Assembly (NCBI RefSeq): GCF_029961185.1
Contig: NZ_JASBQQ010000003.1
Location: 1 to 64,000 of the forward strand
DNA from: Albidovulum aestuarii
Lineage (GTDB): Bacteria > Pseudomonadota > Alphaproteobacteria > Rhodobacterales > Rhodobacteraceae
Direction: 5' to 3'
DNA: 64,000 nt
Shown here: piece after piece, positions 1 to 64,000 of the stretch
How positions within the stretch are numbered: the first letter of the stretch is position 1
How the letters are laid out: each line of letters opens with the position of its first letter
Translations under genes and position numbers: made by a program
The notes under the pieces: generated by a model
What the model was told of the DNA's origin: nothing
What the model saw: the letters and a program-made list of their open reading frames with translations, nothing else
Database searches by the model: none

Positions 1-96
1 ATCGCCCCGATCGCGATGGAAGAGAAGCTCCGCTTCGCCATCCGCGAAGGCGGCCGCACCGTCGGCGCTGGCGTCGTGTCGAAAATCATCAAGTAA
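1..96 (+). CDS. tuf: Elongation factor Tu, C-terminal end (partial)
   Basis: The first 31 codons read in frame 1 and end at TAA. They match the extreme C-terminus of EF-Tu ([20 protein letters not shown]), in domain 3 of the GTPase that delivers aminoacyl-tRNA to the ribosome. The rest of the gene lies before the window. Position directly ahead of rpsJ is the usual fusA-tuf-S10 order. A short GC hairpin (116-132) without a U-run separates it from rpsJ, so read-through into the S10 operon is plausible. Confidence 0.95.
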
Positions 97-171
97 GACT
101 ACGGTTCGATGCAGGCCGGGCACGAGGCCCGGTCTGCCTCTCAACTTTGAAGCCCCGCAAGAGGCAATGAA

Positions 172-483
172 ATGACTGGTCAAAATATCCGCATCAGGCT
201 CAAGGCCTTCGATTACCGCGTGCTGGACGCCAGCACGCAGGAGATCGTGAACACGGCCAAGCGCACCGGTGCCCAGGTCCGCGGCCCGATCCCGCTGCCG
301 AACAAAATCGAGAAGTTCACGGTTCTCCGTGGTCCGCACATCGACAAGAAGTCGCGCGACCAGTGGGAAATCCGTACCCACAAGCGCCTTCTCGACATCG
401 TCGACCCGACCCCGCAGACCGTGGACGCGCTGATGAAGCTCGACCTCGCCGCCGGCGTCGACGTCGAAATCAAGCTGAACTGA
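172..483 (+). CDS. rpsJ: 30S ribosomal protein S10
   Basis: S10 of the 30S head; in other bacteria it also partners NusB in antitermination. The 103-residue product has the family's normal length and the typical N-terminus ([14 protein letters not shown]) and middle ([22 protein letters not shown]). The ATG at 172 follows a purine-rich GAGGCA, so this start fits. It is the first gene of the S10 cluster; rplC begins 14 bp after its stop with its own GAGGAGGG ribosome site. Confidence 0.98.
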
Positions 484-497
484 GGAGGGCATCAGAC

Positions 498-1373
498 ATG
501 TTGCGCTCTGGAGTGATCGCGAAGAAGCTGGGCATGACCCGGCTCTTCCTCGAGGACGGCCGGCAGGTTCCGGTGACCGTCCTGCAACTGGACAACCTGC
601 AGGTCGTGGCGCAGCGCACGGCCGAGAAGGATGGCTATTCGGCCGTTCAGCTCGGTGCCGGCACCGCCAAGGCCAAGCGGACCACCGCCGCTATGCGCGG
701 CCACTTTGCCAAGGCAAACGTGGCACCGAAGCGCAAGATCGCGGAATTCCGGGTTTCCCCGGAAAACCTGATCGAAGTTGGCGAGGAAATCACCGCCGAC
801 CACTACTTCGAAGGTCAGTTCGTGGATATCGCGGGCACCTCGATCGGTAAGGGTTTCGCCGGTGCGATGAAGCGTCACAACTTCGGCGGTCTGCGCGCCT
901 CGCACGGCGTGTCGATCAGCCACCGTTCGCACGGTTCGACCGGTCAGTGTCAGGATCCCGGCAAGGTCTTCAAAGGCAAGAAGATGGCCGGTCATCTCGG
1001 CGCCGTCCGCGTGACCACGCAGAACCTGCAGGTCGTCCGCACCGACAGCGACCGTGGCCTGATCATGGTCAAGGGTTCGGTTCCGGGTTCGAAAGGTGGC
1101 TGGGTCACCATCAAGGATGCGGTGAAGAAGCCGTTCCCTGAAAACGCGATCCTGCCTGCCGCGCTGCGCTCGGCTGGCGAAGCCGCCAAGAAGGCCGCTG
1201 AAGAAGCCGCCGCCGCCGCTGCTGCCGAGGAAGAAGCCGCCCGCAAGGCCGCGGCCGAAGCCGAAGCCGCCGCGCAGGAAGCCGCTCTGGCTGCTGCCGA
1301 AGCGTCTGCTGCCGCTGAAGGTGAAGCCGATGCCGGTGATGCCGGTGACGCGCCCGAAGGAGAGAAAGAATGA
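498..1373 (+). CDS. rplC: 50S ribosomal protein L3 with Ala/Glu-rich C-terminal tail
   Basis: L3 nucleates 50S assembly near the peptidyl-transferase centre. The start at 498 ([17 protein letters not shown]) is chosen because GAGGAGGG lies just upstream; the frame is open further 5' but that part is not L3-like. The conserved loop [21 protein letters not shown] spans residues 146-166, and Gln150 matches the glutamine methylated by PrmB in E. coli. The L3 fold ends near residue 220. Residues 225-291 are an added tail almost wholly of Ala, Glu and Lys, likely a long helix, making the protein about 80 residues longer than E. coli L3. The stop overlaps the rplD start (ATGA). Confidence 0.97.
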
Positions 1374-1990
1374 AACTCGATGTGATCAAGCTCGACGCCA
1401 AGAAGGCAGGCTCGATCGATCTCTCCGACGAGATCTTCGGGCTGGAGCCGCGCGCCGACATCCTGCACCGCGTCGTGCGCTGGCAGCGCGCGAAGGCGCA
1501 GGCCGGTACGCATTCGGTACTGGGTAAATCAGACGTGTCCTACTCGACCAAGAAGATCTATCGCCAGAAGGGCACCGGTGGCGCACGCCACGGGTCCCGC
1601 AAGGCGCCGATCTTCCGTCACGGTGGTACCTACAAGGGCCCGACCCCGCGCAGCCACGCCCATGACCTGCCCAAGAAGTTCCGGGCGCTCGGTCTGAAGC
1701 ATGCGCTCTCGGCCAAGGCCGGTGCCGGTCAGCTCATCATCGTCGACAGTCTCGACATGAAGGACGCCAAGACCGCGGTCCTCGCCAAAACGGCGAAGGA
1801 ACTCGGCTGGAAAAAGGTCCTGATCATCGACGGCGCCGACGTGAACGAGAACTTCGCCCGTGCCGCAGCGAACATCCAGGGCATCGATGTGCTGCCCTCG
1901 ATGGGCGCCAATGTCTATGACATCCTCAAGCGTGAGACGCTCGTTCTCACGAAGGCGGGTGTCGAAGCTCTGGAGGCTCGTCTGAAATGA
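1370..1990 (+). CDS. rplD: 50S ribosomal protein L4
   Basis: L4 lines the peptide exit tunnel and in enterobacteria represses its own S10 operon. The 206-residue product carries the L4 signature [24 protein letters not shown] in its first half (the extended tunnel loop). It starts inside the rplC stop (ATGA) and its stop overlaps the rplW start, so translation of rplC-rplD-rplW is probably coupled. Confidence 0.98.
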
Positions 1991-2283
1991 GCGTGAAACC
2001 GGAACATTACGACGTGATCGTCAAGCCGATCATCACCGAAAAGGCGACAATGGCCTCCGAGGCCGGCGCGGTTGTCTTCCAGGTGACGAAATCCGCAACC
2101 AAGCCGCAGATCAAGGAAGCGGTCGAGGCGGTGTTCGGCGTGAAGGTGAAGGCGGTGAACACCACCATCACCAAGGGCAAGACGAAGCGCTTCCGCGGCC
2201 AGCTTGGCCAGCGGAGCGATGTGAAGAAAGCCTATGTGACCCTCGAAGAGGGGAACACTATCGACGTCTCTTCGGGGCTCTGA
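1987..2283 (+). CDS. rplW: 50S ribosomal protein L23
   Basis: L23 sits at the tunnel exit, where trigger factor and SRP dock. 98 residues, normal length, with the family pattern [15 protein letters not shown] at the N-terminus and [20 protein letters not shown] in the centre. Start overlaps the rplD stop. It is followed by a 117-bp gap holding a strong hairpin, unlike the tight spacing before it. Confidence 0.98.
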
Positions 2284-2301
2284 TAGAAGGCGCCGAATCT
2301 C

Positions 2302-2334
2302 GCGGCCCCGGGTTCCGGGGCCGCTCGATTTTCT
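2302..2334 (+). terminator. Terminator-like hairpin between rplW and rplB
   Basis: A perfect 10-bp GC stem (GCGGCCCCGG at 2302-2311, CCGGGGCCGC at 2315-2324) with a GTT loop is followed by TCGATTTTCT. It has the shape of an intrinsic terminator but lies inside the S10 operon. It could act as a partial terminator or processing site. Confidence 0.6.
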
Positions 2335-2400
2335 AACCGGGGACCTTCGGGGCCCTATACCCAACGGACCGACAGGTTCAAAGCAACGGAAGACAGAAGC

Positions 2401-3237
2401 ATGGCACTCAAGTCGTATAAGCCGACGACGCCGGGCCAGCGTGGGCTGGTACTGATCGACCGTTCGGAGCTTTGGAAAGGTCGCCCGGTCAAGGCCCTCA
2501 CTGAGGGTCTGACCAAGACGGGCGGCCGGAACAATACCGGGCGAGTTACATCCTGGCACAAGGGCGGTGGGGCAAAGCGCCTTTACCGCATCGTAGATTT
2601 CAAGCGTCGCAAGTTCGACGTCCCGGCGACCGTGGAACGGATCGAATACGACCCGAACCGCACCGCCTTTATCGCGCTGGTGAAGTACCAGGACGGTGAG
2701 CAGGCGTATATCCTGGCCCCGCAGCGTCTCGCGGTCGGTGATCAGGTCATCGCTGGTGCGAAGACCGACGTGAAGCCCGGCAATGCGATGCCGTTCTCGG
2801 GCATGCCGATCGGCACGATCGTCCACAACGTCGAGATGAAGCCCGGCAAGGGCGGCCAGATCGCACGCGCCGCGGGCACCTATGCCCAGTTCGTCGGCCG
2901 TGACGGCGGCTACGCCCAGATCCGCCTCTCCTCGGGCGAACTGCGCATGGTCCGTCAGGAATGCATGGCGACCGTTGGCGCTGTTTCGAATGCCGATCAT
3001 TCGAACCAGAACCTCGGCAAGGCCGGCCGCAAGCGGCATATGGGCGTTCGCCCGACCGTTCGCGGTGTTGCGATGAACCCGATCGACCACCCGCATGGCG
3101 GTGGTGAAGGCCGGACCTCGGGCGGCCGTCACCCGGTTACCCCGTGGGGCAAGGGCACCAAGGGCAACCGCACCCGGTCGAACAAGAAGACGGACAAGTA
3201 CATCGTCCGTTCGCGCCACGCGAAGAAAGGGCGTTAA
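2401..3237 (+). CDS. rplB: 50S ribosomal protein L2
   Basis: L2 is a 23S rRNA-binding protein needed for subunit joining and peptidyl transfer. 278 residues, standard length. The conserved C-terminal stretch [17 protein letters not shown] holds His230, equivalent to the essential His229 of E. coli L2. The ATG at 2401 follows GGAAGACAGAAGC. Upstream is a 117-bp leader with the terminator-like hairpin; rpsS starts 3 bp after the stop. Confidence 0.98.
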
Positions 3238-3240
3238 TCA

Positions 3241-3519
3241 ATGTCTCGTTCTGTTTGGAAAGGCCCGTTCGTCGATTCCTACCTTCTGAAGAAGGCGGAA
3301 AAGGCGCAAGCCTCGGGCAAGTCGGAAGTGATCAAGATCTGGTCGCGCCGCTCCACCATCCTGCCGCAGTTTGTCGGCCTCACCTTCGGCGTCTACAATG
3401 GCCAGAAGCATATCCCGGTCAACGTGACCGAAGAGATGATCGGTCAGAAGTTCGGTGAATACTCGCCGACGCGGACCTATTACGGTCACGCCGCCGATAA
3501 AAAAGCCAAGAGGAAGTAA
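3241..3519 (+). CDS. rpsS: 30S ribosomal protein S19
   Basis: S19 binds 16S rRNA in the 30S head near S13. 92 residues, with the family N-terminus [18 protein letters not shown] and the signature [27 protein letters not shown]. Three bases separate it from rplB and three from rplV, so it sits in a tightly packed translation unit. Confidence 0.98.
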
Positions 3520-3522
3520 GCC

Positions 3523-3903
3523 ATGAGCAAGGAAAAGAATCCGCGCCGCGTGGCCGATAACGAAGCGATGGCAAAGTCCAAGATGCTTCGCACCTCGCCG
3601 CAGAAACTGAACCTCGTCGCCGCGATGATCCGTGGCAAGAAGGTCGAAAAGGCGCTTGCCGACCTGACCTTCTCGAAAAAGCGGATCGCCGAGGATGTGC
3701 GCAAATGCCTGCAATCGGCGATTGCCAATGCCGAGAACAACCACGGTCTTGACGTCGACACGCTGGTCGTCGCCGAAGCCTGGGTCGGCAAGAACCTGGT
3801 GATGAAGCGCGGCCGTCCGCGCGCCCGTGGCCGGTTCGGCAAGATCATGAAGCCGTTCAGCGAACTGACCATCAAGGTGCGTCAAGTTGAGGAGTCCGCA
3901 TAA
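3523..3903 (+). CDS. rplV: 50S ribosomal protein L22
   Basis: L22 lines the exit tunnel and contacts all 23S domains. 126 residues. The core starts around residue 15 ([29 protein letters not shown]) after a short charged N-terminal extension, and the C-terminal hairpin [14 protein letters not shown] (about 103-116) is the tunnel loop. Its stop TAA shares one base with the rpsC ATG. Confidence 0.97.
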
Positions 3904-4628
3904 TGGGACAGAAGGTTAACCCCATCGGGATGCGCCTCCAGGTCAACCGCACCTGGGACAGCCGCTGGTACGCCGACAGCAAAGACTACGGTAATCTGCT
4001 TCTTGAAGACCTCAAGATGCGTGAGTTCATCCATGACTACGCTAAGCAGGCCGGCGTCTCCAAGGTCATCATCGAACGTCCGCACAAGAAGTGCCGCGTG
4101 ACGATCCATACCGCCCGCCCCGGTGTCATCATCGGCAAGAAGGGCGCGGATATCGAAACGCTGCGCAAGAAGCTCGCGAACTTCACCGACTCGGAACTGC
4201 ACCTCAACATCGTCGAGGTCCGCAAGCCCGAGCTTGACGCCCAGCTGGTGGCCGAGTCGATCGCCCAGCAGCTTGAGCGCCGGGTGTCGTTCCGCCGTGC
4301 GATGAAGCGCGGCGTGCAGAACGCGATGCGGATGGGTGCGCTCGGCATCCGGGTCAACGTCGCGGGCCGCCTCGGCGGTGCCGAGATCGCCCGGACCGAA
4401 TGGTACCGCGAAGGCCGCGTGCCGCTGCACACCCTGCGTGCCGACATCGACTATGCGCTCGCCGAAGCGACGACCCCCTATGGCATCATCGGGATCAAGG
4501 TCTGGATCTTCAAAGGTGAGATCATGGAGCACGACCCCCAGGCCCGCGACCGCAAGGCGGCTGAGGCCCAGGACGGTCCGTCTCCGCGTGGTCCGAACCC
4601 GCGCGGCCCGCGCCGCGACGCCCGGTAA
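3903..4628 (+). CDS. rpsC: 30S ribosomal protein S3
   Basis: S3 forms part of the mRNA entry site. 241 residues with the N-terminal [13 protein letters not shown], a KH domain whose GxxG loop is GKKG at 78-81, and the C-terminal S3 domain ([18 protein letters not shown]). A short basic Pro/Gly/Arg-rich tail (about 215-241) follows. The start shares a base with the rplV stop. Confidence 0.98.
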
Positions 4629-4640
4629 GGAGTAAGGAAG

Positions 4641-5054
4641 ATGCTGCAACCGAAACGGACAAAGTTCCGCAAACAGTTCAAGGGCAAGATCAGCGGCGAA
4701 GCCAAGGGCGGGTTCGAACTGAACTTCGGCGGCTTCGGCCTGAAGGCGACCGAGCCTGAGCGCATCACCGCGCGGCAGATCGAAGCGGCCCGCCGCGCGA
4801 TCACCCGCCACATGAAACGTCAGGGCCGGGTCTGGATCCGCGTCTTCCCGGACACGCCGGTTTCGTCGAAGCCGACCGAAGTCCGGATGGGTAAGGGCAA
4901 GGGTTCGGTCGATTACTGGGCTGCCAAGGTCAAGCCGGGCCGTGTCATGTTCGAGATCGACGGCGTGAACGAAACCATCGCCCGCGAGGCCCTGCGCCTC
5001 GGTGCGATGAAGCTGCCGATCAAGACCCGCGTCGTGGTTCGCGAAGACTGGTAA
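4641..5054 (+). CDS. rplP: 50S ribosomal protein L16
   Basis: L16 helps shape the A-site region of the 50S subunit. 137 residues, starting [16 protein letters not shown] and ending TRVVVREDW. Normally rpmC follows within a few bases; here a terminator-like hairpin comes next and rpmC is 2.6 kb away. The last 12 codons have a diverged second copy at 5875-5910, so the rplP 3' end is duplicated around the inserted gene. Confidence 0.97.
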
Positions 5055-5085
5055 GAGCAGTCATATCGACTGACTTATGAAATAG

Positions 5086-5117
5086 GGCCCCTGCCGGAAG
5101 CGGCGGGGGCCTTGCCG
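5086..5117 (+). terminator. Intrinsic terminator after rplP
   Basis: An 11-bp stem (GGCCCCTGCCG 5086-5096, CGGCGGGGGCC 5101-5111, one G-T pair) with a GAAG tetraloop is followed by TTGCCGTTT. It probably ends the first part of the S10 transcript before the inserted oxygenase gene. Confidence 0.7.
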
Positions 5118-5138
5118 TTTCATCGAAGGATCGCCCCC

Positions 5139-5762
5139 ATGGCCGCCACAACCCCGCTTTTCGTGACCCGCCTCTACCGCGCCTCGCTGAACGAGCTTGC
5201 GAAGAGCAAGATCGACTACAGCGAACTGAATGCCTCGTGCATAGCCATCGCCGAAGATGACGAGGCCGGACAGGACTGGTGCGAGGCGAATGGCTATCCG
5301 GGCTATACCTCCTATTCCTCGCTCAACGATCTGCCCTGGCGTTTTCCGATCTTCGGCGATCTGGAAAAGGCGCTGGACAAGCATGTGGCGGCGTTCTGCA
5401 AGGAATTGGGCTTTGATCTGCAGGGCAAGAAGCTGAAATGCGACAGTCTGTGGATCAATATCCTGCCCGAAGGCGGTATGCATGCCAGCCATATTCACCC
5501 GCATTCGGTGATTTCGGGGACGACCTATGTCGCGATGCCGACAGGCACCTCGGCGCTGAAGCTGGAAGACCCGCGCCTGCCGATGATGATGCACGCCCCC
5601 CTGCGTAAGAAGACCGCCCCACAGGAACTGCAGAGCTTTGTCTATGTGAAGCCCGAGGCGGGGGATGTTCTGCTGTGGGAAAGCTGGCTGCGTCACGAAG
5701 TGCCGATGAACATGGCCGAAGAGGACCGGATCAGCGTCAGCTTCAACTACGGTTGGGCGTGA
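5139..5762 (+). CDS. Putative 2OG-Fe(II) oxygenase, TIGR02466-like
   Basis: 207 residues from the ATG at 5139, chosen because GAAGGA lies 8 bp upstream. The second half looks like the small TIGR02466-type family of predicted 2-oxoglutarate/iron dioxygenases: SLWINILPEGGMHASHIHPHSVISGTTYV (103-131) offers iron ligands at His118 and His120/122, GDVLLWESWLRHEVP places another at His186, and Arg197 in DRISVSFNY could bind the 2OG carboxylate. The substrate is unknown. It lies between two copies of the rplP 3' end, each followed by a terminator, so it arrived as an insertion at that site. Confidence 0.75.
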   Translation: MAATTPLFVTRLYRASLNELAKSKIDYSELNASCIAIAEDDEAGQDWCEANGYPGYTSYSSLNDLPWRFPIFGDLEKALDKHVAAFCKELGFDLQGKKLKCDSLWINILPEGGMHASHIHPHSVISGTTYVAMPTGTSALKLEDPRLPMMMHAPLRKKTAPQELQSFVYVKPEAGDVLLWESWLRHEVPMNMAEEDRISVSFNYGWA

Positions 5763-5874
5763 GATCGGCCCGGCCGAACGGTGGTTGATCGTCAGACCTG
5801 CCATTGTACCGTGGTGCGCCAGGATTTTGGCTGACCCGCTGTCGGGAAGCAGGTTGCAGGGGTGGAAGCGCCCG

Positions 5875-5910
5875 GTAACGACCCGTGTTGTCGTGCGCGA
5901 AGACTGGTAA
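5875..5910 (+). pseudogene. Remnant of a second rplP 3' end
   Basis: These 36 bases read [11 protein letters not shown]-stop in frame, the same ending as L16 at 5019-5054. The last 16 bases of the shared stretch (CGCGAAGACTGGTAAG, at 5040-5055 and 5896-5911) are identical, while several codons just upstream differ only at third positions. There is no L16 sequence before it. It is therefore a leftover C-terminal fragment of an rplP gene, not a chance match. Confidence 0.85.
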
Positions 5911-5932
5911 GCCTGACCGATCAGAATGGCTG

Positions 5933-5966
5933 AAAAGGGCGGAGTTTTCTCTGCCCTTTTCTGTTT
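5933..5966 (+). terminator. Intrinsic terminator after the rplP remnant
   Basis: A 12-bp stem (AAAAGGGCGGAG 5933-5944, CTCTGCCCTTTT 5949-5960, one G-T pair) with a TTTT loop runs into TTTTCTGTTT. It now serves the oxygenase gene and may be the original terminator of an rplP transcript. Confidence 0.8.
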
Positions 5967-6089
5967 CAGGTCCATGAAACATCCGGTTTCGCAATCGTGA
6001 TGCGGGCACCCGCGATACTGTGATAACTTTGCCACAGGGAACTCCGGTGGACGGTATCTGCACCGCGCCGGAACAGAGGGGGACATTCC

Positions 6090-6497
6090 ATGACAAGATA
6101 CATTGCAGCACTTTTCATGGCGACTGCGTTCGCGTTGCCAGTTTCCGCGCAGGACAGCACCGAAGAGGTCGTGATGGAGAACCTTCGTGGCGTCGGGGCA
6201 CTCGACGTCGATCAGATCGTCGCGACCTATGCCGATGACGCCTTGCTGCTGACATCTGACAAGGTCTATTCCGGGCATGACGAAATCCGAGGATTTTACG
6301 AGGACTTCGTGGCCGAGTTTTCCCAGCCGGACATCTCCATGAATTCAGACGGCATGAACATCGCCGGCAATACGGCCGTGATGGTATGGAACGGCGAGTC
6401 GCCCGACAATGTCTACGAATATGCAGCCGATACCTTTGTCGTCGACGGCGGCAAGATCGTCAGCCACAGCTTCGTGGGCAAGATCATCCCGAAATAG
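6090..6497 (+). CDS. Exported SnoaL/NTF2-like protein
   Basis: 135 residues with a clear Sec signal peptide (MTRYIAALFMATAFALPVSA, cleavage after about residue 20) followed by a single NTF2-like alpha+beta domain (DALLLTSDKVYSGHDEIRGFYEDFVAEF and VWNGESPDNVYEYAADTFVVDGGKIVSHSF). This fold occurs in ketosteroid isomerase-like enzymes and small binding proteins; no catalytic residues can be assigned. It probably acts in the periplasm. It is accessory DNA inside the ribosomal cluster and faces the convergent DUF1330 gene. Confidence 0.7.
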   Translation: MTRYIAALFMATAFALPVSAQDSTEEVVMENLRGVGALDVDQIVATYADDALLLTSDKVYSGHDEIRGFYEDFVAEFSQPDISMNSDGMNIAGNTAVMVWNGESPDNVYEYAADTFVVDGGKIVSHSFVGKIIPK

Positions 6498-6542
6498 GCG
6501 TACGGCGACGAAACGTTGCCGGGGCGCGACCAGGGCGGGCGG

Positions 6543-6845
6543 TCAAACGACGCCGCCGGAATCGAGTGCGACCAGGGTGCTTTGCGTGGACCTTTGTCGT
6601 ATGCCCATGATCGCTACGTATTCCGGGGAATGGTACCAGCGCTTCAGTGCTTCCATACTCGGAAACTCGATGATCACCATACGCCCCGGCGTCCAGTCCT
6701 TGCCGGATTCGAGAACCTCAAGCGCACCGCCGCGTGACAGGAAGCGCCCGCCATGGGCAGTGATGGTCGGCAGAACCTGCCGCTTGTATTCGTCGAACGT
6801 GTCTTGGTCGGTGATGATTTCATCGGCGATCAGGTAAGCAGGCAC
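6543..6845 (-). CDS. DUF1330 family protein
   Basis: 100 residues starting at a GTG (6845), chosen because GAGGGAG lies 7 bp upstream and VPAYLIADEIITD matches how this family begins. The body (HGGRFLSRGGALEVLESGK, MVIIEFPSMEALKRWYHSPEY) is typical of DUF1330, a ferredoxin-like dimeric alpha/beta barrel fold related to the ABM/EthD type. Function unknown. It is the only minus-strand gene within the ribosomal cluster and is divergent from the SnoaL-like gene at 7038. Confidence 0.8.
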   Translation of the reverse strand: MPAYLIADEIITDQDTFDEYKRQVLPTITAHGGRFLSRGGALEVLESGKDWTPGRMVIIEFPSMEALKRWYHSPEYVAIMGIRQRSTQSTLVALDSGGVV

Positions 6846-7037
6846 GGCGCAACTCCCTCTCTGCGCGATCCGGTGCATCGGCCCGGATTCGGCAAGGCCA
6901 GTATTTGCGATTTCGGACATGCCGCCAATCCTTGAATCCGCCTCAAGGACTGCTTCGTCATGGGTGTCGTGTCGCCTCCTTGCCAGATGCATGTGCCGAG
7001 CCTACGCTCTCCAAAGCGCCATAGCGGGGAGGGGTCA

Positions 7038-7457
7038 ATGCGTGAGACCGAAAGGATTGTCCGCCAGTTCCACGAAAGCTGGGACATGCGTGACCCCGAC
7101 CGGGGTGCCGCGGTCATTGCCGCCGATTGCCAGTTCGAGGATGTCGCGCGGGGTGAGGCGCAGGTCGGCCCCGATGCCTACCGCGCAGATTACCAGCGCT
7201 GGCGCGATGCGTTCCCCGATGGCGAGGTCAAGGTCACGCGGGTCATCGTCGACGGCGACTGGGCTGTGGTGGAGTTCGTGAATCGGGGCACGCATACCGG
7301 CACCCTCAAGTCATCCCTCGGGGACTTTCCGCCCAGCGGTCGGCGGCAAGAGTCGCGCTATTGCTCGGTAATGCGGGTCAGGGACGGCAAAGTCGTGGAG
7401 GGCCGTGATTATTACGACAGCGCCAGCATCGCGCGGCAGTTGGGGCTGGTGGACTAG
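7038..7457 (+). CDS. SnoaL-like polyketide cyclase family protein
   Basis: 139 residues from the ATG at 7038 behind GGGGAGGGG. The sequence has an NTF2-like pattern: IVRQFHESWDMRD, FEDVARGEAQVGPDAYRADYQRWRDAFPDGEVKV, then WAVVEFVNRGTHTGTL and RDGKVVEGRDYYDSASIARQLGL at the end, as in SnoaL-like proteins. No signal peptide, so cytoplasmic. Substrate unknown. A different subfamily from the exported NTF2-like gene at 6090. Confidence 0.75.
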   Translation: MRETERIVRQFHESWDMRDPDRGAAVIAADCQFEDVARGEAQVGPDAYRADYQRWRDAFPDGEVKVTRVIVDGDWAVVEFVNRGTHTGTLKSSLGDFPPSGRRQESRYCSVMRVRDGKVVEGRDYYDSASIARQLGLVD

Positions 7458-7544
7458 AGCTGTCGGCTTGCATCGGAAGGTAATGGCTCTATGACGCTGT
7501 GAACGAAAGACGCGTCTTCGCCCAAGTGTAGAGAAAACTTTCCC

Positions 7545-7573
7545 TTGCCCCCCGCCGCCCCCTCCCTTATAGG
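7545..7573 (+). promoter_or_regulatory. Promoter candidate for rpmC and the spc genes
   Basis: TTGCCC (7545-7550) and TATAGG (7568-7573) are separated by 17 bp, a good housekeeping-sigma promoter. It would restart transcription of the ribosomal genes after the insertion, giving a leader of roughly 105 nt before rpmC. Confidence 0.65.
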
Positions 7574-7624
7574 GACGCATCCTGCGATTCCGGGTTCCCG
7601 GATTCGCATGGTCATCATTGACTC

Positions 7625-7663
7625 CACCGGGCTGAAGGCAACCCCGCAAAGGGCCTTCCGGTG
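7625..7663 (+). promoter_or_regulatory. Leader stem-loop upstream of rpmC
   Basis: CACCG/CGGTG (7625-7629, 7659-7663) encloses GAAGGC/GCCTTC (7634-7639, 7653-7658), with a 4-nt bulge on one side. It ends about 20 nt before the rpmC start, where an autoregulatory ribosomal-protein binding site could be. No known motif was recognised. Confidence 0.4.
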
Positions 7664-7684
7664 ATGTTGAAAGGAAAGAGGCGC

Positions 7685-7888
7685 ATGAACGCCAGCGAAC
7701 TGAAAGCGAAGACGCCCGACCAGCTCCGCGATGAGCTTGTCGCGCTGAAGAAGGAGGCCTTCAACCTCCGCTTCCAGCAGGCCACCGGCCAGCTGGAGAA
7801 CACCGCCCGTATGCGCAAGGTCCGCCGCGACGTTGCCCGTATCAATACCGTTCTGAACCAGAAAGCCGCTGAAGCGGCGGCGAACTGA
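7685..7888 (+). CDS. rpmC: 50S ribosomal protein L29
   Basis: L29 is a small helical protein near the tunnel exit. 67 residues from the ATG at 7685, with AAAGGAAAGAGG upstream; an in-frame extension from 7661 is not L29-like. The family core ([41 protein letters not shown]) is complete. It now heads its own transcription unit because of the insertion after rplP. Confidence 0.96.
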
Positions 7889-7898
7889 GGAGCGCACC

Positions 7899-8138
7899 AT
7901 GCCCAAACGTATCCTGCAAGGCGTCGTGACCTCGGACAAGAACGAGCAGACGATCACCGTCCTCGTCGAGCGTCGCTTCAAGCATCCGCTGCTGCACAAG
8001 ACCGTGCGGAAGTCGAAGAAATACCGCGCCCATGACGCGGATAACAAATTCAAGGTCGGCGACACTGTCCGCATCGAGGAATGCGCGCCGATCTCGAAGA
8101 CGAAACGCTGGACGGTGGTAAGCGACGCCTCGGCGTAA
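7899..8138 (+). CDS. rpsQ: 30S ribosomal protein S17
   Basis: S17 is a primary 16S rRNA binder of the 30S body. 79 residues with an OB-fold pattern: [34 protein letters not shown] and [20 protein letters not shown]. Preceded by GAGGAGC 10 bp after the rpmC stop. Confidence 0.97.
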
Positions 8139-8200
8139 GCACCCCCTGAAAGCTCAATCGAAACCCTGGGGAATAAGCCCCAAAGGTCGGGAGAAACCAA

Positions 8201-8569
8201 ATGATCCAGATGCAGACCAATCTGGATGTTGCTGACAACTCCGGCGCGCGCCGGGTTCAGTGCATCAAGGTCCTGGGTGGTTCCCACCGCCGCTACGCCA
8301 GCGTCGGCGACATCATCGTGGTGTCGGTCAAGGAAGCCATACCGCGCGGCCGCGTGAAGAAAGGTGACGTCCGCAAGGCCGTCGTCGTGCGCACCGCCAA
8401 GGAAGTCCGCCGTGAAGACGGCACCGCAATCCGCTTCGACCGCAACGCCGCCGTCATCCTGAACAACCAGGGTGAGCCGGTCGGCACCCGTATCTTCGGG
8501 CCGGTCGTGCGCGAACTGCGCGCCAAGAACTTCATGAAGATCATCTCGCTGGCTCCGGAGGTGCTCTGA
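8201..8569 (+). CDS. rplN: 50S ribosomal protein L14
   Basis: L14 forms part of the intersubunit bridge and contacts L19. 122 residues, textbook length, starting [28 protein letters not shown] 62-bp gap with a weak ribosome site (GGGAGAAACC) precedes it, and its stop shares a base with the rplX ATG. Confidence 0.98.
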
Positions 8570-8874
8570 TGGCTGCGAAACTGAAAAAAGGCGACAAGGT
8601 CGTCGTCCTTGCCGGCAAGGACAAGGGCAAAGAGGGCGAGATCGCGTCCGTTGACCCGAAGGCGGGCAAGGCCGTGGTCGAGGGCATCAACATCGCCATC
8701 CGCCACACCCGCCAGACCCAGAACAGCCAGGGCGGCCGTCAGCCGAAGGCAATGCCGGTTGACCTGTCGAACCTCGCGCTGATGGACAAGAACGGCAAAG
8801 CGACCCGCGTCGGCTTCCGCATGGAAGGTGACAAGAAGGTGCGTTTCGCCAAGACCACGGGGGACGTGATCTGA
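8569..8874 (+). CDS. rplX: 50S ribosomal protein L24
   Basis: L24 initiates 50S assembly. 101 residues with a KOW motif at the N-terminus ([24 protein letters not shown]). Start and stop each share a base with the neighbouring genes, so rplN-rplX-rplE are probably translationally coupled. Confidence 0.98.
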
Positions 8875-9434
8875 TGCTCGACACAGCAACCTATACCCCG
8901 CGCCTCAAGGCCGCCTATCAGGCGTCGATCCGCGCCGCTCTGAAAGAGCAGTTCTCTTACAAGAACGACATGCAGATCCCGCGTCTCGACAAGATCGTCC
9001 TGAACATGGGCGTCGGCGAGGCCGTGAAGGACACCAAGAAGGTCAAACAGGCCGCCGAAGAGCTGACGCTCATCGCCGGTCAGAAGGCCGTGATCAACAA
9101 GGCCAAGAAGTCGATCGCCGGCTTCCGCGTTCGTGAAGAGATGCCGCTCGGCACCAAGGTCACGCTGCGTGGTAACCGGATGTACGAATTCCTCGACCGC
9201 CTGATCACGATCGCGCTGCCGCGCGTTCGCGACTTCCGCGGCGTGAAGGGCACGTCCTTTGACGGTCGTGGCAACTACGCGATGGGCCTGAAGGAACACA
9301 TCGTGTTCCCCGAGATCGACTTTGACAAGGTCGACGAAGTTCTCGGCATGGACATCATCATCTGCACCACCGCGAAGACTGACGCGGAAGCGAAGGCGCT
9401 GTTGAAGCAATTCAACATGCCCTTCAACAGCTGA
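8874..9434 (+). CDS. rplE: 50S ribosomal protein L5
   Basis: L5 binds 5S rRNA in the central protuberance. 186 residues with the signature [20 protein letters not shown], the loop ITGQ-equivalent [28 protein letters not shown], and [20 protein letters not shown]. Overlaps rplX by one base and is 18 bp from rpsN. Confidence 0.98.
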
Positions 9435-9452
9435 TCGCGGAGGAACGACGAT

Positions 9453-9758
9453 ATGGCAAAGAAATCCATGGTGAACCGTGAAGTGAAGCGCGCCAAGCTG
9501 GTCAAGCAATATGCTGCCAAGCGCGCCGCACTGAAGGAAATCATCGAAGACCAGTCGAAGCCGATGGAAGAGCGTTTCAAGGCGACGATGAAACTGGCGA
9601 AGCTGCCCCGTAACTCCTCGGCCACGCGGATTCACAACCGCTGCCAGCTGACGGGCCGTCCGCACGCCTATTACCGCAAACTCAAGCTCAGCCGCATCAT
9701 GCTGCGTGATCTCGCCTCCATGGGCCAGATCCCCGGCATGGTAAAGTCGAGCTGGTAA
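9453..9758 (+). CDS. rpsN: 30S ribosomal protein S14 (non-zinc type)
   Basis: S14 belongs to the 30S head. At 101 residues with a single cysteine in the C-terminal part ([20 protein letters not shown]) it is the long, zinc-independent form rather than the short CxxC form. Preceded by GGAGGAACG, 18 bp after rplE. Confidence 0.98.
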
Positions 9759-9770
9759 GGAGGTCGAGAA

Positions 9771-10166
9771 ATGTCGATGAACGATCCTCTCGGCGATATG
9801 CTGACCCGCATCCGCAACGCGCAGATGCGCGGCAAGTCCACCGTCCGCACGCCGGCCTCCAAGCTTCGCGCCTGGGTGCTCGACGTGCTCAAGGACGAGG
9901 GCTATATCCGCGGCTACGAAAAGGTTGAGGCCAATGGCCATCCTGAACTGGAAATCAGCCTCAAGTACTTCGAAGGCACGCCTGTGATCCGCGAGATCAA
10001 GCGCGTCTCGAAGCCGGGCCGCCGGGTCTATTCCGGTTCCAAGGAGCTTCCGTCGGTCCGTCAGGGCCTCGGTGTTTCCATCGTCTCCACGCCGAAAGGC
10101 GTGATGTCGGATGCAGCTGCACGCTCTGCCAATGTTGGTGGCGAAGTGCTCTGCACCGTATTCTAA
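9771..10166 (+). CDS. rpsH: 30S ribosomal protein S8
   Basis: S8 binds the central domain of 16S rRNA and in E. coli represses the spc operon by binding its own mRNA. 131 residues, beginning [18 protein letters not shown] and ending with the conserved [34 protein letters not shown] precedes the start. Confidence 0.98.
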
Positions 10167-10176
10167 GGAGGGTTCC

Positions 10177-10710
10177 ATGTCTCGTATCGGCAAGAAACCC
10201 GTCGAAGTTCCCTCGGGCGTAACCGCGACCATCTCGGGCCAGAAGGTTGAGATGAAAGGGCCGAAAGGCACCCTTTCCTTCACCGCCACCGACGATGTCA
10301 CGATCACGCTGGAAGGCAATGAAATCTCGGTGAAGCCGCGCGGCACCTCCAAGCGGGCGCGTCAGCAATGGGGCATGTCGCGCTCCATGGTGGCGAACCT
10401 CGTGCAGGGCGTGACGACCGGTTTCAAGAAGGAACTTGAGATCAACGGCGTCGGCTACCGCGCGCAGATGCAGGGCAATGTCCTGAAACTGTCGCTCGGC
10501 TACAGCCACGAAGTGAATTTCGAAGTGCCGCAGGGCGTGACCGTCACGACCCCGAAGCAGACCGAGATCATCGTCGAAGGTACTGACCCGCAGCTCGTCG
10601 GCCAGGTCGCGGCCAATATCCGCGAATGGCGCCGGCCGGAGCCCTACAAGGGCAAGGGCATCAAGTACAAGGACGAGTACATCTTCCGTAAGGAAGGCAA
10701 GAAGAAGTAA
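10177..10710 (+). CDS. rplF: 50S ribosomal protein L6
   Basis: L6 lies near the sarcin-ricin loop. 177 residues from the ATG at 10177, which follows AAGGAGGG; the frame is open upstream inside rpsH but that is not L6. Signatures [15 protein letters not shown] and the C-terminal [24 protein letters not shown] are complete. Confidence 0.97.
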
Positions 10711-10721
10711 GGACCAGACAG

Positions 10722-11081
10722 ATGGCAAACAGCAAACGGGAACTGTTCCTCAAGCGCCGCCTGCGCGTCCGGAACAAGCTTCGCAAGATGGCCGACGGAC
10801 GCGCGCGTCTCTCGGTTCATCGCTCCTCCAAGAACATCAGCGTTCAGCTGATCGACGACGTCAAGGGCGTGACGCTCGCCTCGGCCTCCAGCCTCGAAAA
10901 GGATCTGGGTGTCGTTGGCAAGAACAACGTCGAGGCGGCGGCGAAGATCGGCAAGGCGATCGCCGAACGTGCAAAGAAAGCCGGTGTCGAAGAGTGCTAT
11001 TTCGACCGTGGCGGCTTTCTCTTCCACGGCAAGATCAAAGCGCTCGCCGACGCAGCCCGCGAAGGCGGCCTGAAGTTCTGA
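10722..11081 (+). CDS. rplR: 50S ribosomal protein L18
   Basis: L18 carries 5S rRNA to the large subunit with L5. 119 residues: [34 protein letters not shown], then [43 protein letters not shown] at the C-terminus, typical of the family. Followed by a 112-bp gap holding a REP-like palindrome. Confidence 0.97.
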
Positions 11082-11088
11082 TGACTGC

Positions 11089-11140
11089 GGGCGGCACCCG
11101 TGCCGCCCCGATGATCCGGGCCCCGGACCTGATCCGGGAC
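11089..11140 (+). repeat. GC-rich palindromes between rplR and rpsE
   Basis: GGGCGGCA/TGCCGCCC (from 11089) is followed by CCCGGA-CCTGA-TCCGGG at 11122-11138. The second resembles the short 'cccggacctgatccggg' palindromes scattered between genes in many Rhodobacteraceae. No U-run follows. Confidence 0.45.
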
Positions 11141-11193
11141 ACCAGGATCGGCCCAAACGGCGCTGTGCCGCGCCACCAGTGAAGGAATGCCTG

Positions 11194-11751
11194 ATGGCAG
11201 AACGTGAAAACCGCCGGGACCGTCGCGACCGCGAGGAAACCCCGGAATTTGCTGATCGCCTCGTTGCGATCAATCGTGTGTCGAAGACTGTGAAGGGCGG
11301 TAAGCGCTTCGGTTTCGCCGCGCTCGTGGTGGTCGGTGACCAGCGCGGCCGCGTCGGCTTCGGCAAGGGCAAGGCCAAGGAAGTGCCGGAAGCGATCCGC
11401 AAGGCAACCGAACAGGCGAAGCGTTCACTCGTTCGTGTGCCGCTGCGCGATGGCCGCACGCTGCACCACGACATCGAAGGCCGCCATGGTGCGGGCCGCG
11501 TCGTGATGCGCACCGCCCCGGAAGGTACCGGGATCATCGCCGGTGGTCCGATGCGCGCCGTGTTCGAGATGCTGGGCGTCAAGGATGTTGTGTCCAAGTC
11601 GCTGGGCTCGCAGAACCCCTACAACATGATCCGGGCCACGATCGACGGTCTGAAGCAGGAATCGAGCCCCCGCATGGTCGCGCAGCGCCGCGGCAAGAAG
11701 GTGGCTGACATCCTGAAGAAGCCGGAAGCGGCTGAAGCGGCGGAGGCCTGA
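11194..11751 (+). CDS. rpsE: 30S ribosomal protein S5
   Basis: S5 contributes to decoding fidelity and mRNA helicase activity at the entry site. 185 residues from the ATG at 11194, with GAAGGA upstream. An Arg/Glu-rich start is followed by the double-stranded RNA-binding-like fold ([47 protein letters not shown]) and the C-terminal [29 protein letters not shown]. rpmD starts 5 bp after its stop. Confidence 0.97.
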
Positions 11752-11756
11752 GACCC

Positions 11757-11948
11757 ATGGCCAAGAAAACCATCGTCGTGAAGCAGATCGCCTCAGCCGC
11801 CCGTCGCCCCGCCATTCAGGCTGCGACGCTGAAGGGCCTCGGCCTCGGCAAGATCAACCGCACGCGTGAGCTGGAAGACACGCCCGCCGTGCGCGGCATG
11901 GTCAACAAGATCCCGCATCTTGTGACCATCGTCGAAGAGCGCGGCTGA
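11757..11948 (+). CDS. rpmD: 50S ribosomal protein L30
   Basis: L30 is a small 23S-binding protein. 63 residues ending [27 protein letters not shown], a standard bacterial L30. It ends the first spc block: three tandem hairpins follow, and rplO, its usual neighbour, lies 1.2 kb further on. Confidence 0.97.
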
Positions 11949-11958
11949 CGTCGCAGGC

Positions 11959-12040
11959 GCAAATTCCTTCCAAAGGAATTTGCCAAAATTCTTCGAAAGA
12001 ATTTTGAAAGCGCCCCGGGAAACCGGGGCGCTTTTCGTTT
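11959..12040 (+). terminator. Triple tandem hairpin terminator after rpmD
   Basis: Three back-to-back perfect stems: GCAAATTCCTT/AAGGAATTTGC (11959-11983, loop CCA), CAAAATTCTT/AAGAATTTTG (11984-12006, loop CGA), and AGCGCCCCGG/CCGGGGCGCT (12009-12032, loop GAAA) followed by TTTCGTTT. The last is a classic intrinsic terminator; the first two are AT-rich hairpins placed directly before it. Confidence 0.85.
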
Positions 12041-12161
12041 CGTTCCGGCAGTTTAGCCTTGCACGGGACGCAAGGCGGCTCTTCGCGATTGTCGGTAGCC
12101 GACCCGAGGCGGGCGTCCTATGTCTTTCAGCGACCGAAGAATGGATATCAGGAATACGACC

Positions 12162-12305
12162 ATGGTTGCTGTTACGCACACCGCCAAACCCCTTGCGGAG
12201 ATGCTGCGGATCATCCGCTCTACGATCCGCCACCTGACCACCGTCGCCACGCGCGGCGAGCCTGCGCCCTACTGGACCGACTATCTCCGCGACACGCGGA
12301 ACTGA
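12162..12305 (+). CDS. Hypothetical 47-residue protein
   Basis: A short ORF starting MVAVTHTAKPLAEMLRIIRS and ending WTDYLRDTRN, basic and probably helical. The ATG at 12162 follows TCAGGA at a good distance; an earlier in-frame ATG at 12120 would add 14 residues with a poorer ribosome site. It is flanked by a terminator on each side (ending near 12040, starting at 12329), which suggests a real one-gene unit. Family not recognised. Confidence 0.5.
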   Translation: MVAVTHTAKPLAEMLRIIRSTIRHLTTVATRGEPAPYWTDYLRDTRN

Positions 12306-12328
12306 TCCTGGCGATAGAGTGCCCGAAA

Positions 12329-12361
12329 ACGCTCCGGCGACCCCCGGGGCGTTTTTGTTTG
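12329..12361 (+). terminator. Intrinsic terminator after the 47-residue ORF
   Basis: AACGCTCCGG (12329-12338) pairs with CCGGGGCGTT (12345-12354, one G-T pair), followed by TTTGTTTG. A good intrinsic terminator 23 bp after the small ORF. Confidence 0.75.
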
Positions 12362-12508
12362 TGGTCGACATTGCTGAAACGGCCACCCATGCCTGATTTC
12401 CCCAAATACGGTTTCCTGTGCTAAGCTACCGCCCGTAAGCGGTGCTTCGTTACCGGTCTTTCTCAGAAAAATCTTTGTCGCCAGAAGGCGACCATCCAGG
12501 GGGAAACC

Positions 12509-12949
12509 ATGTCTCAACACTATGCTGGCGGCTGCGAGCATCATCCCGTGCGCGCCTCTGCTGAACCGATCGACAATCACGAATGCCACTGCAATGTCTG
12601 CAAGAAGGTCACGGGCCAGCACACGACCCATGTCGCCTTCTTCAACCACGGCGAACTGAAGACTGACAACGAAGCCGCGATGAAGCGCGTGCCATTCAAT
12701 GCCGACAATCCGAACGGCCCCCTTGAAATCTGCCTTTGCGAGAAGTGCAACGCGGTTCTTATGCTGGACGACAAGCAGAAACGCATCCGTGTCGCGGTGC
12801 CGAACGTGATGGGATACGACGACGCGAAATTCCCGAAGGCGACCTATCACGCTTTCTGGGATGAGTCGAAAGGCTACCCGAAACCGAATGACGGCCGTCC
12901 GGTCTATGAGGGTCTGCAGCCGAGTTTCGTCTGGCCGAAAGGCGCATGA
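12509..12949 (+). CDS. GFA/CENP-V family zinc protein
   Basis: 146 residues with the cysteine pattern of the glutathione-dependent formaldehyde-activating (GFA) fold: Cys9, the CxCxxC group Cys26-Cys28-Cys31 and the CxxC Cys77-Cys80 for zinc. The prototype catalyses or speeds S-hydroxymethylglutathione formation, but most family members have no known activity. A GGGGGAAACC stretch precedes the ATG and a terminator follows, so it is a single-gene unit between rpmD and rplO. Confidence 0.8.
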   Translation: MSQHYAGGCEHHPVRASAEPIDNHECHCNVCKKVTGQHTTHVAFFNHGELKTDNEAAMKRVPFNADNPNGPLEICLCEKCNAVLMLDDKQKRIRVAVPNVMGYDDAKFPKATYHAFWDESKGYPKPNDGRPVYEGLQPSFVWPKGA

Positions 12950-12997
12950 CGAGGCGCTAATTTCGTCCCTGATCTGATCCGGGGCGTGTAATATGAA

Positions 12998-13030
12998 GCC
13001 CCCGCCCTGCGGCGGGGGCGAGCGTTTTTT
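12998..13030 (+). terminator. Intrinsic terminator after the GFA gene
   Basis: GCCCCCGCC (12998-13006) and GGCGGGGGC (13011-13019) form a 9-bp stem with a CTGC loop, followed by GAGCGTTTTTT. Confidence 0.85.
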
Positions 13031-13163
13031 CTGAAAGCTTGCATTGGCGTCAGTGCGCGTCTATACGCCCCCGGTGGTCCTTCAGGGCCCGACTCACAAA
13101 TCAAGAAATGCCGTGTGCCCCCAACCGTCGCTGGCGGGGGTCTTCCGGCCAAGGAGAAGCGAC

Positions 13164-13649
13164 ATGAAACTGAATGAACTCCGGGACAATCCCGGCGCCG
13201 CCAAGAAATCCAAGCGCGTTGCGCGTGGTCCGGGTTCGGGCAAGGGCAAGACTGCCGGCCGCGGTATCAAGGGTCAGAAATCCCGTTCGGGCGTGGCCAT
13301 CGGCGGTTACGAAGGCGGCCAGATGCCGCTCTACCGGCGTCTGCCGAAGCGCGGCTTCAACAAGCCGAACGCCAAGAAATTCGCTGTCGTGAACCTCGGC
13401 CAGCTTCAGGCCTTCGTTGACGCGGGCAAGCTCGACGCCAAGAAAGAGATCACCGAGGACATCCTCGTCGAAGCCGGCGTTGTCCGCCGCAAGCTTGACG
13501 GTGTCCGCGTTCTCGCCAAGGGCGAGGTCAAGGCCAAGCTGAAGCTTGCCGTCACCGGCGCGTCGAAAGCCGCCATCGAGGCCGTCGAGAAGGCCGGTGG
13601 CGCACTTTCGGTCACGGCTGCGGCACCGGCGGCGGAAGCCACCGAATAA
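13164..13649 (+). CDS. rplO: 50S ribosomal protein L15
   Basis: L15 is a late 50S assembly protein. 161 residues from the ATG at 13164 behind AAGGAGAAG; the frame is open 120 bases upstream but that part is not L15. Signature: [22 protein letters not shown], the Gly/Lys-rich [12 protein letters not shown] and [19 protein letters not shown] short Ala/Glu tail ends the protein. It resumes the spc order after the insertion and is followed by secY. Confidence 0.97.
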
Positions 13650-13698
13650 GGTGTTGTGGGCGACGCAAGCGGCGCTTACATAGACACGAGTTTTCCAA

Positions 13699-13732
13699 AG
13701 CGCCGCCGACCGGGAAACGGTTCGGCGGCGCT
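13699..13732 (+). other. Hairpin in the rplO-secY gap
   Basis: AGCGCCGCCGA (13699-13709) pairs perfectly with TCGGCGGCGCT (13722-13732). No U-run follows, so it is more likely an mRNA stability or processing structure than a terminator. Confidence 0.5.
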
Positions 13733-13752
13733 GTCATACAAGCGAGACCGGA

Positions 13753-15114
13753 ATGGCATCTGCTGCAGAGCAAATGGCGGCGAACTTAAGCTGGGGGGCC
13801 TTTGGCAAGGCCACCGACCTTCGCCAACGCATCTTCTTCACCATCGGACTTCTGATCGTCTACCGCCTTGGCACCTATATCCCAGTGCCCGGCATCGACG
13901 CGGTGGCCCTTCGCGAGTTCATGAAGGACGCCTCTCAGGGCATCGGCGGCATGCTGCAGATGTTCACCGGCGGCGCGCTGGGCCGGATGGGGATCTTCGC
14001 GCTTGGCATCATGCCCTATATCTCGGCCTCGATCATCGTCCAGCTTCTGACGGCGATGGTGCCCGCGCTCGAACAGCTCAAGAAAGAGGGCGAGCAGGGA
14101 CGCAAGAAGATCAACCAGTATACCCGTTACGGAACGGTTCTTCTCGCGACTTTCCAGGCCTACGGGCTTGCCCGCAGCCTTGAGGCGGGCGACCTGGCCC
14201 ATGATCCCGGGCTCTTCTTCCAGCTGGCCTGCGTCATCACGCTGGTGGGCGGCACCATGTTCCTGATGTGGCTTGGCGAACAGATCACCGCGCGCGGCGT
14301 CGGCAACGGCGTCTCACTGATCATCTTCGTCGGCATCGTCGCCAATATCCCGGCAGCACTTGCGCAGTTCTTCGAACAGGGCCGGATCGGCGCGATTTCT
14401 GCCCCGGTCATCATCGGCGTGATCCTGATGGTCATCGGCGTCATCGCCTTCGTGGTCTTCATGGAGCGGGCGCTGAGGAAGATCCACATTCAGTATCCCC
14501 GCCGCCAGGTCGGCATGAAGATCATGGACGGCTCGTCCTCGCACCTGCCGATCAAGGTCAACCCGGCGGGCGTCATCCCGGCGATCTTCGCCTCGTCGCT
14601 TCTGCTGCTGCCGACCACGATCGCGACCTTCTCGGGTTCACAGACCGGCCCGGTCATGTCGACGATCCTCGCCTATTTCGGCCCCGGCCAGCCGCTCTAC
14701 CTTCTGTTCTTCACGAGCATGATCGTCTTCTTCGCGTATTTCTACACCGCGAACGTGTCGTTCAAATCCGATGATGTGGCCGACAACCTGAAAAACCAGG
14801 GCGGCTTCATTCCGGGCATCCGTCCGGGCGCGAAGACGGTGGATTACCTCGACTATGTCGTGGCGCGTATCCTCGTCGTCGGCTCCGGCTATCTGGCCGC
14901 CGTTTGCCTTCTGCCCGAGATCCTGCGCTCGCAACTGTCGATCCCGTTCTACTTCGGCGGTACGTCGGTGCTGATCGTCGTGTCGGTCACGATGGACACG
15001 ATCAACCAGATCCAATCGCATCTTCTTGCGCACCAGTATGAAGGGCTGATCGAAAAGTCCCAGCTGCGCGGCAAGAGGCGGGGCGGGGCAAAGAAAGCGC
15101 CCTCGCGTCGCTAG
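13753..15114 (+). CDS. secY: Protein translocase subunit SecY
   Basis: The channel subunit of the Sec translocon in the inner membrane. 453 residues with the expected ten hydrophobic segments. Conserved features include RIFFTIGLLIVYRLGTYIPVPGID at the start of TM1, the plug region GGMLQMFTGGALGRMGIFALGIMPYISASI, NGVSLIIFVGI, and the basic cytosolic loop RALRKIHIQYPRRQVG used by SecA and the ribosome. Normal spc position after rplO. Confidence 0.98.
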   Translation: MASAAEQMAANLSWGAFGKATDLRQRIFFTIGLLIVYRLGTYIPVPGIDAVALREFMKDASQGIGGMLQMFTGGALGRMGIFALGIMPYISASIIVQLLTAMVPALEQLKKEGEQGRKKINQYTRYGTVLLATFQAYGLARSLEAGDLAHDPGLFFQLACVITLVGGTMFLMWLGEQITARGVGNGVSLIIFVGIVANIPAALAQFFEQGRIGAISAPVIIGVILMVIGVIAFVVFMERALRKIHIQYPRRQVGMKIMDGSSSHLPIKVNPAGVIPAIFASSLLLLPTTIATFSGSQTGPVMSTILAYFGPGQPLYLLFFTSMIVFFAYFYTANVSFKSDDVADNLKNQGGFIPGIRPGAKTVDYLDYVVARILVVGSGYLAAVCLLPEILRSQLSIPFYFGGTSVLIVVSVTMDTINQIQSHLLAHQYEGLIEKSQLRGKRRGGAKKAPSRR

Positions 15115-15199
15115 AGCGTGTCGGGTTTCGACGGAAACAAGGTGAATCAGAATTCGAACGAAAAAGGTTCGAATTCTGATTCAATCTAAACCCGAAACG
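15115..15199 (+). repeat. MITE-like palindromic element between secY and adk
   Basis: A perfect 17-bp inverted repeat (15143-15159 and 15167-15183, containing GAATCAGAATTCGAAC) around a GAAAAAG loop is bracketed by a second imperfect inverted repeat (TCGGGTTT near 15121, AAACCCGA near 15188). The whole is an AT-rich palindrome of about 80 bp in GC-rich DNA, as in miniature repeats seen in related genomes. Confidence 0.6.
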
Positions 15200-15295
15200 C
15201 CGCTACACCCTCACAGGTGGTCGGTATCCGATTGCACACAGGCGTTGGCTTGGGTAGCAATTCGGTGTAAACCCGGCCGGCCTAAAGGGGGACCC

Positions 15296-15958
15296 ATGAC
15301 CAATATCATTCTTCTCGGACCGCCGGGGGCGGGCAAAGGAACTCAGGCCCGGCTTCTGGTCGAAGAACGCGGACTGGTGCAGCTTTCGACCGGCGACATG
15401 CTGCGCGAGGCCAAGGACTCCGGCACCGAGATGGGCAAGATCGTCGCCGATGTCATGGCGCGCGGCGACCTGGTCACGGATGAGATCGTCATCGGCCTGA
15501 TCGAGGAGAAGCTTGCCGACACCAAGGCCAAGGGTTTCATCTTCGATGGCTTCCCGCGCACGCTGGCGCAGGCGGATGCGCTCGGCGCGCTTCTCAAGCG
15601 GTCGGGCAACCAGCTTGACGCGGTGATCGAGATGCGGGTGGACGACGACGCGCTGGTGCAGCGGATTACGGCGCGCTCGACCTGCGGCAATTGCGGCGAA
15701 GTCTACAACGACATTACCAAGCCGATCCCGGTCGATGGCACCTGCACAAGCTGCGGCCAGAAGGCCGAATTCAAGCGCCGCGCCGACGACAACGCCGACA
15801 GCCTCAAGCAGCGGCTGATGGAGTACTACAAGAAGACCTCTCCGCTCATCGGCTACTACTACGCGATGGGCGATCTCTTCACCGTCGACGGGCTGGGCGA
15901 GATCGACGCGGTCGCCAAATCCATCGCCAATGTGCTGGATCAGGCCACGGCGTCTTGA
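15296..15958 (+). CDS. adk: Adenylate kinase
   Basis: Interconverts ATP + AMP and 2 ADP. 220 residues from the ATG at 15296 behind AAAGGGGGA. P-loop GPPGAGKGT at 8-16, AMP site STGDMLR at 31-37 and DGFPRT at 84-89. The LID domain has four cysteines (130, 133, 150, 153) in two CxxC pairs, so it probably binds zinc, unlike the E. coli enzyme. Location between secY and rpsM is common in alphaproteobacteria. Confidence 0.98.
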
Positions 15959-16135
15959 CGCCAGCGTCAAATCCCACTAGGTCACGGCGTCTCTGATGAG
16001 AATCGTCTTGATTTGCCGGGTTTTCCCGTAAGCGAATCAGTTCGGAAGAACCGGCCCGGCGGCATCCAAGCCTTCGGGCCATAGTTGTGAAAAAAGGTTC
16101 CGGCATCACGGAACCGCAACGAAAGGAAGCTACGC

Positions 16136-16504
16136 GTGGCACGTATTGCTGGCGTCAACATCCCGACGGGGAAGCGCGTCCCCATCGCCCTTCAGTATAT
16201 CCACGGCATCGGCAACGATATCGCCCACAAAATCTGTGAGGCGGTCAAGATCGAACCGACCCGTCGTGTGAACGAGCTTTCCGACGCCGAAGTGCTCGCC
16301 ATCCGCGAACATATCGACGCCAACTTCACGGTCGAAGGCGACCTGCGCCGCGAAGTGCAGATGAACGTCAAGCGTCTGATGGATCTCGGCTGCTACCGCG
16401 GCCTGCGTCATCGCCGCAACCTCCCGGTCCGCGGCCAGCGGACCCACACCAACGCCCGTACCCGCAAAGGCCCCGCAAAGGCCATTGCCGGTAAGAAGAA
16501 GTAA
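16136..16504 (+). CDS. rpsM: 30S ribosomal protein S13
   Basis: S13 forms bridges between the 30S head and the 50S subunit. 122 residues with a GTG start at 16136 (AAAGGAAG upstream), reading [26 protein letters not shown], and the C-terminal [25 protein letters not shown]. It opens the alpha block after a 177-bp gap from adk. Confidence 0.98.
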
Positions 16505-16519
16505 GGGGAGGCTTGACCG

Positions 16520-16909
16520 ATGGCTCGTGACAAGACCCGTATGAAGCGCAAGGAGCGCAAGAACATCGCCGCTGGCGTTGCGCATGTGAACTCCTCGTTC
16601 AACAACACCAAGATCCTGATCTCCGACGTTCAGGGCAACGCGATTGCCTGGTCCTCGGCCGGCACGATGGGCTTCAAGGGATCGCGCAAGTCGACCCCCT
16701 ATGCCGCCCAGATGGCTGCCGAAGACGTGGCCCGCAAGGCGCAGGAACACGGCGTGAAGACGCTGGAAGTCGAAGTGCAGGGCCCGGGTTCGGGCCGTGA
16801 AAGCGCGCTGCGCGGCCTCGCCGCCGCCGGTTTCAACATCACCTCGATCCGTGATGTGACGCCGATCGCGCATAACGGCTGCCGTCCGCCGAAGCGCCGG
16901 CGCGTCTGA
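16520..16909 (+). CDS. rpsK: 30S ribosomal protein S11
   Basis: S11 lies on the 30S platform next to the mRNA exit. 129 residues with [43 protein letters not shown] and the C-terminal [18 protein letters not shown]. Followed immediately by a strong terminator, which is unusual because rpoA normally follows in the same transcript. Confidence 0.98.
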
Positions 16910-16925
16910 CGACTTATTCAGCGGT

Positions 16926-16970
16926 CCGGGCCGTGCGGCAAAGCGCGGCCCGGGGCGTTTTCGTTTTTTC
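16926..16970 (+). terminator. Intrinsic terminator between rpsK and rpoA
   Basis: CCGGGCCGTGC (16926-16936) pairs with GCGCGGCCCGG (16943-16953, one G-T pair), then GGCGTTTTCGTTTTTTCC. Strong stem and long U-run within the alpha block. Confidence 0.85.
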
Positions 16971-17027
16971 CCTCGGGCGTTCCCGGGCATCGGTCATGGA
17001 CCGGGAACAGGTATGGAGGCAGAACGC

Positions 17028-18044
17028 ATGATCCACAAGAATTGGGCTGAACTGATCAAGCCGCAGCAGCTTGACGTAAAGCCGGGCAACGACCCGCAGC
17101 GCAAGGCGACGCTGATCGCCGAACCGCTGGAGCGCGGCTTTGGCCTGACGCTTGGCAACGCGCTGCGCCGGGTGCTGATGTCGTCGCTTCAGGGCGCTGC
17201 CATCACCTCCGTCCAGATCGACAACGTGCTGCACGAGTTCTCCTCGGTCGCCGGTGTCCGCGAAGACGTCACCGACATCGTTCTGAACCTCAAGGGCGTC
17301 TCCTTGAAGATGGAAGTCGAAGGGCCGAAGCGCCTGTCGATCTCGGCCAAGGGTCCGGGCGTTGTCACCGCTGGCGACATCTCGGAATCGAATGGCATCG
17401 AGGTTCTGAACAAGGACCACGTGATCTGCCACCTCGACGACGGCGCCGACCTCTTCATGGAACTGACGGTCGATACCGGCAAGGGCTATGTCGCGGCCGA
17501 CAAGAACCGCCCGGAAGACGCACCCATCGGTCTGATCCCGATCGACGCGATCTATTCGCCGGTCAAGAAAGTCAGCTACGAAGTTCAGCCGACCCGTGAG
17601 GGCCAGGTTCTGGACTATGACAAGCTGACGATGAAGATCGAGACGGACGGCTCGCTGACCCCGGACGATGCCGTGGCCTATGCCGCGCGCATCCTTCAGG
17701 ACCAGCTTGGCATCTTCGTCAACTTCGACGAACCGGAATCGGCCTCCAAGCAGGACGCGGACGACGGGCTGGAATTCAACCCGCTCCTCCTCAAGAAGGT
17801 GGACGAGCTGGAACTCAGCGTCCGTTCGGCGAACTGCCTGAAGAACGACAACATCGTCTATATCGGCGATCTGATCCAGAAGACCGAAGCCGAGATGCTG
17901 CGCACCCCGAACTTCGGCCGCAAGTCGCTGAACGAGATCAAGGAAGTGCTTTCGGGCATGGGTCTGCACCTCGGCATGGATGTCGAGGACTGGCCGCCAG
18001 AGAACATCGAAGACCTCGCGAAGCGCTTCGAAGACCAGTTCTGA
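17028..18044 (+). CDS. rpoA: RNA polymerase alpha subunit
   Basis: 338 residues from the ATG at 17028 (GGAGGC upstream). N-terminal assembly domain with [30 protein letters not shown] (about 35-65), and C-terminal domain with [28 protein letters not shown] and [17 protein letters not shown], which contacts UP elements and activators. Flanked by a terminator upstream and a 207-bp gap with a promoter candidate downstream. Confidence 0.98.
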
Positions 18045-18111
18045 AAGTCCTAATCCGCCGTGCGGCGTGTCGGGACGGATGCCCGACAGATGCCATACGG
18101 ATGCGGGACGC

Positions 18112-18140
18112 TTGACAGACGGGTGGGCCGGCTTTAGACG
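18112..18140 (+). promoter_or_regulatory. Promoter candidate for rplQ
   Basis: TTGACA (18112-18117) is 17 bp before TAGACG (18135-18140) in the 207-bp rpoA-rplQ gap. A perfect -35 with a moderate -10, about 110 bp upstream of rplQ. Confidence 0.45.
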
Positions 18141-18251
18141 GCCCCCCCGGAATGCCCGCCAGATGCGGGGAAAACATGGGCACAACGCCCCAAGGAGAGC
18201 GGCGCGAGGACCACGCCCGCCGGACAAAGCAAAAGACGATAGGAGATCAAA

Positions 18252-18671
18252 ATGCGTCACGCCCGCGGCTACCGCCGTCTGAACCGTACCCATGAGCACC
18301 GTAAGGCGCTCTTCGCCAACATGGCCGGTTCGCTCATCGAACATGAACAGATCAAGACCACCCTTCCCAAGGCGAAGGAACTGCGTCCTATCATCGAAAA
18401 GCTGATCACGCTCGCCAAGCGCGGCGACCTGCATGCCCGTCGTCAGGCGGCTGCCCAGCTTAAGCAGGACAAGTATGTCGCACGCCTCTTCGAAATTCTC
18501 GGCCCGCGCTACAAGGACCGTCAGGGCGGTTATGTCCGCGTTCTGAAAGCCGGGTTCCGCTATGGCGACATGGCGCCAATGGCGATCATCGAATTCGTCG
18601 ACCGTGATCCGGCCGCCAAGGGCGCTGCCGACAAGGCGCGTCTCGAGGCCGCGGAAGCCGCCGAATCCTGA
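18252..18671 (+). CDS. rplQ: 50S ribosomal protein L17
   Basis: L17 is the last gene of the alpha block. 139 residues beginning [37 protein letters not shown], the conserved core, with a short Ala/Glu tail. AGGAGATC precedes the ATG. A terminator ends the ribosomal region right after it. Confidence 0.98.
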
Positions 18672-18709
18672 CGTAGCGTCACCCGCCTAGCGCGTGGTAT
18701 TGTAAAAGT

Positions 18710-18746
18710 AACAACCCCGTCGCTACTATCGGCGGGGTTGTTTCGT
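18710..18746 (+). terminator. Terminator after rplQ
   Basis: AACAACCCCG (18710-18719) and CGGGGTTGTT (18733-18742) form a 10-bp stem followed by TCGTTC. A T-rich stretch on the other side may allow it to work in both directions. Confidence 0.75.
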
Positions 18747-18761
18747 TCAATGGGTGTGCTG

Positions 18762-18977
18762 CTAAATGATGTCGTCGATTCTGCCTGTTGCAATATGTAC
18801 CGACCGGCTTGTCGATTGCATCTGCGCGGCGGCCGCATCGATAACTGCTGACAGCTGCACATCTGCCAGTGGCGTTGCGCCCAGGAATTCCAGGAGATCT
18901 GTTCGCGCGGTATCGGGAAGGCGCATCAGCCTTGCAAACAGCTCAGGATCGATCGTACGCAATAGCTTGACCCTCAA
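18762..18977 (-). CDS. Hypothetical protein, weakly supported
   Basis: 71 codons from a TTG at 18977, reading LLRTIDPELFARLMRLPDTA and ending IATGRIDDII. The composition is protein-like and helical, and the opposite-strand ORF here is not. No good ribosome site precedes the TTG, and no family was recognised. It would run convergently toward rplQ and divergently from the luxR-type gene. Confidence 0.3.
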   Translation of the reverse strand: MRVKLLRTIDPELFARLMRLPDTARTDLLEFLGATPLADVQLSAVIDAAAAQMQSTSRSVHIATGRIDDII

Positions 18978-19027
18978 CGAGAAATACGCTGAGGATCAAT
19001 TTAGAGTTGATTGGGGGCAAGGCAACT

Positions 19028-19041
19028 TGTCTAAAAAGACA
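19028..19041 (+). promoter_or_regulatory. Palindrome overlapping the luxR-type start
   Basis: TGTCT-AAAA-AGACA is a perfect 5-4-5 palindrome whose last base is the A of the start codon. It could be an operator; it is not a canonical lux box. Confidence 0.35.
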
Positions 19042-19652
19042 TGTCTTCGCATCGCGGCATAGATCTCAGGTTACATGAGCTGGGGCTTCTCGCCCCGGCC
19101 GGTTATTTCCTTGGTTTGCACATTCGTTTTACTGCGCCTTTGATGACGTTTCAGACCTATGATCAGGCTTGGCTCGATCACTATACCAACAATGGCTATG
19201 TGCTTCGCGATCCCATGACCGCCTGGGGGTTCAGTACGACCGGCACGATCCGTTGGAGCGACAAGCGATTGCCCGATCCATTCGGACTTTTCGCAGAAGC
19301 AGCACAATACGGCCTGAAATACGGCGCGACGGTGTCCTACGGAGAAATAAGTTCCCGTACGATCGCAAGTATCGCCCATAGCGAGCGGGAGTTCACCGAC
19401 GAAGAGATTGCCCGTGTGGCATCGATCGTGCATGAGTTGCACGATGCGACCGAGCCGCCGAGCGAACTGACGACGGCTCAGATCGAAGCTCTTAAGTGCA
19501 TTGCGGGCGGCGACCGGCACGCAGCAGCGGCCGCGAAACTCGGGATTTCGGAAAGTGCGCTCAAGGCCAGACTTAACTCTGCGCGGCAGAGACTGATGGC
19601 GCGGACGACTGCCGAAGCGATCCAGAGGGCAAAAGACTACCGACTGCTCTGA
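19041..19652 (+). CDS. LuxR-family quorum-sensing regulator
   Basis: 203 residues. The N-terminal autoinducer-binding domain has Trp44, Tyr48, Asp57 and Trp72 at exactly the spacing of the acyl-homoserine-lactone contacts of TraR (W57, Y61, D70, W85), so AHL binding is likely. The C-terminal GerE-type HTH runs from about residue 142. Oddly, the near-invariant Glu of the LTxRE motif (TraR E178) is Gln147, while Leu151 and Gly157 are kept. It lies 53 bp before the AHL synthase gene. Start at ATG 19041; no strong ribosome site is seen. Confidence 0.9.
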   Translation: MSSHRGIDLRLHELGLLAPAGYFLGLHIRFTAPLMTFQTYDQAWLDHYTNNGYVLRDPMTAWGFSTTGTIRWSDKRLPDPFGLFAEAAQYGLKYGATVSYGEISSRTIASIAHSEREFTDEEIARVASIVHELHDATEPPSELTTAQIEALKCIAGGDRHAAAAAKLGISESALKARLNSARQRLMARTTAEAIQRAKDYRLL

Positions 19653-19705
19653 CGGTCGTCCTCCGCAAGGTTACCGATTAACCACCCACCCTGCAGGAGG
19701 ATGTC

Positions 19706-20296
19706 ATGCAGACCACTACCCTTTCTTTTGAGAATCTCCACAACCATGGGGAGCTCTTTGCCAATATGCTTCGTGCTCGGCGTGAGCTTTTCATCGGTCA
19801 CAACAAATGGGACCTGCCCGAGGCGCTCGGCATGGAATACGACCAGTACGATACACCGGCAAGCCGCTGGGTTGTCGTGCATGATGAGTTGGGCCAGGTT
19901 CTGGCGGGGAACCGCCTGACGCCGACCACAGCACGCTGCGGGATCTATTCCTACATGATCCGCGATGCACAGCGCGGACTTCTCGACACGATCCCGGCGA
20001 ACCTTCTTTTCGAGGAGGCGCCCGTGGCGGAAACCGTCTGGGAGAGTTCGCGCCTCTTCGTATCACACACGGTTCCGGCGCATCTGCGCCGCAGGGTGCA
20101 TGCAAAGCTGGTCATGGAACTCGGAGGAGCGGCCCGGCGCCTTGGCGCAACACATTGTCTGACGCTTCTCGCAGCGAACTGGCCGCGCTGGGCCGGACGG
20201 GTCGGTGTCGACATGACGGCGATGGGACCGGTGATGAATATCGACGGAGTGGACAACCAGGTCGTGTCGATGGACTTCTCGTCGACGCTGCATTGA
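19706..20296 (+). CDS. Acyl-homoserine-lactone synthase (LuxI family)
   Basis: Makes an AHL signal from S-adenosylmethionine and an acyl-carrier. 196 residues. The invariant N-terminal residues are in place: Arg25, Phe29, Trp35, Glu44, Asp46, Asp49 and Arg70, with Glu113/Arg116 in WESSRLFV. CAGGAGGA lies just upstream of the ATG. With the preceding luxR-type gene it forms a complete quorum-sensing pair; the acyl chain made cannot be told from sequence. Confidence 0.93.
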   Translation: MQTTTLSFENLHNHGELFANMLRARRELFIGHNKWDLPEALGMEYDQYDTPASRWVVVHDELGQVLAGNRLTPTTARCGIYSYMIRDAQRGLLDTIPANLLFEEAPVAETVWESSRLFVSHTVPAHLRRRVHAKLVMELGGAARRLGATHCLTLLAANWPRWAGRVGVDMTAMGPVMNIDGVDNQVVSMDFSSTLH

Positions 20297-20305
20297 TTGC
20301 CAGAC

Positions 20306-20347
20306 GGGCCGGCTTCCAAATGGCAGCCGGCCCATGCTTCCGCTTTT
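20306..20347 (+). terminator. Terminator-like hairpin after the luxI-type gene
   Basis: GGGCCGGCT (20306-20314) pairs with AGCCGGCCC (20325-20333), followed by a T-rich stretch (ATGCTTCCGCTTTT). Confidence 0.55.
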
Positions 20348-20379
20348 ATCGGCATTGCCGCTGAGATAGTCTCTCGGCC

Positions 20380-21690
20380 ATGCCGGATCTTTTCGATCAG
20401 ACCGCCAATACTGCAACCCTGCACGACGCGCCGCGTCCGTTGGCGGACCGGTTGCGGCCTGCCGCGATTGCCGAAGTTATCGGGCAGAAGAAGGTACTCT
20501 CTGCCGATGGCCCTCTCGGCGCGATGCTGGCCTCGGGATCTCTTTCGTCGCTGATTCTCTGGGGTCCGCCCGGAGTTGGCAAAACCACGATTGCCCGGTT
20601 GCTGGCCGATGCCACTGACCTTGCCTTTGTGCAGATCAGCGCGATCTTTTCCGGCGTGCCTGAGCTTCGGAAAGTCTTCGAGGCGGCGAAGCTGCGCCGT
20701 CAGCAGGGCAGGGGCACGCTCCTCTTCGTTGATGAGATTCACCGCTTTAACAAGGCCCAGCAGGACGGGTTCCTGCCGCATATGGAAGACGGCACTATCG
20801 TGCTGGTCGGCGCCACCACCGAAAACCCCTCATTTGAACTGAACGCCGCTCTTCTCAGCCGCTCGCAGGTGATCGTGCTGGACCGGCTCTCGCCCGCCGA
20901 TCTGGAGCTTCTGGTGCAGCGGGCGGAAAAGGAGCTTGGCCGTGCACTGCCCCTGAAGGCGGAGGCGCGCGAGGCACTGGTGAACATGGCCGACGGCGAT
21001 GGCCGCGCGCTGTTGAACCTCATCGAACAGGTGGCCGCCTGGAAGACCGACAAAACGCTCGACACAACGGCCTTGTCCGATCGACTGATGCGGCGCGCAG
21101 CGAAATACGACAAGTCGGGCGAGGAGCATTACAACCTCATCTCTGCCCTGCATAAATCCGTGCGCGGGTCCGACCCGGACGCAGCACTCTACTGGTTCGC
21201 GCGCATGCTGGAAGGCGGTGAGGATCCGCGTTTCCTCGCCCGCCGCATCACGCGGATGTCGGTCGAGGATATCGGTCTTGCCGATCCGCAGGCGCAGTCG
21301 ATCTGCCTGCACGCCTGGGAGGTCTATGAACGCCTTGGCAGCCCCGAGGGCGAATTGGCGCTGGCCGAGGCCGTCACCTATCTCGCGCTCGCGCCGAAAT
21401 CGAACGCGGTCTATGTCGCCTACAAGGCGGCGCGCGCCGAGGCGCGCAAGACCGGGTCGGAACCGCCGCCGAAACATATCCTGAATGCGCCGACGAAGAT
21501 GATGAAGGATCAGGGCTACGGGTCGGGCTATGCCTATGACCACGACGCCGAGGACGGGTTTTCTGGCCAGAACTATTTTCCCGAAACGATGAAGCGCCCC
21601 GTCTTCTACCAGCCGGTCGAGCGCGGCTATGAACGTGAACTGAAGAAGCGGGTCGAGTGGTTCGCGAAGCTGCGCGACAAACGCAGCTGA
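20380..21690 (+). CDS. rarA: Replication-associated recombination ATPase RarA (MgsA)
   Basis: A clamp-loader-like AAA+ ATPase acting at stalled forks. 436 residues: MPDLFDQ at the start resembles a clamp-binding-like N-terminus, Walker A GPPGVGKTT at 62-70, Walker B LLFVDEIHRFNKAQQDGFLP, sensor-1 GATTENPSFELN, and the family C-terminal region (YNLISALHKSVRGSDPDAALYWFARML). Full length. Not in an obvious operon. Confidence 0.96.
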   Translation: MPDLFDQTANTATLHDAPRPLADRLRPAAIAEVIGQKKVLSADGPLGAMLASGSLSSLILWGPPGVGKTTIARLLADATDLAFVQISAIFSGVPELRKVFEAAKLRRQQGRGTLLFVDEIHRFNKAQQDGFLPHMEDGTIVLVGATTENPSFELNAALLSRSQVIVLDRLSPADLELLVQRAEKELGRALPLKAEAREALVNMADGDGRALLNLIEQVAAWKTDKTLDTTALSDRLMRRAAKYDKSGEEHYNLISALHKSVRGSDPDAALYWFARMLEGGEDPRFLARRITRMSVEDIGLADPQAQSICLHAWEVYERLGSPEGELALAEAVTYLALAPKSNAVYVAYKAARAEARKTGSEPPPKHILNAPTKMMKDQGYGSGYAYDHDAEDGFSGQNYFPETMKRPVFYQPVERGYERELKKRVEWFAKLRDKRS

Positions 21691-21808
21691 CACTCCTCGT
21701 GCGCCGAGGCCAGTGTCCGGGCTTCTCGTGGCGATGAGTGCCCCGAAGGGGCTTTGAGGAGCGCTGGCCGGAGTTGACTTTGCCCGCGTGAGGCATGAGG
21801 AAGGCGCC

Positions 21809-22186
21809 ATGATCCAGACCCTGCTTCAGGTGGCCCTTGGCGGCGCGCTCGGCGCCTCGGCCCGCTATATGACCAATGTCGCCGCGATGCGGCTGATCGG
21901 CCCCGGTTTTCCCTGGGGCACGGTCGTGGTGAACGTCGTGGGCTCGTTCCTGATGGGGGTGATTGTCGTGGCGCTGGCCCACAAGGACGCGACCCGGATG
22001 GCGCCGTTTCTGATGACGGGTCTCTTGGGCGGCTTCACCACCTTCTCGGCCTTCTCGCTCGACGCGCTGACCATCTGGGAACGTGGCCAGACGGGGCTTG
22101 CCGCCGCCTATGTTCTTGGGTCGGTGATCCTGTCGTTAGCCGGGATCGTCGCCGGAATGGCCGTGACCCGTGGGGTATTCGCATGA
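21809..22186 (+). CDS. crcB: Fluoride exporter CrcB/Fluc
   Basis: A small dimeric fluoride channel. 125 residues with four hydrophobic segments and the family motifs GGALGASARYM, PWGTVVVNVVGSFLMG and GGFTTFSAFSLD. ATG at 21809 behind GAGGAAGGC. Its stop overlaps the next start (ATGA), so it is coupled to the pseudouridine synthase gene. I could not fit a fluoride riboswitch to the upstream sequence. Confidence 0.95.
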   Translation: MIQTLLQVALGGALGASARYMTNVAAMRLIGPGFPWGTVVVNVVGSFLMGVIVVALAHKDATRMAPFLMTGLLGGFTTFSAFSLDALTIWERGQTGLAAAYVLGSVILSLAGIVAGMAVTRGVFA

Positions 22187-23229
22187 GCAGCGTCAAACTC
22201 CTGACCGTGTCCGTCGACGAGGGCGAAAGCCGTCTCGACCGCTGGCTGAAGAGGCGTTTCGCGCAGATCACGCAGGGCCAGATCGAGAAGCTGTGCCGCA
22301 CCGGGCAGATCCGCGTCGATGGCGGGCGGGTCAAGGCCTCCACCAGGGTCCAGCCAGGGCAGGAGGTGCGCGTGCCGCCGCTGCCGGCATCCGAATCCAA
22401 CGTGCCGAAGCCCGAGGCCGGGATCAGCGCCGCCGATGCAAAGATGATCCAGGCGGCGGTCCTGTGGAAGGACGAACATATCATCGCCCTGAACAAGCCG
22501 CCGGGCCTGCCGTCGCAGGGAGGATCGGGGCAGGGCAACCGCCATGTCGACGGTCTGAGTGCCGCCCTGATGTTCGGCTACAAGGATCAGCCGAAGCTCG
22601 TCCACCGGCTCGACAAGGACACATCCGGCGTCCTGCTTCTGGCCCGCACCAGCCGCATTGCCCGTGCGCTGAGTGAAGCCTTCCAGTCGCGCACCACGCG
22701 CAAGATCTACTGGGCGGCCGTTGCCGGTGTGCCGAACCCGAAGATGGGTACGATCCGGTTCGGTTTGGTGAAGGCTCCCGGCCATGGGCGGGGCGGCGAA
22801 GGCGAGAAAATGATGGCCGTTCATCCGTCCAAGATCGATGAGACCGATGGCGCGAAACGGGCGACGACCGATTTCGCTGTACTCGACGCGCTTGGCACCC
22901 GCACCGCATGGGTCGCGCTGGTTCCGGTGACCGGCCGCACCCATCAGCTTCGGGCCCATATGGCCGAACTGGGCCACCCGATCGTGGGCGACGGCAAATA
23001 TGGCGGTTCAGGGCAGGAAAACCTCGGCGATGGTTGGGGCGCCCAGTTGGGCGGCGATATCAGCCGCAAGCTGCATCTTCATGCGCGTTCGATCAGCTTC
23101 GATCACCCGATCACCGGCAAACGCATTACCCTGACCGCGCCTTTGCCCGACCATATGAAACGCACCTGGAAGACACTCGGCTGGTCCGAGGCCGATGTCC
23201 CCGCCGATCCGTTCGCGGAGGAGGCATGA
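22183..23229 (+). CDS. RluA/RluC-family rRNA pseudouridine synthase
   Basis: Isomerises specific uridines in 23S rRNA. 348 residues: an N-terminal S4-like RNA-binding domain (about 17-65: RLDRWLKRRFAQITQGQIEKLC, GQIRVDGGRVK), then the catalytic domain with HRLDKDTSGVLLLA, Asp144 being the nucleophile, and VTGRTHQLRAHMAELGHPIVGD. The S4 domain points to RluC/RluD rather than RluA; RluC is the closer guess. Start and stop overlap both neighbours. Confidence 0.9.
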   Translation: MSSVKLLTVSVDEGESRLDRWLKRRFAQITQGQIEKLCRTGQIRVDGGRVKASTRVQPGQEVRVPPLPASESNVPKPEAGISAADAKMIQAAVLWKDEHIIALNKPPGLPSQGGSGQGNRHVDGLSAALMFGYKDQPKLVHRLDKDTSGVLLLARTSRIARALSEAFQSRTTRKIYWAAVAGVPNPKMGTIRFGLVKAPGHGRGGEGEKMMAVHPSKIDETDGAKRATTDFAVLDALGTRTAWVALVPVTGRTHQLRAHMAELGHPIVGDGKYGGSGQENLGDGWGAQLGGDISRKLHLHARSISFDHPITGKRITLTAPLPDHMKRTWKTLGWSEADVPADPFAEEA

Positions 23230-23897
23230 CGGGGCTGCGGCTGGTGGTCTTCGATGTCGACGGCACGATTGTCGATAGTCAGGACCATATCCACGGGGCG
23301 ATGGAGCATGCGTTCACTGAGGTCGGCCATCCGCTGCCCTCGCGCGCCGAGATCCTCTCCATCGTCGGCCTGTCGCTGCCCGAGGCGATGGCCCGCCTCG
23401 TCCCGGAGCTGCCGGCGGTTGCGCAAGCCGATCTGGTCGAGGCCTACAAGGGCAGCTTCGGGCGAATGCGGGCGGACCGCCTGTCGCCATTATTCGACGG
23501 AATGGCCGATCTCATCGTGCGGCTTCGTGCAGAACCCGAGACGCTTCTCGGTGTGGCGACCGGTAAATCCCGGCGCGGGCTGACCCATGTTCTGGCCGGG
23601 CACGAATTGCAGGACAATTTCATCACCACCCAAGTCGCCGATGATCACCCGTCGAAACCGCACCCCTCGATGCTGCTTGCGGCATTGGCCGAAACCGGGG
23701 TTCCGGCTCGGGATGCGGTGATGATCGGCGACACGACCTATGACATCCAGATGGGCCGCGCCGCCGGGTTCCACACGATCGGGGTCAGCTGGGGTTATCA
23801 CCGGGCCGAGACGCTGGCAGCGGCCGGGGCCGGACGGGTGGTGGAAACGGCTGGTGCGCTGGCGGATGCGATTGACGATATCTTGGAGACGGCATGA
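23226..23897 (+). CDS. HAD-family phosphatase (phosphoglycolate phosphatase-like)
   Basis: 223 residues of the haloacid dehalogenase fold: motif I DVDGT with Asp10 and Asp12, motif II region ATGKSRRGL, Lys in the SKPHPSML stretch and motif III MIGDTTYDIQMGRAAG. A helical cap (about 17-80) places it among phosphoglycolate-phosphatase-like enzymes; the substrate is not certain. ATGA overlaps with the genes on both sides suggest one translation unit. Confidence 0.88.
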   Translation: MTGLRLVVFDVDGTIVDSQDHIHGAMEHAFTEVGHPLPSRAEILSIVGLSLPEAMARLVPELPAVAQADLVEAYKGSFGRMRADRLSPLFDGMADLIVRLRAEPETLLGVATGKSRRGLTHVLAGHELQDNFITTQVADDHPSKPHPSMLLAALAETGVPARDAVMIGDTTYDIQMGRAAGFHTIGVSWGYHRAETLAAAGAGRVVETAGALADAIDDILETA

Positions 23898-24613
23898 GCG
23901 GCTGGAAGGCGAAACGGTTCTGGAAAGCGGTGACGGTGGCTGAGGCAGAAGGTGGCTTTGCCGTGCTGCTTGACGCACGTCCCGTGCGTACACCCGCCAA
24001 AGCGCCCCTGTTGCTGCCGAGCCATGCAATGGCCGAGGCGATCGCGGCAGAATGGCAGGCGGTCGAAGGGGCAGTTGATCCCCGCACCATGCCCGTGACG
24101 CGCCGGGCCAATGCCGCCATCGACAAGGTCGCCCCGCAGTTCGAGGAAGTAGCGCAACTGGTGGCCGACTACGGCGGGTCAGACCTTCTCTGCTACCGCG
24201 CCGAAGCGCCGAAGGCTCTGGTCGAGGCGCAGGCGAAGGCCTGGGACCCGCTGCTGGACTGGGCGGCAGATACGTTCAGTTCGCGCCTCTGCGTTACGCG
24301 GGGCGTCGTGCCGGTAGCCCAGCCTGCGGAGTGTCTCGACAGGTTGGCCGCTGTGGTCCGAGCGACGACGCCATTTCAGCTTACCGCGCTTTACGATCTG
24401 GTCGGGCTCAGCGGTTCACTGATCCTGGGACTTGCTGCAACGCGCGGCGAATTCGACGCCGAATCCCTCTGGTCTCTGTCGCGCCTGGACGAAGACTGGC
24501 AAGCCGAGCATTGGGGCGAAGACGAAGAAGCGTCCGCCAACGCGGCGCTGCGCAAGACGGAGTTCCTTCGGGCGCGCCATTTTTGGGAACTTTCACGCCC
24601 ACTTGCGGAATAA
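23894..24613 (+). CDS. ATP12-family F1-ATPase assembly chaperone
   Basis: 239 residues resembling mitochondrial ATP12, which binds free F1 alpha subunit during ATP synthase assembly. Typical features are the start KAKRFWKAVTV, the block LLLPSHAMAEAIAAEWQAVEGAVDPRTMPVTR (about 39-70), DLLCYRAEAP and WDPLLDWAA. Homologues are mostly alphaproteobacterial and mitochondrial. It overlaps the HAD gene by 4 bp. Confidence 0.9.
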   Translation: MSGWKAKRFWKAVTVAEAEGGFAVLLDARPVRTPAKAPLLLPSHAMAEAIAAEWQAVEGAVDPRTMPVTRRANAAIDKVAPQFEEVAQLVADYGGSDLLCYRAEAPKALVEAQAKAWDPLLDWAADTFSSRLCVTRGVVPVAQPAECLDRLAAVVRATTPFQLTALYDLVGLSGSLILGLAATRGEFDAESLWSLSRLDEDWQAEHWGEDEEASANAALRKTEFLRARHFWELSRPLAE

Positions 24614-24815
24614 AGTTACGCGCGACGCCGCGTCACCCCGAAAAACCACATGTCAAATGGCATTTCCGTCATTCGCCGGGCTGTTTGCGACCTTGACGCG
24701 CGCAACACATCGTTCAACACTGCGCCGCGCGGGGGCATGAACCCCAATAAACAGGGGCCGACCACTCGGTCCGAACAGACCGCCCCTCGGGGTGGCAACT
24801 CAGGAAGAGGTACAT

Positions 24816-25832
24816 ATGAAAAAATCGGTATTCCTCGGGACGCTGGCAGCGAGTGCTCTGCTGGCTGGCTTCGCGTCGGCGGCAACGCTTGACGACGTCA
24901 AGGCCCGCGGCGAGCTGATCTGTGGCGTCAACACCGGTCTCACGGGCTTCGCAGCCCCGGATGCCAACGGCAACTGGCAGGGCTTTGACGTGGCCATCTG
25001 TAAGGCCGTCGCGGCTGCCGTTCTTGGTGATGCGTCCAAGGTGAAATACGTTCCGACCACTGGCGAAACCCGCTTTACTGCTCTCGCGTCGGGCGAGATC
25101 GACATGCTGGCCCGGAACACGACCTGGACCTTCTCGCGCGATGCGGACCTCAAGTTCACCTTCACCGGTGTGAACTACTATGACGGCCAGGGCTTCATGG
25201 TGAAGAAGGACCTCGGCGTTTCTTCGGCCAAGGAACTGGACGGCGCCACGGTTTGCATCCAGACCGGCACGACGACCGAACTGAACCTTGCTGACTTTTT
25301 CAAGGTCAACAACATGTCCTACCAGCCGGTCGCGATCCAGACCAACGCTGAAGGCGAACAGCAGTACCTTGCCGGTGCTTGTGACGCCTACACAACTGAC
25401 GCTTCGGGCCTTGCCGCGACGCGCGCTGTGTTTGCCGATCCGGAAAATCACATCATCCTTCCGGAAATCATCTCGAAAGAGCCGCTCGGGCCGCTCGTCC
25501 GCCATGGCGATGACCAGTGGGCCGACATCAACCGCTGGGTGCTGAACGCGCTGATCGCGGCGGAAGAATTCGGCGTAACCTCGGCCAACGTGGAAGAGCT
25601 GTCGAAGGGCACCGAGAACCCGGAAGTCAACCGGATCCTCGGAACCGAGGGCGACCTTGGTGCGATGATTGGGCTCGACAAGGAATGGGGCAAGCGTGCG
25701 ATTGCTGCCGAAGGCAACTATGGCGAAATCTTCGCCAAGTATCTCGGTGAATCGACCCCGATCGGTCTGGCCCGCGGCCTCAACGCGCAGTGGACTCAGG
25801 GCGGCCTGCTCTACACGCCGCCGTTCCGCTGA
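24816..25832 (+). CDS. bztA: Amino-acid ABC transporter periplasmic binding protein (BztA/AapJ)
   Basis: Binds glutamate, glutamine, aspartate or asparagine in the periplasm. 338 residues from the ATG at 24816, with GGAAGAGG upstream and a signal peptide of about 22 residues (MKKSVFLGTLAASALLAGFASA). The mature part has the family pattern LDDVKARGELICGVNTGLTGFA, QGFDVAICKAVAAAVLGD and NTTWTFSRDADLKFTFTGVNYYDGQGFMV. It is the first gene of bztABCD and is followed by a hairpin likely to lower expression of the membrane genes. Confidence 0.93.
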   Translation: MKKSVFLGTLAASALLAGFASAATLDDVKARGELICGVNTGLTGFAAPDANGNWQGFDVAICKAVAAAVLGDASKVKYVPTTGETRFTALASGEIDMLARNTTWTFSRDADLKFTFTGVNYYDGQGFMVKKDLGVSSAKELDGATVCIQTGTTTELNLADFFKVNNMSYQPVAIQTNAEGEQQYLAGACDAYTTDASGLAATRAVFADPENHIILPEIISKEPLGPLVRHGDDQWADINRWVLNALIAAEEFGVTSANVEELSKGTENPEVNRILGTEGDLGAMIGLDKEWGKRAIAAEGNYGEIFAKYLGESTPIGLARGLNAQWTQGGLLYTPPFR

Positions 25833-25843
25833 TCTGACCCCTT

Positions 25844-25874
25844 AAGGCGCGCGGAAAACCGCGCGCCTTTTTCC
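25844..25874 (+). terminator. Attenuator hairpin between bztA and bztB
   Basis: AAGGCGCGCGG (25844-25854) and CCGCGCGCCTT (25859-25869) with an AAAA loop, then TTTCC. It would let the binding protein be made in excess over the permease. Confidence 0.75.
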
Positions 25875-25960
25875 TCCATCAAGAACAGACAGAAGGCCGG
25901 GGCATTGTGCCCTGAACAGACGGCAAAGCCGCAAACGCCTTCGACAACGGGGATATAATC

Positions 25961-27238
25961 ATGGCTACAGCCGCTGACACGCCGAGGGAATCCTTTCGGC
26001 TAGGGATGCTGATTTACGATACGCGCTATCGGTCGATCACCATTCAGACCATCGTTGTAATTCTCGCCATGGCCGGAGTCTGGTGGCTCTATGACAACCT
26101 GATGGCCAATCTCACGGCGCTGGATAAGACGCCGAGCTTCTCGTTCCTCTGGAACCGGGCCGGTTATGACATCAATCAGACGCTCATACCCTATACCAAC
26201 GACGACACCCATCTGCGTGCAATGCTCGTGGGGCTCGTCAACACGATCCTCGTGGCGGTGCTGGGTTGCGTGGCGGCGACCGTTGTCGGAGTGATTGTCG
26301 GCGTGCTCAGACTGTCGAAGAACTGGCTCGTCGCGCGCCTGATGACGGTTTATGTCGAAGGCTTTCGCAACGTCCCGGTACTGCTTTGGATCCTTGTAAT
26401 TTTTGCAGTCTTGACCGAGATCACGCCGCAACCTCGTGATTTCAAGGTTACAGATGAGATGATCGCGGCAGGCGAAGAACCGGCCGCCTCGATGATCCTC
26501 CTGGACACCGTTGCCATCACCAATCGCGGTACCTTCGTTCCGGCGGCACTTTACGAACGCTCGCTGGGCGAGATTAAAATCGGCTTCCTACCGATCAGCC
26601 TCAACACACTCGCGATCCTCGCAGTGATCGTCGGCAGCATTCTCGGCTACCGGGCGATCAAGAAACACGCGACAGCAGTGCAGGAGGCGACCGGCATCCG
26701 GCCTGTTACCTGGTGGAAGAGCCTTTTGGTGCTCTTCGGCCCAATCATCGTGCTTCTACTCGCCCTCGGCTTCCATCTGGAGATCCCCACACTCGGCGGG
26801 TTCAACTTTACCGGCGGCATCCTTGTCTCGAACGCACTGATGGCGCTCTGGCTTGGACTGACGCTCTACACGGCGGCCTTCATTGCCGAGATCGTTCGCG
26901 CCGGCATCATGGCCATTTCCAAGGGTCAGTCCGAGGCGTCCTTCGCGCTCGGGCTGCGTCCGGGACGTACGATGAGCCTGATCATCCTTCCACAGGCTCT
27001 GCGGGTGATTATTCCGCCTCTGATCTCGCAATACCTGAACCTGACGAAGAATTCGTCGCTGGCGATTGCGGTCAGCTACATGGACCTGCGCGGTACGCTG
27101 GGCGGCATCACGCTTAACCAGACAGGACGAGAGCTGGAATGCATGCTCATCCTGATGCTCACCTATCTGGCGCTGAGCCTGCTCATCTCCTCGGGGATGA
27201 ACGTCTACAACAACGCCGTCAAGCTGAAGGAGCGCTGA
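25961..27238 (+). CDS. bztB: Amino-acid ABC transporter permease (BztB/AapQ)
   Basis: Inner-membrane permease. 425 residues, longer than ordinary His/Glu permeases because of an N-terminal extension and an inserted soluble stretch (about 160-205), as in Bzt/Aap transporters. The C-terminal permease core has the EAA-type loop AGIMAISKGQSEASFALGLRPGRTMSLIILPQALRVIIPP for docking BztD. bztC starts 1 bp after the stop. Confidence 0.93.
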   Translation: MATAADTPRESFRLGMLIYDTRYRSITIQTIVVILAMAGVWWLYDNLMANLTALDKTPSFSFLWNRAGYDINQTLIPYTNDDTHLRAMLVGLVNTILVAVLGCVAATVVGVIVGVLRLSKNWLVARLMTVYVEGFRNVPVLLWILVIFAVLTEITPQPRDFKVTDEMIAAGEEPAASMILLDTVAITNRGTFVPAALYERSLGEIKIGFLPISLNTLAILAVIVGSILGYRAIKKHATAVQEATGIRPVTWWKSLLVLFGPIIVLLLALGFHLEIPTLGGFNFTGGILVSNALMALWLGLTLYTAAFIAEIVRAGIMAISKGQSEASFALGLRPGRTMSLIILPQALRVIIPPLISQYLNLTKNSSLAIAVSYMDLRGTLGGITLNQTGRELECMLILMLTYLALSLLISSGMNVYNNAVKLKER

Positions 27239-27239
27239 G

Positions 27240-28715
27240 ATGTCCGACCTTCATGCCAATTCGGCCCTCTTCGTCCGCAAGGAAATGTTGCCGCCCTCAG
27301 ACCCGCCGGCGTTGGAATCCGGCGCGATCAAGTGGCTGCGCGAGAACCTCTTCTCGGGCTGGCTGAATTCGACCCTGACCGTTCTGGGACTTGCTGCGAT
27401 TTTCTTTGTGCTGAAGCTGGGGCTTCCATGGTTCCTTCACGGCGTCTGGAACGCCAACTCGCTCGGGGAATGCCGCGAGATCATCGCGGCAACCTGGGGC
27501 GAGGATGCACATGGCGCCTGTTGGGCGGTGATCCGGGAACGCTGGAACCAATTCATGTTCGGGTTCTATCCGCGTGAACTCTACTGGCGGCCAGTTCTGG
27601 CGCTTCTGCTGTTGATGGTCGCGCTCGCACCGGTTCTGTTCTCGGAAAAATCGAACAAGCTCTGGATCGCGGGCGGTGTGATCGCCGTGCTCATCCTCTG
27701 GCTTTCGGTAAGCTATGGCCAATGGATCCCGGTCGGGATTCTCGTGCTGCTTGCCGCAATTACCGGCTACTTGGGGTCTCGTGGCGTTCACTGGCCGGTC
27801 AATCTGCTTTGGTTCACAGGCGTTTACACGGGTCTTGCGTTCTGGCTTCTTTGGGGCGGCACGATCTGGTTGCCAGTCGTTGCGCTGCTTGGATTTGTCG
27901 TTGGCTGGATCGCATTCCGGTTCGCGAGCAATGCAGTCGGAACGATCGTCGGCGCCGGTGCCGGTGCGATCGCGGCGATCCTCTGGTGGTACTTCGCTGC
28001 CGGGGCTCTTTCTGACACGCTGACCGGGCTGACCGGTCGGACGCAGCCGTTCTGGCTCAGGGGTGTTGATTCCGATGAATTCGGGGGCTTCGTCCTTGCT
28101 TTCACCATCGGAATTGCAGGCATCGCGATCTCGCTGCCGATGGGGATCATCCTCGCGCTCGGCCGTCGGTCAGATATGCCGCTTGTCAAGGCGATCTGCG
28201 TCGGCTTCATCGAGTTCATCCGCGGTGTGCCGTTGATCACGCTTCTGTTCGTGGCCTCGCTGCTTCTGAACTACTTCCTGCCGCCGGGGACCAACTTCGA
28301 CATCATCCTGCGCGTCATCATCATGGTCACGCTCTTCTCGGCCGCCTATATCGCCGAGGTGATCCGGGGTGGTCTCGCCGCGCTTCCGCGCGGGCAGTAC
28401 GAGGCGGCCGACGCGCTTGGTCTCGACTACTGGAAGGCGCAACGGCTGATCATCATGCCACAGGCGCTGAAGATCTCCATCCCCGGGATCGTGTCCTCCT
28501 TCATCGGGCTCTTCAAGGACACGACACTGGTGGTCTTCGTCGCCTTGCTCGACCCGCTGAAAGGCATCACCGACGCCGTGCGCGCCGCCATCGAATGGAA
28601 GGGTGTCTACTGGGAACCCTACATCTTCGTCGGCGCCATTTTCTTCATCGTCTGCTTCAGCATGTCGCGGTACGCCATGTACCTCGAGAACAAGCTGAAG
28701 CGTGAACACCGTTAA
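27240..28715 (+). CDS. bztC: Amino-acid ABC transporter permease (BztC/AapM)
   Basis: Second permease subunit, expected to pair with BztB. 491 residues with a long N-terminal half of extra hydrophobic segments and a normal permease domain after about residue 270. The docking loop reads [40 protein letters not shown]. It sits 1 bp after bztB and 11 bp before bztD. Confidence 0.93.
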
Positions 28716-28726
28716 GGAGAGTCCAT

Positions 28727-29521
28727 ATGTCGGACCCACATGCAGTCACCCGCGAAATCGACCGCAGCCACATGCAGGTTTCGGACGAAGTCGCAATCCA
28801 GATCACCAATATGAACAAATGGTACGGCGCGTTCCACGTGCTGCGCGACGTCAACGTAACGGTGAACCGGGGCGAGCGCATCGTCATCTGCGGTCCCTCC
28901 GGTTCCGGCAAGTCGACGTTGATCCGCTGCATCAACCGGTTGGAGGAACACCAGCAGGGCAAAATCGTTGTCGACGGAATTGAACTCACCAATGACCTCA
29001 AAAACATCGACAAGGTGCGGTCAGAGGTCGGGATGGTGTTCCAGCACTTCAACCTTTTCCCGCATCTGACGATCCTCGAAAACTGCACACTCGCGCCCAT
29101 CTGGGTCCGTAAGGTCCCGAAGAAAGAAGCCGAGGCGACGGCGATGCATTTCCTTGAAAAGGTGAAGATTCCGGAGCAAGCCAACAAGTATCCGGGCCAG
29201 TTGTCGGGTGGTCAGCAGCAGCGGGTGGCCATTGCCCGGTCGCTCTGCATGAAGCCGCGCATCATGCTGTTCGACGAACCGACATCGGCGCTTGACCCCG
29301 AGATGATCAAGGAAGTGCTCGATACGATGATCGAGCTGGCCGAAGAGGGGATGACGATGCTCTGCGTGACCCACGAGATGGGCTTCGCCCAGGCTGTGGC
29401 GAACCGGGTCATCTTCATGGACCAGGGCCAGATCGTTGAACAGAATGAACCGAAAGAGTTCTTCAACAACCCGCAATCGGACCGGACGAAGTTGTTCCTA
29501 AGCCAGATTCTCGGACACTGA
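28727..29521 (+). CDS. bztD: Amino-acid ABC transporter ATPase (BztD/AapP)
   Basis: Drives uptake by ATP hydrolysis. 264 residues: Walker [10 protein letters not shown] at 56-64, Q-loop in [14 protein letters not shown], signature [15 protein letters not shown], Walker [16 protein letters not shown], and the H-loop in [15 protein letters not shown] precedes the ATG. Last gene of the transporter operon, closed by a strong terminator. Confidence 0.95.
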
Positions 29522-29540
29522 CACTCATTGGATACAAGAA

Positions 29541-29570
29541 AAAAAGCCCCGGTTTCTGCCGGGGCTTTTT
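29541..29570 (+). terminator. Bidirectional terminator after bztD
   Basis: AAAAAGCCCCGG (29541-29552) pairs perfectly with CCGGGGCTTTTT (29559-29570). A/T runs on both sides suit the bztD transcript and the convergent phosphatase gene. Confidence 0.9.
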
Positions 29571-29588
29571 GCGTATATGGGCGGGCTT

Positions 29589-30107
29589 TCAGTCCCGCCC
29601 CGATGGCACGAAAAAATCCAAGACGGAGCCGGACCCTGCCTTGATCGCCGACCAGCGGTCGATCTGGAAATCGACCACCAGCGTGGCGCCGGTCGGATAG
29701 CGGTGGAAGTCCGGGTCGGCGGGCACGCGCGCGGGCAGGCGGGCAGCGAATTCAGCGATGCCGGGATTGTGCCCGATCATCAACACGCAATCACCGGTCG
29801 CCTTCGAAAGGTATTTCATCATCACGTCCGGCGCCGCGTGGTACAACGCCGGCACGAACTCCACCTTCGGGGTCACTTCCAGCGGTGCGGCCGCCATCCG
29901 GGTCCAGGTCTCCTTGGTCCGCTCGGCTGTTGAACACAGGACCTGATCGGGTTCGTAGCCCCGCGAATGAAGCCACTCCCCCAGTTCCAGCGCCGCGCGC
30001 CGCCCGCGCCCGTTCAGGGGCCGGTCATGATCGGCGGTTGCGGGATCGTCCCAAGCGGATTTTGCATGGCGTGTCAGGATCAGGCGGCGGTGGCCGGAAG
30101 GAGTCAT
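29589..30107 (-). CDS. SixA-like histidine phosphatase
   Basis: 172 residues of the RHxx histidine-phosphatase fold. The catalytic LTRHAKSAW is at the N-terminus, with DRPLNGRGRRAALELGEWL and, later, MIGHNPGI supplying the second histidine. SixA-type enzymes dephosphorylate phosphohistidine proteins, but the substrate here is unknown. The ATG at 30107 overlaps the stop of the upstream Fe-S protein gene (ATGA). Confidence 0.85.
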   Translation of the reverse strand: MTPSGHRRLILTRHAKSAWDDPATADHDRPLNGRGRRAALELGEWLHSRGYEPDQVLCSTAERTKETWTRMAAAPLEVTPKVEFVPALYHAAPDVMMKYLSKATGDCVLMIGHNPGIAEFAARLPARVPADPDFHRYPTGATLVVDFQIDRWSAIKAGSGSVLDFFVPSGRD

Positions 30108-30766
30108 TTGTGAAAAAGCCTCATGTGATAGGCGGATTGTTCCGGCAGCCTGCCATAGGCTTGTGACAGCGGGCAAGCGCGGCGAACAAGACAACCCGAA
30201 GAAAGGCAATCCCGACCGGCAGTGGCGTCAAGGAAAGCATGACAGGAGGGCACATCGTAGCCTTCTGTCGTCAGCGCACCGGCCGGGCAGGCTACCTCGC
30301 AGGGACGGTCGGCGCAGCTAAGGCAGGGTGAGGCAGCGGGCGGTGGCGGCAGGTCAAGATGGTCGGGCAACGCCAGGGCGCCCCGGAACGACACCATGAG
30401 CCCTGCCTGATCATGGACAAGTAGCTGCACGGGCGAGGCCCAGACCCGTCCGGTCCTGAGCGCCCAGCGATAGAATGGCGGATAGGGCGGGCCGTCGGAG
30501 GGGAAGATGGCCTGACCGCCGCAGGTGGCGGCGATGTCGCCAAGCACCCGCTTCGACCAGCGATCCAGCGGGTCAGCGGTGCCGTCCCGCCATTCCGGCG
30601 ATGCCGTCAGTTGCGCCCAGAATCCCGGTTCCGAAGGTCCGAATAGCAACAGCGTTCGGGTTCCCTCCGGGCAGTCATCCCCGGGTGCGGGATTAAACCC
30701 GCCGAAAACCGCTAGGCGGTGTCCGGCGGCACTTCTGTCGATACTGGAAAGATCGGCCCGCGTCAT
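30104..30766 (-). CDS. Ferredoxin-like 4Fe-4S protein
   Basis: 220 residues. The C-terminal part has two cysteine groups: CLSCADRPCEVACP, then CHAFLDATAGRDCLSSGCLVRRACP, compatible with one or two iron-sulfur clusters and recalling the QueG-type ferredoxin domain. The N-terminal 120 residues have no motif I know. It is coupled to the phosphatase gene by a 4-bp overlap. Function unknown. Confidence 0.65.
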   Translation of the reverse strand: MTRADLSSIDRSAAGHRLAVFGGFNPAPGDDCPEGTRTLLLFGPSEPGFWAQLTASPEWRDGTADPLDRWSKRVLGDIAATCGGQAIFPSDGPPYPPFYRWALRTGRVWASPVQLLVHDQAGLMVSFRGALALPDHLDLPPPPAASPCLSCADRPCEVACPAGALTTEGYDVPSCHAFLDATAGRDCLSSGCLVRRACPLSQAYGRLPEQSAYHMRLFHK

Positions 30767-30833
30767 GACGGAACGATGCCGTGCCCCTCAGCCGTCGGCA
30801 ATGCCAAAGGCGACCTTCGACGCGTGGTTTTCG

Positions 30834-31712
30834 TTACCGCACGCGCGGCTTCACACGTGGTTCGGTCGTGCGGATGAGAGAGCCCGCGCCGTGATCGGTG
30901 AACAGTTCCAGAAGACACGCGTTCGGCACCCGTCCATCGAGGATGACGACGGCGCGCACACCTTCCTCAATCGCCTTCAGCGCGGTTTCGGTCTTGGGAA
31001 TCATGCCGCCCGCGATGACGCCCTTGGCGGTGAGATCACGAACCTCGTCCGGCGTCAGCTGGGTCATGACCTCGCCCGCCTCGTTCTTCACGCCCGAGAC
31101 GTCGGTCAGCAGCAGAAGGCGGTCAGCCTGAAGGGCACCTGCTATGGCGCCCGCAGCGGTATCGCCATTGACGTTGAAGGTCTCGTTCGCCTCCATTCCC
31201 GTCGCCACCGGCGCGACGACAGGAATGATCCCGGCGGTGAAGAGGTCGCGCAGAACCTGCACGTTCATCTCGACCGGCTTTCCGACAAAGCCAAGCTCGG
31301 GATCGTCGGCAACGCAGACCATGAGGTCGTCGTCCTTTCCCGAAAGCCCGACCGCTCTGCCGCCTTCGTCCATGATTGCCTGAACAATGCGCTTATTGAC
31401 AAGGCCGGTCAGAACCATCTCGACGACCTCGACGGTGGCCTTGTCGGTTACGCGCTTGCCGCGCACGAACTCCGACTTGATGCCCAGCCGAGACAGCAGA
31501 TCGTTGATCATCGGCCCGCCACCATGGACGACAACCGGGTTCATCCCGACCTGACGCATCAGCACGATATCGCGGGCAAACTCGGCCATTGCCGCCTCAT
31601 CCCCCATCGCGTTGCCGCCGAACTTCACGACGACGACGGCGCCGGTATAGCGCTGAAGGTAGGGCAGCGCCTCGGAAAGGGTCCGAGCGGTGGCGATCCA
31701 GTCACGGTTCAT
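30834..31712 (-). CDS. argB: Acetylglutamate kinase
   Basis: Phosphorylates N-acetylglutamate in arginine synthesis. 292 residues. Amino-acid kinase features include [25 protein letters not shown], and the C-terminal [17 protein letters not shown] and [18 protein letters not shown]. The ATG at 31712 follows GAGAAAG; an in-frame ATG at 31727 would add five residues (MRKQD). Next to engB, as in related genomes. Confidence 0.96.
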
Positions 31713-31813
31713 GTCTTGCTTTCTCATTCGCGAAAAAACCTGAAAGGGCGGATGACGTGGTGTTACAGCGTTCCGCGACGTCGGCCAAGGGCGGGAGCCA
31801 AAATCCTTCCGCC

Positions 31814-32464
31814 TCACGCCATCGTTGCGATGATCGCCCGCAGCGTTTCGATGCCATCGCCCTTTTCGGACGAAGTCACGACTATCTCGGGGTAGGCAGC
31901 AGGGTGCTTTTGCAGCGCCGCGCGGACCTGGGTCAGGACCTTCTCGTGTTCCGAGGTCTTGATCTTGTCTGCCTTGGTCAGAACCACCTGAAAGGTCACG
32001 GCGGACCGGTCGAGAAGCGTCAGGATCTCCTCATCCACCTTCTTGATGCCGTGGCGCATGTCGATCAGCACGAAGGCGCGGCGTAGGGTTTGCCGCCCGC
32101 CGAGATAGGATTTTAACAGCGCTTGCCATTTCGCCACCACCGCGACAGGCGCCTCGGCATAGCCATAGCCGGGCAGGTCGACGAGGTAATGGGTGTCTCC
32201 GGCCGTGAAATAGTTGATCTCCTGCGTCCGGCCCGGCGTGTTGGAGGCGCGCGCCAGTGCCTTGCGGCCCGTCAGCGCGTTGATGAGAGAGCTTTTTCCG
32301 ACATTCGAACGGCCCGCGAAACAGACCTCCACCCGGTCGGCCGGGGGCAGGCCCGACATCGCGACGACACCTTTGAGAAAGTCGATGGGGCCGGCGAACA
32401 TCAGCCGCCCCTTTTCGCGGCTGGCTTCGTCCGGCATCGGGGCCAGCGGGAAGGGAATCGTCAC
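31814..32464 (-). CDS. engB: Ribosome biogenesis GTPase EngB (YihA/YsxC)
   Basis: Essential GTPase for 50S assembly. 216 residues: G1 GRSNVGKSS at 51-59, G2 threonine in [14 protein letters not shown]3 DLPGYG, G4 TKAD. It overlaps the MOSC gene start by 4 bp. Confidence 0.96.
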
Positions 32465-33216
32465 GGCAAAAGCTCCGCCCGGTCGCCGACATTGATTTCG
32501 CCGGAGTCGATGACCTTTGCGTAAAGGCCGAAATCATTGTCGCCATGCAGCGCTGTCAGCGCGCGCAGGGTGTCGGCATCGCGTTCACCGGTCACAGGGT
32601 TCGCGGTCGTGGCCAGACAGCGCTCTTTCGGTTCGACGATCTCCAGTACCGCGCCGCCGACCCTGAGCTTGCGGCCGATCCAGTCCCGCTCTTCCCAGGG
32701 CTTCAGGCCTTCCAGCCAGATATTGCCCCGCCAGCGCAAAGGGGAAAGGTCGACGCCCATATATTCCCCCAGCGCCCGGTTCGACGCGAGCGAGATGAGG
32801 GAGATCGATGGATAGTCGGTATCGGTCATGCCACGGCCTTCAACCGAATAAATTCGCGTGGGCAGGGCCCGGTCGGTCGGGCTGATCGGGCGAACCCAAT
32901 CGATGAAGCGGGCGGCATCGGCGGCATCGTCCGGACGGAATGTGATATCGGGCCGCTCCGGATGGGTCAGCGTCAGGGACGCTGCCGCCTCGTCAAGCGT
33001 GGCATTGATCGCCATCAGCTTCGGCGCCTTGGACCCGCGTGAAAAGTTCTGGCAGGGCGACCATTCGCCCTCCGTGATCTTCGCCGCGTCATGCGCCACC
33101 GCCCAGTGCCGGTCCCATCGCAGGCCCTGCCCCGCAGTCAACCGGGCCCGCGACAATGCCTCGCGACCATGCGATTTCAGCGGATGACGCTGGAGCGAAG
33201 CAACTGTCGGCGTCAT
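32461..33216 (-). CDS. MOSC-domain protein
   Basis: 251 residues. An N-terminal beta-barrel-like part (VASLQRHPLKSHGREALSRARLTAGQGLRWDRHWAV) precedes a MOSC domain with RWRGNIWLEGLKPWEERDWIGRKLRVGGAVLEIVEPKERCLATTANPVTG, which holds the conserved cysteine. MOSC proteins carry or transfer molybdenum-cofactor sulfur, and in mARC-like enzymes bind Moco. Overlaps both yidC and engB by 4 bp. Confidence 0.9.
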   Translation of the reverse strand: MTPTVASLQRHPLKSHGREALSRARLTAGQGLRWDRHWAVAHDAAKITEGEWSPCQNFSRGSKAPKLMAINATLDEAAASLTLTHPERPDITFRPDDAADAARFIDWVRPISPTDRALPTRIYSVEGRGMTDTDYPSISLISLASNRALGEYMGVDLSPLRWRGNIWLEGLKPWEERDWIGRKLRVGGAVLEIVEPKERCLATTANPVTGERDADTLRALTALHGDNDFGLYAKVIDSGEINVGDRAELLP

Positions 33217-35036
33217 TTCGGCGCCGACTTGTCGCGTTTGAACCCGCTCTTGATATTCCCGAAGAGATCCGGGCGTTTCCCGTGCATCGACATGATCGTG
33301 TATTGCTGGACGAAAGTGATCGTGTTGTTCGCGATCCAGTAAATGACGAGGCCCGAGGCGAAACTACCGAGCATGAACATGAAGATCCACGGCATCCAGG
33401 CAAAGATCATCTGCTGAGTCGGATCGGTCGGTGCGGGGTTCAGTTTCTGCTGGAACCACATCGAGATGCCGAGAAGGATCGGCAGCACGCCGAGCGAGAA
33501 GATGAAGAAGAGCGAGCCCTGGTCGGGTGTGGCCCAGGGCAGAAGGCCGAAGAGGTTCAGGATCGACGAAGGGTCGGGTGACGAAAGGTCCTTGATCCAG
33601 CCAAACCACGGGGCGTGGTAAAGTTCGATCGTGACGTAGATGACCTTGTAGAGTGAGAAGAAGATCGGGATCTGAAGCAGGATCGGCAGGCAGCCGGAGG
33701 CCGGGTTGACCTTGTTCTTCTTGTAAAGCTCCATCATGCCTTTCTGCATCTTCTGGCGATCGTCGCCCGCAGCCTCTTTGAGGGCCTCCATCTCAGGCTG
33801 CAACTCCTTCATCCTGGCCATCGAGATGTAGGATTTGCGCGCCAGCGGGAAGACGATCAGCTTGATGATGAAGGTCAGCGCGATGATCGCCCAGCCCATG
33901 TTGCCAATGGCGCCATGGAGCCAGTGCAGCAACTGGAACATCGGTTTGGTCAGGAAGAAGAACCAGCCCCAGTCGATGGAGTCGACGAAACCCTTGATCC
34001 CGGCGGTTTCTTCATAACCCTTGATCGCTTCCCATTCTTTCGCACCGGCAAAAAGCATCGTCGTTGCGGTCGAGGTTGCGCCCGGCGCGACATCCATCAC
34101 CGGAAGGCGTGCTTCGGCCTGATAGATGTCTGCCCCGGGAACGTATTTCACGACCGAGGTGAAAGGCTGGCCCGGAGCAGGGGCAAGTGTCGTCATCCAG
34201 TATTTGTCGGTGAATCCGATCCAGCCATCGGCGGTGACGGCGACGGGCTCTGCAGGTGCGCCTTCCCGGTTGTCGATATCGAGATCCGGAATGGCGGAAT
34301 ACTTGGTTTCCTCCAGCACGCCATCCGACATGCGGACGACACCCTCGTGCAGAACGTAGATGCGCTGGGCGTCGGGAATTCCGTGGCGGGCGACGATGCC
34401 GTAAGGCGCGAGGCGGACCGCAGCGCCGGTCTGGTTCTCAACCGATTGGGTTACGGTGAAAAGGTAGTCGTCGTCGACCTCGATCTTGCGGTGGAAGACC
34501 AGACCTGCGCCATTGTCCCATTTAAGCGTGACGGGTTTTCCCGGGGCCAGCGTCGCGCCCGCTTCGACCTGCCACAACGTCTTTGCGTTGGGCACAAACG
34601 ACGGGTCAAGTCCACCGGCCGGCAGCCAGCCATAGACTGCATAATAGGGCTTCGCTGCATTGAGGTCGGTGCCGCCGATCGGCGCCAGCAGCCGGACATC
34701 CGCGGCGCCCTCATCAAGCGAAACCTTGTAATCCTTCAGCGACAGATCGTCGATGCGCCCGCCGAGAAGCGAGATGGAACCTTCGAGCCGCGGCGTTTCG
34801 ATGTCGACGCGCGCGGCGGCCGACAGTTCGGCGGCGGCCGTGTCGACGGCAGGTGCCCCGGAGGCGGGTTCGCCTGTCGCGGTTGCGGGCTGGGTTGCGT
34901 CCACGCCTTGCGCGGTTGTTGTGGGCGCATTCGGATCGACCTCGGGTGTTGGCGGCGGGAACAGGGTGAACCAGATCAGGATCACCAGGAACGACAGCAC
35001 CGTCGCGAGAATGAGGTTCTTGTTCTGGTCATCCAT
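33213..35036 (-). CDS. yidC: Membrane protein insertase YidC
   Basis: Inserts and folds inner-membrane proteins, with or without SecYEG. 607 residues: start MDDQNKNLILATVLSFLVILIW (TM1), a Pro/Ala/Thr linker, the large periplasmic beta-sandwich domain (about 75-360), then the conserved five-TM core with KSYISMARMKELQPEMEALKEAAGDDRQKMQKGMMELYKKNKVNP, ASGCLPILLQIPIFFSLYKVI and IFMFMLGSFASGLVIYWIANN. A gram-negative type YidC. It is separated from yidD-rnpA-rpmH, which commonly precede it, by about 5 kb. Confidence 0.97.
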   Translation of the reverse strand: MDDQNKNLILATVLSFLVILIWFTLFPPPTPEVDPNAPTTTAQGVDATQPATATGEPASGAPAVDTAAAELSAAARVDIETPRLEGSISLLGGRIDDLSLKDYKVSLDEGAADVRLLAPIGGTDLNAAKPYYAVYGWLPAGGLDPSFVPNAKTLWQVEAGATLAPGKPVTLKWDNGAGLVFHRKIEVDDDYLFTVTQSVENQTGAAVRLAPYGIVARHGIPDAQRIYVLHEGVVRMSDGVLEETKYSAIPDLDIDNREGAPAEPVAVTADGWIGFTDKYWMTTLAPAPGQPFTSVVKYVPGADIYQAEARLPVMDVAPGATSTATTMLFAGAKEWEAIKGYEETAGIKGFVDSIDWGWFFFLTKPMFQLLHWLHGAIGNMGWAIIALTFIIKLIVFPLARKSYISMARMKELQPEMEALKEAAGDDRQKMQKGMMELYKKNKVNPASGCLPILLQIPIFFSLYKVIYVTIELYHAPWFGWIKDLSSPDPSSILNLFGLLPWATPDQGSLFFIFSLGVLPILLGISMWFQQKLNPAPTDPTQQMIFAWMPWIFMFMLGSFASGLVIYWIANNTITFVQQYTIMSMHGKRPDLFGNIKSGFKRDKSAPK

Positions 35037-35319
35037 GATGGCGTCACTACCCGTCCTGTCCGAAGTCTCGGCTGGTTCAACAGAACGGGCGGCGAAAGGT
35101 CAAGCGGTTTTCGGGTATCGGCCTTGCTGGCAAGGGCTGACCTGTGCTCTGGGCAGCGCCTTTGCAGCTCAGGGGCGGTTGGCAGACCCGGTTGCCGGTC
35201 GGCCAACGTCGAGTGCGGCGCAGATGCGCGGTCGTGGTCACGAAAATAGCCCTGCGGGCACGGTCTGAAACTGCGAGATTGAAACAGGGGTACCGGATCG
35301 TTGCTGACCCGGGGCTGGA

Positions 35320-36861
35320 TCAACCGGTGCGGCGTTTCACGCTTGGTGGACCGGAAAGCTTGGCGCGATGTCTGACGATCCAGTCACGGGTGGCCTGAAT
35401 CGGCAATGGGCGGGAAATAACATAGCCCTGAATATGGGTGCAGCCAAGCTGCGCCAGAATGGCGTGTTCCCCGATGGTTTCCACGCCTTCGGCCAGCGTT
35501 TTCAACCCCAGCCGCTCCGCCATCGACAGGACCGCAGTCACCATGCGCTGCTGCGCCGGGTCACAATCGACCTGCGTGACATAAGACCGGTCGATCTTGA
35601 TGCGGTTCACGGCGAACCGGCGGATCGCGGCGATCGAGGCATGGCCGGTGCCGAAATCGTCAAGATCAATTGGGCAGCCGAACTGTGCAAGGGCAGAGAT
35701 ATTGCGCACGACGATGTCGTCTTCAGACTCTGCCGCAACGGTTTCCAGAATTTCCACCGTCAGCCGTTCGGGCCTCAGGTCAAAGCGATCCAGTTGCCAT
35801 TTGATCTTGCTGACCAAAGACGGGTCGCACAGCTCCTCGCGCGAGAAATTGACCGCGACCATGGGAACGCTCAGACAGTCGGCATCCCACATTCGCAGGG
35901 CCGAGAGCGCATGGTTGAGAATGATCTCGCCCAAACGCCCCCCAAGACCTGCTTCGAGGATCGCCGGAAGGAATTCGGCTGGCGTCAGAACGCCACGCTC
36001 GGGGTGTTGCCAGCGGGCCAACGCTTCGAAACCGGAGATGTCGCCGGTATCTGTGCAGAGTTGCGGTTGGAAGTAGGCAACGATTTCGCCGGTTTCCAGA
36101 GCAGCCTCGATACGGCCCTGCAGGGCGACATGCGCCGATGTGGCCTTCGCGATATCCGCGGTAAAGGCGCGGATCGTTCCCGCTCCGCTGCGCGCTGCGG
36201 CCGTAAGCGCGGCGGCGGCGGCGGTGAGCAACGCCTGACCTGTCCGCTCCGGCGCACGGCCCGAAAGACAGAAGCCGACAGAGACACTGACATAGACCGT
36301 GGTCGCATCGATGCTGATCGGTTCGGCGGCGGCAGCCTTCAGCCGCGCAGCGACCTGGATGACCGATTCGAGGTCCATCCTCCGTCCGGGTGCAAGCGCC
36401 ACGGCAAAAGTTTCGCCGTCGGCGCGGGCCAGCACGTCCTGATCCCGCAGAACCCCCTGCAAGCGGTCGGCGATCTTTCGCAGGACCAGTTCATGAGCGC
36501 TTTGCCCAAAGCTGGTGCGCACGCGATTGGGTTCGTCGAGGCCAACGACAAGGCAGGCGGTGGTCTGGCCGGTCTCTTCCTCGGTCAGGAAACCGCGGTC
36601 GAGCGCGTCATGCACCGCGATCGACGCCGGAAGGCCGGTGACCACATCGATGGTTTTCCGGATCGGGATCGGCGCTGGTTCGCCAGGCCGGCGCCCTGCG
36701 AGCCAGGCCAGCGGCAGTCCAGTGCAGAGGACGAGTGCCGCACCGGCAGCGCCGAAAAAATGACCTGCGGCCGCCAGACCGGTGAACAATACCAGCAGTT
36801 CCGGCCGCGCCAGATCCGCACCGGTTCTGATCAGGCTGGTGCGGATACCGTGTCGGATCAT
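35320..36861 (-). CDS. Cyclic-di-GMP phosphodiesterase with degenerate GGDEF
   Basis: 513 residues from the ATG at 36861, with GAGGG 7 bp upstream; a TTG 48 bases earlier is less likely. One membrane segment pair at about 21-56, a GGDEF-like domain (80-235) whose signature is replaced by RADGETF, so no cyclase activity is expected, and an EAL domain (255-500) that keeps FEALARWQHPERG, NFSREEL, VEILE, DDFGTGHASI, KIDRSYV and AEGVET. Likely a c-di-GMP-degrading enzyme. Confidence 0.9.
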   Translation of the reverse strand: MIRHGIRTSLIRTGADLARPELLVLFTGLAAAGHFFGAAGAALVLCTGLPLAWLAGRRPGEPAPIPIRKTIDVVTGLPASIAVHDALDRGFLTEEETGQTTACLVVGLDEPNRVRTSFGQSAHELVLRKIADRLQGVLRDQDVLARADGETFAVALAPGRRMDLESVIQVAARLKAAAAEPISIDATTVYVSVSVGFCLSGRAPERTGQALLTAAAAALTAAARSGAGTIRAFTADIAKATSAHVALQGRIEAALETGEIVAYFQPQLCTDTGDISGFEALARWQHPERGVLTPAEFLPAILEAGLGGRLGEIILNHALSALRMWDADCLSVPMVAVNFSREELCDPSLVSKIKWQLDRFDLRPERLTVEILETVAAESEDDIVVRNISALAQFGCPIDLDDFGTGHASIAAIRRFAVNRIKIDRSYVTQVDCDPAQQRMVTAVLSMAERLGLKTLAEGVETIGEHAILAQLGCTHIQGYVISRPLPIQATRDWIVRHRAKLSGPPSVKRRTG

Positions 36862-36936
36862 GGCAGTTCCCTCAGTCGCCGGGCCACGGAAATGGGCCTT
36901 TCGGGTCAACGCTAAGGGGCGGGGGTGAGCGGGAGG

Positions 36937-37815
36937 TTAATCTTCGTCTGACGAAAACTTCGGAATTTCGTTAAAATCCGATGCTTTGCTTCTGCCCGTG
37001 GCGAGACTGACAAAATCGAAGAGTTTCGGGTCCAGGAGATGCGATGGTCGCGCGTTCATCAGCGCCCGGAACATGACCTGCCTGCGGCCGGGACTGCGCG
37101 ACTCCCATCCGTCGAGGATCTGCTTGACCTGCTGGCGTTGCAGCCCATCCTGCGAGCCGCAGAGGTCGCAGGGGATAATCGGATAGTTCATTGCCCTCGC
37201 GAATTTTTCGCAATCTGCTTCGGCCACGAAGGCGAGGGGACGGTAGACGAAAAGGTCGCCATCCTCATTCAGAAGCTTCGGCGGCATGGTGGCCAGCCGC
37301 CCGCCGTGGAAGAGATTCATGAAGAAGGTCTCTAAGACATCGTCGCGGTGATGGCCGAGCACCACGGCCGAACAGCCCTCTTCACGCGCGATGCGATAGA
37401 GATTGCCGCGACGAAGCCGCGAGCAGAGGGAACACATCGTGCCCCCCGGCGCGATCTTGTCGGTGACGATGGAATAGGTGTCGGCATATTCAATCCGGTG
37501 CTCGACGCCCATCTTCGTCAGGAACTCGGGCAGCACCGTTGCCGGAAAACCCGGCTGTCCCTGATCGAGGTTGCAGGCCAGCAGATCGACTGGCAGAAGG
37601 CCGCGCCATTTCAATTCATGCAGCACCGCCAGCAGGGTGTAGCTGTCTTTGCCGCCCGACAGGCAGACCAGCCAGCGCGCACCGCGTTCGATCATGCCGT
37701 AAGCCTCTATCGCTTCGCGCGTCTCGCGCACGATCCGCTTGCGGAGTTTCTTGAACTCCGTCGAGGCAGGCGCGCCGTGAAACAGCGGATGGATATCATC
37801 AAGGTCGTCAAGCAT
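36937..37815 (-). CDS. ttcA: tRNA 2-thiocytidine synthetase TtcA
   Basis: Makes 2-thiocytidine at position 32 of tRNA using ATP, an Fe-S cluster and a sulfur donor. 292 residues from the ATG at 37815. PP-loop SGGKDS at 53-58 and two CxxC motifs, Cys128/Cys131 ([13 protein letters not shown]) and Cys216/Cys219 ([14 protein letters not shown]), as in the TtcA family. Confidence 0.95.
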
Positions 37816-37937
37816 GGCGTTTGCGATACTGCATCGCTTGATTTGCGGCAAGGCTACGTGTCGACCGCCACTCTTTGAGAAATGCCGGATAAGTGGCATC
37901 CTGACGGGATTGAACCAGAGACTTTCAGGAGAGCATC

Positions 37938-38894
37938 ATGGACTATATTTTCGTTGCGCGCAGCAAGAAGGGGGACGGGTTCGGCGACGACCCGGCGACC
38001 AGCCATTTCGTCGCTGTGCCGGGCAACGCCAGCAATATTCTATTCAAGCACAAGATCACCAAGAACGAATGGCGCAAGGCTGTCATGGATGAAGCGCAGG
38101 GCGGCACACCCAATCCGATGACAACGGGCGATATCGTTTTCTATGTCCACGGCTTCAACAATTCGCAGAAGACGGTTCTGGAGCGGCACCGCAAGATCAA
38201 GAAGGGGCTGGCCGCGCATGGCTTCAAGGGTGTCGTCGTCAGCTTCGACTGGCCGAGCGGGGATGTCGCGCTCAACTATCTTGAGGACCGCGACAAGGCC
38301 AAGGCGGCGGCGCATCAGCTCGTGACCGAGGGGATTGCGCTGTTTGCGAGGCTGCAGGAACCCGATTGCCGGGTCGACATGCATATCCTCGCTCATTCGA
38401 TGGGCAGCTATGTCGTCCGTGAGGCGTTTGATGACGCCGATGACCGGATGTCTGTCGCCTCGCAAAGCTGGTCGGTCAGTCAGGTGCTGCTGATGGCGGC
38501 GGATGTCTCGGTGCATTCGCTGGATGCGGACAATTCCAAGTCTTCCTCGCTTTACCGTCACTGTGTCCGGCTGACGAACTACTACAATCCACGGGATGAG
38601 ATTCTGTCAGTCTCAGCGGTCAAACGGATCGGGGTCGCCCGGCGGGCGGGCAGGGTGGGGCTCGACAAACCGCCGATCGAAAAGGCCGCCAATGTTTATT
38701 GCGGTGAGTATTTCAAGAAGACATATCCCGCCCTTCCTGTGGATGCACAGCATTCCCATGCATGGTTCTTCGACGATGCGGTGTTGATGCAGGACGTCTT
38801 CTACACGATCAGCGGCGGGCTGGACCGGAACGAGTTTCCGACACGCGGGGTCACGGACCAGGGCAATCTGGCGCTGCAGGCGCCGCCCGGGTGA
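37938..38894 (+). CDS. Alpha/beta hydrolase (DUF900-like esterase)
   Basis: 318 residues. After an unusual N-terminus (MDYIFVARSKKGDGFGDDP), the fold shows an oxyanion motif FYVHGFNNSQ (about 68-77), VSFDWPSG, and the nucleophile elbow LAHSMGS with Ser154. DUF900 proteins are predicted serine esterases of unknown substrate. The catalytic acid and histidine are not certain (His at VDAQHSHAW is a candidate). GGAGAGC precedes the ATG. Confidence 0.8.
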   Translation: MDYIFVARSKKGDGFGDDPATSHFVAVPGNASNILFKHKITKNEWRKAVMDEAQGGTPNPMTTGDIVFYVHGFNNSQKTVLERHRKIKKGLAAHGFKGVVVSFDWPSGDVALNYLEDRDKAKAAAHQLVTEGIALFARLQEPDCRVDMHILAHSMGSYVVREAFDDADDRMSVASQSWSVSQVLLMAADVSVHSLDADNSKSSSLYRHCVRLTNYYNPRDEILSVSAVKRIGVARRAGRVGLDKPPIEKAANVYCGEYFKKTYPALPVDAQHSHAWFFDDAVLMQDVFYTISGGLDRNEFPTRGVTDQGNLALQAPPG

Positions 38895-38925
38895 TCAAGA
38901 TCGGACCTTGTTGGGGTTCGACCCT

Positions 38926-39996
38926 TCAGCGGGTCGGGGTAAAATCCGCAAGTACGTCAAGATGCGGGCTGATGTCGCCGATCCGCTCGGCCACCCAATC
39001 CGGGTTGTAGTAGGTGTCCAGATAGCGTCGCCCACTGTCGCACATCAGGGTGACAATGGACCCTTCGCGCCCCTCTGCCATCATCTCGCGCGCGACCTGA
39101 AGCGCGCCCCAGATATTGGTACCGGTCGAGGCGCCCGCCTTGCGGCCGATCAGGGCTTCAAGCCAAAGGATCGTGGCGACGCTTGCCGTATCGGGAACCT
39201 GGATCATCCGGTCGACCACGTCGTGCTGGAACGACGGTTCCACCTTTGGCCGGCCAATCCCCTCGATCCGGCTGGAACAGGCGCGGGTCAGCGTCTTGTC
39301 GCCGCTTTGATAGCTGTCGAAGAAGACCGAGTTCTCGGGATCGACCACCACAAGTTCGGTGTTGTAGCCGCGATATCGCACATAGCGGCCAAGCGTGGCC
39401 GAGGTGCCGCCGGTGCCCGCGCTCATCACGATGGCGGCGGGGATCGGATGAGGTTCGCGCGCCATCTGTGTGAAAATGCTGTCGGCGATATTGTTGTTCC
39501 CGCGCCAGTCGGTGGCGCGTTCGGCATACATGAACTGATCCATGAAATAGCCGCCGGTCGTTTCAGCCAGCGCGACCGCAGCATCATGCATTTCGGGGGC
39601 GGAGCCGACGAAATGGCACTGGCCACCATAAAACTCGATCAGCTCGATCTTGCTGCGCGCCGTGCTTTTCGGCATCACCGCGATGAAGGGCAGGCCGAGC
39701 ATGCGGGCAAAATAGGCCTCCGACACGGCGGTGCTGCCGGATGATGCCTCGATCACCGGTCGCCCCTCCTGCAGCTTGCCATTGCACAGGGCGTAGAGAA
39801 ACAGCGACCGCGCCAGCCGGTGTTTCAGGCTGCCGGTCGGATGTGTGCTTTCATCCTTCAGGTAGATGTCGACGCCGGTGATGCCGGGAACGTCGAGGCG
39901 GAAGAGATGCGTATCGGCCGAGCGCTGGAAATCTGCCTCGATCCGGGTGATCGCCTCGCTGACCCATCCGCGCATTGTCTCGTCTCCACCTGTCAT
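38926..39996 (-). CDS. PLP-dependent cysteine synthase/desulfhydrase-like enzyme
   Basis: 356 residues of the fold-type II PLP family. The Schiff-base lysine is Lys58 in [10 protein letters not shown], the phosphate/substrate loop is EASSGSTA, and [10 protein letters not shown] binds the PLP phosphate. It resembles the subgroup that includes mycobacterial Cds1 cysteine desulfhydrase more than CysK. Its start at 39996 is set by an ATGA overlap with the yidD stop. Confidence 0.8.
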
Positions 39997-40235
39997 TCTG
40001 TGCCCTGGCGATCAGTGCCGGGCACGGGATCGTAGCCCGATCCACCCCAGGGATGGCAACGGGCAATGCGCCGGGCGGCCAGCCAACCGCCTCTTATCGC
40101 GCCGTGTCGCTCCAGCGCCTCCAGCGCGTAGACGGAACAGGTTGGCTGATACCTGCAGGAATGCCCGACCCAGGGGCTGAAGACCAGCCGGTAGGCACGT
40201 ACCGGGAGTGCAAAGAGATGGGCGAGGGGGGTCAT
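39993..40235 (-). CDS. yidD: Membrane insertion efficiency factor YidD
   Basis: 80 residues from the ATG at 40235. The Cys-containing block [48 protein letters not shown] is the whole family signature. It assists YidC-dependent insertion and is membrane-associated. Overlaps rnpA by 4 bp and the PLP enzyme by 4 bp. Confidence 0.95.
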
Positions 40236-40654
40236 TCCGACGATCCGTGAATATGCGCGAGGGCGCGTTTCAGATCGCGCTGCATCTCGGCGAAATCGCG
40301 GGTGGCGGTCACTTCTGGCCTGCCGATCAGCACATAGTCCCAACCGGGGCGGCCCTCGACAGGCAGGACCAGCCGGGCGATCTCGCGCAGGCGCCGCTTG
40401 GCGCGGTTGCGGGCGACGGCGTTGCCAACTTTCTTGGAACAGGTAAAGCCGATGCGGATCAGGCCTGCGTCCACCTCGTCGGCACTGCGTTCACGCGCCT
40501 GTAAAAGGAAACCCGGGCTGCCGCGTCGACGGGCTTGGGCGGCTTTCAGGAAATCGGAGCGTTTCGACAGGACCGCCAGACAAACGGAAACCGCCGGTGG
40601 CGTCTCCGTGCCCCGGCCCAATTGGCCTTGCACGGGTGCCTCCGGCGGTGTCAT
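40232..40654 (-). CDS. rnpA: Ribonuclease P protein component
   Basis: Protein subunit of RNase P, which trims 5' ends of tRNA. 140 residues including a Pro/Gly/Thr-rich N-terminal extension; the core begins about residue 26 ([16 protein letters not shown]) and has the RNR motif [19 protein letters not shown]. Lies 22 bp after rpmH and overlaps yidD. The start could be a little downstream. Confidence 0.95.
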
Positions 40655-40676
40655 GTCTTTGACTTTCCGTCTGGCC

Positions 40677-40811
40677 TCAGGCCGAGAGAACCTTGCGGCC
40701 CTTCGCGCGGCGGGCGTTCAGCACCTTGCGGCCACCCTTGGTGGCCATGCGCGCACGGAAACCGTGCCGACGGGCGCGGACGAGGTTCGACGGTTGAAAA
40801 GTGCGCTTCAT
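40677..40811 (-). CDS. rpmH: 50S ribosomal protein L34
   Basis: 44 residues, reading [19 protein letters not shown] at the start and [14 protein letters not shown] at the end, the invariant L34. Heads the rpmH-rnpA-yidD cluster with a good promoter upstream. Confidence 0.97.
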
Positions 40812-40880
40812 CGCTGCAACTCCGGTACGATGGCCCAAAGCCCGGACGGGATTCGAAGGCCGGTATCATTCGAAGCCCGG

Positions 40881-40909
40881 CTATTAGACGGGCGATGGTG
40901 GCAAGTCAA
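40881..40909 (-). promoter_or_regulatory. Promoter candidate for rpmH
   Basis: On the minus strand TTGACT (40909-40904) is followed after exactly 17 bp by TAATAG (40886-40881), a near-consensus housekeeping promoter about 70 bp before rpmH. Confidence 0.7.
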
Positions 40910-41097
40910 CTCGCACCGAAGGATTTTTTCCGCCCATGACCACTTCCAGGATGATTCGACGGCAGAGGGCATGTTCCGAAGTGACAGAGGTTTAATCCGC
41001 TGCAACGAATGCTTATTCTTGTAGTGACGGCACGATCACAAGTGAATTTCATTCGGGGCACGGCCCAGTTCGGCAGATCAGGGGAACGAAACCAGCC

Positions 41098-42531
41098 ATG
41101 CTGTTCAACACGCTGTCAGGCCGTTTCCTGCTCTTGACGGCCGCCTTCGTAATGCTGGCCGAGATCCTGATCTTCGTGCCTTCGGTCGCACGATTCCGCG
41201 AGGACTATATCATGTCGCGGCTTGAGCGGGCGCAGATCGCCTCGCTGGCGCTGCTCGCGACGGACGGAATGATCGACCAGAATCTTGAACGGGAACTTTT
41301 GGCCAATGCCGAAGTCTATAACGTCGTCCTGCGCCGGGACGAGGTGCGCCAGCTTGTCCTCTCATCACCGATTCCCGCGCCGATCGAGCGGAGTTTTGAC
41401 CTGCGCGACGCCCCGGCATGGGAGCTGATCCGCGATGCGGTGGCCTGCCTTGCAGATCCACAGAATCGGGTGATCCGGGTAATCGGTGCGCCTGTACGGC
41501 AGGCGGGCCTGCTGATCGAGGCGACAATGGAGACGGCGCCGCTTCGCGCGGCGATGATCGAATACGGTTTGCGTATCCTCGGGCTCTCGGCGCTGATCTC
41601 TGCGGTGACGGCGGCGCTCTTGTTCCTCGCCGTCCGGCGGTTGCTGGTCACGCCGATCCGGCGCGTGGTCAGCCACATGTCGGTCTATGCTGACGCGCCC
41701 GAGGATGCTCGCCGCATCATCGAACCTCAGTCCAAGGTGGTTGAACTGCGCGAGGCGGAAGAGGCACTGCAAAGCATGCAGCACCAGCTGACCGGGGCAC
41801 TCAGGCAGAAGGACCGGCTGGCCCAGCTTGGCAGTGCCGTGGCCAAGGTCAGCCACGACCTGCGCAACATCCTGACCTCCGCCCAGCTCTTCGCCGACCG
41901 GATGGAGACAAGCGACGACCCGATGGTCAAACGTGCCGCGCCGAAGCTGGTAAACTCCATCAGCCGCGCCGTGGGCCTCTGCGAATCCACCCTCGCCTTC
42001 GGCAAGGCCGAGGAACCGCCGCCCACGCTCACGCGCTTCATGGTGTCGACGCTGATCCGCGATGTCGTTGAAAGCGAAAAGCTCGCGGCTGGCGAGAACG
42101 ACGTCGAGTTCGTGACGGATGTCCCGCAAACCCTCGCGGTTCGGGCCGATCACGAACAGCTCTATCGGGTGCTGACCAACCTCGTGCGCAATGCCCGTCA
42201 GGCAATCGAGGCCACGCGCGCCCCCGGAACGATTGAGATCAGTGCGGGCGAAGAGGAAGAAGGCTGGTGGCTGCGGGTCGGCGATACGGGCCCCGGCCTG
42301 CCGGAACGGGCGCGCGAACATCTGTTCCAGCCGTTTCAGGGTGGCTTCCGCAAGGGTGGGACAGGGCTTGGCTTGGCCATCTCGGCCGAACTGATACGCG
42401 GCCATGGCGGGCGGCTGGAGCTTCTCCGGTCCGACGCGGAGGGAACCGAATTCGTCATCCATCTGCCGCGTGATCTCGTGCCCGGCCTCGCGGTGCCGAC
42501 CACCCGCACGGTCGCAGCAACGGAAGCGTGA
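41098..42531 (+). CDS. Sensor histidine kinase
   Basis: 477 residues: TM1 at about 8-32, a periplasmic sensor region (33-155), TM2 at about 158-180, a HAMP-like linker, the dimerisation helix with phospho-acceptor His253 in KVSHDLRNILT, and the ATPase domain with NLVRNARQAIE (N box), GDTGPGLP (G1) and GGTGLGLAI (G2). No response regulator gene is adjacent, so its partner and signal are unknown. It is the last host gene before the tRNA-Arg site. Confidence 0.92.
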   Translation: MLFNTLSGRFLLLTAAFVMLAEILIFVPSVARFREDYIMSRLERAQIASLALLATDGMIDQNLERELLANAEVYNVVLRRDEVRQLVLSSPIPAPIERSFDLRDAPAWELIRDAVACLADPQNRVIRVIGAPVRQAGLLIEATMETAPLRAAMIEYGLRILGLSALISAVTAALLFLAVRRLLVTPIRRVVSHMSVYADAPEDARRIIEPQSKVVELREAEEALQSMQHQLTGALRQKDRLAQLGSAVAKVSHDLRNILTSAQLFADRMETSDDPMVKRAAPKLVNSISRAVGLCESTLAFGKAEEPPPTLTRFMVSTLIRDVVESEKLAAGENDVEFVTDVPQTLAVRADHEQLYRVLTNLVRNARQAIEATRAPGTIEISAGEEEEGWWLRVGDTGPGLPERAREHLFQPFQGGFRKGGTGLGLAISAELIRGHGGRLELLRSDAEGTEFVIHLPRDLVPGLAVPTTRTVAATEA

Positions 42532-42550
42532 CCCTTCACCGGTTTTGCCC

Positions 42551-42579
42551 TTGCAATGCCCCGCCGGGGTCGCTAAATG
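42551..42579 (+). promoter_or_regulatory. Promoter candidate for tRNA-Arg
   Basis: TTGCAA (42551-42556), 17 bp, TAAATG (42574-42579), ending 9 bp before the tRNA 5' end. Confidence 0.5.
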
Positions 42580-42588
42580 CCACCGCAC

Positions 42589-42665
42589 GCACCCGTAGCT
42601 CAGCTGGATAGAGCACCAGACTACGAATCTGGGGGTCAGGAGTTCGAATCTCTTCGGGTGCGCCA
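42589..42665 (+). tRNA. tRNA-Arg (anticodon ACG)
   Basis: A complete 77-nt cloverleaf: acceptor GCACCCG/CGGGTGC, D-arm AGCTCAGCTGGATAGAGC, anticodon stem CCAGA/TCTGG around loop CTACGAA (anticodon ACG), T-loop TTCGAAT, discriminator G and encoded CCA. The element at 42618-53250 is integrated in its anticodon arm, so the T-arm and acceptor 3' half are supplied by the element. The T-stem (AGGAG/CTCTT) differs from that of the displaced copy at 53231. Confidence 0.98.
42618..42637 (+). repeat. attL core in tRNA-Arg
   Basis: The 20-bp sequence agactacgaatctgggggtc, covering the anticodon arm and variable region, is repeated exactly at 53231-53250. It is the left attachment core. Confidence 0.93.
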
Positions 42666-42673
42666 ATAAATTC

Positions 42674-42710
42674 AAAGGCTTAGGCGGAAGCGCCTGAGCC
42701 TTTCCTTTTT
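42674..42710 (+). terminator. Terminator after tRNA-Arg, carried by the element
   Basis: AAAGGCTTAGGCG (42674-42686) pairs with CGCCTGAGCCTTT (42691-42703, one G-T pair), loop GAAG, followed by CCTTTTT. It ends the tRNA transcript and lies inside the integrated DNA. Confidence 0.85.
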
Positions 42711-42712
42711 GC

Positions 42713-42734
42713 GGGCTACCACCGGGCTACCACC
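42713..42734 (+). repeat. Two tandem 11-bp repeats, left arm sites
   Basis: GGGCTACCACC occurs twice with no gap (42713-42723, 42724-42734). The same unit occurs three times near attR. Probably integrase arm-binding sites. Confidence 0.75.
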
Positions 42735-42739
42735 GTGTG

Positions 42740-43012
42740 CGATTTCGCGAGGTTTCTAGCGCAGGATTGGCGGCAGGAAAGAATCAACAATCCGCGCGCC
42801 GGGAAAGCGCAGACGGGGAACCCGTCGCGTAAAATTTGGCTTTTCGCAATTCCGTGAAAAAACGGGGTCAGCCTCAGCATCAAACTCAAAACCGGAAACT
42901 CAGCGATCCGCGCTCGCAGATGGCCACTAAGATCGGCCTTGCCGCTCTGATCTGACATAGCCCAGGCCGGGCGCTGGGCGGTGCAGGAAAAATGGGAAGC
43001 TACAAAAAGCGT
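42740..43012 (+). other. Gene-poor left segment of the element
   Basis: No ORF here is convincing: an 80-codon minus-strand frame (42716-42958) runs into the arm repeats and lacks a good ribosome site. No repeats or hairpins stand out before the GGTAAC cluster. Confidence 0.5.
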
Positions 43013-43121
43013 GTTACCTCTGTTACCTTGTTACCAATACATGTAACTATATGTTTTTAAACACTATTACTCGGCATTTTTGGTAACAGGTGAGGTAACG
43101 CGCCCGTCCGCTCTTGTTACC
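43013..43121 (+). repeat. GTTACC/GGTAAC cluster 1 (putative origin iterons)
   Basis: GTTACC occurs at 43013, 43022 and 43030 (steps of 9 and 8), then GGTAAC at 43082 and 43094 and GTTACC at 43116, around an AT-rich stretch (43036-43081). The triple is the reverse complement of the one at 51686-51708, matching 22 of 23 bases. The pattern suggests iterons of a replication initiator. Confidence 0.7.
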
Positions 43122-43245
43122 TTCCGCGAAGGCAAAAAATTCCTCAATTCCCTCTCTCTGAGGCGCGGAAAGTGCCGAAACCGCGACCCCCTATACACAG
43201 AAAAAACCAATAAAAATACGGCTTTAGCTAAAAATTCCCTATTGA

Positions 43246-43270
43246 CAAAAAAAATCCCCACATGCGAGGG
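43246..43270 (-). terminator. Minus-strand terminator in the left segment
   Basis: On the minus strand CCCCTCGCATGTGGGG is followed by A and eight T. The stem is short, but the U-run is long. It could end leftward transcription coming from 43951-44639. Confidence 0.45.
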
Positions 43271-43592
43271 GTGCGGGTCTGCGGCTCGCGGCCCCGTGAA
43301 CTTTTGACCCGCCCCCCCCTTGCCGATGTAGCCCCAAGTTTGCACCAAAACCCTGCCTTACTGCGCCCAAAATGTATCCGTAAGGAGCTGGCGAACGGTG
43401 CGCGATCGACCACCCTGCGGATTTCGCCAGGAAAGCACCAGATCCGGTATAAAGTCGGACCAGAAGGCGCATGATCCCGTTGCCTGAAGCCTGACCGCGC
43501 TACGCAGGCGAAAGTCTGTGCATTGGCGAACTCGATTATTCCGGCAGCTCGCAGTTTAGGCTTTGGGTTTCATTTAGCTGCACGAAACACAT

Positions 43593-43658
43593 GCGCCTTG
43601 CGCCCCCGTATACGCCTAAACCCCGGAAGGACCCAAAGGGGGTTTAGGGCGAGGCGCG
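43593..43658 (+). other. Long imperfect palindrome, possible structured RNA or origin
   Basis: CCTAAACCCC (43615-43624) pairs with GGGGTTTAGG (43639-43648). Outside it GCGCCTTGC pairs with GCGAGGCGC, giving a nested structure of about 65 nt in a 0.8-kb stretch without convincing genes (43130-43950). It might be a small RNA, a single-strand origin or a regulatory site. Confidence 0.4.
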
Positions 43659-43950
43659 GACGGCCCGCAAGCAGCCGGTCGTGCCGGGTTTCGTCTACTT
43701 CAAGGATATGTACGGTTGATCTTGGCGAAGCGCCGGGGGAGGCCACAGCGGCGCGACAAGAACTTGCCCCTGCCGGGGCGTGGGGCGCTGGCAGCGGCAG
43801 ATCAGAAAGTAAGATCGAGACAGGCCAGCCTGCACAGCGCTGTGTGGCCTTCTCGGGCGCAGGCTCAGCCAGGCAGAAAAGAGGGCGAAATAGCAAAGCC
43901 CCACGCGCTGGGAGGCGACGCAGGGCTTGCAGGATGACGGGGCGGACAGA

Positions 43951-44295
43951 TTAGACAGGCCGGTCTCCCAGTATGGCAAGGGCGTTCTCGGTAAGGAGCT
44001 TCTGTTGGGGATCGCCCCAGAAGTCGAGGCCATTGGCCACCACGATCTTGACCGCTAGACCATGAACCGTTCCGGCGCGGGCATTCATAATCATATCCTC
44101 GATTTCCCAGAGGCGCTTTTCACCACTCTTCCAAAGCGCGGAATCCATGCTCATGGTCTCGCCGTCCAGGTCAGACTTGAGCGCTCGCCATTCCCGATAG
44201 TGGCCCAGCAATTCACCATCCGCCACCGCCGCAGCAGAGGCCATGCAATCAAGATCGCGAATGGTGACGGGGCGGTCATAGGGATCGGGTTTCAT
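43951..44295 (-). CDS. Hypothetical protein of the element
   Basis: 114 residues from the ATG at 44295, preceded by GAAGGAAA. Acidic and helical (ELLGHYREWRALKSDLDGETM, KSGEKRLWEIEDMIMNARAGTVHGLAVKIVVA). No family recognised. It lies 26 bp after the upstream minus-strand gene and so is in the leftward pair controlled from the 44640-44739 region. Confidence 0.65.
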   Translation of the reverse strand: MKPDPYDRPVTIRDLDCMASAAAVADGELLGHYREWRALKSDLDGETMSMDSALWKSGEKRLWEIEDMIMNARAGTVHGLAVKIVVANGLDFWGDPQQKLLTENALAILGDRPV

Positions 44296-44321
44296 CGGTG
44301 GGTTTCCTTCGCGATGCGGGA

Positions 44322-44639
44322 TCAAGCGGCGCGCGCCAGAGCGGGGCGCTGGGCGGCTTCACGGGCTTTCGCCTCGGCCAGCACTGTGCGGAGCGCGGAA
44401 AGCTTTTGCATTCCATCCCAGCCGAGGCGATCAGCGTTTTCCATCGCGACGATTTGGGCGCGGATGCTCTCGACCGAGCGCGCGGCCGTGCGGGCCGCTT
44501 CCTTGGCCTTCGCCCATGCCTTGCGCAGCGCCGCAGCGAACAGGCTGCGCAGCTGGTGGCGGGCATAGCCCAAAAAGGTAAACACGTTCTTTGCATCAGC
44601 CCAGGCGGCTTTCAGGATTTCGGAGCGATTGTAAGTCAT
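44322..44639 (-). CDS. Small phage-type hypothetical protein
   Basis: 105 residues from the ATG at 44639. It starts MTYNRSEILKAAWADAKNVF, resembling short proteins of alphaproteobacterial prophages, and continues as an Ala/Lys/Arg-rich helix (RKAWAKAKEAARTAARSVESIRAQIVAM). Function unknown; a nucleic-acid-associated role is possible from the composition. Divergent from the HTH gene across an inverted-repeat control region. Confidence 0.6.
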   Translation of the reverse strand: MTYNRSEILKAAWADAKNVFTFLGYARHQLRSLFAAALRKAWAKAKEAARTAARSVESIRAQIVAMENADRLGWDGMQKLSALRTVLAEAKAREAAQRPALARAA

Positions 44640-44658
44640 TTGCTTGCCCTTTTGTTTG

Positions 44659-44726
44659 TGTGCTGTTAGCATAACTATGGGGCTTATAGCATATGCTGTC
44701 AACCCATTTAGTATGCTAACAGCACA
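44659..44726 (+). promoter_or_regulatory. Inverted-repeat operator region between divergent operons
   Basis: TGTGCTGTTAGCATA (44659-44673) is the exact reverse complement of TATGCTAACAGCACA (44712-44726). A central AGCATATGCT palindrome (about 44688-44697) shares the GCATA core. The region separates the leftward pair from the HTH-headed operon and is probably where the HTH protein binds. Confidence 0.75.
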
Positions 44727-44739
44727 AAATGAGGTAAGC

Positions 44740-44976
44740 ATGACTCCTGAGCAGTTCCGAATGGCCAAAGCAGCGCTGGGCGTGAGCAACCCCGAGTTGG
44801 CCGAATTGACCGGGCTTCATCGAAACACGTTGAACAAGCTCGACAAGGGCGAGGGGAAAGTTTCGACGGTGCAGCTTGTGCGCCTTACCCTAGAGGCCAA
44901 GGGCATTCAGTTCCTTGAAGGCGGGCAGGTTGCCGCCGGGCCGGGCGTTGCCATCGGTGAACGGGGTGCCGAATGA
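44740..44976 (+). CDS. Small HTH (XRE-like) regulator
   Basis: 78 residues from the ATG at 44740, which follows GAGGTAAG; an in-frame extension from 44644 would run through the operator. The HTH is MTPEQFRMAKAALGVSNPELAELTGLHRNTLNKLDKG, then a short tail LTLEAKGIQFLEGG common in small XRE-type regulators. Likely represses its own operon and the divergent pair. Its stop overlaps the next start (ATGA). Confidence 0.85.
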   Translation: MTPEQFRMAKAALGVSNPELAELTGLHRNTLNKLDKGEGKVSTVQLVRLTLEAKGIQFLEGGQVAAGPGVAIGERGAE

Positions 44977-45503
44977 GCCTCTTTGCCACGCTTTCCAGCA
45001 ACGAGTTGATTTCGCTTGGGGTCTCTGGCGTATCTTTGGTTGTGTCGGCATTTCTTGCCGGCTGGACGGTCTATCGTGACGTAATTCAGAAGCCGAAGTT
45101 TCGTGTAACCATCGGCGTGAAGAAGGTTCATCAAGGCGGTTTGCCGGAAATCGGGCCGGACATCTACATTGAGGCGCTGAATTTAGGACCGCTTCCAAAT
45201 CGGATCGGCGTCCCGTATGCAACGCCTTCATGGTTTAGAAGAAGAGTGCTTCGAAAAGAGGCAGCATTTATCGGATACGACCACCGACATATAGCCCATA
45301 CTGCGACGGGCCAACGGGTGGAAGTCGGAGACAGCGCTACGTTCGTCCTGCCTTTGGATAGCGAGTTCATAGACGAACCGAACTTCAGCCGGATTGGCGT
45401 AAGCGACGGTTTTGGACGGGTTCACTGGTCAACTCGCGCAAACTATCGGCGCGCGCAGGCGGATGTGCGTACTAGCCGTGTGCGAGCAGAGAAGGTTTCA
45501 TAA
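44973..45503 (+). CDS. Membrane-anchored protein of unknown function
   Basis: 176 residues: one N-terminal TM (about 10-31, ELISLGVSGVSLVVSAFLAGW) and a soluble, mostly beta domain (KPKFRVTIGVKKV, PDIYIEALNLGPLP, GDSATFVLPLDSEF, IGVSDGFGRVHWS). The pattern suggests an Ig-like beta sandwich probably on the cytoplasmic side. No family name is known to me. It lies between the HTH and PemK-like genes, overlapping the first by 4 bp and 2 bp before the second. Confidence 0.7.
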   Translation: MSLFATLSSNELISLGVSGVSLVVSAFLAGWTVYRDVIQKPKFRVTIGVKKVHQGGLPEIGPDIYIEALNLGPLPNRIGVPYATPSWFRRRVLRKEAAFIGYDHRHIAHTATGQRVEVGDSATFVLPLDSEFIDEPNFSRIGVSDGFGRVHWSTRANYRRAQADVRTSRVRAEKVS

Positions 45504-45505
45504 CA

Positions 45506-45904
45506 GTGCCTATCAGCTTCCACCCGCGCGCCGGGCAAATCCTTATGTGCGACTTCAGAGGCTTCCAAGTGCCGGAAATGGTCAAGGTGCGACCCGTCAT
45601 GATCATATCCCCAAGGCTTCCGTATCGTGGAGACATTGCCGCCATCGTGCCGTTGAGCCTGACAGCACCGCTTCACAACCTTCCGTTCAACGTGCGTCTG
45701 TCCCGAAACTACAACCCGCTCGAAGCCGATGATTTGCCGGTCTGGGCGAAATGCGACATGCTGATGAACCTCAGCATTCGGCGGCTGGAAGGCTTCAAGG
45801 TCGGACGGCGTAAGTGGGAAACTCCGCAGGCGACCGGGGAAGATCTGAAGGCGGTTCGGGCAGGCATACTTGCCGCGCTGGGCTTTGCCGCTGGTGGGGA
45901 GTGA
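45506..45904 (+). CDS. PemK/MazF-family toxin-like protein
   Basis: 132 residues with a GTG start 2 bp after the previous stop. It has the PemK/MazF barrel pattern: RAGQILMCDFRGFQVPEMVKVRPVMIISPR, AAIVPLSLTAPLHNLPFNVRLS and VWAKCDMLMNLSIRRL. Proven members cut mRNA, but activity cannot be told here. No classical antitoxin is adjacent; the HTH protein two genes upstream is the only candidate partner. Confidence 0.8.
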   Translation: MPISFHPRAGQILMCDFRGFQVPEMVKVRPVMIISPRLPYRGDIAAIVPLSLTAPLHNLPFNVRLSRNYNPLEADDLPVWAKCDMLMNLSIRRLEGFKVGRRKWETPQATGEDLKAVRAGILAALGFAAGGE

Positions 45905-46048
45905 TCACTCGCCACTTGATTTAGTCACGAGTAAGCACTAATTACTAGGTCGTATCCCGGTCATCGGGCTTTAAGACCTAGAGCACTAGGCAGGCTGTTC
46001 AGCGAACGATGACAAGTTCAGAGCAGCCTAGATATTGTCAAAGTCCCG

Positions 46049-46076
46049 AAGCCCCGCCTCGTGCGGGGCTTTGTGC
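46049..46076 (+). terminator. Terminator-like hairpin before the HEPN gene
   Basis: AAGCCCCGC (46049-46057) and GCGGGGCTT (46063-46071), followed by TGTG. It separates the PemK-like operon from the HEPN gene. The 190-bp gap also holds an imperfect AGGCTGTTC/GAGCAGCCT inverted repeat. Confidence 0.6.
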
Positions 46077-46097
46077 ATAGTGGGGAGGCGTAGGAAA

Positions 46098-46652
46098 ATG
46101 CCTGAAGACATTTGGGACATTCGACGCAAGGCACCGGCCCACTTCTGGGCAAAGGCGGACAACGCCCGGTTTGCTGCATACGTCCTGAGCCATCAGACAG
46201 CCCTGGCGCAAAAGGCAGCTTCGGCGGAATCGGGATACATGGCCAGCACCGGGATTGCACTAACTGAAGGGTTCCTGAGGGAAAGCTCCATCGCGATGGA
46301 GCTGATCTTAAAGGCTGCGATCTTAGCACTGAGCGATGAGGTGCCGCCGCCGTTCACACATGACGTACCTCGGCTTTGGCGTGAGGCGAAACTGCCGAAA
46401 CCATCCCGAGACGACAGTTACCGGTTGCAGGAAATGGCGATGCTGCTGGATTGGTCCGGCCGTTATGGCGCGCCACGGTCAAACGAGAAGTTGGAGAGGC
46501 AACTTGCCGATCTAAAGCGGTTTGAACGAACCGAGAGACTTGGGACGCTCAGAATCCGGAAGAATATCGTTCTGACATGGGAAGACTTCGATCGTTTGTA
46601 TCAAGTCGCGGCCGCGGCCTACTTCGAGCGCTTGGACAGCCGAACGCCATAA
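46098..46652 (+). CDS. HEPN-domain-like protein
   Basis: 184 residues from the ATG at 46098 (GGGGAGGCGTAGGAAA upstream). All-helical, with HEPN-like elements: RESSIAMELILKAAILAL (about 75-92), a THDVPRLW motif, and LDWSGRYGAPRSNEK, close to the RYP-type motif of HEPN proteins. HEPN domains often act as RNases in toxin or phage-defence systems; I cannot confirm the RxxxxH active site. Its 3' end overlaps the convergent gene at 46619. Confidence 0.6.
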   Translation: MPEDIWDIRRKAPAHFWAKADNARFAAYVLSHQTALAQKAASAESGYMASTGIALTEGFLRESSIAMELILKAAILALSDEVPPPFTHDVPRLWREAKLPKPSRDDSYRLQEMAMLLDWSGRYGAPRSNEKLERQLADLKRFERTERLGTLRIRKNIVLTWEDFDRLYQVAAAAYFERLDSRTP

Positions 46653-46870
46653 ACCTTGCGTGCATGCGCTTCCGCCTCTGTCCGGCTCATACCGCCGTCA
46701 TACTCCATTATCGCGGCGCGCTCTTCGGCCAAGTCGCGGGCAAGGGCCTTATCCTTGTCGGTCGCACCCACCGCCCCCGGAGAGACCGCGCTAGGCACTT
46801 CGCCAGAAGTGGGTGAAAGGCGGGCAAAAACGCGCCGCAACGCCGCCCAATCCGGTCCCCGCTCAGTCAT
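46619..46870 (-). CDS. Small hypothetical protein, end of the replication operon
   Basis: 83 residues from the ATG at 46870, overlapping the DUF927 gene stop by 8 bp. Sequence starts MTERGPDWAALRRVFARLSP and has an acidic/helical C-terminus (ERAAIMEYDGGMSRTEAEAHARKVYGV). This tail resembles short regions found after primases or in phage proteins of alphaproteobacteria, function unknown. Last gene in a chain of overlapping genes. Confidence 0.65.
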   Translation of the reverse strand: MTERGPDWAALRRVFARLSPTSGEVPSAVSPGAVGATDKDKALARDLAEERAAIMEYDGGMSRTEAEAHARKVYGVRLSKRSK

Positions 46871-48737
46871 CGACCACGCCATCTTCGCCCATAAGCGCTG
46901 CATAGTTCAGTTGATAGAGCCGCACTGCCGTCTTTTCGCTCGGCACCTTGAAGGGCTTAGACAGCGCCGTGATCTTCTGGCCCTTTTGCGTTACCTCATG
47001 GCGGACGATCACACCTTCATCGGCGAGCCCGGCCAGAACAGCATTGCGATCTAGACCGGCCAGAAGCTCGGCCACTCCCGAAGCGTGAAGGAAAAACACC
47101 GGGGGCGCATCGGGCTGTTCCTCATCGCCGCGCTGCACATAGCCAATCGCGTTCGTCCTTACCACTGTACGCGGATCGTAGCGCCAGGGCAGGAAGCGGC
47201 TGTGTCCGTCGACCTCTACAGCCCGCCTGATCCGTGCTTGCGCGTCTGCGACTTCGCTGGACCCAACTCCACCCCGTTCCGCCAGCCAGTCACGAAAGCA
47301 ACGCATGGCTGCTTCGGCCGCCACGCCTTCTGGCCAGCCTGTGATGCCCAGCGCCGAGGCCAATTCGCCTGCCGCCGCCACCAGGGCGAAGCGATCCGCC
47401 ACCCTGCGCACCTGCCCGTCGGCGTTGGACGGCACCGCTTTCACAGTGAAATCCTTGCGAAGCGCATCGATTCCATCCCGCATCCGCGCCAGATCTGCCA
47501 CGACATGCTTCAGGAATTCGCGCGCTGCTGTGCCGTAGGTTCGCCCCGCCGCCGCCTTCAGCGACTGGGCAAAGATCGCGGCATCAGGCACGCCATGCAG
47601 ATCCTCAAAAAGACCGAGGCCAGCCCCGGCATCCGCCCTCAGGTCGATCACGCGCACTTCCATGCCCGCCGCGATCCGCCCACCGGCTTCCCTGATCTTG
47701 TCCGAAAGGCCCATTTCGCCGTTCGACAGGAAGATAAGCCGCCACTCATGGCTCTTGCGGGCCTGCCCCTCCCGTCCGGCGCGGGCCTTGCCGACGCCGT
47801 TGCCGAGCATATAGGCTGCGGCCCCGGCCGCTTTCGGCTCTACCTGAGACAGCTCGTCCAGACACAGGCAGGCGTCCTTGTGGAGCGCCGCCAGCGCCTC
47901 AAGAGCATTGTCCGTCGCCCGCCAGCTCTGAACATATCCCCGGACGCCGCCACCGCCCCAGACAGAGCCCGCCACGGCCAGAACCGTTGACTTGCCGGTG
48001 GACGAACCGCCGCGAAAATGAAAGCCGCCGCCGTCCTCGCCCTTGAGCGCTAGGAGCGGCGCGGCGAAGGCAGCCGAGATCGCCAGCAGCAAGCGGGAAT
48101 TGCCCAGCGCCCGCGCTGCCACCTCATTGCGCCATTCCTCAAGTCGGCCAGAGAGATTCAGCGCATGGTCAAGGCGCTCGACACTTTGAAGGATAACCCG
48201 CTCGGCACTGGCGTCCGCGCTGATTGTCTGATCCGGAAACACGTAGGCCGAACCGTGCCAGCCGATGCTCGGCACACATCGCGCGCAATCCTCCGGATCT
48301 GCCGAGATCAGATATTCCATCAGCCAATCGCGCCATTTCCGGCCGGCGCCGGGTACAGGCTCCCAGCCGAGGCGAAGTAATTCCGCGCGAATACTCTCCC
48401 CCGATCCAGCGAAGAGCGCCGCAGGCATTGCCCAATGGTGGGCTATGCCGTCCCGGTCCACCACTTCCAGCAACCGGCCGTGATCTTCGCTGTCAACCGT
48501 CCTTGTCCGGGCGAGGATTCGCAATTCCGACCCGAAGGCGACCCAGCGTTTCTTTGTCTCGCCGTCCTGCCCTTCGCTTTCCACCTCGCGCCATATCTGC
48601 CCGGCGTCAACCTTGAACGGGAAGAAGCGAGACCTCTTGCGCTGGGCCTTCCCGTTCCGCCCAGCGCCGCCTTTCTTCGCCTCCGCCGCGGTTTTTGCAT
48701 TGATCACCTGGGCGGCAATCTCGTCTTCGCCGCTCAT
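46863..48737 (-). CDS. DUF927 helicase-like ATPase
   Basis: 624 residues. After a basic N-terminus (about 20-40) comes the DUF927 domain: PSIGWHGSAYVFPDQTI (156-172), a P-loop GGSSTGKST at 243-251 and a Walker B LCLDELS at 291-297. DUF927 proteins are predicted superfamily-3-like helicases of phages and integrative elements, usually encoded next to a Toprim protein as here. It probably unwinds the element's origin. Starts by ATGA overlap with the Toprim gene. Confidence 0.85.
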   Translation of the reverse strand: MSGEDEIAAQVINAKTAAEAKKGGAGRNGKAQRKRSRFFPFKVDAGQIWREVESEGQDGETKKRWVAFGSELRILARTRTVDSEDHGRLLEVVDRDGIAHHWAMPAALFAGSGESIRAELLRLGWEPVPGAGRKWRDWLMEYLISADPEDCARCVPSIGWHGSAYVFPDQTISADASAERVILQSVERLDHALNLSGRLEEWRNEVAARALGNSRLLLAISAAFAAPLLALKGEDGGGFHFRGGSSTGKSTVLAVAGSVWGGGGVRGYVQSWRATDNALEALAALHKDACLCLDELSQVEPKAAGAAAYMLGNGVGKARAGREGQARKSHEWRLIFLSNGEMGLSDKIREAGGRIAAGMEVRVIDLRADAGAGLGLFEDLHGVPDAAIFAQSLKAAAGRTYGTAAREFLKHVVADLARMRDGIDALRKDFTVKAVPSNADGQVRRVADRFALVAAAGELASALGITGWPEGVAAEAAMRCFRDWLAERGGVGSSEVADAQARIRRAVEVDGHSRFLPWRYDPRTVVRTNAIGYVQRGDEEQPDAPPVFFLHASGVAELLAGLDRNAVLAGLADEGVIVRHEVTQKGQKITALSKPFKVPSEKTAVRLYQLNYAALMGEDGVVDD

Positions 48738-49633
48738 GCGTCACCCCGTAGTACATCGTTGAAATCTGCCCCCGGTTTCGGCGGATAGATCACCGAAACC
48801 GCCCGGCCTTCAGCTTCCAGCCGCCCGGCCGTCACCTCAGCCGCCGCCAATCCCGCCTCGTCATGGTCGGCGGCGATGATTACGACCTCGGCCACGGGTA
48901 GCGGCGGCAGGATCAGACCTTTCAAGCCTGAGGTCGAGAGGGTGGCCCAGACGGTCAGGCGAGAGGCTCGCGAAATCGATAGAGCGGTCTCTATCCCCTC
49001 AGCCAGAGCGATGACCGGGCCGTTCGGTCCAATGCGCACAGCGCCACCTGCGGACGGTCCTAGCATCATCTTGGCGGGCGTTACCTCGGCCTTACCGCTG
49101 CCATCGGGCCGCAGATACGTGCGATGGATGCCCAGCGCCTCACCTTTCGGACCCCTTATCTGAGCCAGCATGGCCGGCAGATGCACACCCGAAGGTGTAT
49201 GCAGCGCAGCCGGATGAAAGCGCAGCGTGGCGCGTAACTTGGCGAAGCGCAGGCCATGAATTCCCCTTGCCTCAAGATAGGTTTGCGCGGGCGTTCCTTC
49301 GCAGTTTACGCCTGCTGAGAAGAGATCGTGGGCAGTCTTCAGGCGCTGGACTTCCTTTCGCCGAACCTCGGCCCGCTGCCGTTCCGCCTCCGCCGGATCT
49401 GGTGCGGCGCTGGGCAAGCCCCGGCCCTCGATCAAGTTAAGGTTCCGCAGCTCGTTGAGAACTGCACAGCCGGATTTGTGGCAATGCACCAGAAGTCGCC
49501 CGCCGCCGTCGCTCAGTGAAAGGGCGCGCTGATCGCGGCGGCCTTCAGGCTGGCAGATTGGGCAGGGGGCGAGGCCAGAACCATGCCGCCAGTCGCCGCC
49601 TAGCGCTCGTGTCACGCGCTCGGCCTCGGTCAT
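48734..49633 (-). CDS. Toprim-domain primase-like protein
   Basis: 299 residues: an N-terminal zinc finger (Cys24, Cys27, then His50/Cys51/Cys56) like DnaG and P4-type primases, a basic middle helix (85-105), and a Toprim domain with ALAEGIETALS (Glu212) and VIIAADHDEAG (Asp256/Asp258) for metal binding. It probably makes RNA primers at the element's origin together with the DUF927 ATPase. Overlaps both neighbours by 4 bp. Confidence 0.85.
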   Translation of the reverse strand: MTEAERVTRALGGDWRHGSGLAPCPICQPEGRRDQRALSLSDGGGRLLVHCHKSGCAVLNELRNLNLIEGRGLPSAAPDPAEAERQRAEVRRKEVQRLKTAHDLFSAGVNCEGTPAQTYLEARGIHGLRFAKLRATLRFHPAALHTPSGVHLPAMLAQIRGPKGEALGIHRTYLRPDGSGKAEVTPAKMMLGPSAGGAVRIGPNGPVIALAEGIETALSISRASRLTVWATLSTSGLKGLILPPLPVAEVVIIAADHDEAGLAAAEVTAGRLEAEGRAVSVIYPPKPGADFNDVLRGDA

Positions 49634-49986
49634 TCCCGCGATCCCTTAAGTGCATTTTCCAAACGCCGCCACTCGGCCAGGGCCGCGCGAATTCCGTCAA
49701 CCTCGACCATGAACAAGCGCCAAGACGCGATTTCCGACCGGATGAATTTGACCTTGGGGAAGAGCGCGGCCCGATTCATGGCTGTCGCCCCGTCTTCGGT
49801 ATTGTCCCCGCCTTCCGGCGTGTTGGTCGGTAAGACCTTTCCCGCCAGTTCGGCCAGTTCGGCGCTAAGGGTCGCAATTTCGTCGTGGGCTTTTTCCGCC
49901 AGTTCCCGCGCCTCGGCGGCTTCAGCGGAGGCCGCTTCAACGTGCCGTCGGACGCTCTTGCCGTCCCACCCCTCTGGCCCGCTCAT
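49630..49986 (-). CDS. Coiled-coil hypothetical protein
   Basis: 118 residues from the ATG at 49986. Residues 12-48 are a likely coiled coil (AASAEAAEARELAEKAHDEIATLSAELAEL); the C-terminal half is helical (FIRSEIASWRLFMVEVDGIRAALAEWRRLENAL). ATGA overlaps with the AlpA-like gene before and the Toprim gene after place it in the replication operon. Role unknown. Confidence 0.7.
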   Translation of the reverse strand: MSGPEGWDGKSVRRHVEAASAEAAEARELAEKAHDEIATLSAELAELAGKVLPTNTPEGGDNTEDGATAMNRAALFPKVKFIRSEIASWRLFMVEVDGIRAALAEWRRLENALKGSRE

Positions 49987-50201
49987 TTCGCCACCTCTTC
50001 CGAGGTGGAATTTACACGGCGGGCCTCGATCCAAGCGCGCAGATCGGCCACCCGGTAGCGGACAGAACGGCCGATCTTGACCATCGGCGGTCCGTCGCCG
50101 CGTACGGCGGAGACCTCAAGAAAACGCCGCGACAGGCCGAAATTCACCTCTACTTCGGCACGGGAAAGCAGCCGATCTGAAGAAATAACTTTGTCTTGCA
50201 T
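49983..50201 (-). CDS. AlpA/excisionase-like DNA-binding protein
   Basis: 72 residues: a winged HTH of the MerR/AlpA type (LLSRAEVEVNFGLSRRFLEVSAVRGDGPPMVKIGRSVRYRVADLRAWIEARRV). Related proteins regulate integrase genes or act as excision factors in P4 and other islands. It is the first gene of the overlapping operon; a 110-bp gap with a perfect palindrome lies upstream. Confidence 0.8.
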   Translation of the reverse strand: MQDKVISSDRLLSRAEVEVNFGLSRRFLEVSAVRGDGPPMVKIGRSVRYRVADLRAWIEARRVNSTSEEVAK

Positions 50202-50268
50202 GGTTTCGCATCCTTTTGCCAGTTGACGTTAGGCAAAGGTGCAGACGCGGATCCGAGTTGAATAGGCA

Positions 50269-50287
50269 GCACGATTTCAAATCGTGC
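50269..50287 (-). promoter_or_regulatory. Perfect 19-nt palindrome upstream of the AlpA-like gene
   Basis: GCACGATTT-C-AAATCGTGC, about 68 bp before the AlpA-like start. No U-run follows on either strand, so an operator is more likely than a terminator. Confidence 0.55.
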
Positions 50288-50311
50288 GGGGGGTTTAAAT
50301 AAGTGGCTAGC

Positions 50312-51325
50312 TCAAAGACACGCCTTCAGCGCTGTCACCAGATCGTTGGATTGCAAACACCGCTTCCATTTTGCAGTTCCGGACGCCTTCCAAGCCTCCG
50401 GAGCGGCACCTGTCCATATACGATCGCGGGCTCTAAATCCGAAACCGCAAGCCTCTAAAGCGGCCATTGCGTCATCCAGTCTCATCTTAACACCAGGGTG
50501 CGCGGCAGCCATCTGACGGATAGCATTCATAGCTCGGGTTTCTTGCCCCACCGTTCCAAGCATAGAGCTCGACCTGTCTATGATCTGTTCGGCAGCATCT
50601 TTGGCTGCTATGAATCGAAGTGGTGAAAACACCTCGATCCGATCAATCCATGACGATCCAGAACGGCCCGGAAACCGAAACTGATCAATTTCGAAGTGCG
50701 ATGCGTTTAGATTAACCACTTTCCCATGACGTTCCCCAAACGCGAGGAAACGGCCATCAACGATAAATCGAACCACTAAACTGAACATCCTACGCCCAAA
50801 TTCTTTGCGTGGGGCGATCGACAAGGGCTCGCCGTAGCCGGAATCGAAGCGTTCAACTGTGTCGGGGAACATCTCGTCAATCATGTCGGGCAACAATCCG
50901 ACTCTAACTTCAATCAGGTCGCAGAGCGCCCGCCAGGGCTTCTCACTGCGGGTCCAAGGAAACTGTTCTTTCCCACGAGCTAGATCGTTGGCCAGCGCAG
51001 ATCGCACTTCTTCAGAGACCTCACAGACCGGAAATTTCACCTTGGCAGGTTCAGCCACAAAGGTGGCGAAGTCAGCGGAGATTTCGCGCTCGCGTCTCCG
51101 CATTTCATTGCGATCTTCAGTGTTACAGGTTGCGGCCTCAGGCCGATAATCCGTCATCTTCTTGTCCGCGAGAAAGGTAGCAATCTCGGCCGAGACATCC
51201 GGTAATTGCCGCCTTTCAAGATCAGTCTGGAGCGCATCCACACGATCCAGTATCTCCCTAGAGTGGTCGGACAACTCGGCTCTTAGAGCCCCACTCGTAT
51301 CGCGTACCATTCGAATCGGAGACAT
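50312..51325 (-). CDS. Hypothetical protein of 337 residues
   Basis: Start at ATG 51325, behind GAGGGG. The N-terminal part is charged and helical (SDHSREILDRVDALQTDLERRQLPDVSAEIATFLADKKM); the middle is more globular (WRALCDLIEVRVGLLPDMIDEMFPDTVERF, FGRRMFSLVVRFIVDGRFLAFGERHG). No signal peptide or TM, and no known motif. Wording of the codons looks more AT-rich than the flanking replication genes, consistent with cargo. Could be a defence or regulatory gene, but nothing in the sequence shows which. Confidence 0.65.
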   Translation of the reverse strand: MSPIRMVRDTSGALRAELSDHSREILDRVDALQTDLERRQLPDVSAEIATFLADKKMTDYRPEAATCNTEDRNEMRRREREISADFATFVAEPAKVKFPVCEVSEEVRSALANDLARGKEQFPWTRSEKPWRALCDLIEVRVGLLPDMIDEMFPDTVERFDSGYGEPLSIAPRKEFGRRMFSLVVRFIVDGRFLAFGERHGKVVNLNASHFEIDQFRFPGRSGSSWIDRIEVFSPLRFIAAKDAAEQIIDRSSSMLGTVGQETRAMNAIRQMAAAHPGVKMRLDDAMAALEACGFGFRARDRIWTGAAPEAWKASGTAKWKRCLQSNDLVTALKACL

Positions 51326-51595
51326 GTGGCGCACCCCTCGCAAGGCCCTCGCACAGAGGTGCGCGCGGCAGCGGGGTGCGAGTTCGCCCGCGTTCGGGGA
51401 TCAGCCTAGCCGCGCGGTTCGATAGTAGGTTCAGGCACGATGAAAATGCAAGGTAGCAAGTCTGGCTAGCTACAACATCTAGTGTTGCGGAAAGTGCGCA
51501 AAAACTACCCGATTACGCGCTGAAACGCCCAACGCCGCCGACGGGCTCAATTGCGCGGAATTGCCTTTGCTATCATAGGCTCACATTTGCGGTGG
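51326..51595 (+). other. Non-coding stretch before GGTAAC cluster 2
   Basis: No convincing gene on either strand. The plus-strand frame from 51551 is the shadow of the integrase gene. A small CAACA/TGTTG hairpin near 51473 is the only local structure noticed. Confidence 0.5.
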
Positions 51596-51708
51596 GTTAC
51601 GGTAACAAGATCTGAAAATCTGTTTCCTGTGGCTTCGAAATTTGTTACCGGAAAAACAACTAATTATCATTGGGTTAGACGGAAAGGTAACGAGGTAACA
51701 GAGGTAAC
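51596..51708 (+). repeat. GGTAAC/GTTACC cluster 2 (putative second origin part)
   Basis: GGTAAC at 51601, GTTACC at 51644, then GGTAAC at 51686, 51694 and 51703 (steps of 8 and 9), plus a half copy at 51596. The triple is in opposite orientation to that of cluster 1 with the same spacing. It lies upstream of the 337-residue gene and downstream of the integrase gene. Confidence 0.7.
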
Positions 51709-51796
51709 GCCATTTTCAGGCACAGACAGAAAGAGCAACGGCGAAAAACACGGCGAGCGACCACAATATGTAGTCAACCCGCCCAGCGCTGGGCGA

Positions 51797-53068
51797 TCAC
51801 CCTTTCCGGTGCAGCGGCACCACTTCCGCGCCACCTTCCGGCCCCTTCAGGTGAGAGGCCAGGACTCCGCCAACCTGATCGGCTGCGACCTTCAGAGGAT
51901 CGGTGGCGAGGTGCGCATAGCGGGCCGTGGTTTTCACGTCCTTGTGCCCCAGCAGTGCACCGATGATCGGCAAAGATGCCCCGCCCGCGACCATGACAGA
52001 TGCGAAGGAATGGCGCAGGTCATGCAAGCGCACATCCGGCAGTCCGGCCACCTTTCGGATAATGCCCCAAGGATCTTTCAGGTTCACCAGCGGGGTTTCC
52101 GGATCGCTGTAATCACCGCCCCGGATTACGTAACCCTTTCCATCTGGCGGCATGTCGAGCCCACGCAGGACCTCAAGAGCGGCAGGCGGCAGCATCAGCG
52201 GCTTTCGGCCGGTCTTGCTGTCCGGCAGGTTAGCCCGGCCCGCCTGCCAGTCGATCCATTCCCAGCGCAAACCGAGGATTTCGCCGCGCCGCGCACCTGT
52301 GAAGATCAGAAGCCGGACTGCCGCCACCGCCCACTTGCTGACGCGCACAGATTTGGCCTTGCCGTCCTCAACGATCGTCAGTTCGCCGCGCTCGGCATTG
52401 CCCAGCGCATCGCCCAGGACGGCAAACTCGGCTGGGGACAGGAACCGTTCCCGAGCGGTTTCCCGGTATCTCTCCACCTCATTGCAAGGGTTGGAGTGCT
52501 TTTCGCGGTAACCCCACGTCTCTGCCAGCGAAAAGGCTTTGGACAAGGCGGAGCGGGCACGGTTTGCCGTGGTGGGCGTCTTGGCGAGGCGGGCATGAAA
52601 ACGCGCAACGTCCGCTTCTGTCACGTCCGACACTTTCAGCTTGGCGAGGGCGTCCGTGCAGATGATCCGATTCACCAGGTCCGCGACATAGGCGGCAGTG
52701 CTGGCCTTGTTCCGCACCCGCACATGGCTTTCCAGATATTGCCCCATCAGCTCGGCCACGGTCGGAGCCTTGCGTTTGTCGATCTTATCGCCCGCAGGGT
52801 CACCACCGGCTGCAACCTCGGCCGCCCAGCGCTGAGCAATCTCGCGCGCCTGATCCGGCGTCACAGCGCCATGCTGCCCGATCACGCCCCAGCGCACCCG
52901 ACCCGCTCGGCCGCCGCCGACGCGATACTTCAGGACGTAGCTCTTACCGCCAGTCGGCCCAACGCGAACACCAAAGCCCGGCACGTCGGTATCCCACGCC
53001 ACGTAACGGGAACCCGTCGCCTTCAGGGCGTCCACAGTACGCTTCATGATCTTGATGCTTACGGCCAT
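51797..53068 (-). CDS. Tyrosine recombinase integrase
   Basis: 423 residues. An N-terminal arm-binding domain (DUF4102-like; VPGFGVRVGPTGGKSYVLKYR), a core-binding SAM-like domain (about 105-190), and the catalytic domain with Arg260 (TGARRGE), Lys285, His349 and Arg352 (HDLRHS), His375 (LLGHKD) and Tyr384 (ARYAHL), so all catalytic residues are present. AAGGAAAAGAG precedes the ATG. Sits 160 bp inside attR and should drive integration into tRNA-Arg. Confidence 0.96.
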   Translation of the reverse strand: MAVSIKIMKRTVDALKATGSRYVAWDTDVPGFGVRVGPTGGKSYVLKYRVGGGRAGRVRWGVIGQHGAVTPDQAREIAQRWAAEVAAGGDPAGDKIDKRKAPTVAELMGQYLESHVRVRNKASTAAYVADLVNRIICTDALAKLKVSDVTEADVARFHARLAKTPTTANRARSALSKAFSLAETWGYREKHSNPCNEVERYRETARERFLSPAEFAVLGDALGNAERGELTIVEDGKAKSVRVSKWAVAAVRLLIFTGARRGEILGLRWEWIDWQAGRANLPDSKTGRKPLMLPPAALEVLRGLDMPPDGKGYVIRGGDYSDPETPLVNLKDPWGIIRKVAGLPDVRLHDLRHSFASVMVAGGASLPIIGALLGHKDVKTTARYAHLATDPLKVAADQVGGVLASHLKGPEGGAEVVPLHRKG

Positions 53069-53081
53069 CTCTTTTCCTTGC

Positions 53082-53114
53082 AGGCTACCACCCGGCTACC
53101 ACGGGGCTACCACC
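53082..53114 (+). repeat. Three tandem 11-bp repeats, right arm sites
   Basis: AGGCTACCACC, CGGCTACCACG and GGGCTACCACC follow each other without gaps at 53082, 53093 and 53104, in the same orientation as the two copies near attL. They lie just upstream of the integrase start, so integrase could also bind here to repress itself. Confidence 0.75.
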
Positions 53115-53230
53115 GAAGGCGAAACTTCACGCAACCCCATGCAAGATAGATGAGGTTTAAAGCCCTGCTTTTCAAGTGTAAATGTGGCTTCATGCAATTC
53201 GGCGCAAGATGCGGAAAATTAACAACCCTA

Positions 53231-53250
53231 AGACTACGAATCTGGGGGTC
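53231..53250 (+). repeat. attR core
   Basis: Exact copy of the 20-bp core at 42618-42637. Integration would have separated the tRNA 3' end that now follows it. Confidence 0.93.
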
Positions 53251-53278
53251 GGGCGTTCGAATCGCTCCGGGTGCGCCA
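53251..53278 (+). pseudogene. Displaced original 3' end of tRNA-Arg
   Basis: 28 bases equivalent to the T-arm and acceptor 3' strand through CCA. They differ from the functional copy at four places, and all four lie in the T-stem as two compensated base pairs (A-U to G-C and A-U to C-G). No 5' half precedes it, so it is not a functional tRNA. Confidence 0.85.
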
Positions 53279-53425
53279 TCCCCCCCGGCTTGGCAATCTC
53301 CTTGGGATCCGAAGCGCGCGCCGTCTGGCCCGTGAACCGGCCTTTAATCAACCGTGGCTCTACGCGGCAAACGCTGCTGCCGCGCAATCAGGGGTTTTGC
53401 CTGAGTCCGGCCAATATGCTGCGGC

Positions 53426-54043
53426 TCAAACCGGATTTGCGGCCACGGTCAGGAAGGTCACGCTTTCCGTCGTGACCGATTTCACGCCGTGCCGCAGTTG
53501 CGCATCGAAACTCAGACAGTCGCCCGGTTCCATATCGAATGCGGTTCCTCCGCAAGAATAGATGCATCCGCCCTCAACAACGGTCAGCAGAACATATCCG
53601 CGCGCAAAGTAAGTCGGGTGGGTTCCGTTCTCGGCCCTTCGTAGGGTGACCCGGGCGGCGGAGAAATTCATTGAATTGTCGTTGAACTTTGCCAGAACTC
53701 GGTAGTCATGGATATGGTCGGGTGCAAAACGCTTTGCGACCAGACCTTCGCCCGCCTTGACGAAGTGGATATCGGCGGTCTGGATCGTGTGCTGAAAGAA
53801 TGAGATCACCGGAACGGAAAGCGCCTTCGCCAGCGCCTCCAGTGTCGAAAGCGAGGGCGAGACCTGTGCGTTCTCGATGCGCGAGATCATGGCCGAGGAC
53901 ACGCCGGAGGCGCGGCCAAGGTCACGGATGGCGAGACCGGCGGCCACGCGCTGTCGCCACACTGCAAGCGCCACCGCGCCGCCGATACCCAATGGGTCCT
54001 GAAACGCTACGATCTCTTCAGGGGCATCCGCGCTGTCGGTCAT
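53426..54043 (-). CDS. XRE-cupin transcriptional regulator
   Basis: 205 residues: an N-terminal XRE HTH (about 25-82: WRQRVAAGLAIRDLGRASGVSSAMISRIENAQVSPSLSTLEALAKAL) and a C-terminal cupin (about 120-205: GGCIYSCGGTAFDMEPGDCLSFDAQLRHGV). Such proteins regulate amine and amino-acid catabolism, the cupin sensing a small molecule. It lies 129 bp after soxG on the same strand, so it may control sarcosine oxidation. Confidence 0.88.
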   Translation of the reverse strand: MTDSADAPEEIVAFQDPLGIGGAVALAVWRQRVAAGLAIRDLGRASGVSSAMISRIENAQVSPSLSTLEALAKALSVPVISFFQHTIQTADIHFVKAGEGLVAKRFAPDHIHDYRVLAKFNDNSMNFSAARVTLRRAENGTHPTYFARGYVLLTVVEGGCIYSCGGTAFDMEPGDCLSFDAQLRHGVKSVTTESVTFLTVAANPV

Positions 54044-54172
54044 CTGCCCTCCGTTCCGTTTCCCGCGCGACCAGCCGTAACATGGCCCTGCCGAGCCATG
54101 AAACCGGATTTATCGCTTCGGCGCCCCGGCGGGATGCCCCCCGCCATTGTCCTGCTCTGCATTGATTGGCAA

Positions 54173-54670
54173 TCAGGTACTGGCACGTCGAAGGCTCTCC
54201 TCGAACCAATCGGCATAACTCCGATCCACCGCAATCTCGTATCCGGCCGCAATCCTGCGGGTCGCTGACCGGATGCCAAACGCCTCCGTCCACGCCGCGC
54301 CGTCCTGCGGAAAGATGTCGGGATGAAGGTCGAGCGGCGTGACGACCGCCATGACTTCGGTCGCATCGGGGCCCGTGACGGCAAAGAAGGTCAGCGTGTC
54401 GGATACAAGAGTGACAGAAAGGTCATCAGGCGCTTGCTCTGACCGAAGTGCCTTGGCCAGCGTCGCTTCCTCGGCTAACGCCGCCATCAGCAGCCAGCGA
54501 TCGGGACCCGTCCAACAAAGACCGCGACCGGCTGCTTCCATCCGGCTGTTCGGCCGGTCCGGGAAGGGGGGCAGCGCCGTGCCGCACCACGCCGCAAGCG
54601 CCGTTGCCGTGCCCTTCAGATCGAACAGGGCGCGCAGTGGAAGGCGGGTGATGGTGACGTCGTATGGCAT
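54173..54670 (-). CDS. soxG: Sarcosine oxidase gamma subunit
   Basis: 165 residues, a GcvT-like fold: SRMEAAGRGLCWTGPDRWLLMA, SVTLVSDTLTFFAVTGPDATEVMA, HPDIFPQDGAAWTEAFG and SYADWFEESLRRA at the end. The gamma subunit is part of the heterotetrameric enzyme that oxidises sarcosine to glycine, formaldehyde-tetrahydrofolate and H2O2. The ATG at 54670 coincides with the soxA stop. Confidence 0.9.
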   Translation of the reverse strand: MPYDVTITRLPLRALFDLKGTATALAAWCGTALPPFPDRPNSRMEAAGRGLCWTGPDRWLLMAALAEEATLAKALRSEQAPDDLSVTLVSDTLTFFAVTGPDATEVMAVVTPLDLHPDIFPQDGAAWTEAFGIRSATRRIAAGYEIAVDRSYADWFEESLRRAST

Positions 54671-57603
54671 CAGGACCGCAACCTTTCGCCCTTGGGGTCG
54701 TGGAATATGGGATCGCAGAGTTCCACCTCGATCACCTCATCGGGCAGTCGCACATGCGCCCGCCCTCCGATCCGGGCACGCCCGTCGGTCAGCAGGGCAA
54801 GACCGAGCCAGCGGTTTTCCACGACGGACCAGACACAGGCGGTGACAAATCCCTCTGTCGCCTCCTTTCGCCCGCCCGGCGTCAGAGGCGCGCCTTCGGG
54901 CACCTGACGGTTCGGATCGAGCGGGCGGATGCCCACCAGTTCCCGGCGTGGCCTGCCCGAAGCGCGGCGCAACTCCACTGACCGTTTGCCGATGAAGTCG
55001 TCCTTCTTCTTCGACATGACCCAGGACATGCCGAGGTCATGGGGATCGACAGTGCCATCGACCTCGTGGCCCAGCGAAAGAAACCCCTTCTCGACCCTCA
55101 GCACATGGTTCGCCTCGGACCCGACCGGCGCGATACCGAAGGGCGCACCCGCCGCCATCGCGGCCTTCCACAAGGCAGGCAGGTCGCGGGGACGGACATT
55201 CACCTCGAACGACAGCTCGCCTGTGAAGGATACTCGCACCACCCGCGCGGGCAGATCCGCCACGTGACCGTCTCGGAAGGCCATGAAGGGGAAAGCATCG
55301 GGTGAAAGGTCGATATCGCTGCCCATTGCGGCCATCACCTCGCGCGCCTTCGGGCCGCAGATCGTGGCATTGGCCCATTGGCTGGTGACATTGGTGATCT
55401 TCACCCGCCAGTCCGGCCGCTCGATCTGCAGAAGCTTTTCCATATACTGCCCGACCGCATCGGCATTGCCGGTGGAAGTCGATATCAGGAAACGGTCCGG
55501 CGCCAGACGGAACGCCACGCCATCATCGAGAATGAGGCCATCATCGGTCAGCATCAGGCCGTAGCGTCCATTGCCGACCGTCAGGCTGGACATGACATTG
55601 GTATAGATCCAGTCGAGGAAGGTGCCCGCATCCGGTCCCTTGATCTCGTACTTACCAAGCGGCGCGCCGTCATAGATGCCGACGCCCTCGCGCACCGTTC
55701 GCGCCTCGCGGTTCACCGTGTCCTGAAAGCTTTCACCCGCGCGCCGATAGTAACCCGGACGCCGCCAGCGCGCGCCGGCCTCGTACATCACCGCGCCGTT
55801 GTTCTTGTGCCACCGGGTCAGCGGTGTGTGCCGGTAGGGCAGCACGACCGGCCCGGCCCGCCTGCCGGCGATGGCGCCGAACTCGACCGGGGTATAGGGC
55901 GGGCGGAAGGTGGTGACACCAACCTCATCCGGTGACTTGCCCTGCCGCTCGGCCACCGCCCCGATGATGTTCACATTGCCGGTCTTGCCCTGATCGATCC
56001 CCATGCCACCGGTCGTGTAGCGTTTGACATGTTCGATATTGGAATAGCCCTCACGCAACGCCAGTTCGATATCGGCGACCGTCACGTCGTTCTGGATGTC
56101 GAGAAAGCTCTTCGCCCCCGCGCCCGGCGCGGTCCAGAGGGGCGAGACCGTGTAGGGCAGGTCATCGGACCCGGGCAGCTCGGGAACCTGCCCTGACCGT
56201 CCCAGATCGCCAAGCGCGGCGAGCGCCGCTGCCACGCCTTCCTGTAAAGCGCGGTCCAGTTCCATCGCCCCGTTCGCCGCCCCAGCAGCCCGCACCGCCT
56301 GCGCGGGCGCGTCCGGCACGAAGGTCGCCAGTCCTTCATTCCACGCGATCTTGCTGCGGGACTGCGAGTAAAGATGAACGGCCGGATTCCATCCACCCGA
56401 GACGGCGAGCAGATCGCAATCGAGCTGCCGGTCCGCGCCGCCCCGGATGGGAGCAACCGAAACGGCGCGAACCCGGCGACCGCCCCTAACCGAGGTGACT
56501 GCCTGTCCGGCCAGAACCTCGATCCCCGGCACCAGTGCCCTTGAATGGTCAGGAACGCCATCACGCGCATCTACGATTGCGGCGACCTCGATCCCCGCCC
56601 GCGCGATGTCGGCGGTGGCTGCATAGGCGCTGTCGTTGTTGGTGAAAACCACCGCCCGCCTGCCGGGCGGCACCGCCCAGCGGTTGACATAGGCCTGTGC
56701 GGCCGAGGCGAGCATGACACCGGGGCGATCGTTGCCCTGAAACACCATCATCCGTTCGATGGCACCGGTCGCGGTGATCACCTGCCCCGCCCGCACCCGC
56801 CAGTTACGGCCCAGCAGAGAGGAGTTCGCGGGCGCGCGTTCCTGCACCATCATCAGGTTGTGCTCGCGATAGGCCCAGACGGTCGCGTTCTGCAGATGGA
56901 TGACATTCTCCATCCCGGCCAGTTCGGCGACAACTGCCGCAACCCAGTCCAAGGCGGGCTGGCCGCCGAGGGTCAGACAGCGATTGAGCAGCGCCCCGCC
57001 GGCCTCTGTCCCTTCATCCACGATCATCACCCGCGCGCCCGCACGGCCTGCGACCAGGGCCGCCATCAGCCCCGCCGGTCCCGCCCCGGCGATCAGCAGA
57101 TCGGTATGGGCATGGCGCGCCTCATAGGCGCCCTGCGGCGGCTCCTTCGGCGCGGATGCCAGCCCGGCTGCACGGCGGATCGACGGCTCATAAAGGTGCC
57201 AGTCGGGCCACTTGAACGTCTTGTAATAAAACCCTGCCGGGATGAAGCGGGCAGCAAGCTGGTTCGCCGCACCAATGTCGAACCGGGCGGATGGCCACGC
57301 ATTCACCGACCGTGCGACCAATCCCTCGGTCAGGGGCACCGTGGTGGCGGGTCGGTTGCCTGAGGCAGCGTCGCCCTTCAGCTCCACGAGTACGGCTGGC
57401 TCCTCGACACCCGCCCCCATGACGCCACGCGGCCGGTGGTACTTGAAGCTGCGCGCGGCGATGCGCACGCCGTTGGCCAGCAGCGCCGAGGCCAGCGTAT
57501 CACCTGCAAAGCCCTGATAGTCCCGCCCGTCAAAGCGGAACCGCAGGGGCCGCGACCGGTCAATGCGGCCACCTTCGGCCAAGCGGTACGGGTCAGCGGC
57601 CAA
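54670..57603 (-). CDS. soxA: Sarcosine oxidase alpha subunit
   Basis: Large subunit, 977 residues. N-terminal 2Fe-2S ferredoxin-like start (LAEGGRIDRSRPLRFRFDGRDYQGFAGDTLASALLANG), an FAD/NAD-binding domain (DLLIAGAGPAGLMAALVAGRAGARVMIVDEG), and a C-terminal aminomethyltransferase/GcvT domain that transfers the methylene group to tetrahydrofolate. The start is taken as the TTG at 57603, because GGAGG lies 6 bp upstream; an ATG at 57624 would add seven residues and lie further inside soxD. Overlaps soxD by 11 bp. Confidence 0.92.
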   Translation of the reverse strand: MAADPYRLAEGGRIDRSRPLRFRFDGRDYQGFAGDTLASALLANGVRIAARSFKYHRPRGVMGAGVEEPAVLVELKGDAASGNRPATTVPLTEGLVARSVNAWPSARFDIGAANQLAARFIPAGFYYKTFKWPDWHLYEPSIRRAAGLASAPKEPPQGAYEARHAHTDLLIAGAGPAGLMAALVAGRAGARVMIVDEGTEAGGALLNRCLTLGGQPALDWVAAVVAELAGMENVIHLQNATVWAYREHNLMMVQERAPANSSLLGRNWRVRAGQVITATGAIERMMVFQGNDRPGVMLASAAQAYVNRWAVPPGRRAVVFTNNDSAYAATADIARAGIEVAAIVDARDGVPDHSRALVPGIEVLAGQAVTSVRGGRRVRAVSVAPIRGGADRQLDCDLLAVSGGWNPAVHLYSQSRSKIAWNEGLATFVPDAPAQAVRAAGAANGAMELDRALQEGVAAALAALGDLGRSGQVPELPGSDDLPYTVSPLWTAPGAGAKSFLDIQNDVTVADIELALREGYSNIEHVKRYTTGGMGIDQGKTGNVNIIGAVAERQGKSPDEVGVTTFRPPYTPVEFGAIAGRRAGPVVLPYRHTPLTRWHKNNGAVMYEAGARWRRPGYYRRAGESFQDTVNREARTVREGVGIYDGAPLGKYEIKGPDAGTFLDWIYTNVMSSLTVGNGRYGLMLTDDGLILDDGVAFRLAPDRFLISTSTGNADAVGQYMEKLLQIERPDWRVKITNVTSQWANATICGPKAREVMAAMGSDIDLSPDAFPFMAFRDGHVADLPARVVRVSFTGELSFEVNVRPRDLPALWKAAMAAGAPFGIAPVGSEANHVLRVEKGFLSLGHEVDGTVDPHDLGMSWVMSKKKDDFIGKRSVELRRASGRPRRELVGIRPLDPNRQVPEGAPLTPGGRKEATEGFVTACVWSVVENRWLGLALLTDGRARIGGRAHVRLPDEVIEVELCDPIFHDPKGERLRS

Positions 57604-57850
57604 GGCGCACCTCCGTGATCTCATGCGTCACGGTATGGCGGCAGATCGTCAGCCATGACCCGCAACCGCGCGCATGCCACCAGCGCTCCTCAACCAGACC
57701 CATCGGATTGGGCGGCACGGTCAGCCAGTCGACCCAATCGGCATCGCTCACCGCTGCCGGATCAGACGGGCGCGGGGTCAGGGCCGGGCCGCCGAAGCTG
57801 AACTCGCTCTCGTTCCTCGGGCCGCAGAAGGGGCAGTCGATCAGCAGCAT
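57593..57850 (-). CDS. soxD: Sarcosine oxidase delta subunit
   Basis: 85 residues from the ATG at 57850. MLLIDCPFCGPRNESEFSFGG at the N-terminus and WWHARGCGSWLTICRHTVTHEI at the C-terminus give the Cys/Cys/His/Cys zinc site of SoxD. It holds the alpha and beta subunits together in known structures. Lies 4 bp after soxB. Confidence 0.93.
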   Translation of the reverse strand: MLLIDCPFCGPRNESEFSFGGPALTPRPSDPAAVSDADWVDWLTVPPNPMGLVEERWWHARGCGSWLTICRHTVTHEITEVRLGR

Positions 57851-57854
57851 CGCT

Positions 57855-59105
57855 TTACCTCGCCGTCGTCGTGCCGGTCTCGACCACATAGTCGAGATTA
57901 CGGAAACGGTTCAGCCCGAAGGGCGCGACCAGCGGGTCGGGTCGCCCGGTGGCGATCAGATGCGCGAGGCCCGCACCACCTGCCGGGATCGCCTTGTAGC
58001 CACCCCACCAGCCCGCGCTGACGATCAGTCCCGGGATGTCGGTCATGGACACAATCGGGCTCGCATCATGCGCCATGTCGAGATGCCCGCCCCATTGCCG
58101 CATCAGCTTCAGCCTTGCGAAGGCAGGAAACAGCTCCAGCAGTGCCGAGACCGTATCTTCGAAGACCGATTGCTTGATATCGCGGCGAAAGGACTGGCCC
58201 AGATCCGTCGCCCCGCCGATCACCAGTTCACCCTTGTCCGACTGGCTGAGATAAACGCCAAGATCCGGGCAGTTGACGATGACATCGACGACAGGCTTCA
58301 CCGGTTCCGAGACGAAGGCCGTGAGGTTGATGGTGCGGAGCGGCAGCCGCAGACCCGCCGTCTCGGTCAACGTCGTCGTGTGGCCCGACACGGCCAAGGC
58401 CACGGTCTTTGCCCGGACCGTGCCGCGCGGCGTCTCGACGCCTTCGATGGCGCCGTCCGGGCCGCGCAACAGTCTCGTCACCGGTGTCTGCTGATGGATC
58501 GCCACGCCCATCGCACTTGCCGCGCGGGCATAGCCCCAGGCGACCGCGTCATGGCGGTTGACCGCCGCGTCTGTATGGACTGCGGCGCCAAGGATCGGCA
58601 GGCGACTGTCCGGCCCGCCGCCGGTCAATGCAGGCACCCGGCGGCGCAGTTCGGCGACCGGGATATCCTCATAGGTCGAGCCGTAGATATCCATGATCAG
58701 CTTTCTGCGGCGGCGGTCGCGCACCATGCCCCAGGTCTGCAGCACATCGACCATCGTGCGCTTCGAATGCATCATGTTGAAGTTCAGATCACGCGTGAGA
58801 CCGTCGAACATCGCCACCGATTTGACGTAGAAGGGGATCGACTCGTCGCGCATGTAGTTCGACCGGATCGTCACCGTATTACGTGCGACATTGCCGCCAC
58901 CCAGCCAGCCGGCCTCCAGCACGGCGACATCGGTCAGCCCGTGCTCCTTCGCTAGATAATAGGCCGCCGCCAGCCCATGCCCCCCCGCTCCGACAATGAT
59001 CGCCTGATACCGGTCCCTGAGCGGCGGGCTCTGCCATGCAGGCGCCCAGCCCCGGTGACTGCCAAGAGCGTGACGGAGAAGCGACAGGGCGGAATAGCGT
59101 TGCAT
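57855..59105 (-). CDS. soxB: Sarcosine oxidase beta subunit
   Basis: 416 residues from the ATG at 59105 (MQRYSALSLLRHAL); an ATG 9 bp earlier is possible. FAD-binding Rossmann motif AIIVGAGGHGLAAAYYLA, with NVARNTVTIRSNY, and the C-terminal GWWGGYKAIPAGGAGLAHLIATG. It carries the covalent FMN and FAD of the demethylation site in this enzyme family. First gene of soxBDAG, a route for using sarcosine from betaine or choline degradation. Confidence 0.92.
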   Translation of the reverse strand: MQRYSALSLLRHALGSHRGWAPAWQSPPLRDRYQAIIVGAGGHGLAAAYYLAKEHGLTDVAVLEAGWLGGGNVARNTVTIRSNYMRDESIPFYVKSVAMFDGLTRDLNFNMMHSKRTMVDVLQTWGMVRDRRRRKLIMDIYGSTYEDIPVAELRRRVPALTGGGPDSRLPILGAAVHTDAAVNRHDAVAWGYARAASAMGVAIHQQTPVTRLLRGPDGAIEGVETPRGTVRAKTVALAVSGHTTTLTETAGLRLPLRTINLTAFVSEPVKPVVDVIVNCPDLGVYLSQSDKGELVIGGATDLGQSFRRDIKQSVFEDTVSALLELFPAFARLKLMRQWGGHLDMAHDASPIVSMTDIPGLIVSAGWWGGYKAIPAGGAGLAHLIATGRPDPLVAPFGLNRFRNLDYVVETGTTTAR

Positions 59106-59114
59106 GATGGTCAT

Positions 59115-59446
59115 ACTATTTACTAAGAAACAAAATAATGGCAACGAAAATGCGGTGGGACATTCCCATCCCTGCCCACCCGGGCGATCCCGGCACGGTC
59201 CTGTTTGACCGGGGCTACCCCTCACCGGAGAAGTGGCCTGCCGGTAGGTCGGAACTCTGTCCCATGCAGTGCGGGTTCAATCGTTCCCAGAGGGAGATTC
59301 GGCGAAGACCCGGGTGTTGATCCGTCCCTTAGGACATTCCTGCAACAATTTGAGTGTATCGGTATTTTTCGAAGCGGAATGCCATGGAATGGTCAAAATG
59401 ACTCGGATTAGATGCAACAAAAGATTGTATCGAAGGAGTCTTCAAA
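59115..59446 (+). other. Divergent intergenic region soxB/DUF805
   Basis: 332 bp without a convincing gene. No clear promoter, hairpin or repeat was found. GAAGGAG just before 59447 is the ribosome site of the DUF805 gene. Confidence 0.5.
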
Positions 59447-59896
59447 ATGGGATTTACGGAAGCAATTCGCACCTGCCTGCGGGAAAAATACTTTACTTTC
59501 AAAGGTCGAGCATCGCGGTCTGAATATTGGTACTACACGCTCTTCATGTTTCTTGTGTGGATGGTGCTGGCTGCGGCGTTCTTTGGCCTCGGCGGATTTG
59601 ATGCAGTGGAAACGCTTGAATTCACGACGATGAACTACGTTGTCGGCGGTATCGCGTTGATCGTGTTCGTCGGCCTCTACATCCCGTCTATCGCCGTAAT
59701 GGTGCGCCGGTTCCACGACCGGAACCTGTCAGGCTGGTGGGTTCTGGCTGTGTTTGTCCTGAGCAACATTCCCTATGTCGGATTTCTTGTCAGTATCGCC
59801 AGTCTGGTCATAACGGTGTTGAAGGGCACCGATGGCGACAACCGGTTCGGGCCTGACCCGCTGAGGGTTCAGAACGGTGCGGAAGTCTTCGCCTGA
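59447..59896 (+). CDS. DUF805 membrane protein
   Basis: 149 residues with three or four TM segments. The N-terminal TFKGRASRSEYWYYTLFMFLVW and MVRRFHDRNLSGWWVL, with NRFGPDP near the end, are the DUF805 signature. Function unknown; often found as single genes. It overlaps the start of the next gene by 20 bp. Confidence 0.88.
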   Translation: MGFTEAIRTCLREKYFTFKGRASRSEYWYYTLFMFLVWMVLAAAFFGLGGFDAVETLEFTTMNYVVGGIALIVFVGLYIPSIAVMVRRFHDRNLSGWWVLAVFVLSNIPYVGFLVSIASLVITVLKGTDGDNRFGPDPLRVQNGAEVFA

Positions 59897-60656
59897 CCAA
59901 CTGTTGCGCTGCATCAGCCTGTTAAGCTTTCTGGTGGCGCTGGTCATGTCGGCCAGCGCTGCAACCGCTCAGGGTCAAGGTCCCGACTATGCTGTCGTTG
60001 AACGCGTCGCCGCACCGCGCAGCGAGGGTTGGAACGCCTACCGTGAAACCGCCACCCGAAATGGCGCGCAGAGTGCAGCCGATTATGTCAGCAAGCTCGA
60101 AGGCCGCCTGGCGACAGGCAAGGCAAGGGCCAGCCGCGCACCCGCCGATCTCGGAGGTGGTGATCTGAATCTGGGCGGGTTCGGTGTGTTCCTCGTGGTT
60201 GTCGTCCTGATCGCGGCACTGCTGCTCTGGCTCAAGTTCGGCGGGTCCGGTGTTCTTCTGGCCCGCGCGCCGGGCGAGAGTGCAGAACGTCAGGATGCCC
60301 CGGCGGGCTGGAATATCGAGCCGCGCGACAATGCGGGCACCACTCAGGATCTTCTCGACCGGCTGGCCGCGATGCAGGACCGGAGTGCCGCGCTCGTGCT
60401 TTTGCTGCGTCACTGCCTGCTGGCGGCGGCCACGGCGACCGGGACCCGGTTCGCGCGGTCGGATACCGAGCGGCGCGCCTTCCGCAGGCTACCGGACCGC
60501 TGGTCGCACCATGGCGGGCTGGAGACGATCCTGCGCCGGACAGAGCTGGCACATTACGGCGGACGTCCGGTCGCCGAGGACGTGTTCCAGAATGCGCTGG
60601 CTGCGGGTCGGGTCATTCTCGACGCCGGAAAGATGAGGGCGCCCAGCCATGTCTGA
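59877..60656 (+). CDS. DUF4129-like membrane protein
   Basis: 259 residues from the GTG at 59877, within the DUF805 3' end. A signal-like N-terminus (LLSFLVALVMSASAATAQG), a periplasmic stretch, one TM at about 100-122, and a C-terminal cytoplasmic domain with the DUF4129-type pattern RTELAHYGGRPVAEDVFQNALAAGRVIL. DUF4129 genes commonly accompany DUF4350, MoxR and DUF58, as here. Role unproven. Confidence 0.6.
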   Translation: MRKSSPDQLLRCISLLSFLVALVMSASAATAQGQGPDYAVVERVAAPRSEGWNAYRETATRNGAQSAADYVSKLEGRLATGKARASRAPADLGGGDLNLGGFGVFLVVVVLIAALLLWLKFGGSGVLLARAPGESAERQDAPAGWNIEPRDNAGTTQDLLDRLAAMQDRSAALVLLLRHCLLAAATATGTRFARSDTERRAFRRLPDRWSHHGGLETILRRTELAHYGGRPVAEDVFQNALAAGRVILDAGKMRAPSHV

Positions 60657-61980
60657 CGGCTCAACCCATGGTGGCCGTGACAAGACCTCGCATGGTGCGG
60701 TCGTCTTCGTGGTCGGGCTGGTGATTGCGGGCCTTGTCCTGCTGACCCTCTTCGGCTCGGGCGCCGGTGACCGCGCTCTCGACCGTTCGCCTGTCGGAAT
60801 GCGGGCACTCGGCGCCTGGCTGCAACAGGCGGGGCTACCCGCGCGCATATCGCATCCGCGCCTGCATCCCCGGGTCGAAGACCTCGGCCTTCGGGTCCTG
60901 CCGCTCTACGATATCGACCTGGAATACGAGGACGATCCCCCCGAGTCGCTCGAAGAGCGGATGAACAACGCGTCGTTGCGCGACATCGACTTGGACAATT
61001 TCACGACCAAGATCAGCGAGATACCGACAGTGGTGCTGCTGCCGAAATGGCGCGGCGCGATGGTCGAGACCGGGATTGCGCATGAGCAATCCCTGATCCC
61101 GTCGGGCGCGTTGCAAAGACTCAAGAAACAGATCGGGCTGGAAACGGCTGGCCTGCATCGCGGCGGCCCACAATTTACCGAGGTCGAGGTGGCGCCGGGG
61201 CAGACGATTGCCCTATTCCACGCGCAGACCTTCACCGCCAGCACCCTGCCGAAACACTGCCGGCCGGAACTGAATTTCGCGGGTGGCGTGCTGATCATGG
61301 CCTGCGATCAGGAAGAGGCGGCGTTTCCAGTTTATTTCGTCGCTGACCCGGACCTTATGAACAATCACGGGCTGGGGATCGCCGACAATGCCGGTTTCGT
61401 GCCGACCCTGCTTAAACGGTTACGCGGCGATGCGGACCTGCCGGTCTATATCGACAACAGCCCCGACCTTCTGACGACGATCGAACGCGACGACGAGCGG
61501 CAGGACTATTCCCGCGGCTATGAGGAATTCGCGCGATTCTTCGACTATCCGTTCACCGTGTTCTGGGCGGCGTTGCTGATGGTGCTGGCAGTTCTCTTTT
61601 GGCGCGGAGCGGCGCGGTTCGGTCCACTGGACACCGGCGAACGCTTTGCGGTGGAACGATCGAAACGTGCCGCGATAACCGCCAAGGCGCGGCTCTTGCG
61701 GTTGTCGGGCAGCGACGGGCGCATGGTCGCGGATTTTGTCCGCTCCCAGTTGAACGACCTCGCGCTGCGCAGTTTCGGCGGTCAGCCAACGCAGGATGCC
61801 GAACGCCGCTTCCTGACCCTGATCGCCCGGCGCGACCCTGACCTCGCGCGCGACTTCGGCGCATTGGCGGATGACCTGATGCAGAATGCCGCCAGGATGC
61901 CCGAGGCCCAGCTGCACCGAAATCTCGCCCATTATCATTCCCTTCTGAAAAGAGTGGTGACCATCCATGGATCTGTCTGA
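60649..61980 (+). CDS. DUF4350-like membrane protein
   Basis: 443 residues: TM1 at about 17-36 (VVFVVGLVIAGLVLLTLFGS), a large periplasmic region with PVGMRALGAWLQQAGLPARIS (DUF4350-like), and a second TM at about 302-323 (VFWAALLMVLAVLFWRGAARFGP), then a cytoplasmic helical tail. Overlaps the upstream gene by 8 bp and the MoxR gene by 14 bp. Confidence 0.7.
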   Translation: MSDGSTHGGRDKTSHGAVVFVVGLVIAGLVLLTLFGSGAGDRALDRSPVGMRALGAWLQQAGLPARISHPRLHPRVEDLGLRVLPLYDIDLEYEDDPPESLEERMNNASLRDIDLDNFTTKISEIPTVVLLPKWRGAMVETGIAHEQSLIPSGALQRLKKQIGLETAGLHRGGPQFTEVEVAPGQTIALFHAQTFTASTLPKHCRPELNFAGGVLIMACDQEEAAFPVYFVADPDLMNNHGLGIADNAGFVPTLLKRLRGDADLPVYIDNSPDLLTTIERDDERQDYSRGYEEFARFFDYPFTVFWAALLMVLAVLFWRGAARFGPLDTGERFAVERSKRAAITAKARLLRLSGSDGRMVADFVRSQLNDLALRSFGGQPTQDAERRFLTLIARRDPDLARDFGALADDLMQNAARMPEAQLHRNLAHYHSLLKRVVTIHGSV

Positions 61981-62923
61981 ATTTCAATCTCTCGCCGACG
62001 ATATCCGCGGCGAAATCGGCAGTGTCGTTCAGGGCCAGAGACCGCTGATCGACATGCTGCTTGTTTCGGTCTTCGCCCGCGGCCACTGCCTACTGGAAGG
62101 ACCGCCGGGGACCGCGAAGACGCTTCTGGCGCGGTGCCTTGCACAGGTTGTTGACCTCGATTTCGGGCGCGTTCAGTTCACGCCCGACCTGATGCCCGGT
62201 GATGTATTGGGGGTGAACCTCTTCAATTTCGAAACCAATGAGTTTCGCCTGACCAGGGGCCCGGTCTTTACCGACATCCTCTTGGCCGACGAAATCAACC
62301 GCGCGCCGCCGAAAACGCAGGCGGCACTCCTGCAGGCGATGAACGAACGCGAGGTGACGATCGACGGCACGACCCATGCTCTCGGCACAGACTTCTTCGT
62401 GATCGCCACGCAGAACCCGATCGAACAGCATGGCACCTATCCGCTGCCCGAGGCGCAGCTCGACCGGTTCCTCTTCAAGCTCTTGGTGGATTTCCCCGAC
62501 CGGCAGGCCGAGATCGACATCCTGAAGCGCAGCGCAGGCCTGCCGCTGGATGCCGACAGCGGGCGTAAGGAACTGCGCAAGGTGATGACGCGCGCGACGT
62601 TGCGGGCGGGCCATGCGCTGGTCGATTCGATCCGCCTCGACGAAACCATCCTGAGCTATATCGTCGATCTCGTCCGCGCGACGCGGCAGGATGGTGAGAT
62701 TCAGCACGGCGCCTCCACACGGGCGGCCAACGCGATTGCCGGGGCGGTGCGGGCAAAAGCCGCGCTTGATGGGCGGGATTATGCGATTCCGGACGATGTG
62801 CAGGCACTGCTGATCCCGGCGCTGCGACACCGACTGGTGCTTGGCCCAACGGCGGAGATCGAGGGCCGAACCACGGACGACGTGCTGACCACGATCCTCA
62901 GCCGCACCGACGCGCCGCGCTAG
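61967..62923 (+). CDS. MoxR-family AAA+ ATPase
   Basis: 318 residues: Walker A GPPGTAKT at 45-52, Walker B DILLADEINRAPPKTQ (Asp108/Glu109), sensor-1 ATQNPIEQHGTYPLPEAQLDRF, and the C-terminal lid. MoxR ATPases act as chaperones for membrane or cofactor-containing complexes, usually with von Willebrand-like partners such as the DUF58 protein encoded next. The client here is not known. Confidence 0.93.
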   Translation: MDLSEFQSLADDIRGEIGSVVQGQRPLIDMLLVSVFARGHCLLEGPPGTAKTLLARCLAQVVDLDFGRVQFTPDLMPGDVLGVNLFNFETNEFRLTRGPVFTDILLADEINRAPPKTQAALLQAMNEREVTIDGTTHALGTDFFVIATQNPIEQHGTYPLPEAQLDRFLFKLLVDFPDRQAEIDILKRSAGLPLDADSGRKELRKVMTRATLRAGHALVDSIRLDETILSYIVDLVRATRQDGEIQHGASTRAANAIAGAVRAKAALDGRDYAIPDDVQALLIPALRHRLVLGPTAEIEGRTTDDVLTTILSRTDAPR

Positions 62924-62924
62924 G

Positions 62925-64000
62925 ATGCGACCATCCCGCCGCCTTGTCGCGCTGGTCCTGATGCTGGCCGCGCTGACGGTCCTGATCGGGCTTGTCCGTC
63001 AGGATGGCGGCATCGCTGCGTCCATCCTCTGGGGCGCGGCGGTCCTTCTGGCGCTTGCGGATCTGGCCTTGTCGCCATCCGCAAAGGGTTTTGCTGTCGT
63101 GGCCGATCTGGCGGAAACCGGGTTTGTCGGCAAGACGGCTGCTCTCTCGCTCGATATCGCCTCCCGGCGGGGGGCCTTGCCGCGACGTTTCGATTTGCGG
63201 CTGACGCATGACCCCGGCATATCGACCGGGGGGGCGGCAATCGCGGTCGAGCCGGAAACCGGCAGCCGGAATGTAACCTTGACGGTTCGTCTCGATCTCG
63301 TGGAACGGGGCGAGGCGGCGCTTCAGCGGCTTTCGATGCGCTTTGGGTCCCGCCTTGGGCTTTTCGACATCCTGCCGCGCTGGCCGTTGTCGCTGAAAAT
63401 CGACGTCATCCCCGATGTTGCCCCGGTACATAACGGCGAGATCCAGACCCGGATGTTGCCGCTGCTGGATGGCTTGAAGGACATGAATCTTCGCGGCGAA
63501 GGGTCCGAGTTTCACCAGTTGCGGGATTTCCAGCAAGGCATGGACCCGCGCAATATCGACTGGAAACGCTCGGCGCGGCTGCGCGGCCTCGTCGCGCGTG
63601 AAACGCGGGCTGAACGCAATCATCAGATCGTCATCGGGCTCGACTGCGGCCATCTGATGGGCGAACGGATTGGCAAGATTTCCAAGCTCGACCATGCGAT
63701 CAATGCTGCGCTGGCGCTGACCTGGGCGGGCGGGCTTGGCGGCGACAATGTCGGCTTCTTCAGCTTCGCCAGCCGTCCGCAGAGCTTCCTTCCGCCCCGG
63801 CCCGGACGCCGCGCCTTCGGCCAGATCCAGAAGCACAGCGCCGCCCTTAGACAGGAAAGCGCCGAAACCAACCACACGCTGGGCCTGACGCAGCTGAACA
63901 GCCATCTTGACCGCCGCTCGCTCGTCGTCATCTTTTCCGATTTCGTCGACAGCGTGACAGCGGAACTTCTGGTCGAGAACCTCGCGGTCATGACGCGTCA
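62925..64000 (+). CDS. DUF58 protein (partial, runs off window)
   Basis: Starts at ATG 62925, 1 bp after the MoxR stop, and is open to the window edge (358 codons seen). Two N-terminal TM segments (about 8-25, 31-48), then a beta domain and the DUF58 signature EFHQLRDFQQGMDPRNIDWKRSARLRGLVARE, followed by a vWA-like fold (IVIGLDCGHLMGE). Typical partner of MoxR. Confidence 0.92.
   Translation, partial: MRPSRRLVALVLMLAALTVLIGLVRQDGGIAASILWGAAVLLALADLALSPSAKGFAVVADLAETGFVGKTAALSLDIASRRGALPRRFDLRLTHDPGISTGGAAIAVEPETGSRNVTLTVRLDLVERGEAALQRLSMRFGSRLGLFDILPRWPLSLKIDVIPDVAPVHNGEIQTRMLPLLDGLKDMNLRGEGSEFHQLRDFQQGMDPRNIDWKRSARLRGLVARETRAERNHQIVIGLDCGHLMGERIGKISKLDHAINAALALTWAGGLGGDNVGFFSFASRPQSFLPPRPGRRAFGQIQKHSAALRQESAETNHTLGLTQLNSHLDRRSLVVIFSDFVDSVTAELLVENLAVMTR

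Follow-up and report, generated by a model that had tools for sequence, protein, structure and literature searches.

The integrated element and its two iteron clusters

The window analysed, a stretch of 64,000 nucleotides from Albidovulum aestuarii, carries an integrated element that is bounded by two direct repeats lying 10613 bp apart. Its features are listed in the order of their coordinates.

42589-42665: tRNA-Arg gene, the end of which is attL
42618-53278: integrated element, bounded by attL and attR
42618-42665 (+): attL, 48-nt direct repeat at the end of the tRNA-Arg gene, 92% identical to 53231-53278
42714-42733 (-): probable integrase arm-type repeats GTGGTAGCC (2 copies, 11-bp step)
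43013-43121 (no strand): iteron cluster A, at the crr position; proposed distal half-origin
46863-48737 (-): DUF927 helicase (Pfam PF06048, E 2.6e-78), proposed initiator binding both clusters
48734-49633 (-): Toprim primase (DUF7146 and Toprim_3)
49983-50201 (-): AlpA/excisionase-like helix-turn-helix protein (HTH_17, phrog_66)
50312-51343 (-): 343-aa ORF between AlpA and cluster B
51346-51416 (-): int-alpA RNA candidate (RF02996; 34.3 bits, gathering threshold 35.8, E 4.4e-4)
51601-51708 (no strand): iteron cluster B, at the ori position; proposed int-proximal half-origin
51797-53068 (-): tyrosine integrase (PF00589 and PF13356)
53083-53113 (-): probable integrase arm-type repeats GTGGTAGCC (3 copies)
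53231-53278 (+): attR, 48-nt direct repeat matching attL

The order is att - int - cluster B - AlpA - Toprim - DUF927 - cluster A - att; the integrase stop is followed after about 90 bp by cluster B, and cluster A is situated 3.7 kb beyond the DUF927 gene. The int, AlpA and primase-rep genes follow the PICI order at a specific att site, and the int-AlpA-primase-Rep layout is common to the Gram-negative PICIs as the available parts of the sources cited below describe them. The 343-aa ORF had no match in Pfam or PHROG at E<=0.01. The int-alpA RNA candidate scored slightly under the gathering threshold; its block is kept in the relatives L021 and L029, and among the seven loci scanned RF02996 exceeded the threshold in L074 only. 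The window element yielded no capsid or protease homologue; 13 of the 19 split-type elements described below have homologues of the prohead protease, the capsid protein or both. We infer that this is an integrated satellite-like mobile element, of which the copy in the window probably leads a satellite lifestyle. In the genome that comes nearest to the left flank (G001), the match extends through base 42665 and picks up again at 59377, which is not a clean empty site because, besides the element, another 6 kb is missing. An invertible segment was considered and rejected, as the longest mirrored arms found were 43 nt at 79% and the Pfam and PHROG scans named no invertase.

The preliminary description of this DNA had drawn attention to three GTTACC copies (43013, 43022 and 43030) and three GGTAAC copies (51686, 51694 and 51703). 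All are exact matches, the triples run in opposite orientation with steps of 9 and 8 in cluster A and 8 and 9 in cluster B, and the two 23-mers agree in 22 of 23 bases once reverse-complemented. Each triple had also been said to be followed by further inverted copies. These are indeed present in both clusters, but so is a direct copy: in cluster A two inverted copies (43082(+) and 43094(+)) precede a direct one (43116(-)), and in cluster B an inverted copy at 51644(-) is followed by one in the triple's own orientation at 51601(+), which brings the exact copies there to only five. Read from outer to inner, cluster A is composed of +++, a 46-nt gap of 76% AT, -- and +, and cluster B of +++, a 36-nt gap of 67% AT, - and +; the AT content of the region is 40%.

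Of the 22 GGTAAC copies in the window, 11 fall inside the two clusters; the mean in 100 dinucleotide shuffles was 8.7 copies (sd 3.0, maximum 16). In the genome of 4,242,458 bases only eight GGTAAC-N1-8-GGTAAC pairs were found, five in the clusters and three elsewhere (reversed-pattern control, four pairs). The triple GTTACC-N1-4-GTTACC-N1-4-GTTACC was encountered four times in 295 family genomes; two of these are clusters A and B, and the others lie one each in genomes G026 and G328 (reversed-pattern control, seven hits in four genomes). When the motif was not specified, the score of the A/B pair was reached by none of 100 shuffles, and five other 10.7-kb pieces of the window yielded no cluster pair. 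The GGTAAC clusters are real, far above chance and specific to this one integrated element; a comparable density of triples elsewhere in the genome, which could have undermined the preliminary description, was not found.

Paired clusters in related DUF927 elements

Viral scans with a single protein or a three-sequence query returned no relative. A search with a 12-sequence alignment returned 145 relatives, of which 80 were kept. Seventy-five loci, distinct at 90% DUF927 identity, were classified as 19 split, 4 with cluster B only, 33 contiguous and 19 undetermined. The mirrored cluster pair is thus present in 19 of 75 distinct elements. A motif-blind scan with at least five copies per cluster detected a pair in 18/75 loci, i.e. 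17 of the 19 plus L106, and no pair in five sets of block-shuffled controls; with at least four copies a pair was seen in 25/75. L106 was left out since its pair occupies both contig ends and was taken for a terminal repeat, and L075, L086, L088, L104 and L108 were left out on account of other k-mers or weak second clusters.

The iteron differs from element to element (GGTAAC, TGTAAC, TGGTAC, GTGCTA, GGGAAC and others), and clusters A and B of any one element share it: 110 shared copies were observed, against a permuted mean of 43.8 and a maximum of 75, and none of 10,000 permutations was as good. The two clusters have therefore drifted together. In all 19 elements the direct array points outward in both clusters, which makes them mirror images. 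In 16/19 cluster B begins 11-142 bp downstream of the int stop, and in 12/19 cluster A begins 28-72 bp 3' of DUF927. A loss of spacing in the relatives, the other observation that could have undermined the preliminary description, was not seen either, the array step of 8-10 bp being kept; it is the motif and the central gap (steps of 32-65) that vary. The distance from array to inverted copy differs between A and B of the same element by 0-1 in 11/19 and by 9-12 in 6/19, and in the remaining two by 3 and 23. Helical phasing (naive p 0.006, 0.027 in a thinned set) was a post hoc observation and is not relied on. Among the 38 clusters, only window cluster B has equal outer and inner gaps (42 and 43). 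Beyond the window clade the gap is often just slightly AT-rich, and in L111 not at all. In L109, L114 and L142 the int stop and cluster B are 0.46-1.7 kb apart, and in L109 cluster B falls within the DUF927 ORF, taken from stop to stop. Cluster B without a detectable cluster A was found in L098, L099, L108 and L125. Like the deviations in gaps and in the position of cluster B just described, this counts against the reading of a split origin that is developed below.

These positions bear on two other functions that the clusters could have. The integrase has an Arm-DNA-bind_3 domain, and in the window clade (the window, L021, L029, L073 and L074) only 0.1-0.35 kb separates cluster A from the att/tRNA end, as might be expected of arm-type binding sites for the integrase or an excision factor. 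However, it is another repeat, GTGGTAGCC, that is found next to both att ends, in the window (5/5 copies) as well as in the same four relatives, mostly in 11-bp steps. This repeat stays the same when the iteron changes; cluster A adjoins DUF927 in 12/19 elements, and the arm repeats of phage P4 are likewise separate from its ori repeats. Because a separate repeat fits the role, the arm-site reading was rejected as extremely improbable. Similarly, cluster B stands upstream of the leftward operon (343-aa ORF, AlpA, Toprim and DUF927), where an operator for a regulator such as AlpA or an XRE protein could be situated, whereas cluster A lies between cargo and att, or directly 3' of DUF927 in the 12 elements mentioned, and about six copies arrayed around a gap resemble an origin. 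We give the operator function hardly any credence.

The proposed DUF927 initiator and contiguous origins

The DUF927 protein is homologous to the helicases SaPIbov1 Rep and SCC Cch, both by profile (8tch, E 6.4e-30; 5dgk, 3.6e-24) and by Foldseek (5dgk, 1.4e-22; 8tch, 3.7e-19). The SCCmec Cch helicase (5dgk) shares its fold and family; SCCmec is nevertheless a different element, and paired iteron arrays are not described in the available part of PMC7581432. As far as the accessible portions of PMC6092414 and PMC7581432 report, SaPI and Gram-negative PICI origins (SaPIbov1 Rep; EcCICFT073 pri-rep-ori) lie 3' of rep and consist of two opposed iteron sets around an AT-rich melting region; the Rep is of the same DUF927 kind as in the window. 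Each window cluster likewise has iteron sets on both sides of an AT-rich region, but instead of lying in one place directly 3' of rep the iterons occupy two mirrored places that bracket the replication genes.

In other DUF927 elements the origin is indeed a single contiguous block 3' of DUF927. It is often palindromic, and each of its halves follows the same grammar as a single window cluster. In L147, L102, L118 and L083, for example, the spacings are similar or identical to those of split clusters, and the halves abut whereas those of the window are apart; the first half of L147 (9, 9, 32, 23, 9) has exactly the spacings of A and B in L100. In the 29 of 33 contiguous origins used for symmetry (L088, L129, L168 and L171 were omitted by choice), 228/311 iterons are paired by reflection, against 144 when signs and gaps were shuffled and 156 when signs alone were. 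Eleven of the 29 fail p<0.05 under the former null and all but two under the latter, stricter one; L089 is simply a tandem array. The palindromic symmetry is frequent, not universal. All 22 contiguous elements with an integrase that were examined lack a second cluster of more than two copies elsewhere.

These findings make it likely that the origin in the window is of the SaPI/PICI type and is divided into mirrored halves on either side of the replication genes, with the DUF927 helicase binding both. The clusters could instead be two complete, redundant origins, each a self-sufficient origin of the SaPI type, with the duplicate kept inverted because direct copies would recombine away. Each cluster does contain a gap that iterons flank on either side, and the 23-mers of the window are nearly identical. 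Yet the copies per cluster (means of 6.2 and 5.9 in the split form) come to about half of those in a contiguous origin (10.8), each cluster resembles one palindrome half, and the fixed polarity (19/19) exceeds what redundancy needs; we regard redundancy as unlikely. Iteron plasmids use extra iterons for copy-number or handcuffing control, and by that precedent one cluster could be the origin and the other a control site titrating the initiator. This is a good deal less probable still, for both clusters retain the full grammar, including a central gap that titration does not need.

On the DUF927 tree the contiguous or split neighbours L102, L104 and L077 stand beside L164 (SH-aLRT 91), and at least five changes between the two forms are required. 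Since the tree is midpoint-rooted and so many changes are needed, a direction from contiguous to split is not established. A general rule that the int-att module splits the origin was dropped because, provided that the tRNA-Arg at 1236 serves L080 as its att, the halves of that element are far apart on both circle paths.

Phage P4 and a proposed mechanism

In phage P4 both ori and crr are required in cis for replication. The P4 record X51522 labels crr 'cis required region for replication'. In it the two sites occupy the same points of the gene order (att-int-...-ori-vis(AlpA)-...-primase/helicase-crr-att) and have the same outer-to-inner polarity around alpha as the window clusters. As mirrored iteron sites flanking the replication genes they correspond to clusters B and A, and they too are built of short iterons, arranged as an array pointing outward, a gap, inverted copies and again direct copies, with an array-to-inverted step of 41 in both (32-65 in DUF927 elements). 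The analogy with P4 that had been proposed for the window alone stands and reaches wider, the pair recurring in 19 DUF927 elements. The replication module is unrelated, as had also been supposed: P4 alpha has D5_N/DUF5906/Pox_D5 and Toprim_3 domains whereas the window helicase is DUF927, and a profile comparison of the two helicases gave no homology (probability 0.7%, E 0.076), so that a common helicase ancestry was discarded as unsupported. Furthermore, the outer and inner copies number two and three in P4 ori but usually three and two in DUF927 elements, and P4 ori additionally has type 2 repeats; crr is a tandem of two 120-bp units, unlike cluster A; and int is separated from ori by cII, beta, gop, psu, delta and sid, unlike in the window. 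No sid, psu or delta appeared among the Pfam and PHROG matches of the proteins scanned.

After induction the element would be replicated by its Toprim primase together with the DUF927 protein, acting as an initiator helicase of the SaPI-Rep type. Clusters A and B would be the mirror-image halves of one bipartite iteron origin, half B placed 3' of int and half A past DUF927 near att. Each half starts on its outer side with a direct array and continues inward through an AT-rich gap to an inverted copy and additional copies. The helicase, probably through its C-terminal domain, would bind the iterons of both halves, open the AT-rich gap and then load itself. Opposed repeats direct two head-to-head hexamers according to the available part of PMC9894130, as the two opposed sets of contiguous SaPI origins would do; in the split form a hexamer of its own might be loaded at each half, or the halves might be looped together. 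The pair would then work like P4 ori plus crr. More tentatively, and with somewhat less than even confidence, we suggest that P4 ori/crr and clusters B/A are one design, the halves of a palindromic SaPI/PICI-type origin pulled apart, a layout that arose or was kept more than once across unrelated helicases. If each half loads one hexamer, replication would therefore need both halves in cis.

Such a design, if true, would explain why P4 needs crr and provides a concrete hypothesis for what crr is. The apparent oddity of P4, its second cis site, becomes one instance of an architecture that recurs and is open to comparison in many elements and between two helicase families, for which the contiguous and split neighbours around L164 are natural test cases. 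Its signature, two mirrored arrays of one motif, may serve to find satellite origins and to assign their initiators.

Organization of the integrated element

The GGTAAC repeats lie in an integrated element flanked by direct repeats of 48 nt, the two copies being 92% identical and 10,613 bp apart. Both clusters are inside these bounds, B immediately 3' of the integrase gene and A in the interval that separates the cargo from the tRNA-side att.

42618-42665, direct repeat, first copy (end of a tRNA-Arg gene)
42714-42733, GTGGTAGCC repeats
43013-43121, cluster A
44644-46652, plus strand, cargo genes
51346-51416, minus strand, int-alpA RNA candidate (RF02996)
51601-51708, cluster B
53083-53113, GTGGTAGCC repeats
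53231-53278, direct repeat, second copy
53279-59377, region beyond the element

Starting at the integrase, the minus strand carries the genes of a tyrosine integrase, a 343-aa protein of unknown family and an AlpA-like protein, followed by a small ORF and by the genes of a Toprim primase and a DUF927 helicase. Beyond DUF927 lies plus-strand cargo for Xre-like, PemK-like and HEPN-like proteins among others; the Xre-like, PemK/MazF-like and HEPN-like proteins of 44644-46652 are possibly toxin-antitoxin or defence functions. The region 53279-59377, whose ORFs we read as sarcosine-oxidase-like, is absent from genome G001, as is the element, and is a variable region adjoining the tRNA-Arg site. The RNA candidate, between cluster B and the 343-aa ORF, scored slightly below the gathering threshold; its block is 84% and 89% conserved in the related loci L029 and L021, and among seven loci scanned L074 alone exceeded the threshold.

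The preliminary description of two mirrored clusters 8.7 kb apart was exact on re-check. It had also placed inverted copies after each triple; cluster B does contain one inverted copy, but also one copy in the triple's own orientation. The window holds 22 copies of GGTAAC, where 8.7 would be expected by chance, and five of the eight close pairs in the 4.24-Mb genome fall in these clusters. Spaced triples numbered only four across the 295 genomes of the family, and the clusters of the window supply two of these. The motif-blind pair score was reached by 0 of 100 shuffles in each of seven elements tested, and the same type of scan found no pair in five other pieces of the window. The pair of clusters is real and conserved.

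Paired clusters in related elements

Close DUF927 relatives are those of Paracoccus onubensis (L021, 71%) and Pseudoruegeria (L022/L029, 67%). Genome searches gave matches at E <= 1e-60 in 19 of 394 and 16 of 385 genomes, the window's own genome being included in both, and 20 regions were chosen from these; of 145 relatives in a viral-contig scan 80 were kept. With six plasmid/phage records this amounted to 109 DUF927 loci, 75 of them distinct at 90% identity. In 19 of the 75, one and the same 6-mer formed two clusters, accepted as iterons, at a distance of over 1 kb from each other; in four more, L098, L099, L108 and L125, the int-side cluster was present alone.

Split elements: window, L021, L029, L073, L074, L078, L080, L100, L101, L109, L110, L111, L114, L116, L142, L144, L164, L170, L177

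Counted motif-blind, pairs occurred in 18 of 75 loci at a minimum of five copies per cluster (none in five block-shuffled sets) and in 25 at a minimum of four (0, 0, 1, 0 and 0). Five loci of the latter list, with other k-mers or weak second clusters, were left out of the 19, as was L106, which is in both lists with its pair at two contig ends. Cluster B starts 11-142 bp past the integrase stop in 16 of the 19 and lies 0.46-1.7 kb from it in L109, L114 and L142, in L109 within the stop-to-stop frame of the DUF927 ORF. Cluster A starts 28-72 bp past DUF927 in 12 elements and is 0.6-6.2 kb further from it in seven, including the window.

The iteron varies from element to element and matches between both clusters within one: the window carries GGTAAC and its nearest relative L021 TGTAAC, each in two matching clusters. 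Shared A/B copies summed to 110, whereas 10,000 permutations gave a mean of 43.8 and never more than 75; some elements do have the same motif, four or more copies being shared in 69 of 342 comparisons between elements. Such a matched change in both clusters is the expected trace of one protein binding both sites. In 19 of 19 elements both clusters open with the direct array when read inwards, from the int/att side to the replication genes; a gap comes next, then an inverted copy, then direct copies again, and the start-to-start steps are typically 9, 9, 54, 23 and 9. By our count, 37 of 38 clusters have a longer step from array to inverted copy than the one that comes after the inverted copy or copies, the sole exception being cluster B of the window (42 and 43). 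The gap is 67-86% AT in the window's clade against about 40% in the region, and 43-70% against 33-50% in the other elements, L111 having no excess.

A separate repeat, GTGGTAGCC, is found beside both att ends, mostly at 11-bp steps (window 5/5, L021 3/3, L029 3/3, L073 6/6, L074 5/6). It is constant across elements whose iteron differs and probably represents the integrase arm sites. The reading of the GGTAAC clusters as integrase arm sites was therefore rejected.

Prohead protease and/or HK97 capsid homologues occur in 13 of the 19 split elements; a homologue scan did not find them in the window element. L021 encodes at 12459-14343 a prohead protease (Peptidase_S78, 1.1e-23) and an HK97-type Phage_capsid (2.2e-54), and by these predicted genes is a capsid-bearing, satellite-like element in Alphaproteobacteria. 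In ten loci (L078, L080, L110, L114, L116, L125, L142, L144, L170 and L177) the DUF927 gene is divided between two stop-to-stop ORFs that overlap, by 152 nt in five of the ten, and the frame of the second relative to the first is always the same (offset 1, 10/10); either translational coupling or a programmed frameshift may account for this.

Comparison with phage P4 and the putative initiator

The replication of P4 needs both ori and crr. The P4 record (X51522), which annotates crr as required in cis for replication, gives:

2607-3926, minus strand, int
4078-4097, attP
4291-4590, crr
4636-6969, minus strand, alpha
8764-9030, minus strand, ORF88, which we take to be vis
9086-9809, ori

From att the P4 order is int, (cII, beta, gop, psu, delta, sid), ori, vis, ..., alpha, crr, att; that of the window is the same, with B at the place of ori and A at that of crr. 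From outer to inner, P4 ori reads ++ [41] - [24] +++ and crr + [41] - - - + by exact six-base core copies, or ++ -- + per unit by the record's own repeats. For the sites as annotated or read, place, mirroring and polarity thus agree. The preliminary description had called the replication module unrelated to that of P4. P4 alpha has D5_N, DUF5906 and Pox_D5 domains with Toprim_3 whereas the window helicase is DUF927, and a profile comparison of the alpha helicase with the DUF927 family gave no match. The comparison is right as an analogy but, since the helicase differs in kind, does not make the element a member of the P4 family.

The predicted DUF927 structure (pLDDT 85.4) and the sequence profile both best matched SCC Cch (5dgk) and SaPIbov1 Rep (8tch). 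With the C-terminal domain model alone (pLDDT 84.5) SaPIbov1 Rep came first, weakly (E 0.0066); further matches were assorted folds, several from winged-helix regulators, none significant. According to excerpts of the literature, the Cch domain is DUF927, Cch is related to SaPIbov1 Rep, and the C-terminal domain of SaPI Rep recognises an iteron origin directly 3' of the rep gene (PMC7581432); in the E. coli PICI origins illustrated, an AT-rich region always lies between two iteron sets (PMC6092414); and oppositely oriented repeats lead to two head-to-head hexamers (PMC9894130). Judged from sequence and predicted structure, the pair is very probably the replication origin of the element, divided into mirror-image halves that are both bound by a DUF927 helicase of the SaPI type. 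For the literature on P4 crr, two-origin satellites, alphaproteobacterial iteron satellites and capsid-forming PICIs, none of the titles and opening abstract lines among the matches listed describes a split DUF927 origin.

Contiguous origins and their relation to the split form

A cluster of at least five copies starting -20 to +220 bp from a DUF927 stop was present in 47 of 75 loci. The 75 were labelled as 33 contiguous (one origin 3' of DUF927), 19 split, four B-only and 19 undetermined. Where the contig of a contiguous element also carries an integrase (22 elements), a second cluster of more than two copies was absent in every case. Contiguous origins hold on average 10.8 exact copies (29 of 33), against 6.2 + 5.9 in split elements. 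In these 29, a mirror partner exists for 228 of 311 iterons, compared with 144 when signs and gaps were shuffled and 156 with signs alone, individual p values being below 0.05 in 18 of 29 on the former null and in only two on the latter. The iteron order is often palindromic. L089 is the only one of the 29 lacking an inverted copy; at 10980-11075, 3' of DUF927, it has eleven tandem iterons in one orientation at exact 9-bp steps. L070, a Photobacterium plasmid listed as linear (NZ_AP024859.1), encodes a protelomerase and a head-maturation protease as well as DUF927, and may be a linear plasmid or a phage-plasmid whose origin is of the same type.

A quick maximum-likelihood tree of these 75 proteins, rooted at the midpoint so that the direction of change is not fixed by it, places 16 of the 19 split elements in a single group of 22 rows (SH-aLRT 92, drawn open). 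The other six members of the group are three B-only, two undetermined and one contiguous; the split elements L109, L111 and L164 lie outside it. Another clade (99) consists of fifteen contiguous elements and contains no split one. Split or B-only against contiguous requires at least five changes on this tree.

The first half of the contiguous origin of L147 has the steps 9, 9, 32, 23 and 9, exactly those of L100 A and B, and that of L102 (9, 9, 56, 22, 9) is near the 9, 9, 55, 23, 9 of L142 A and B. Read from int to DUF927, the split elements present the first half, the replication genes and the second half. By their iteron order, the contiguous origins look like the unsplit form of the split origin.
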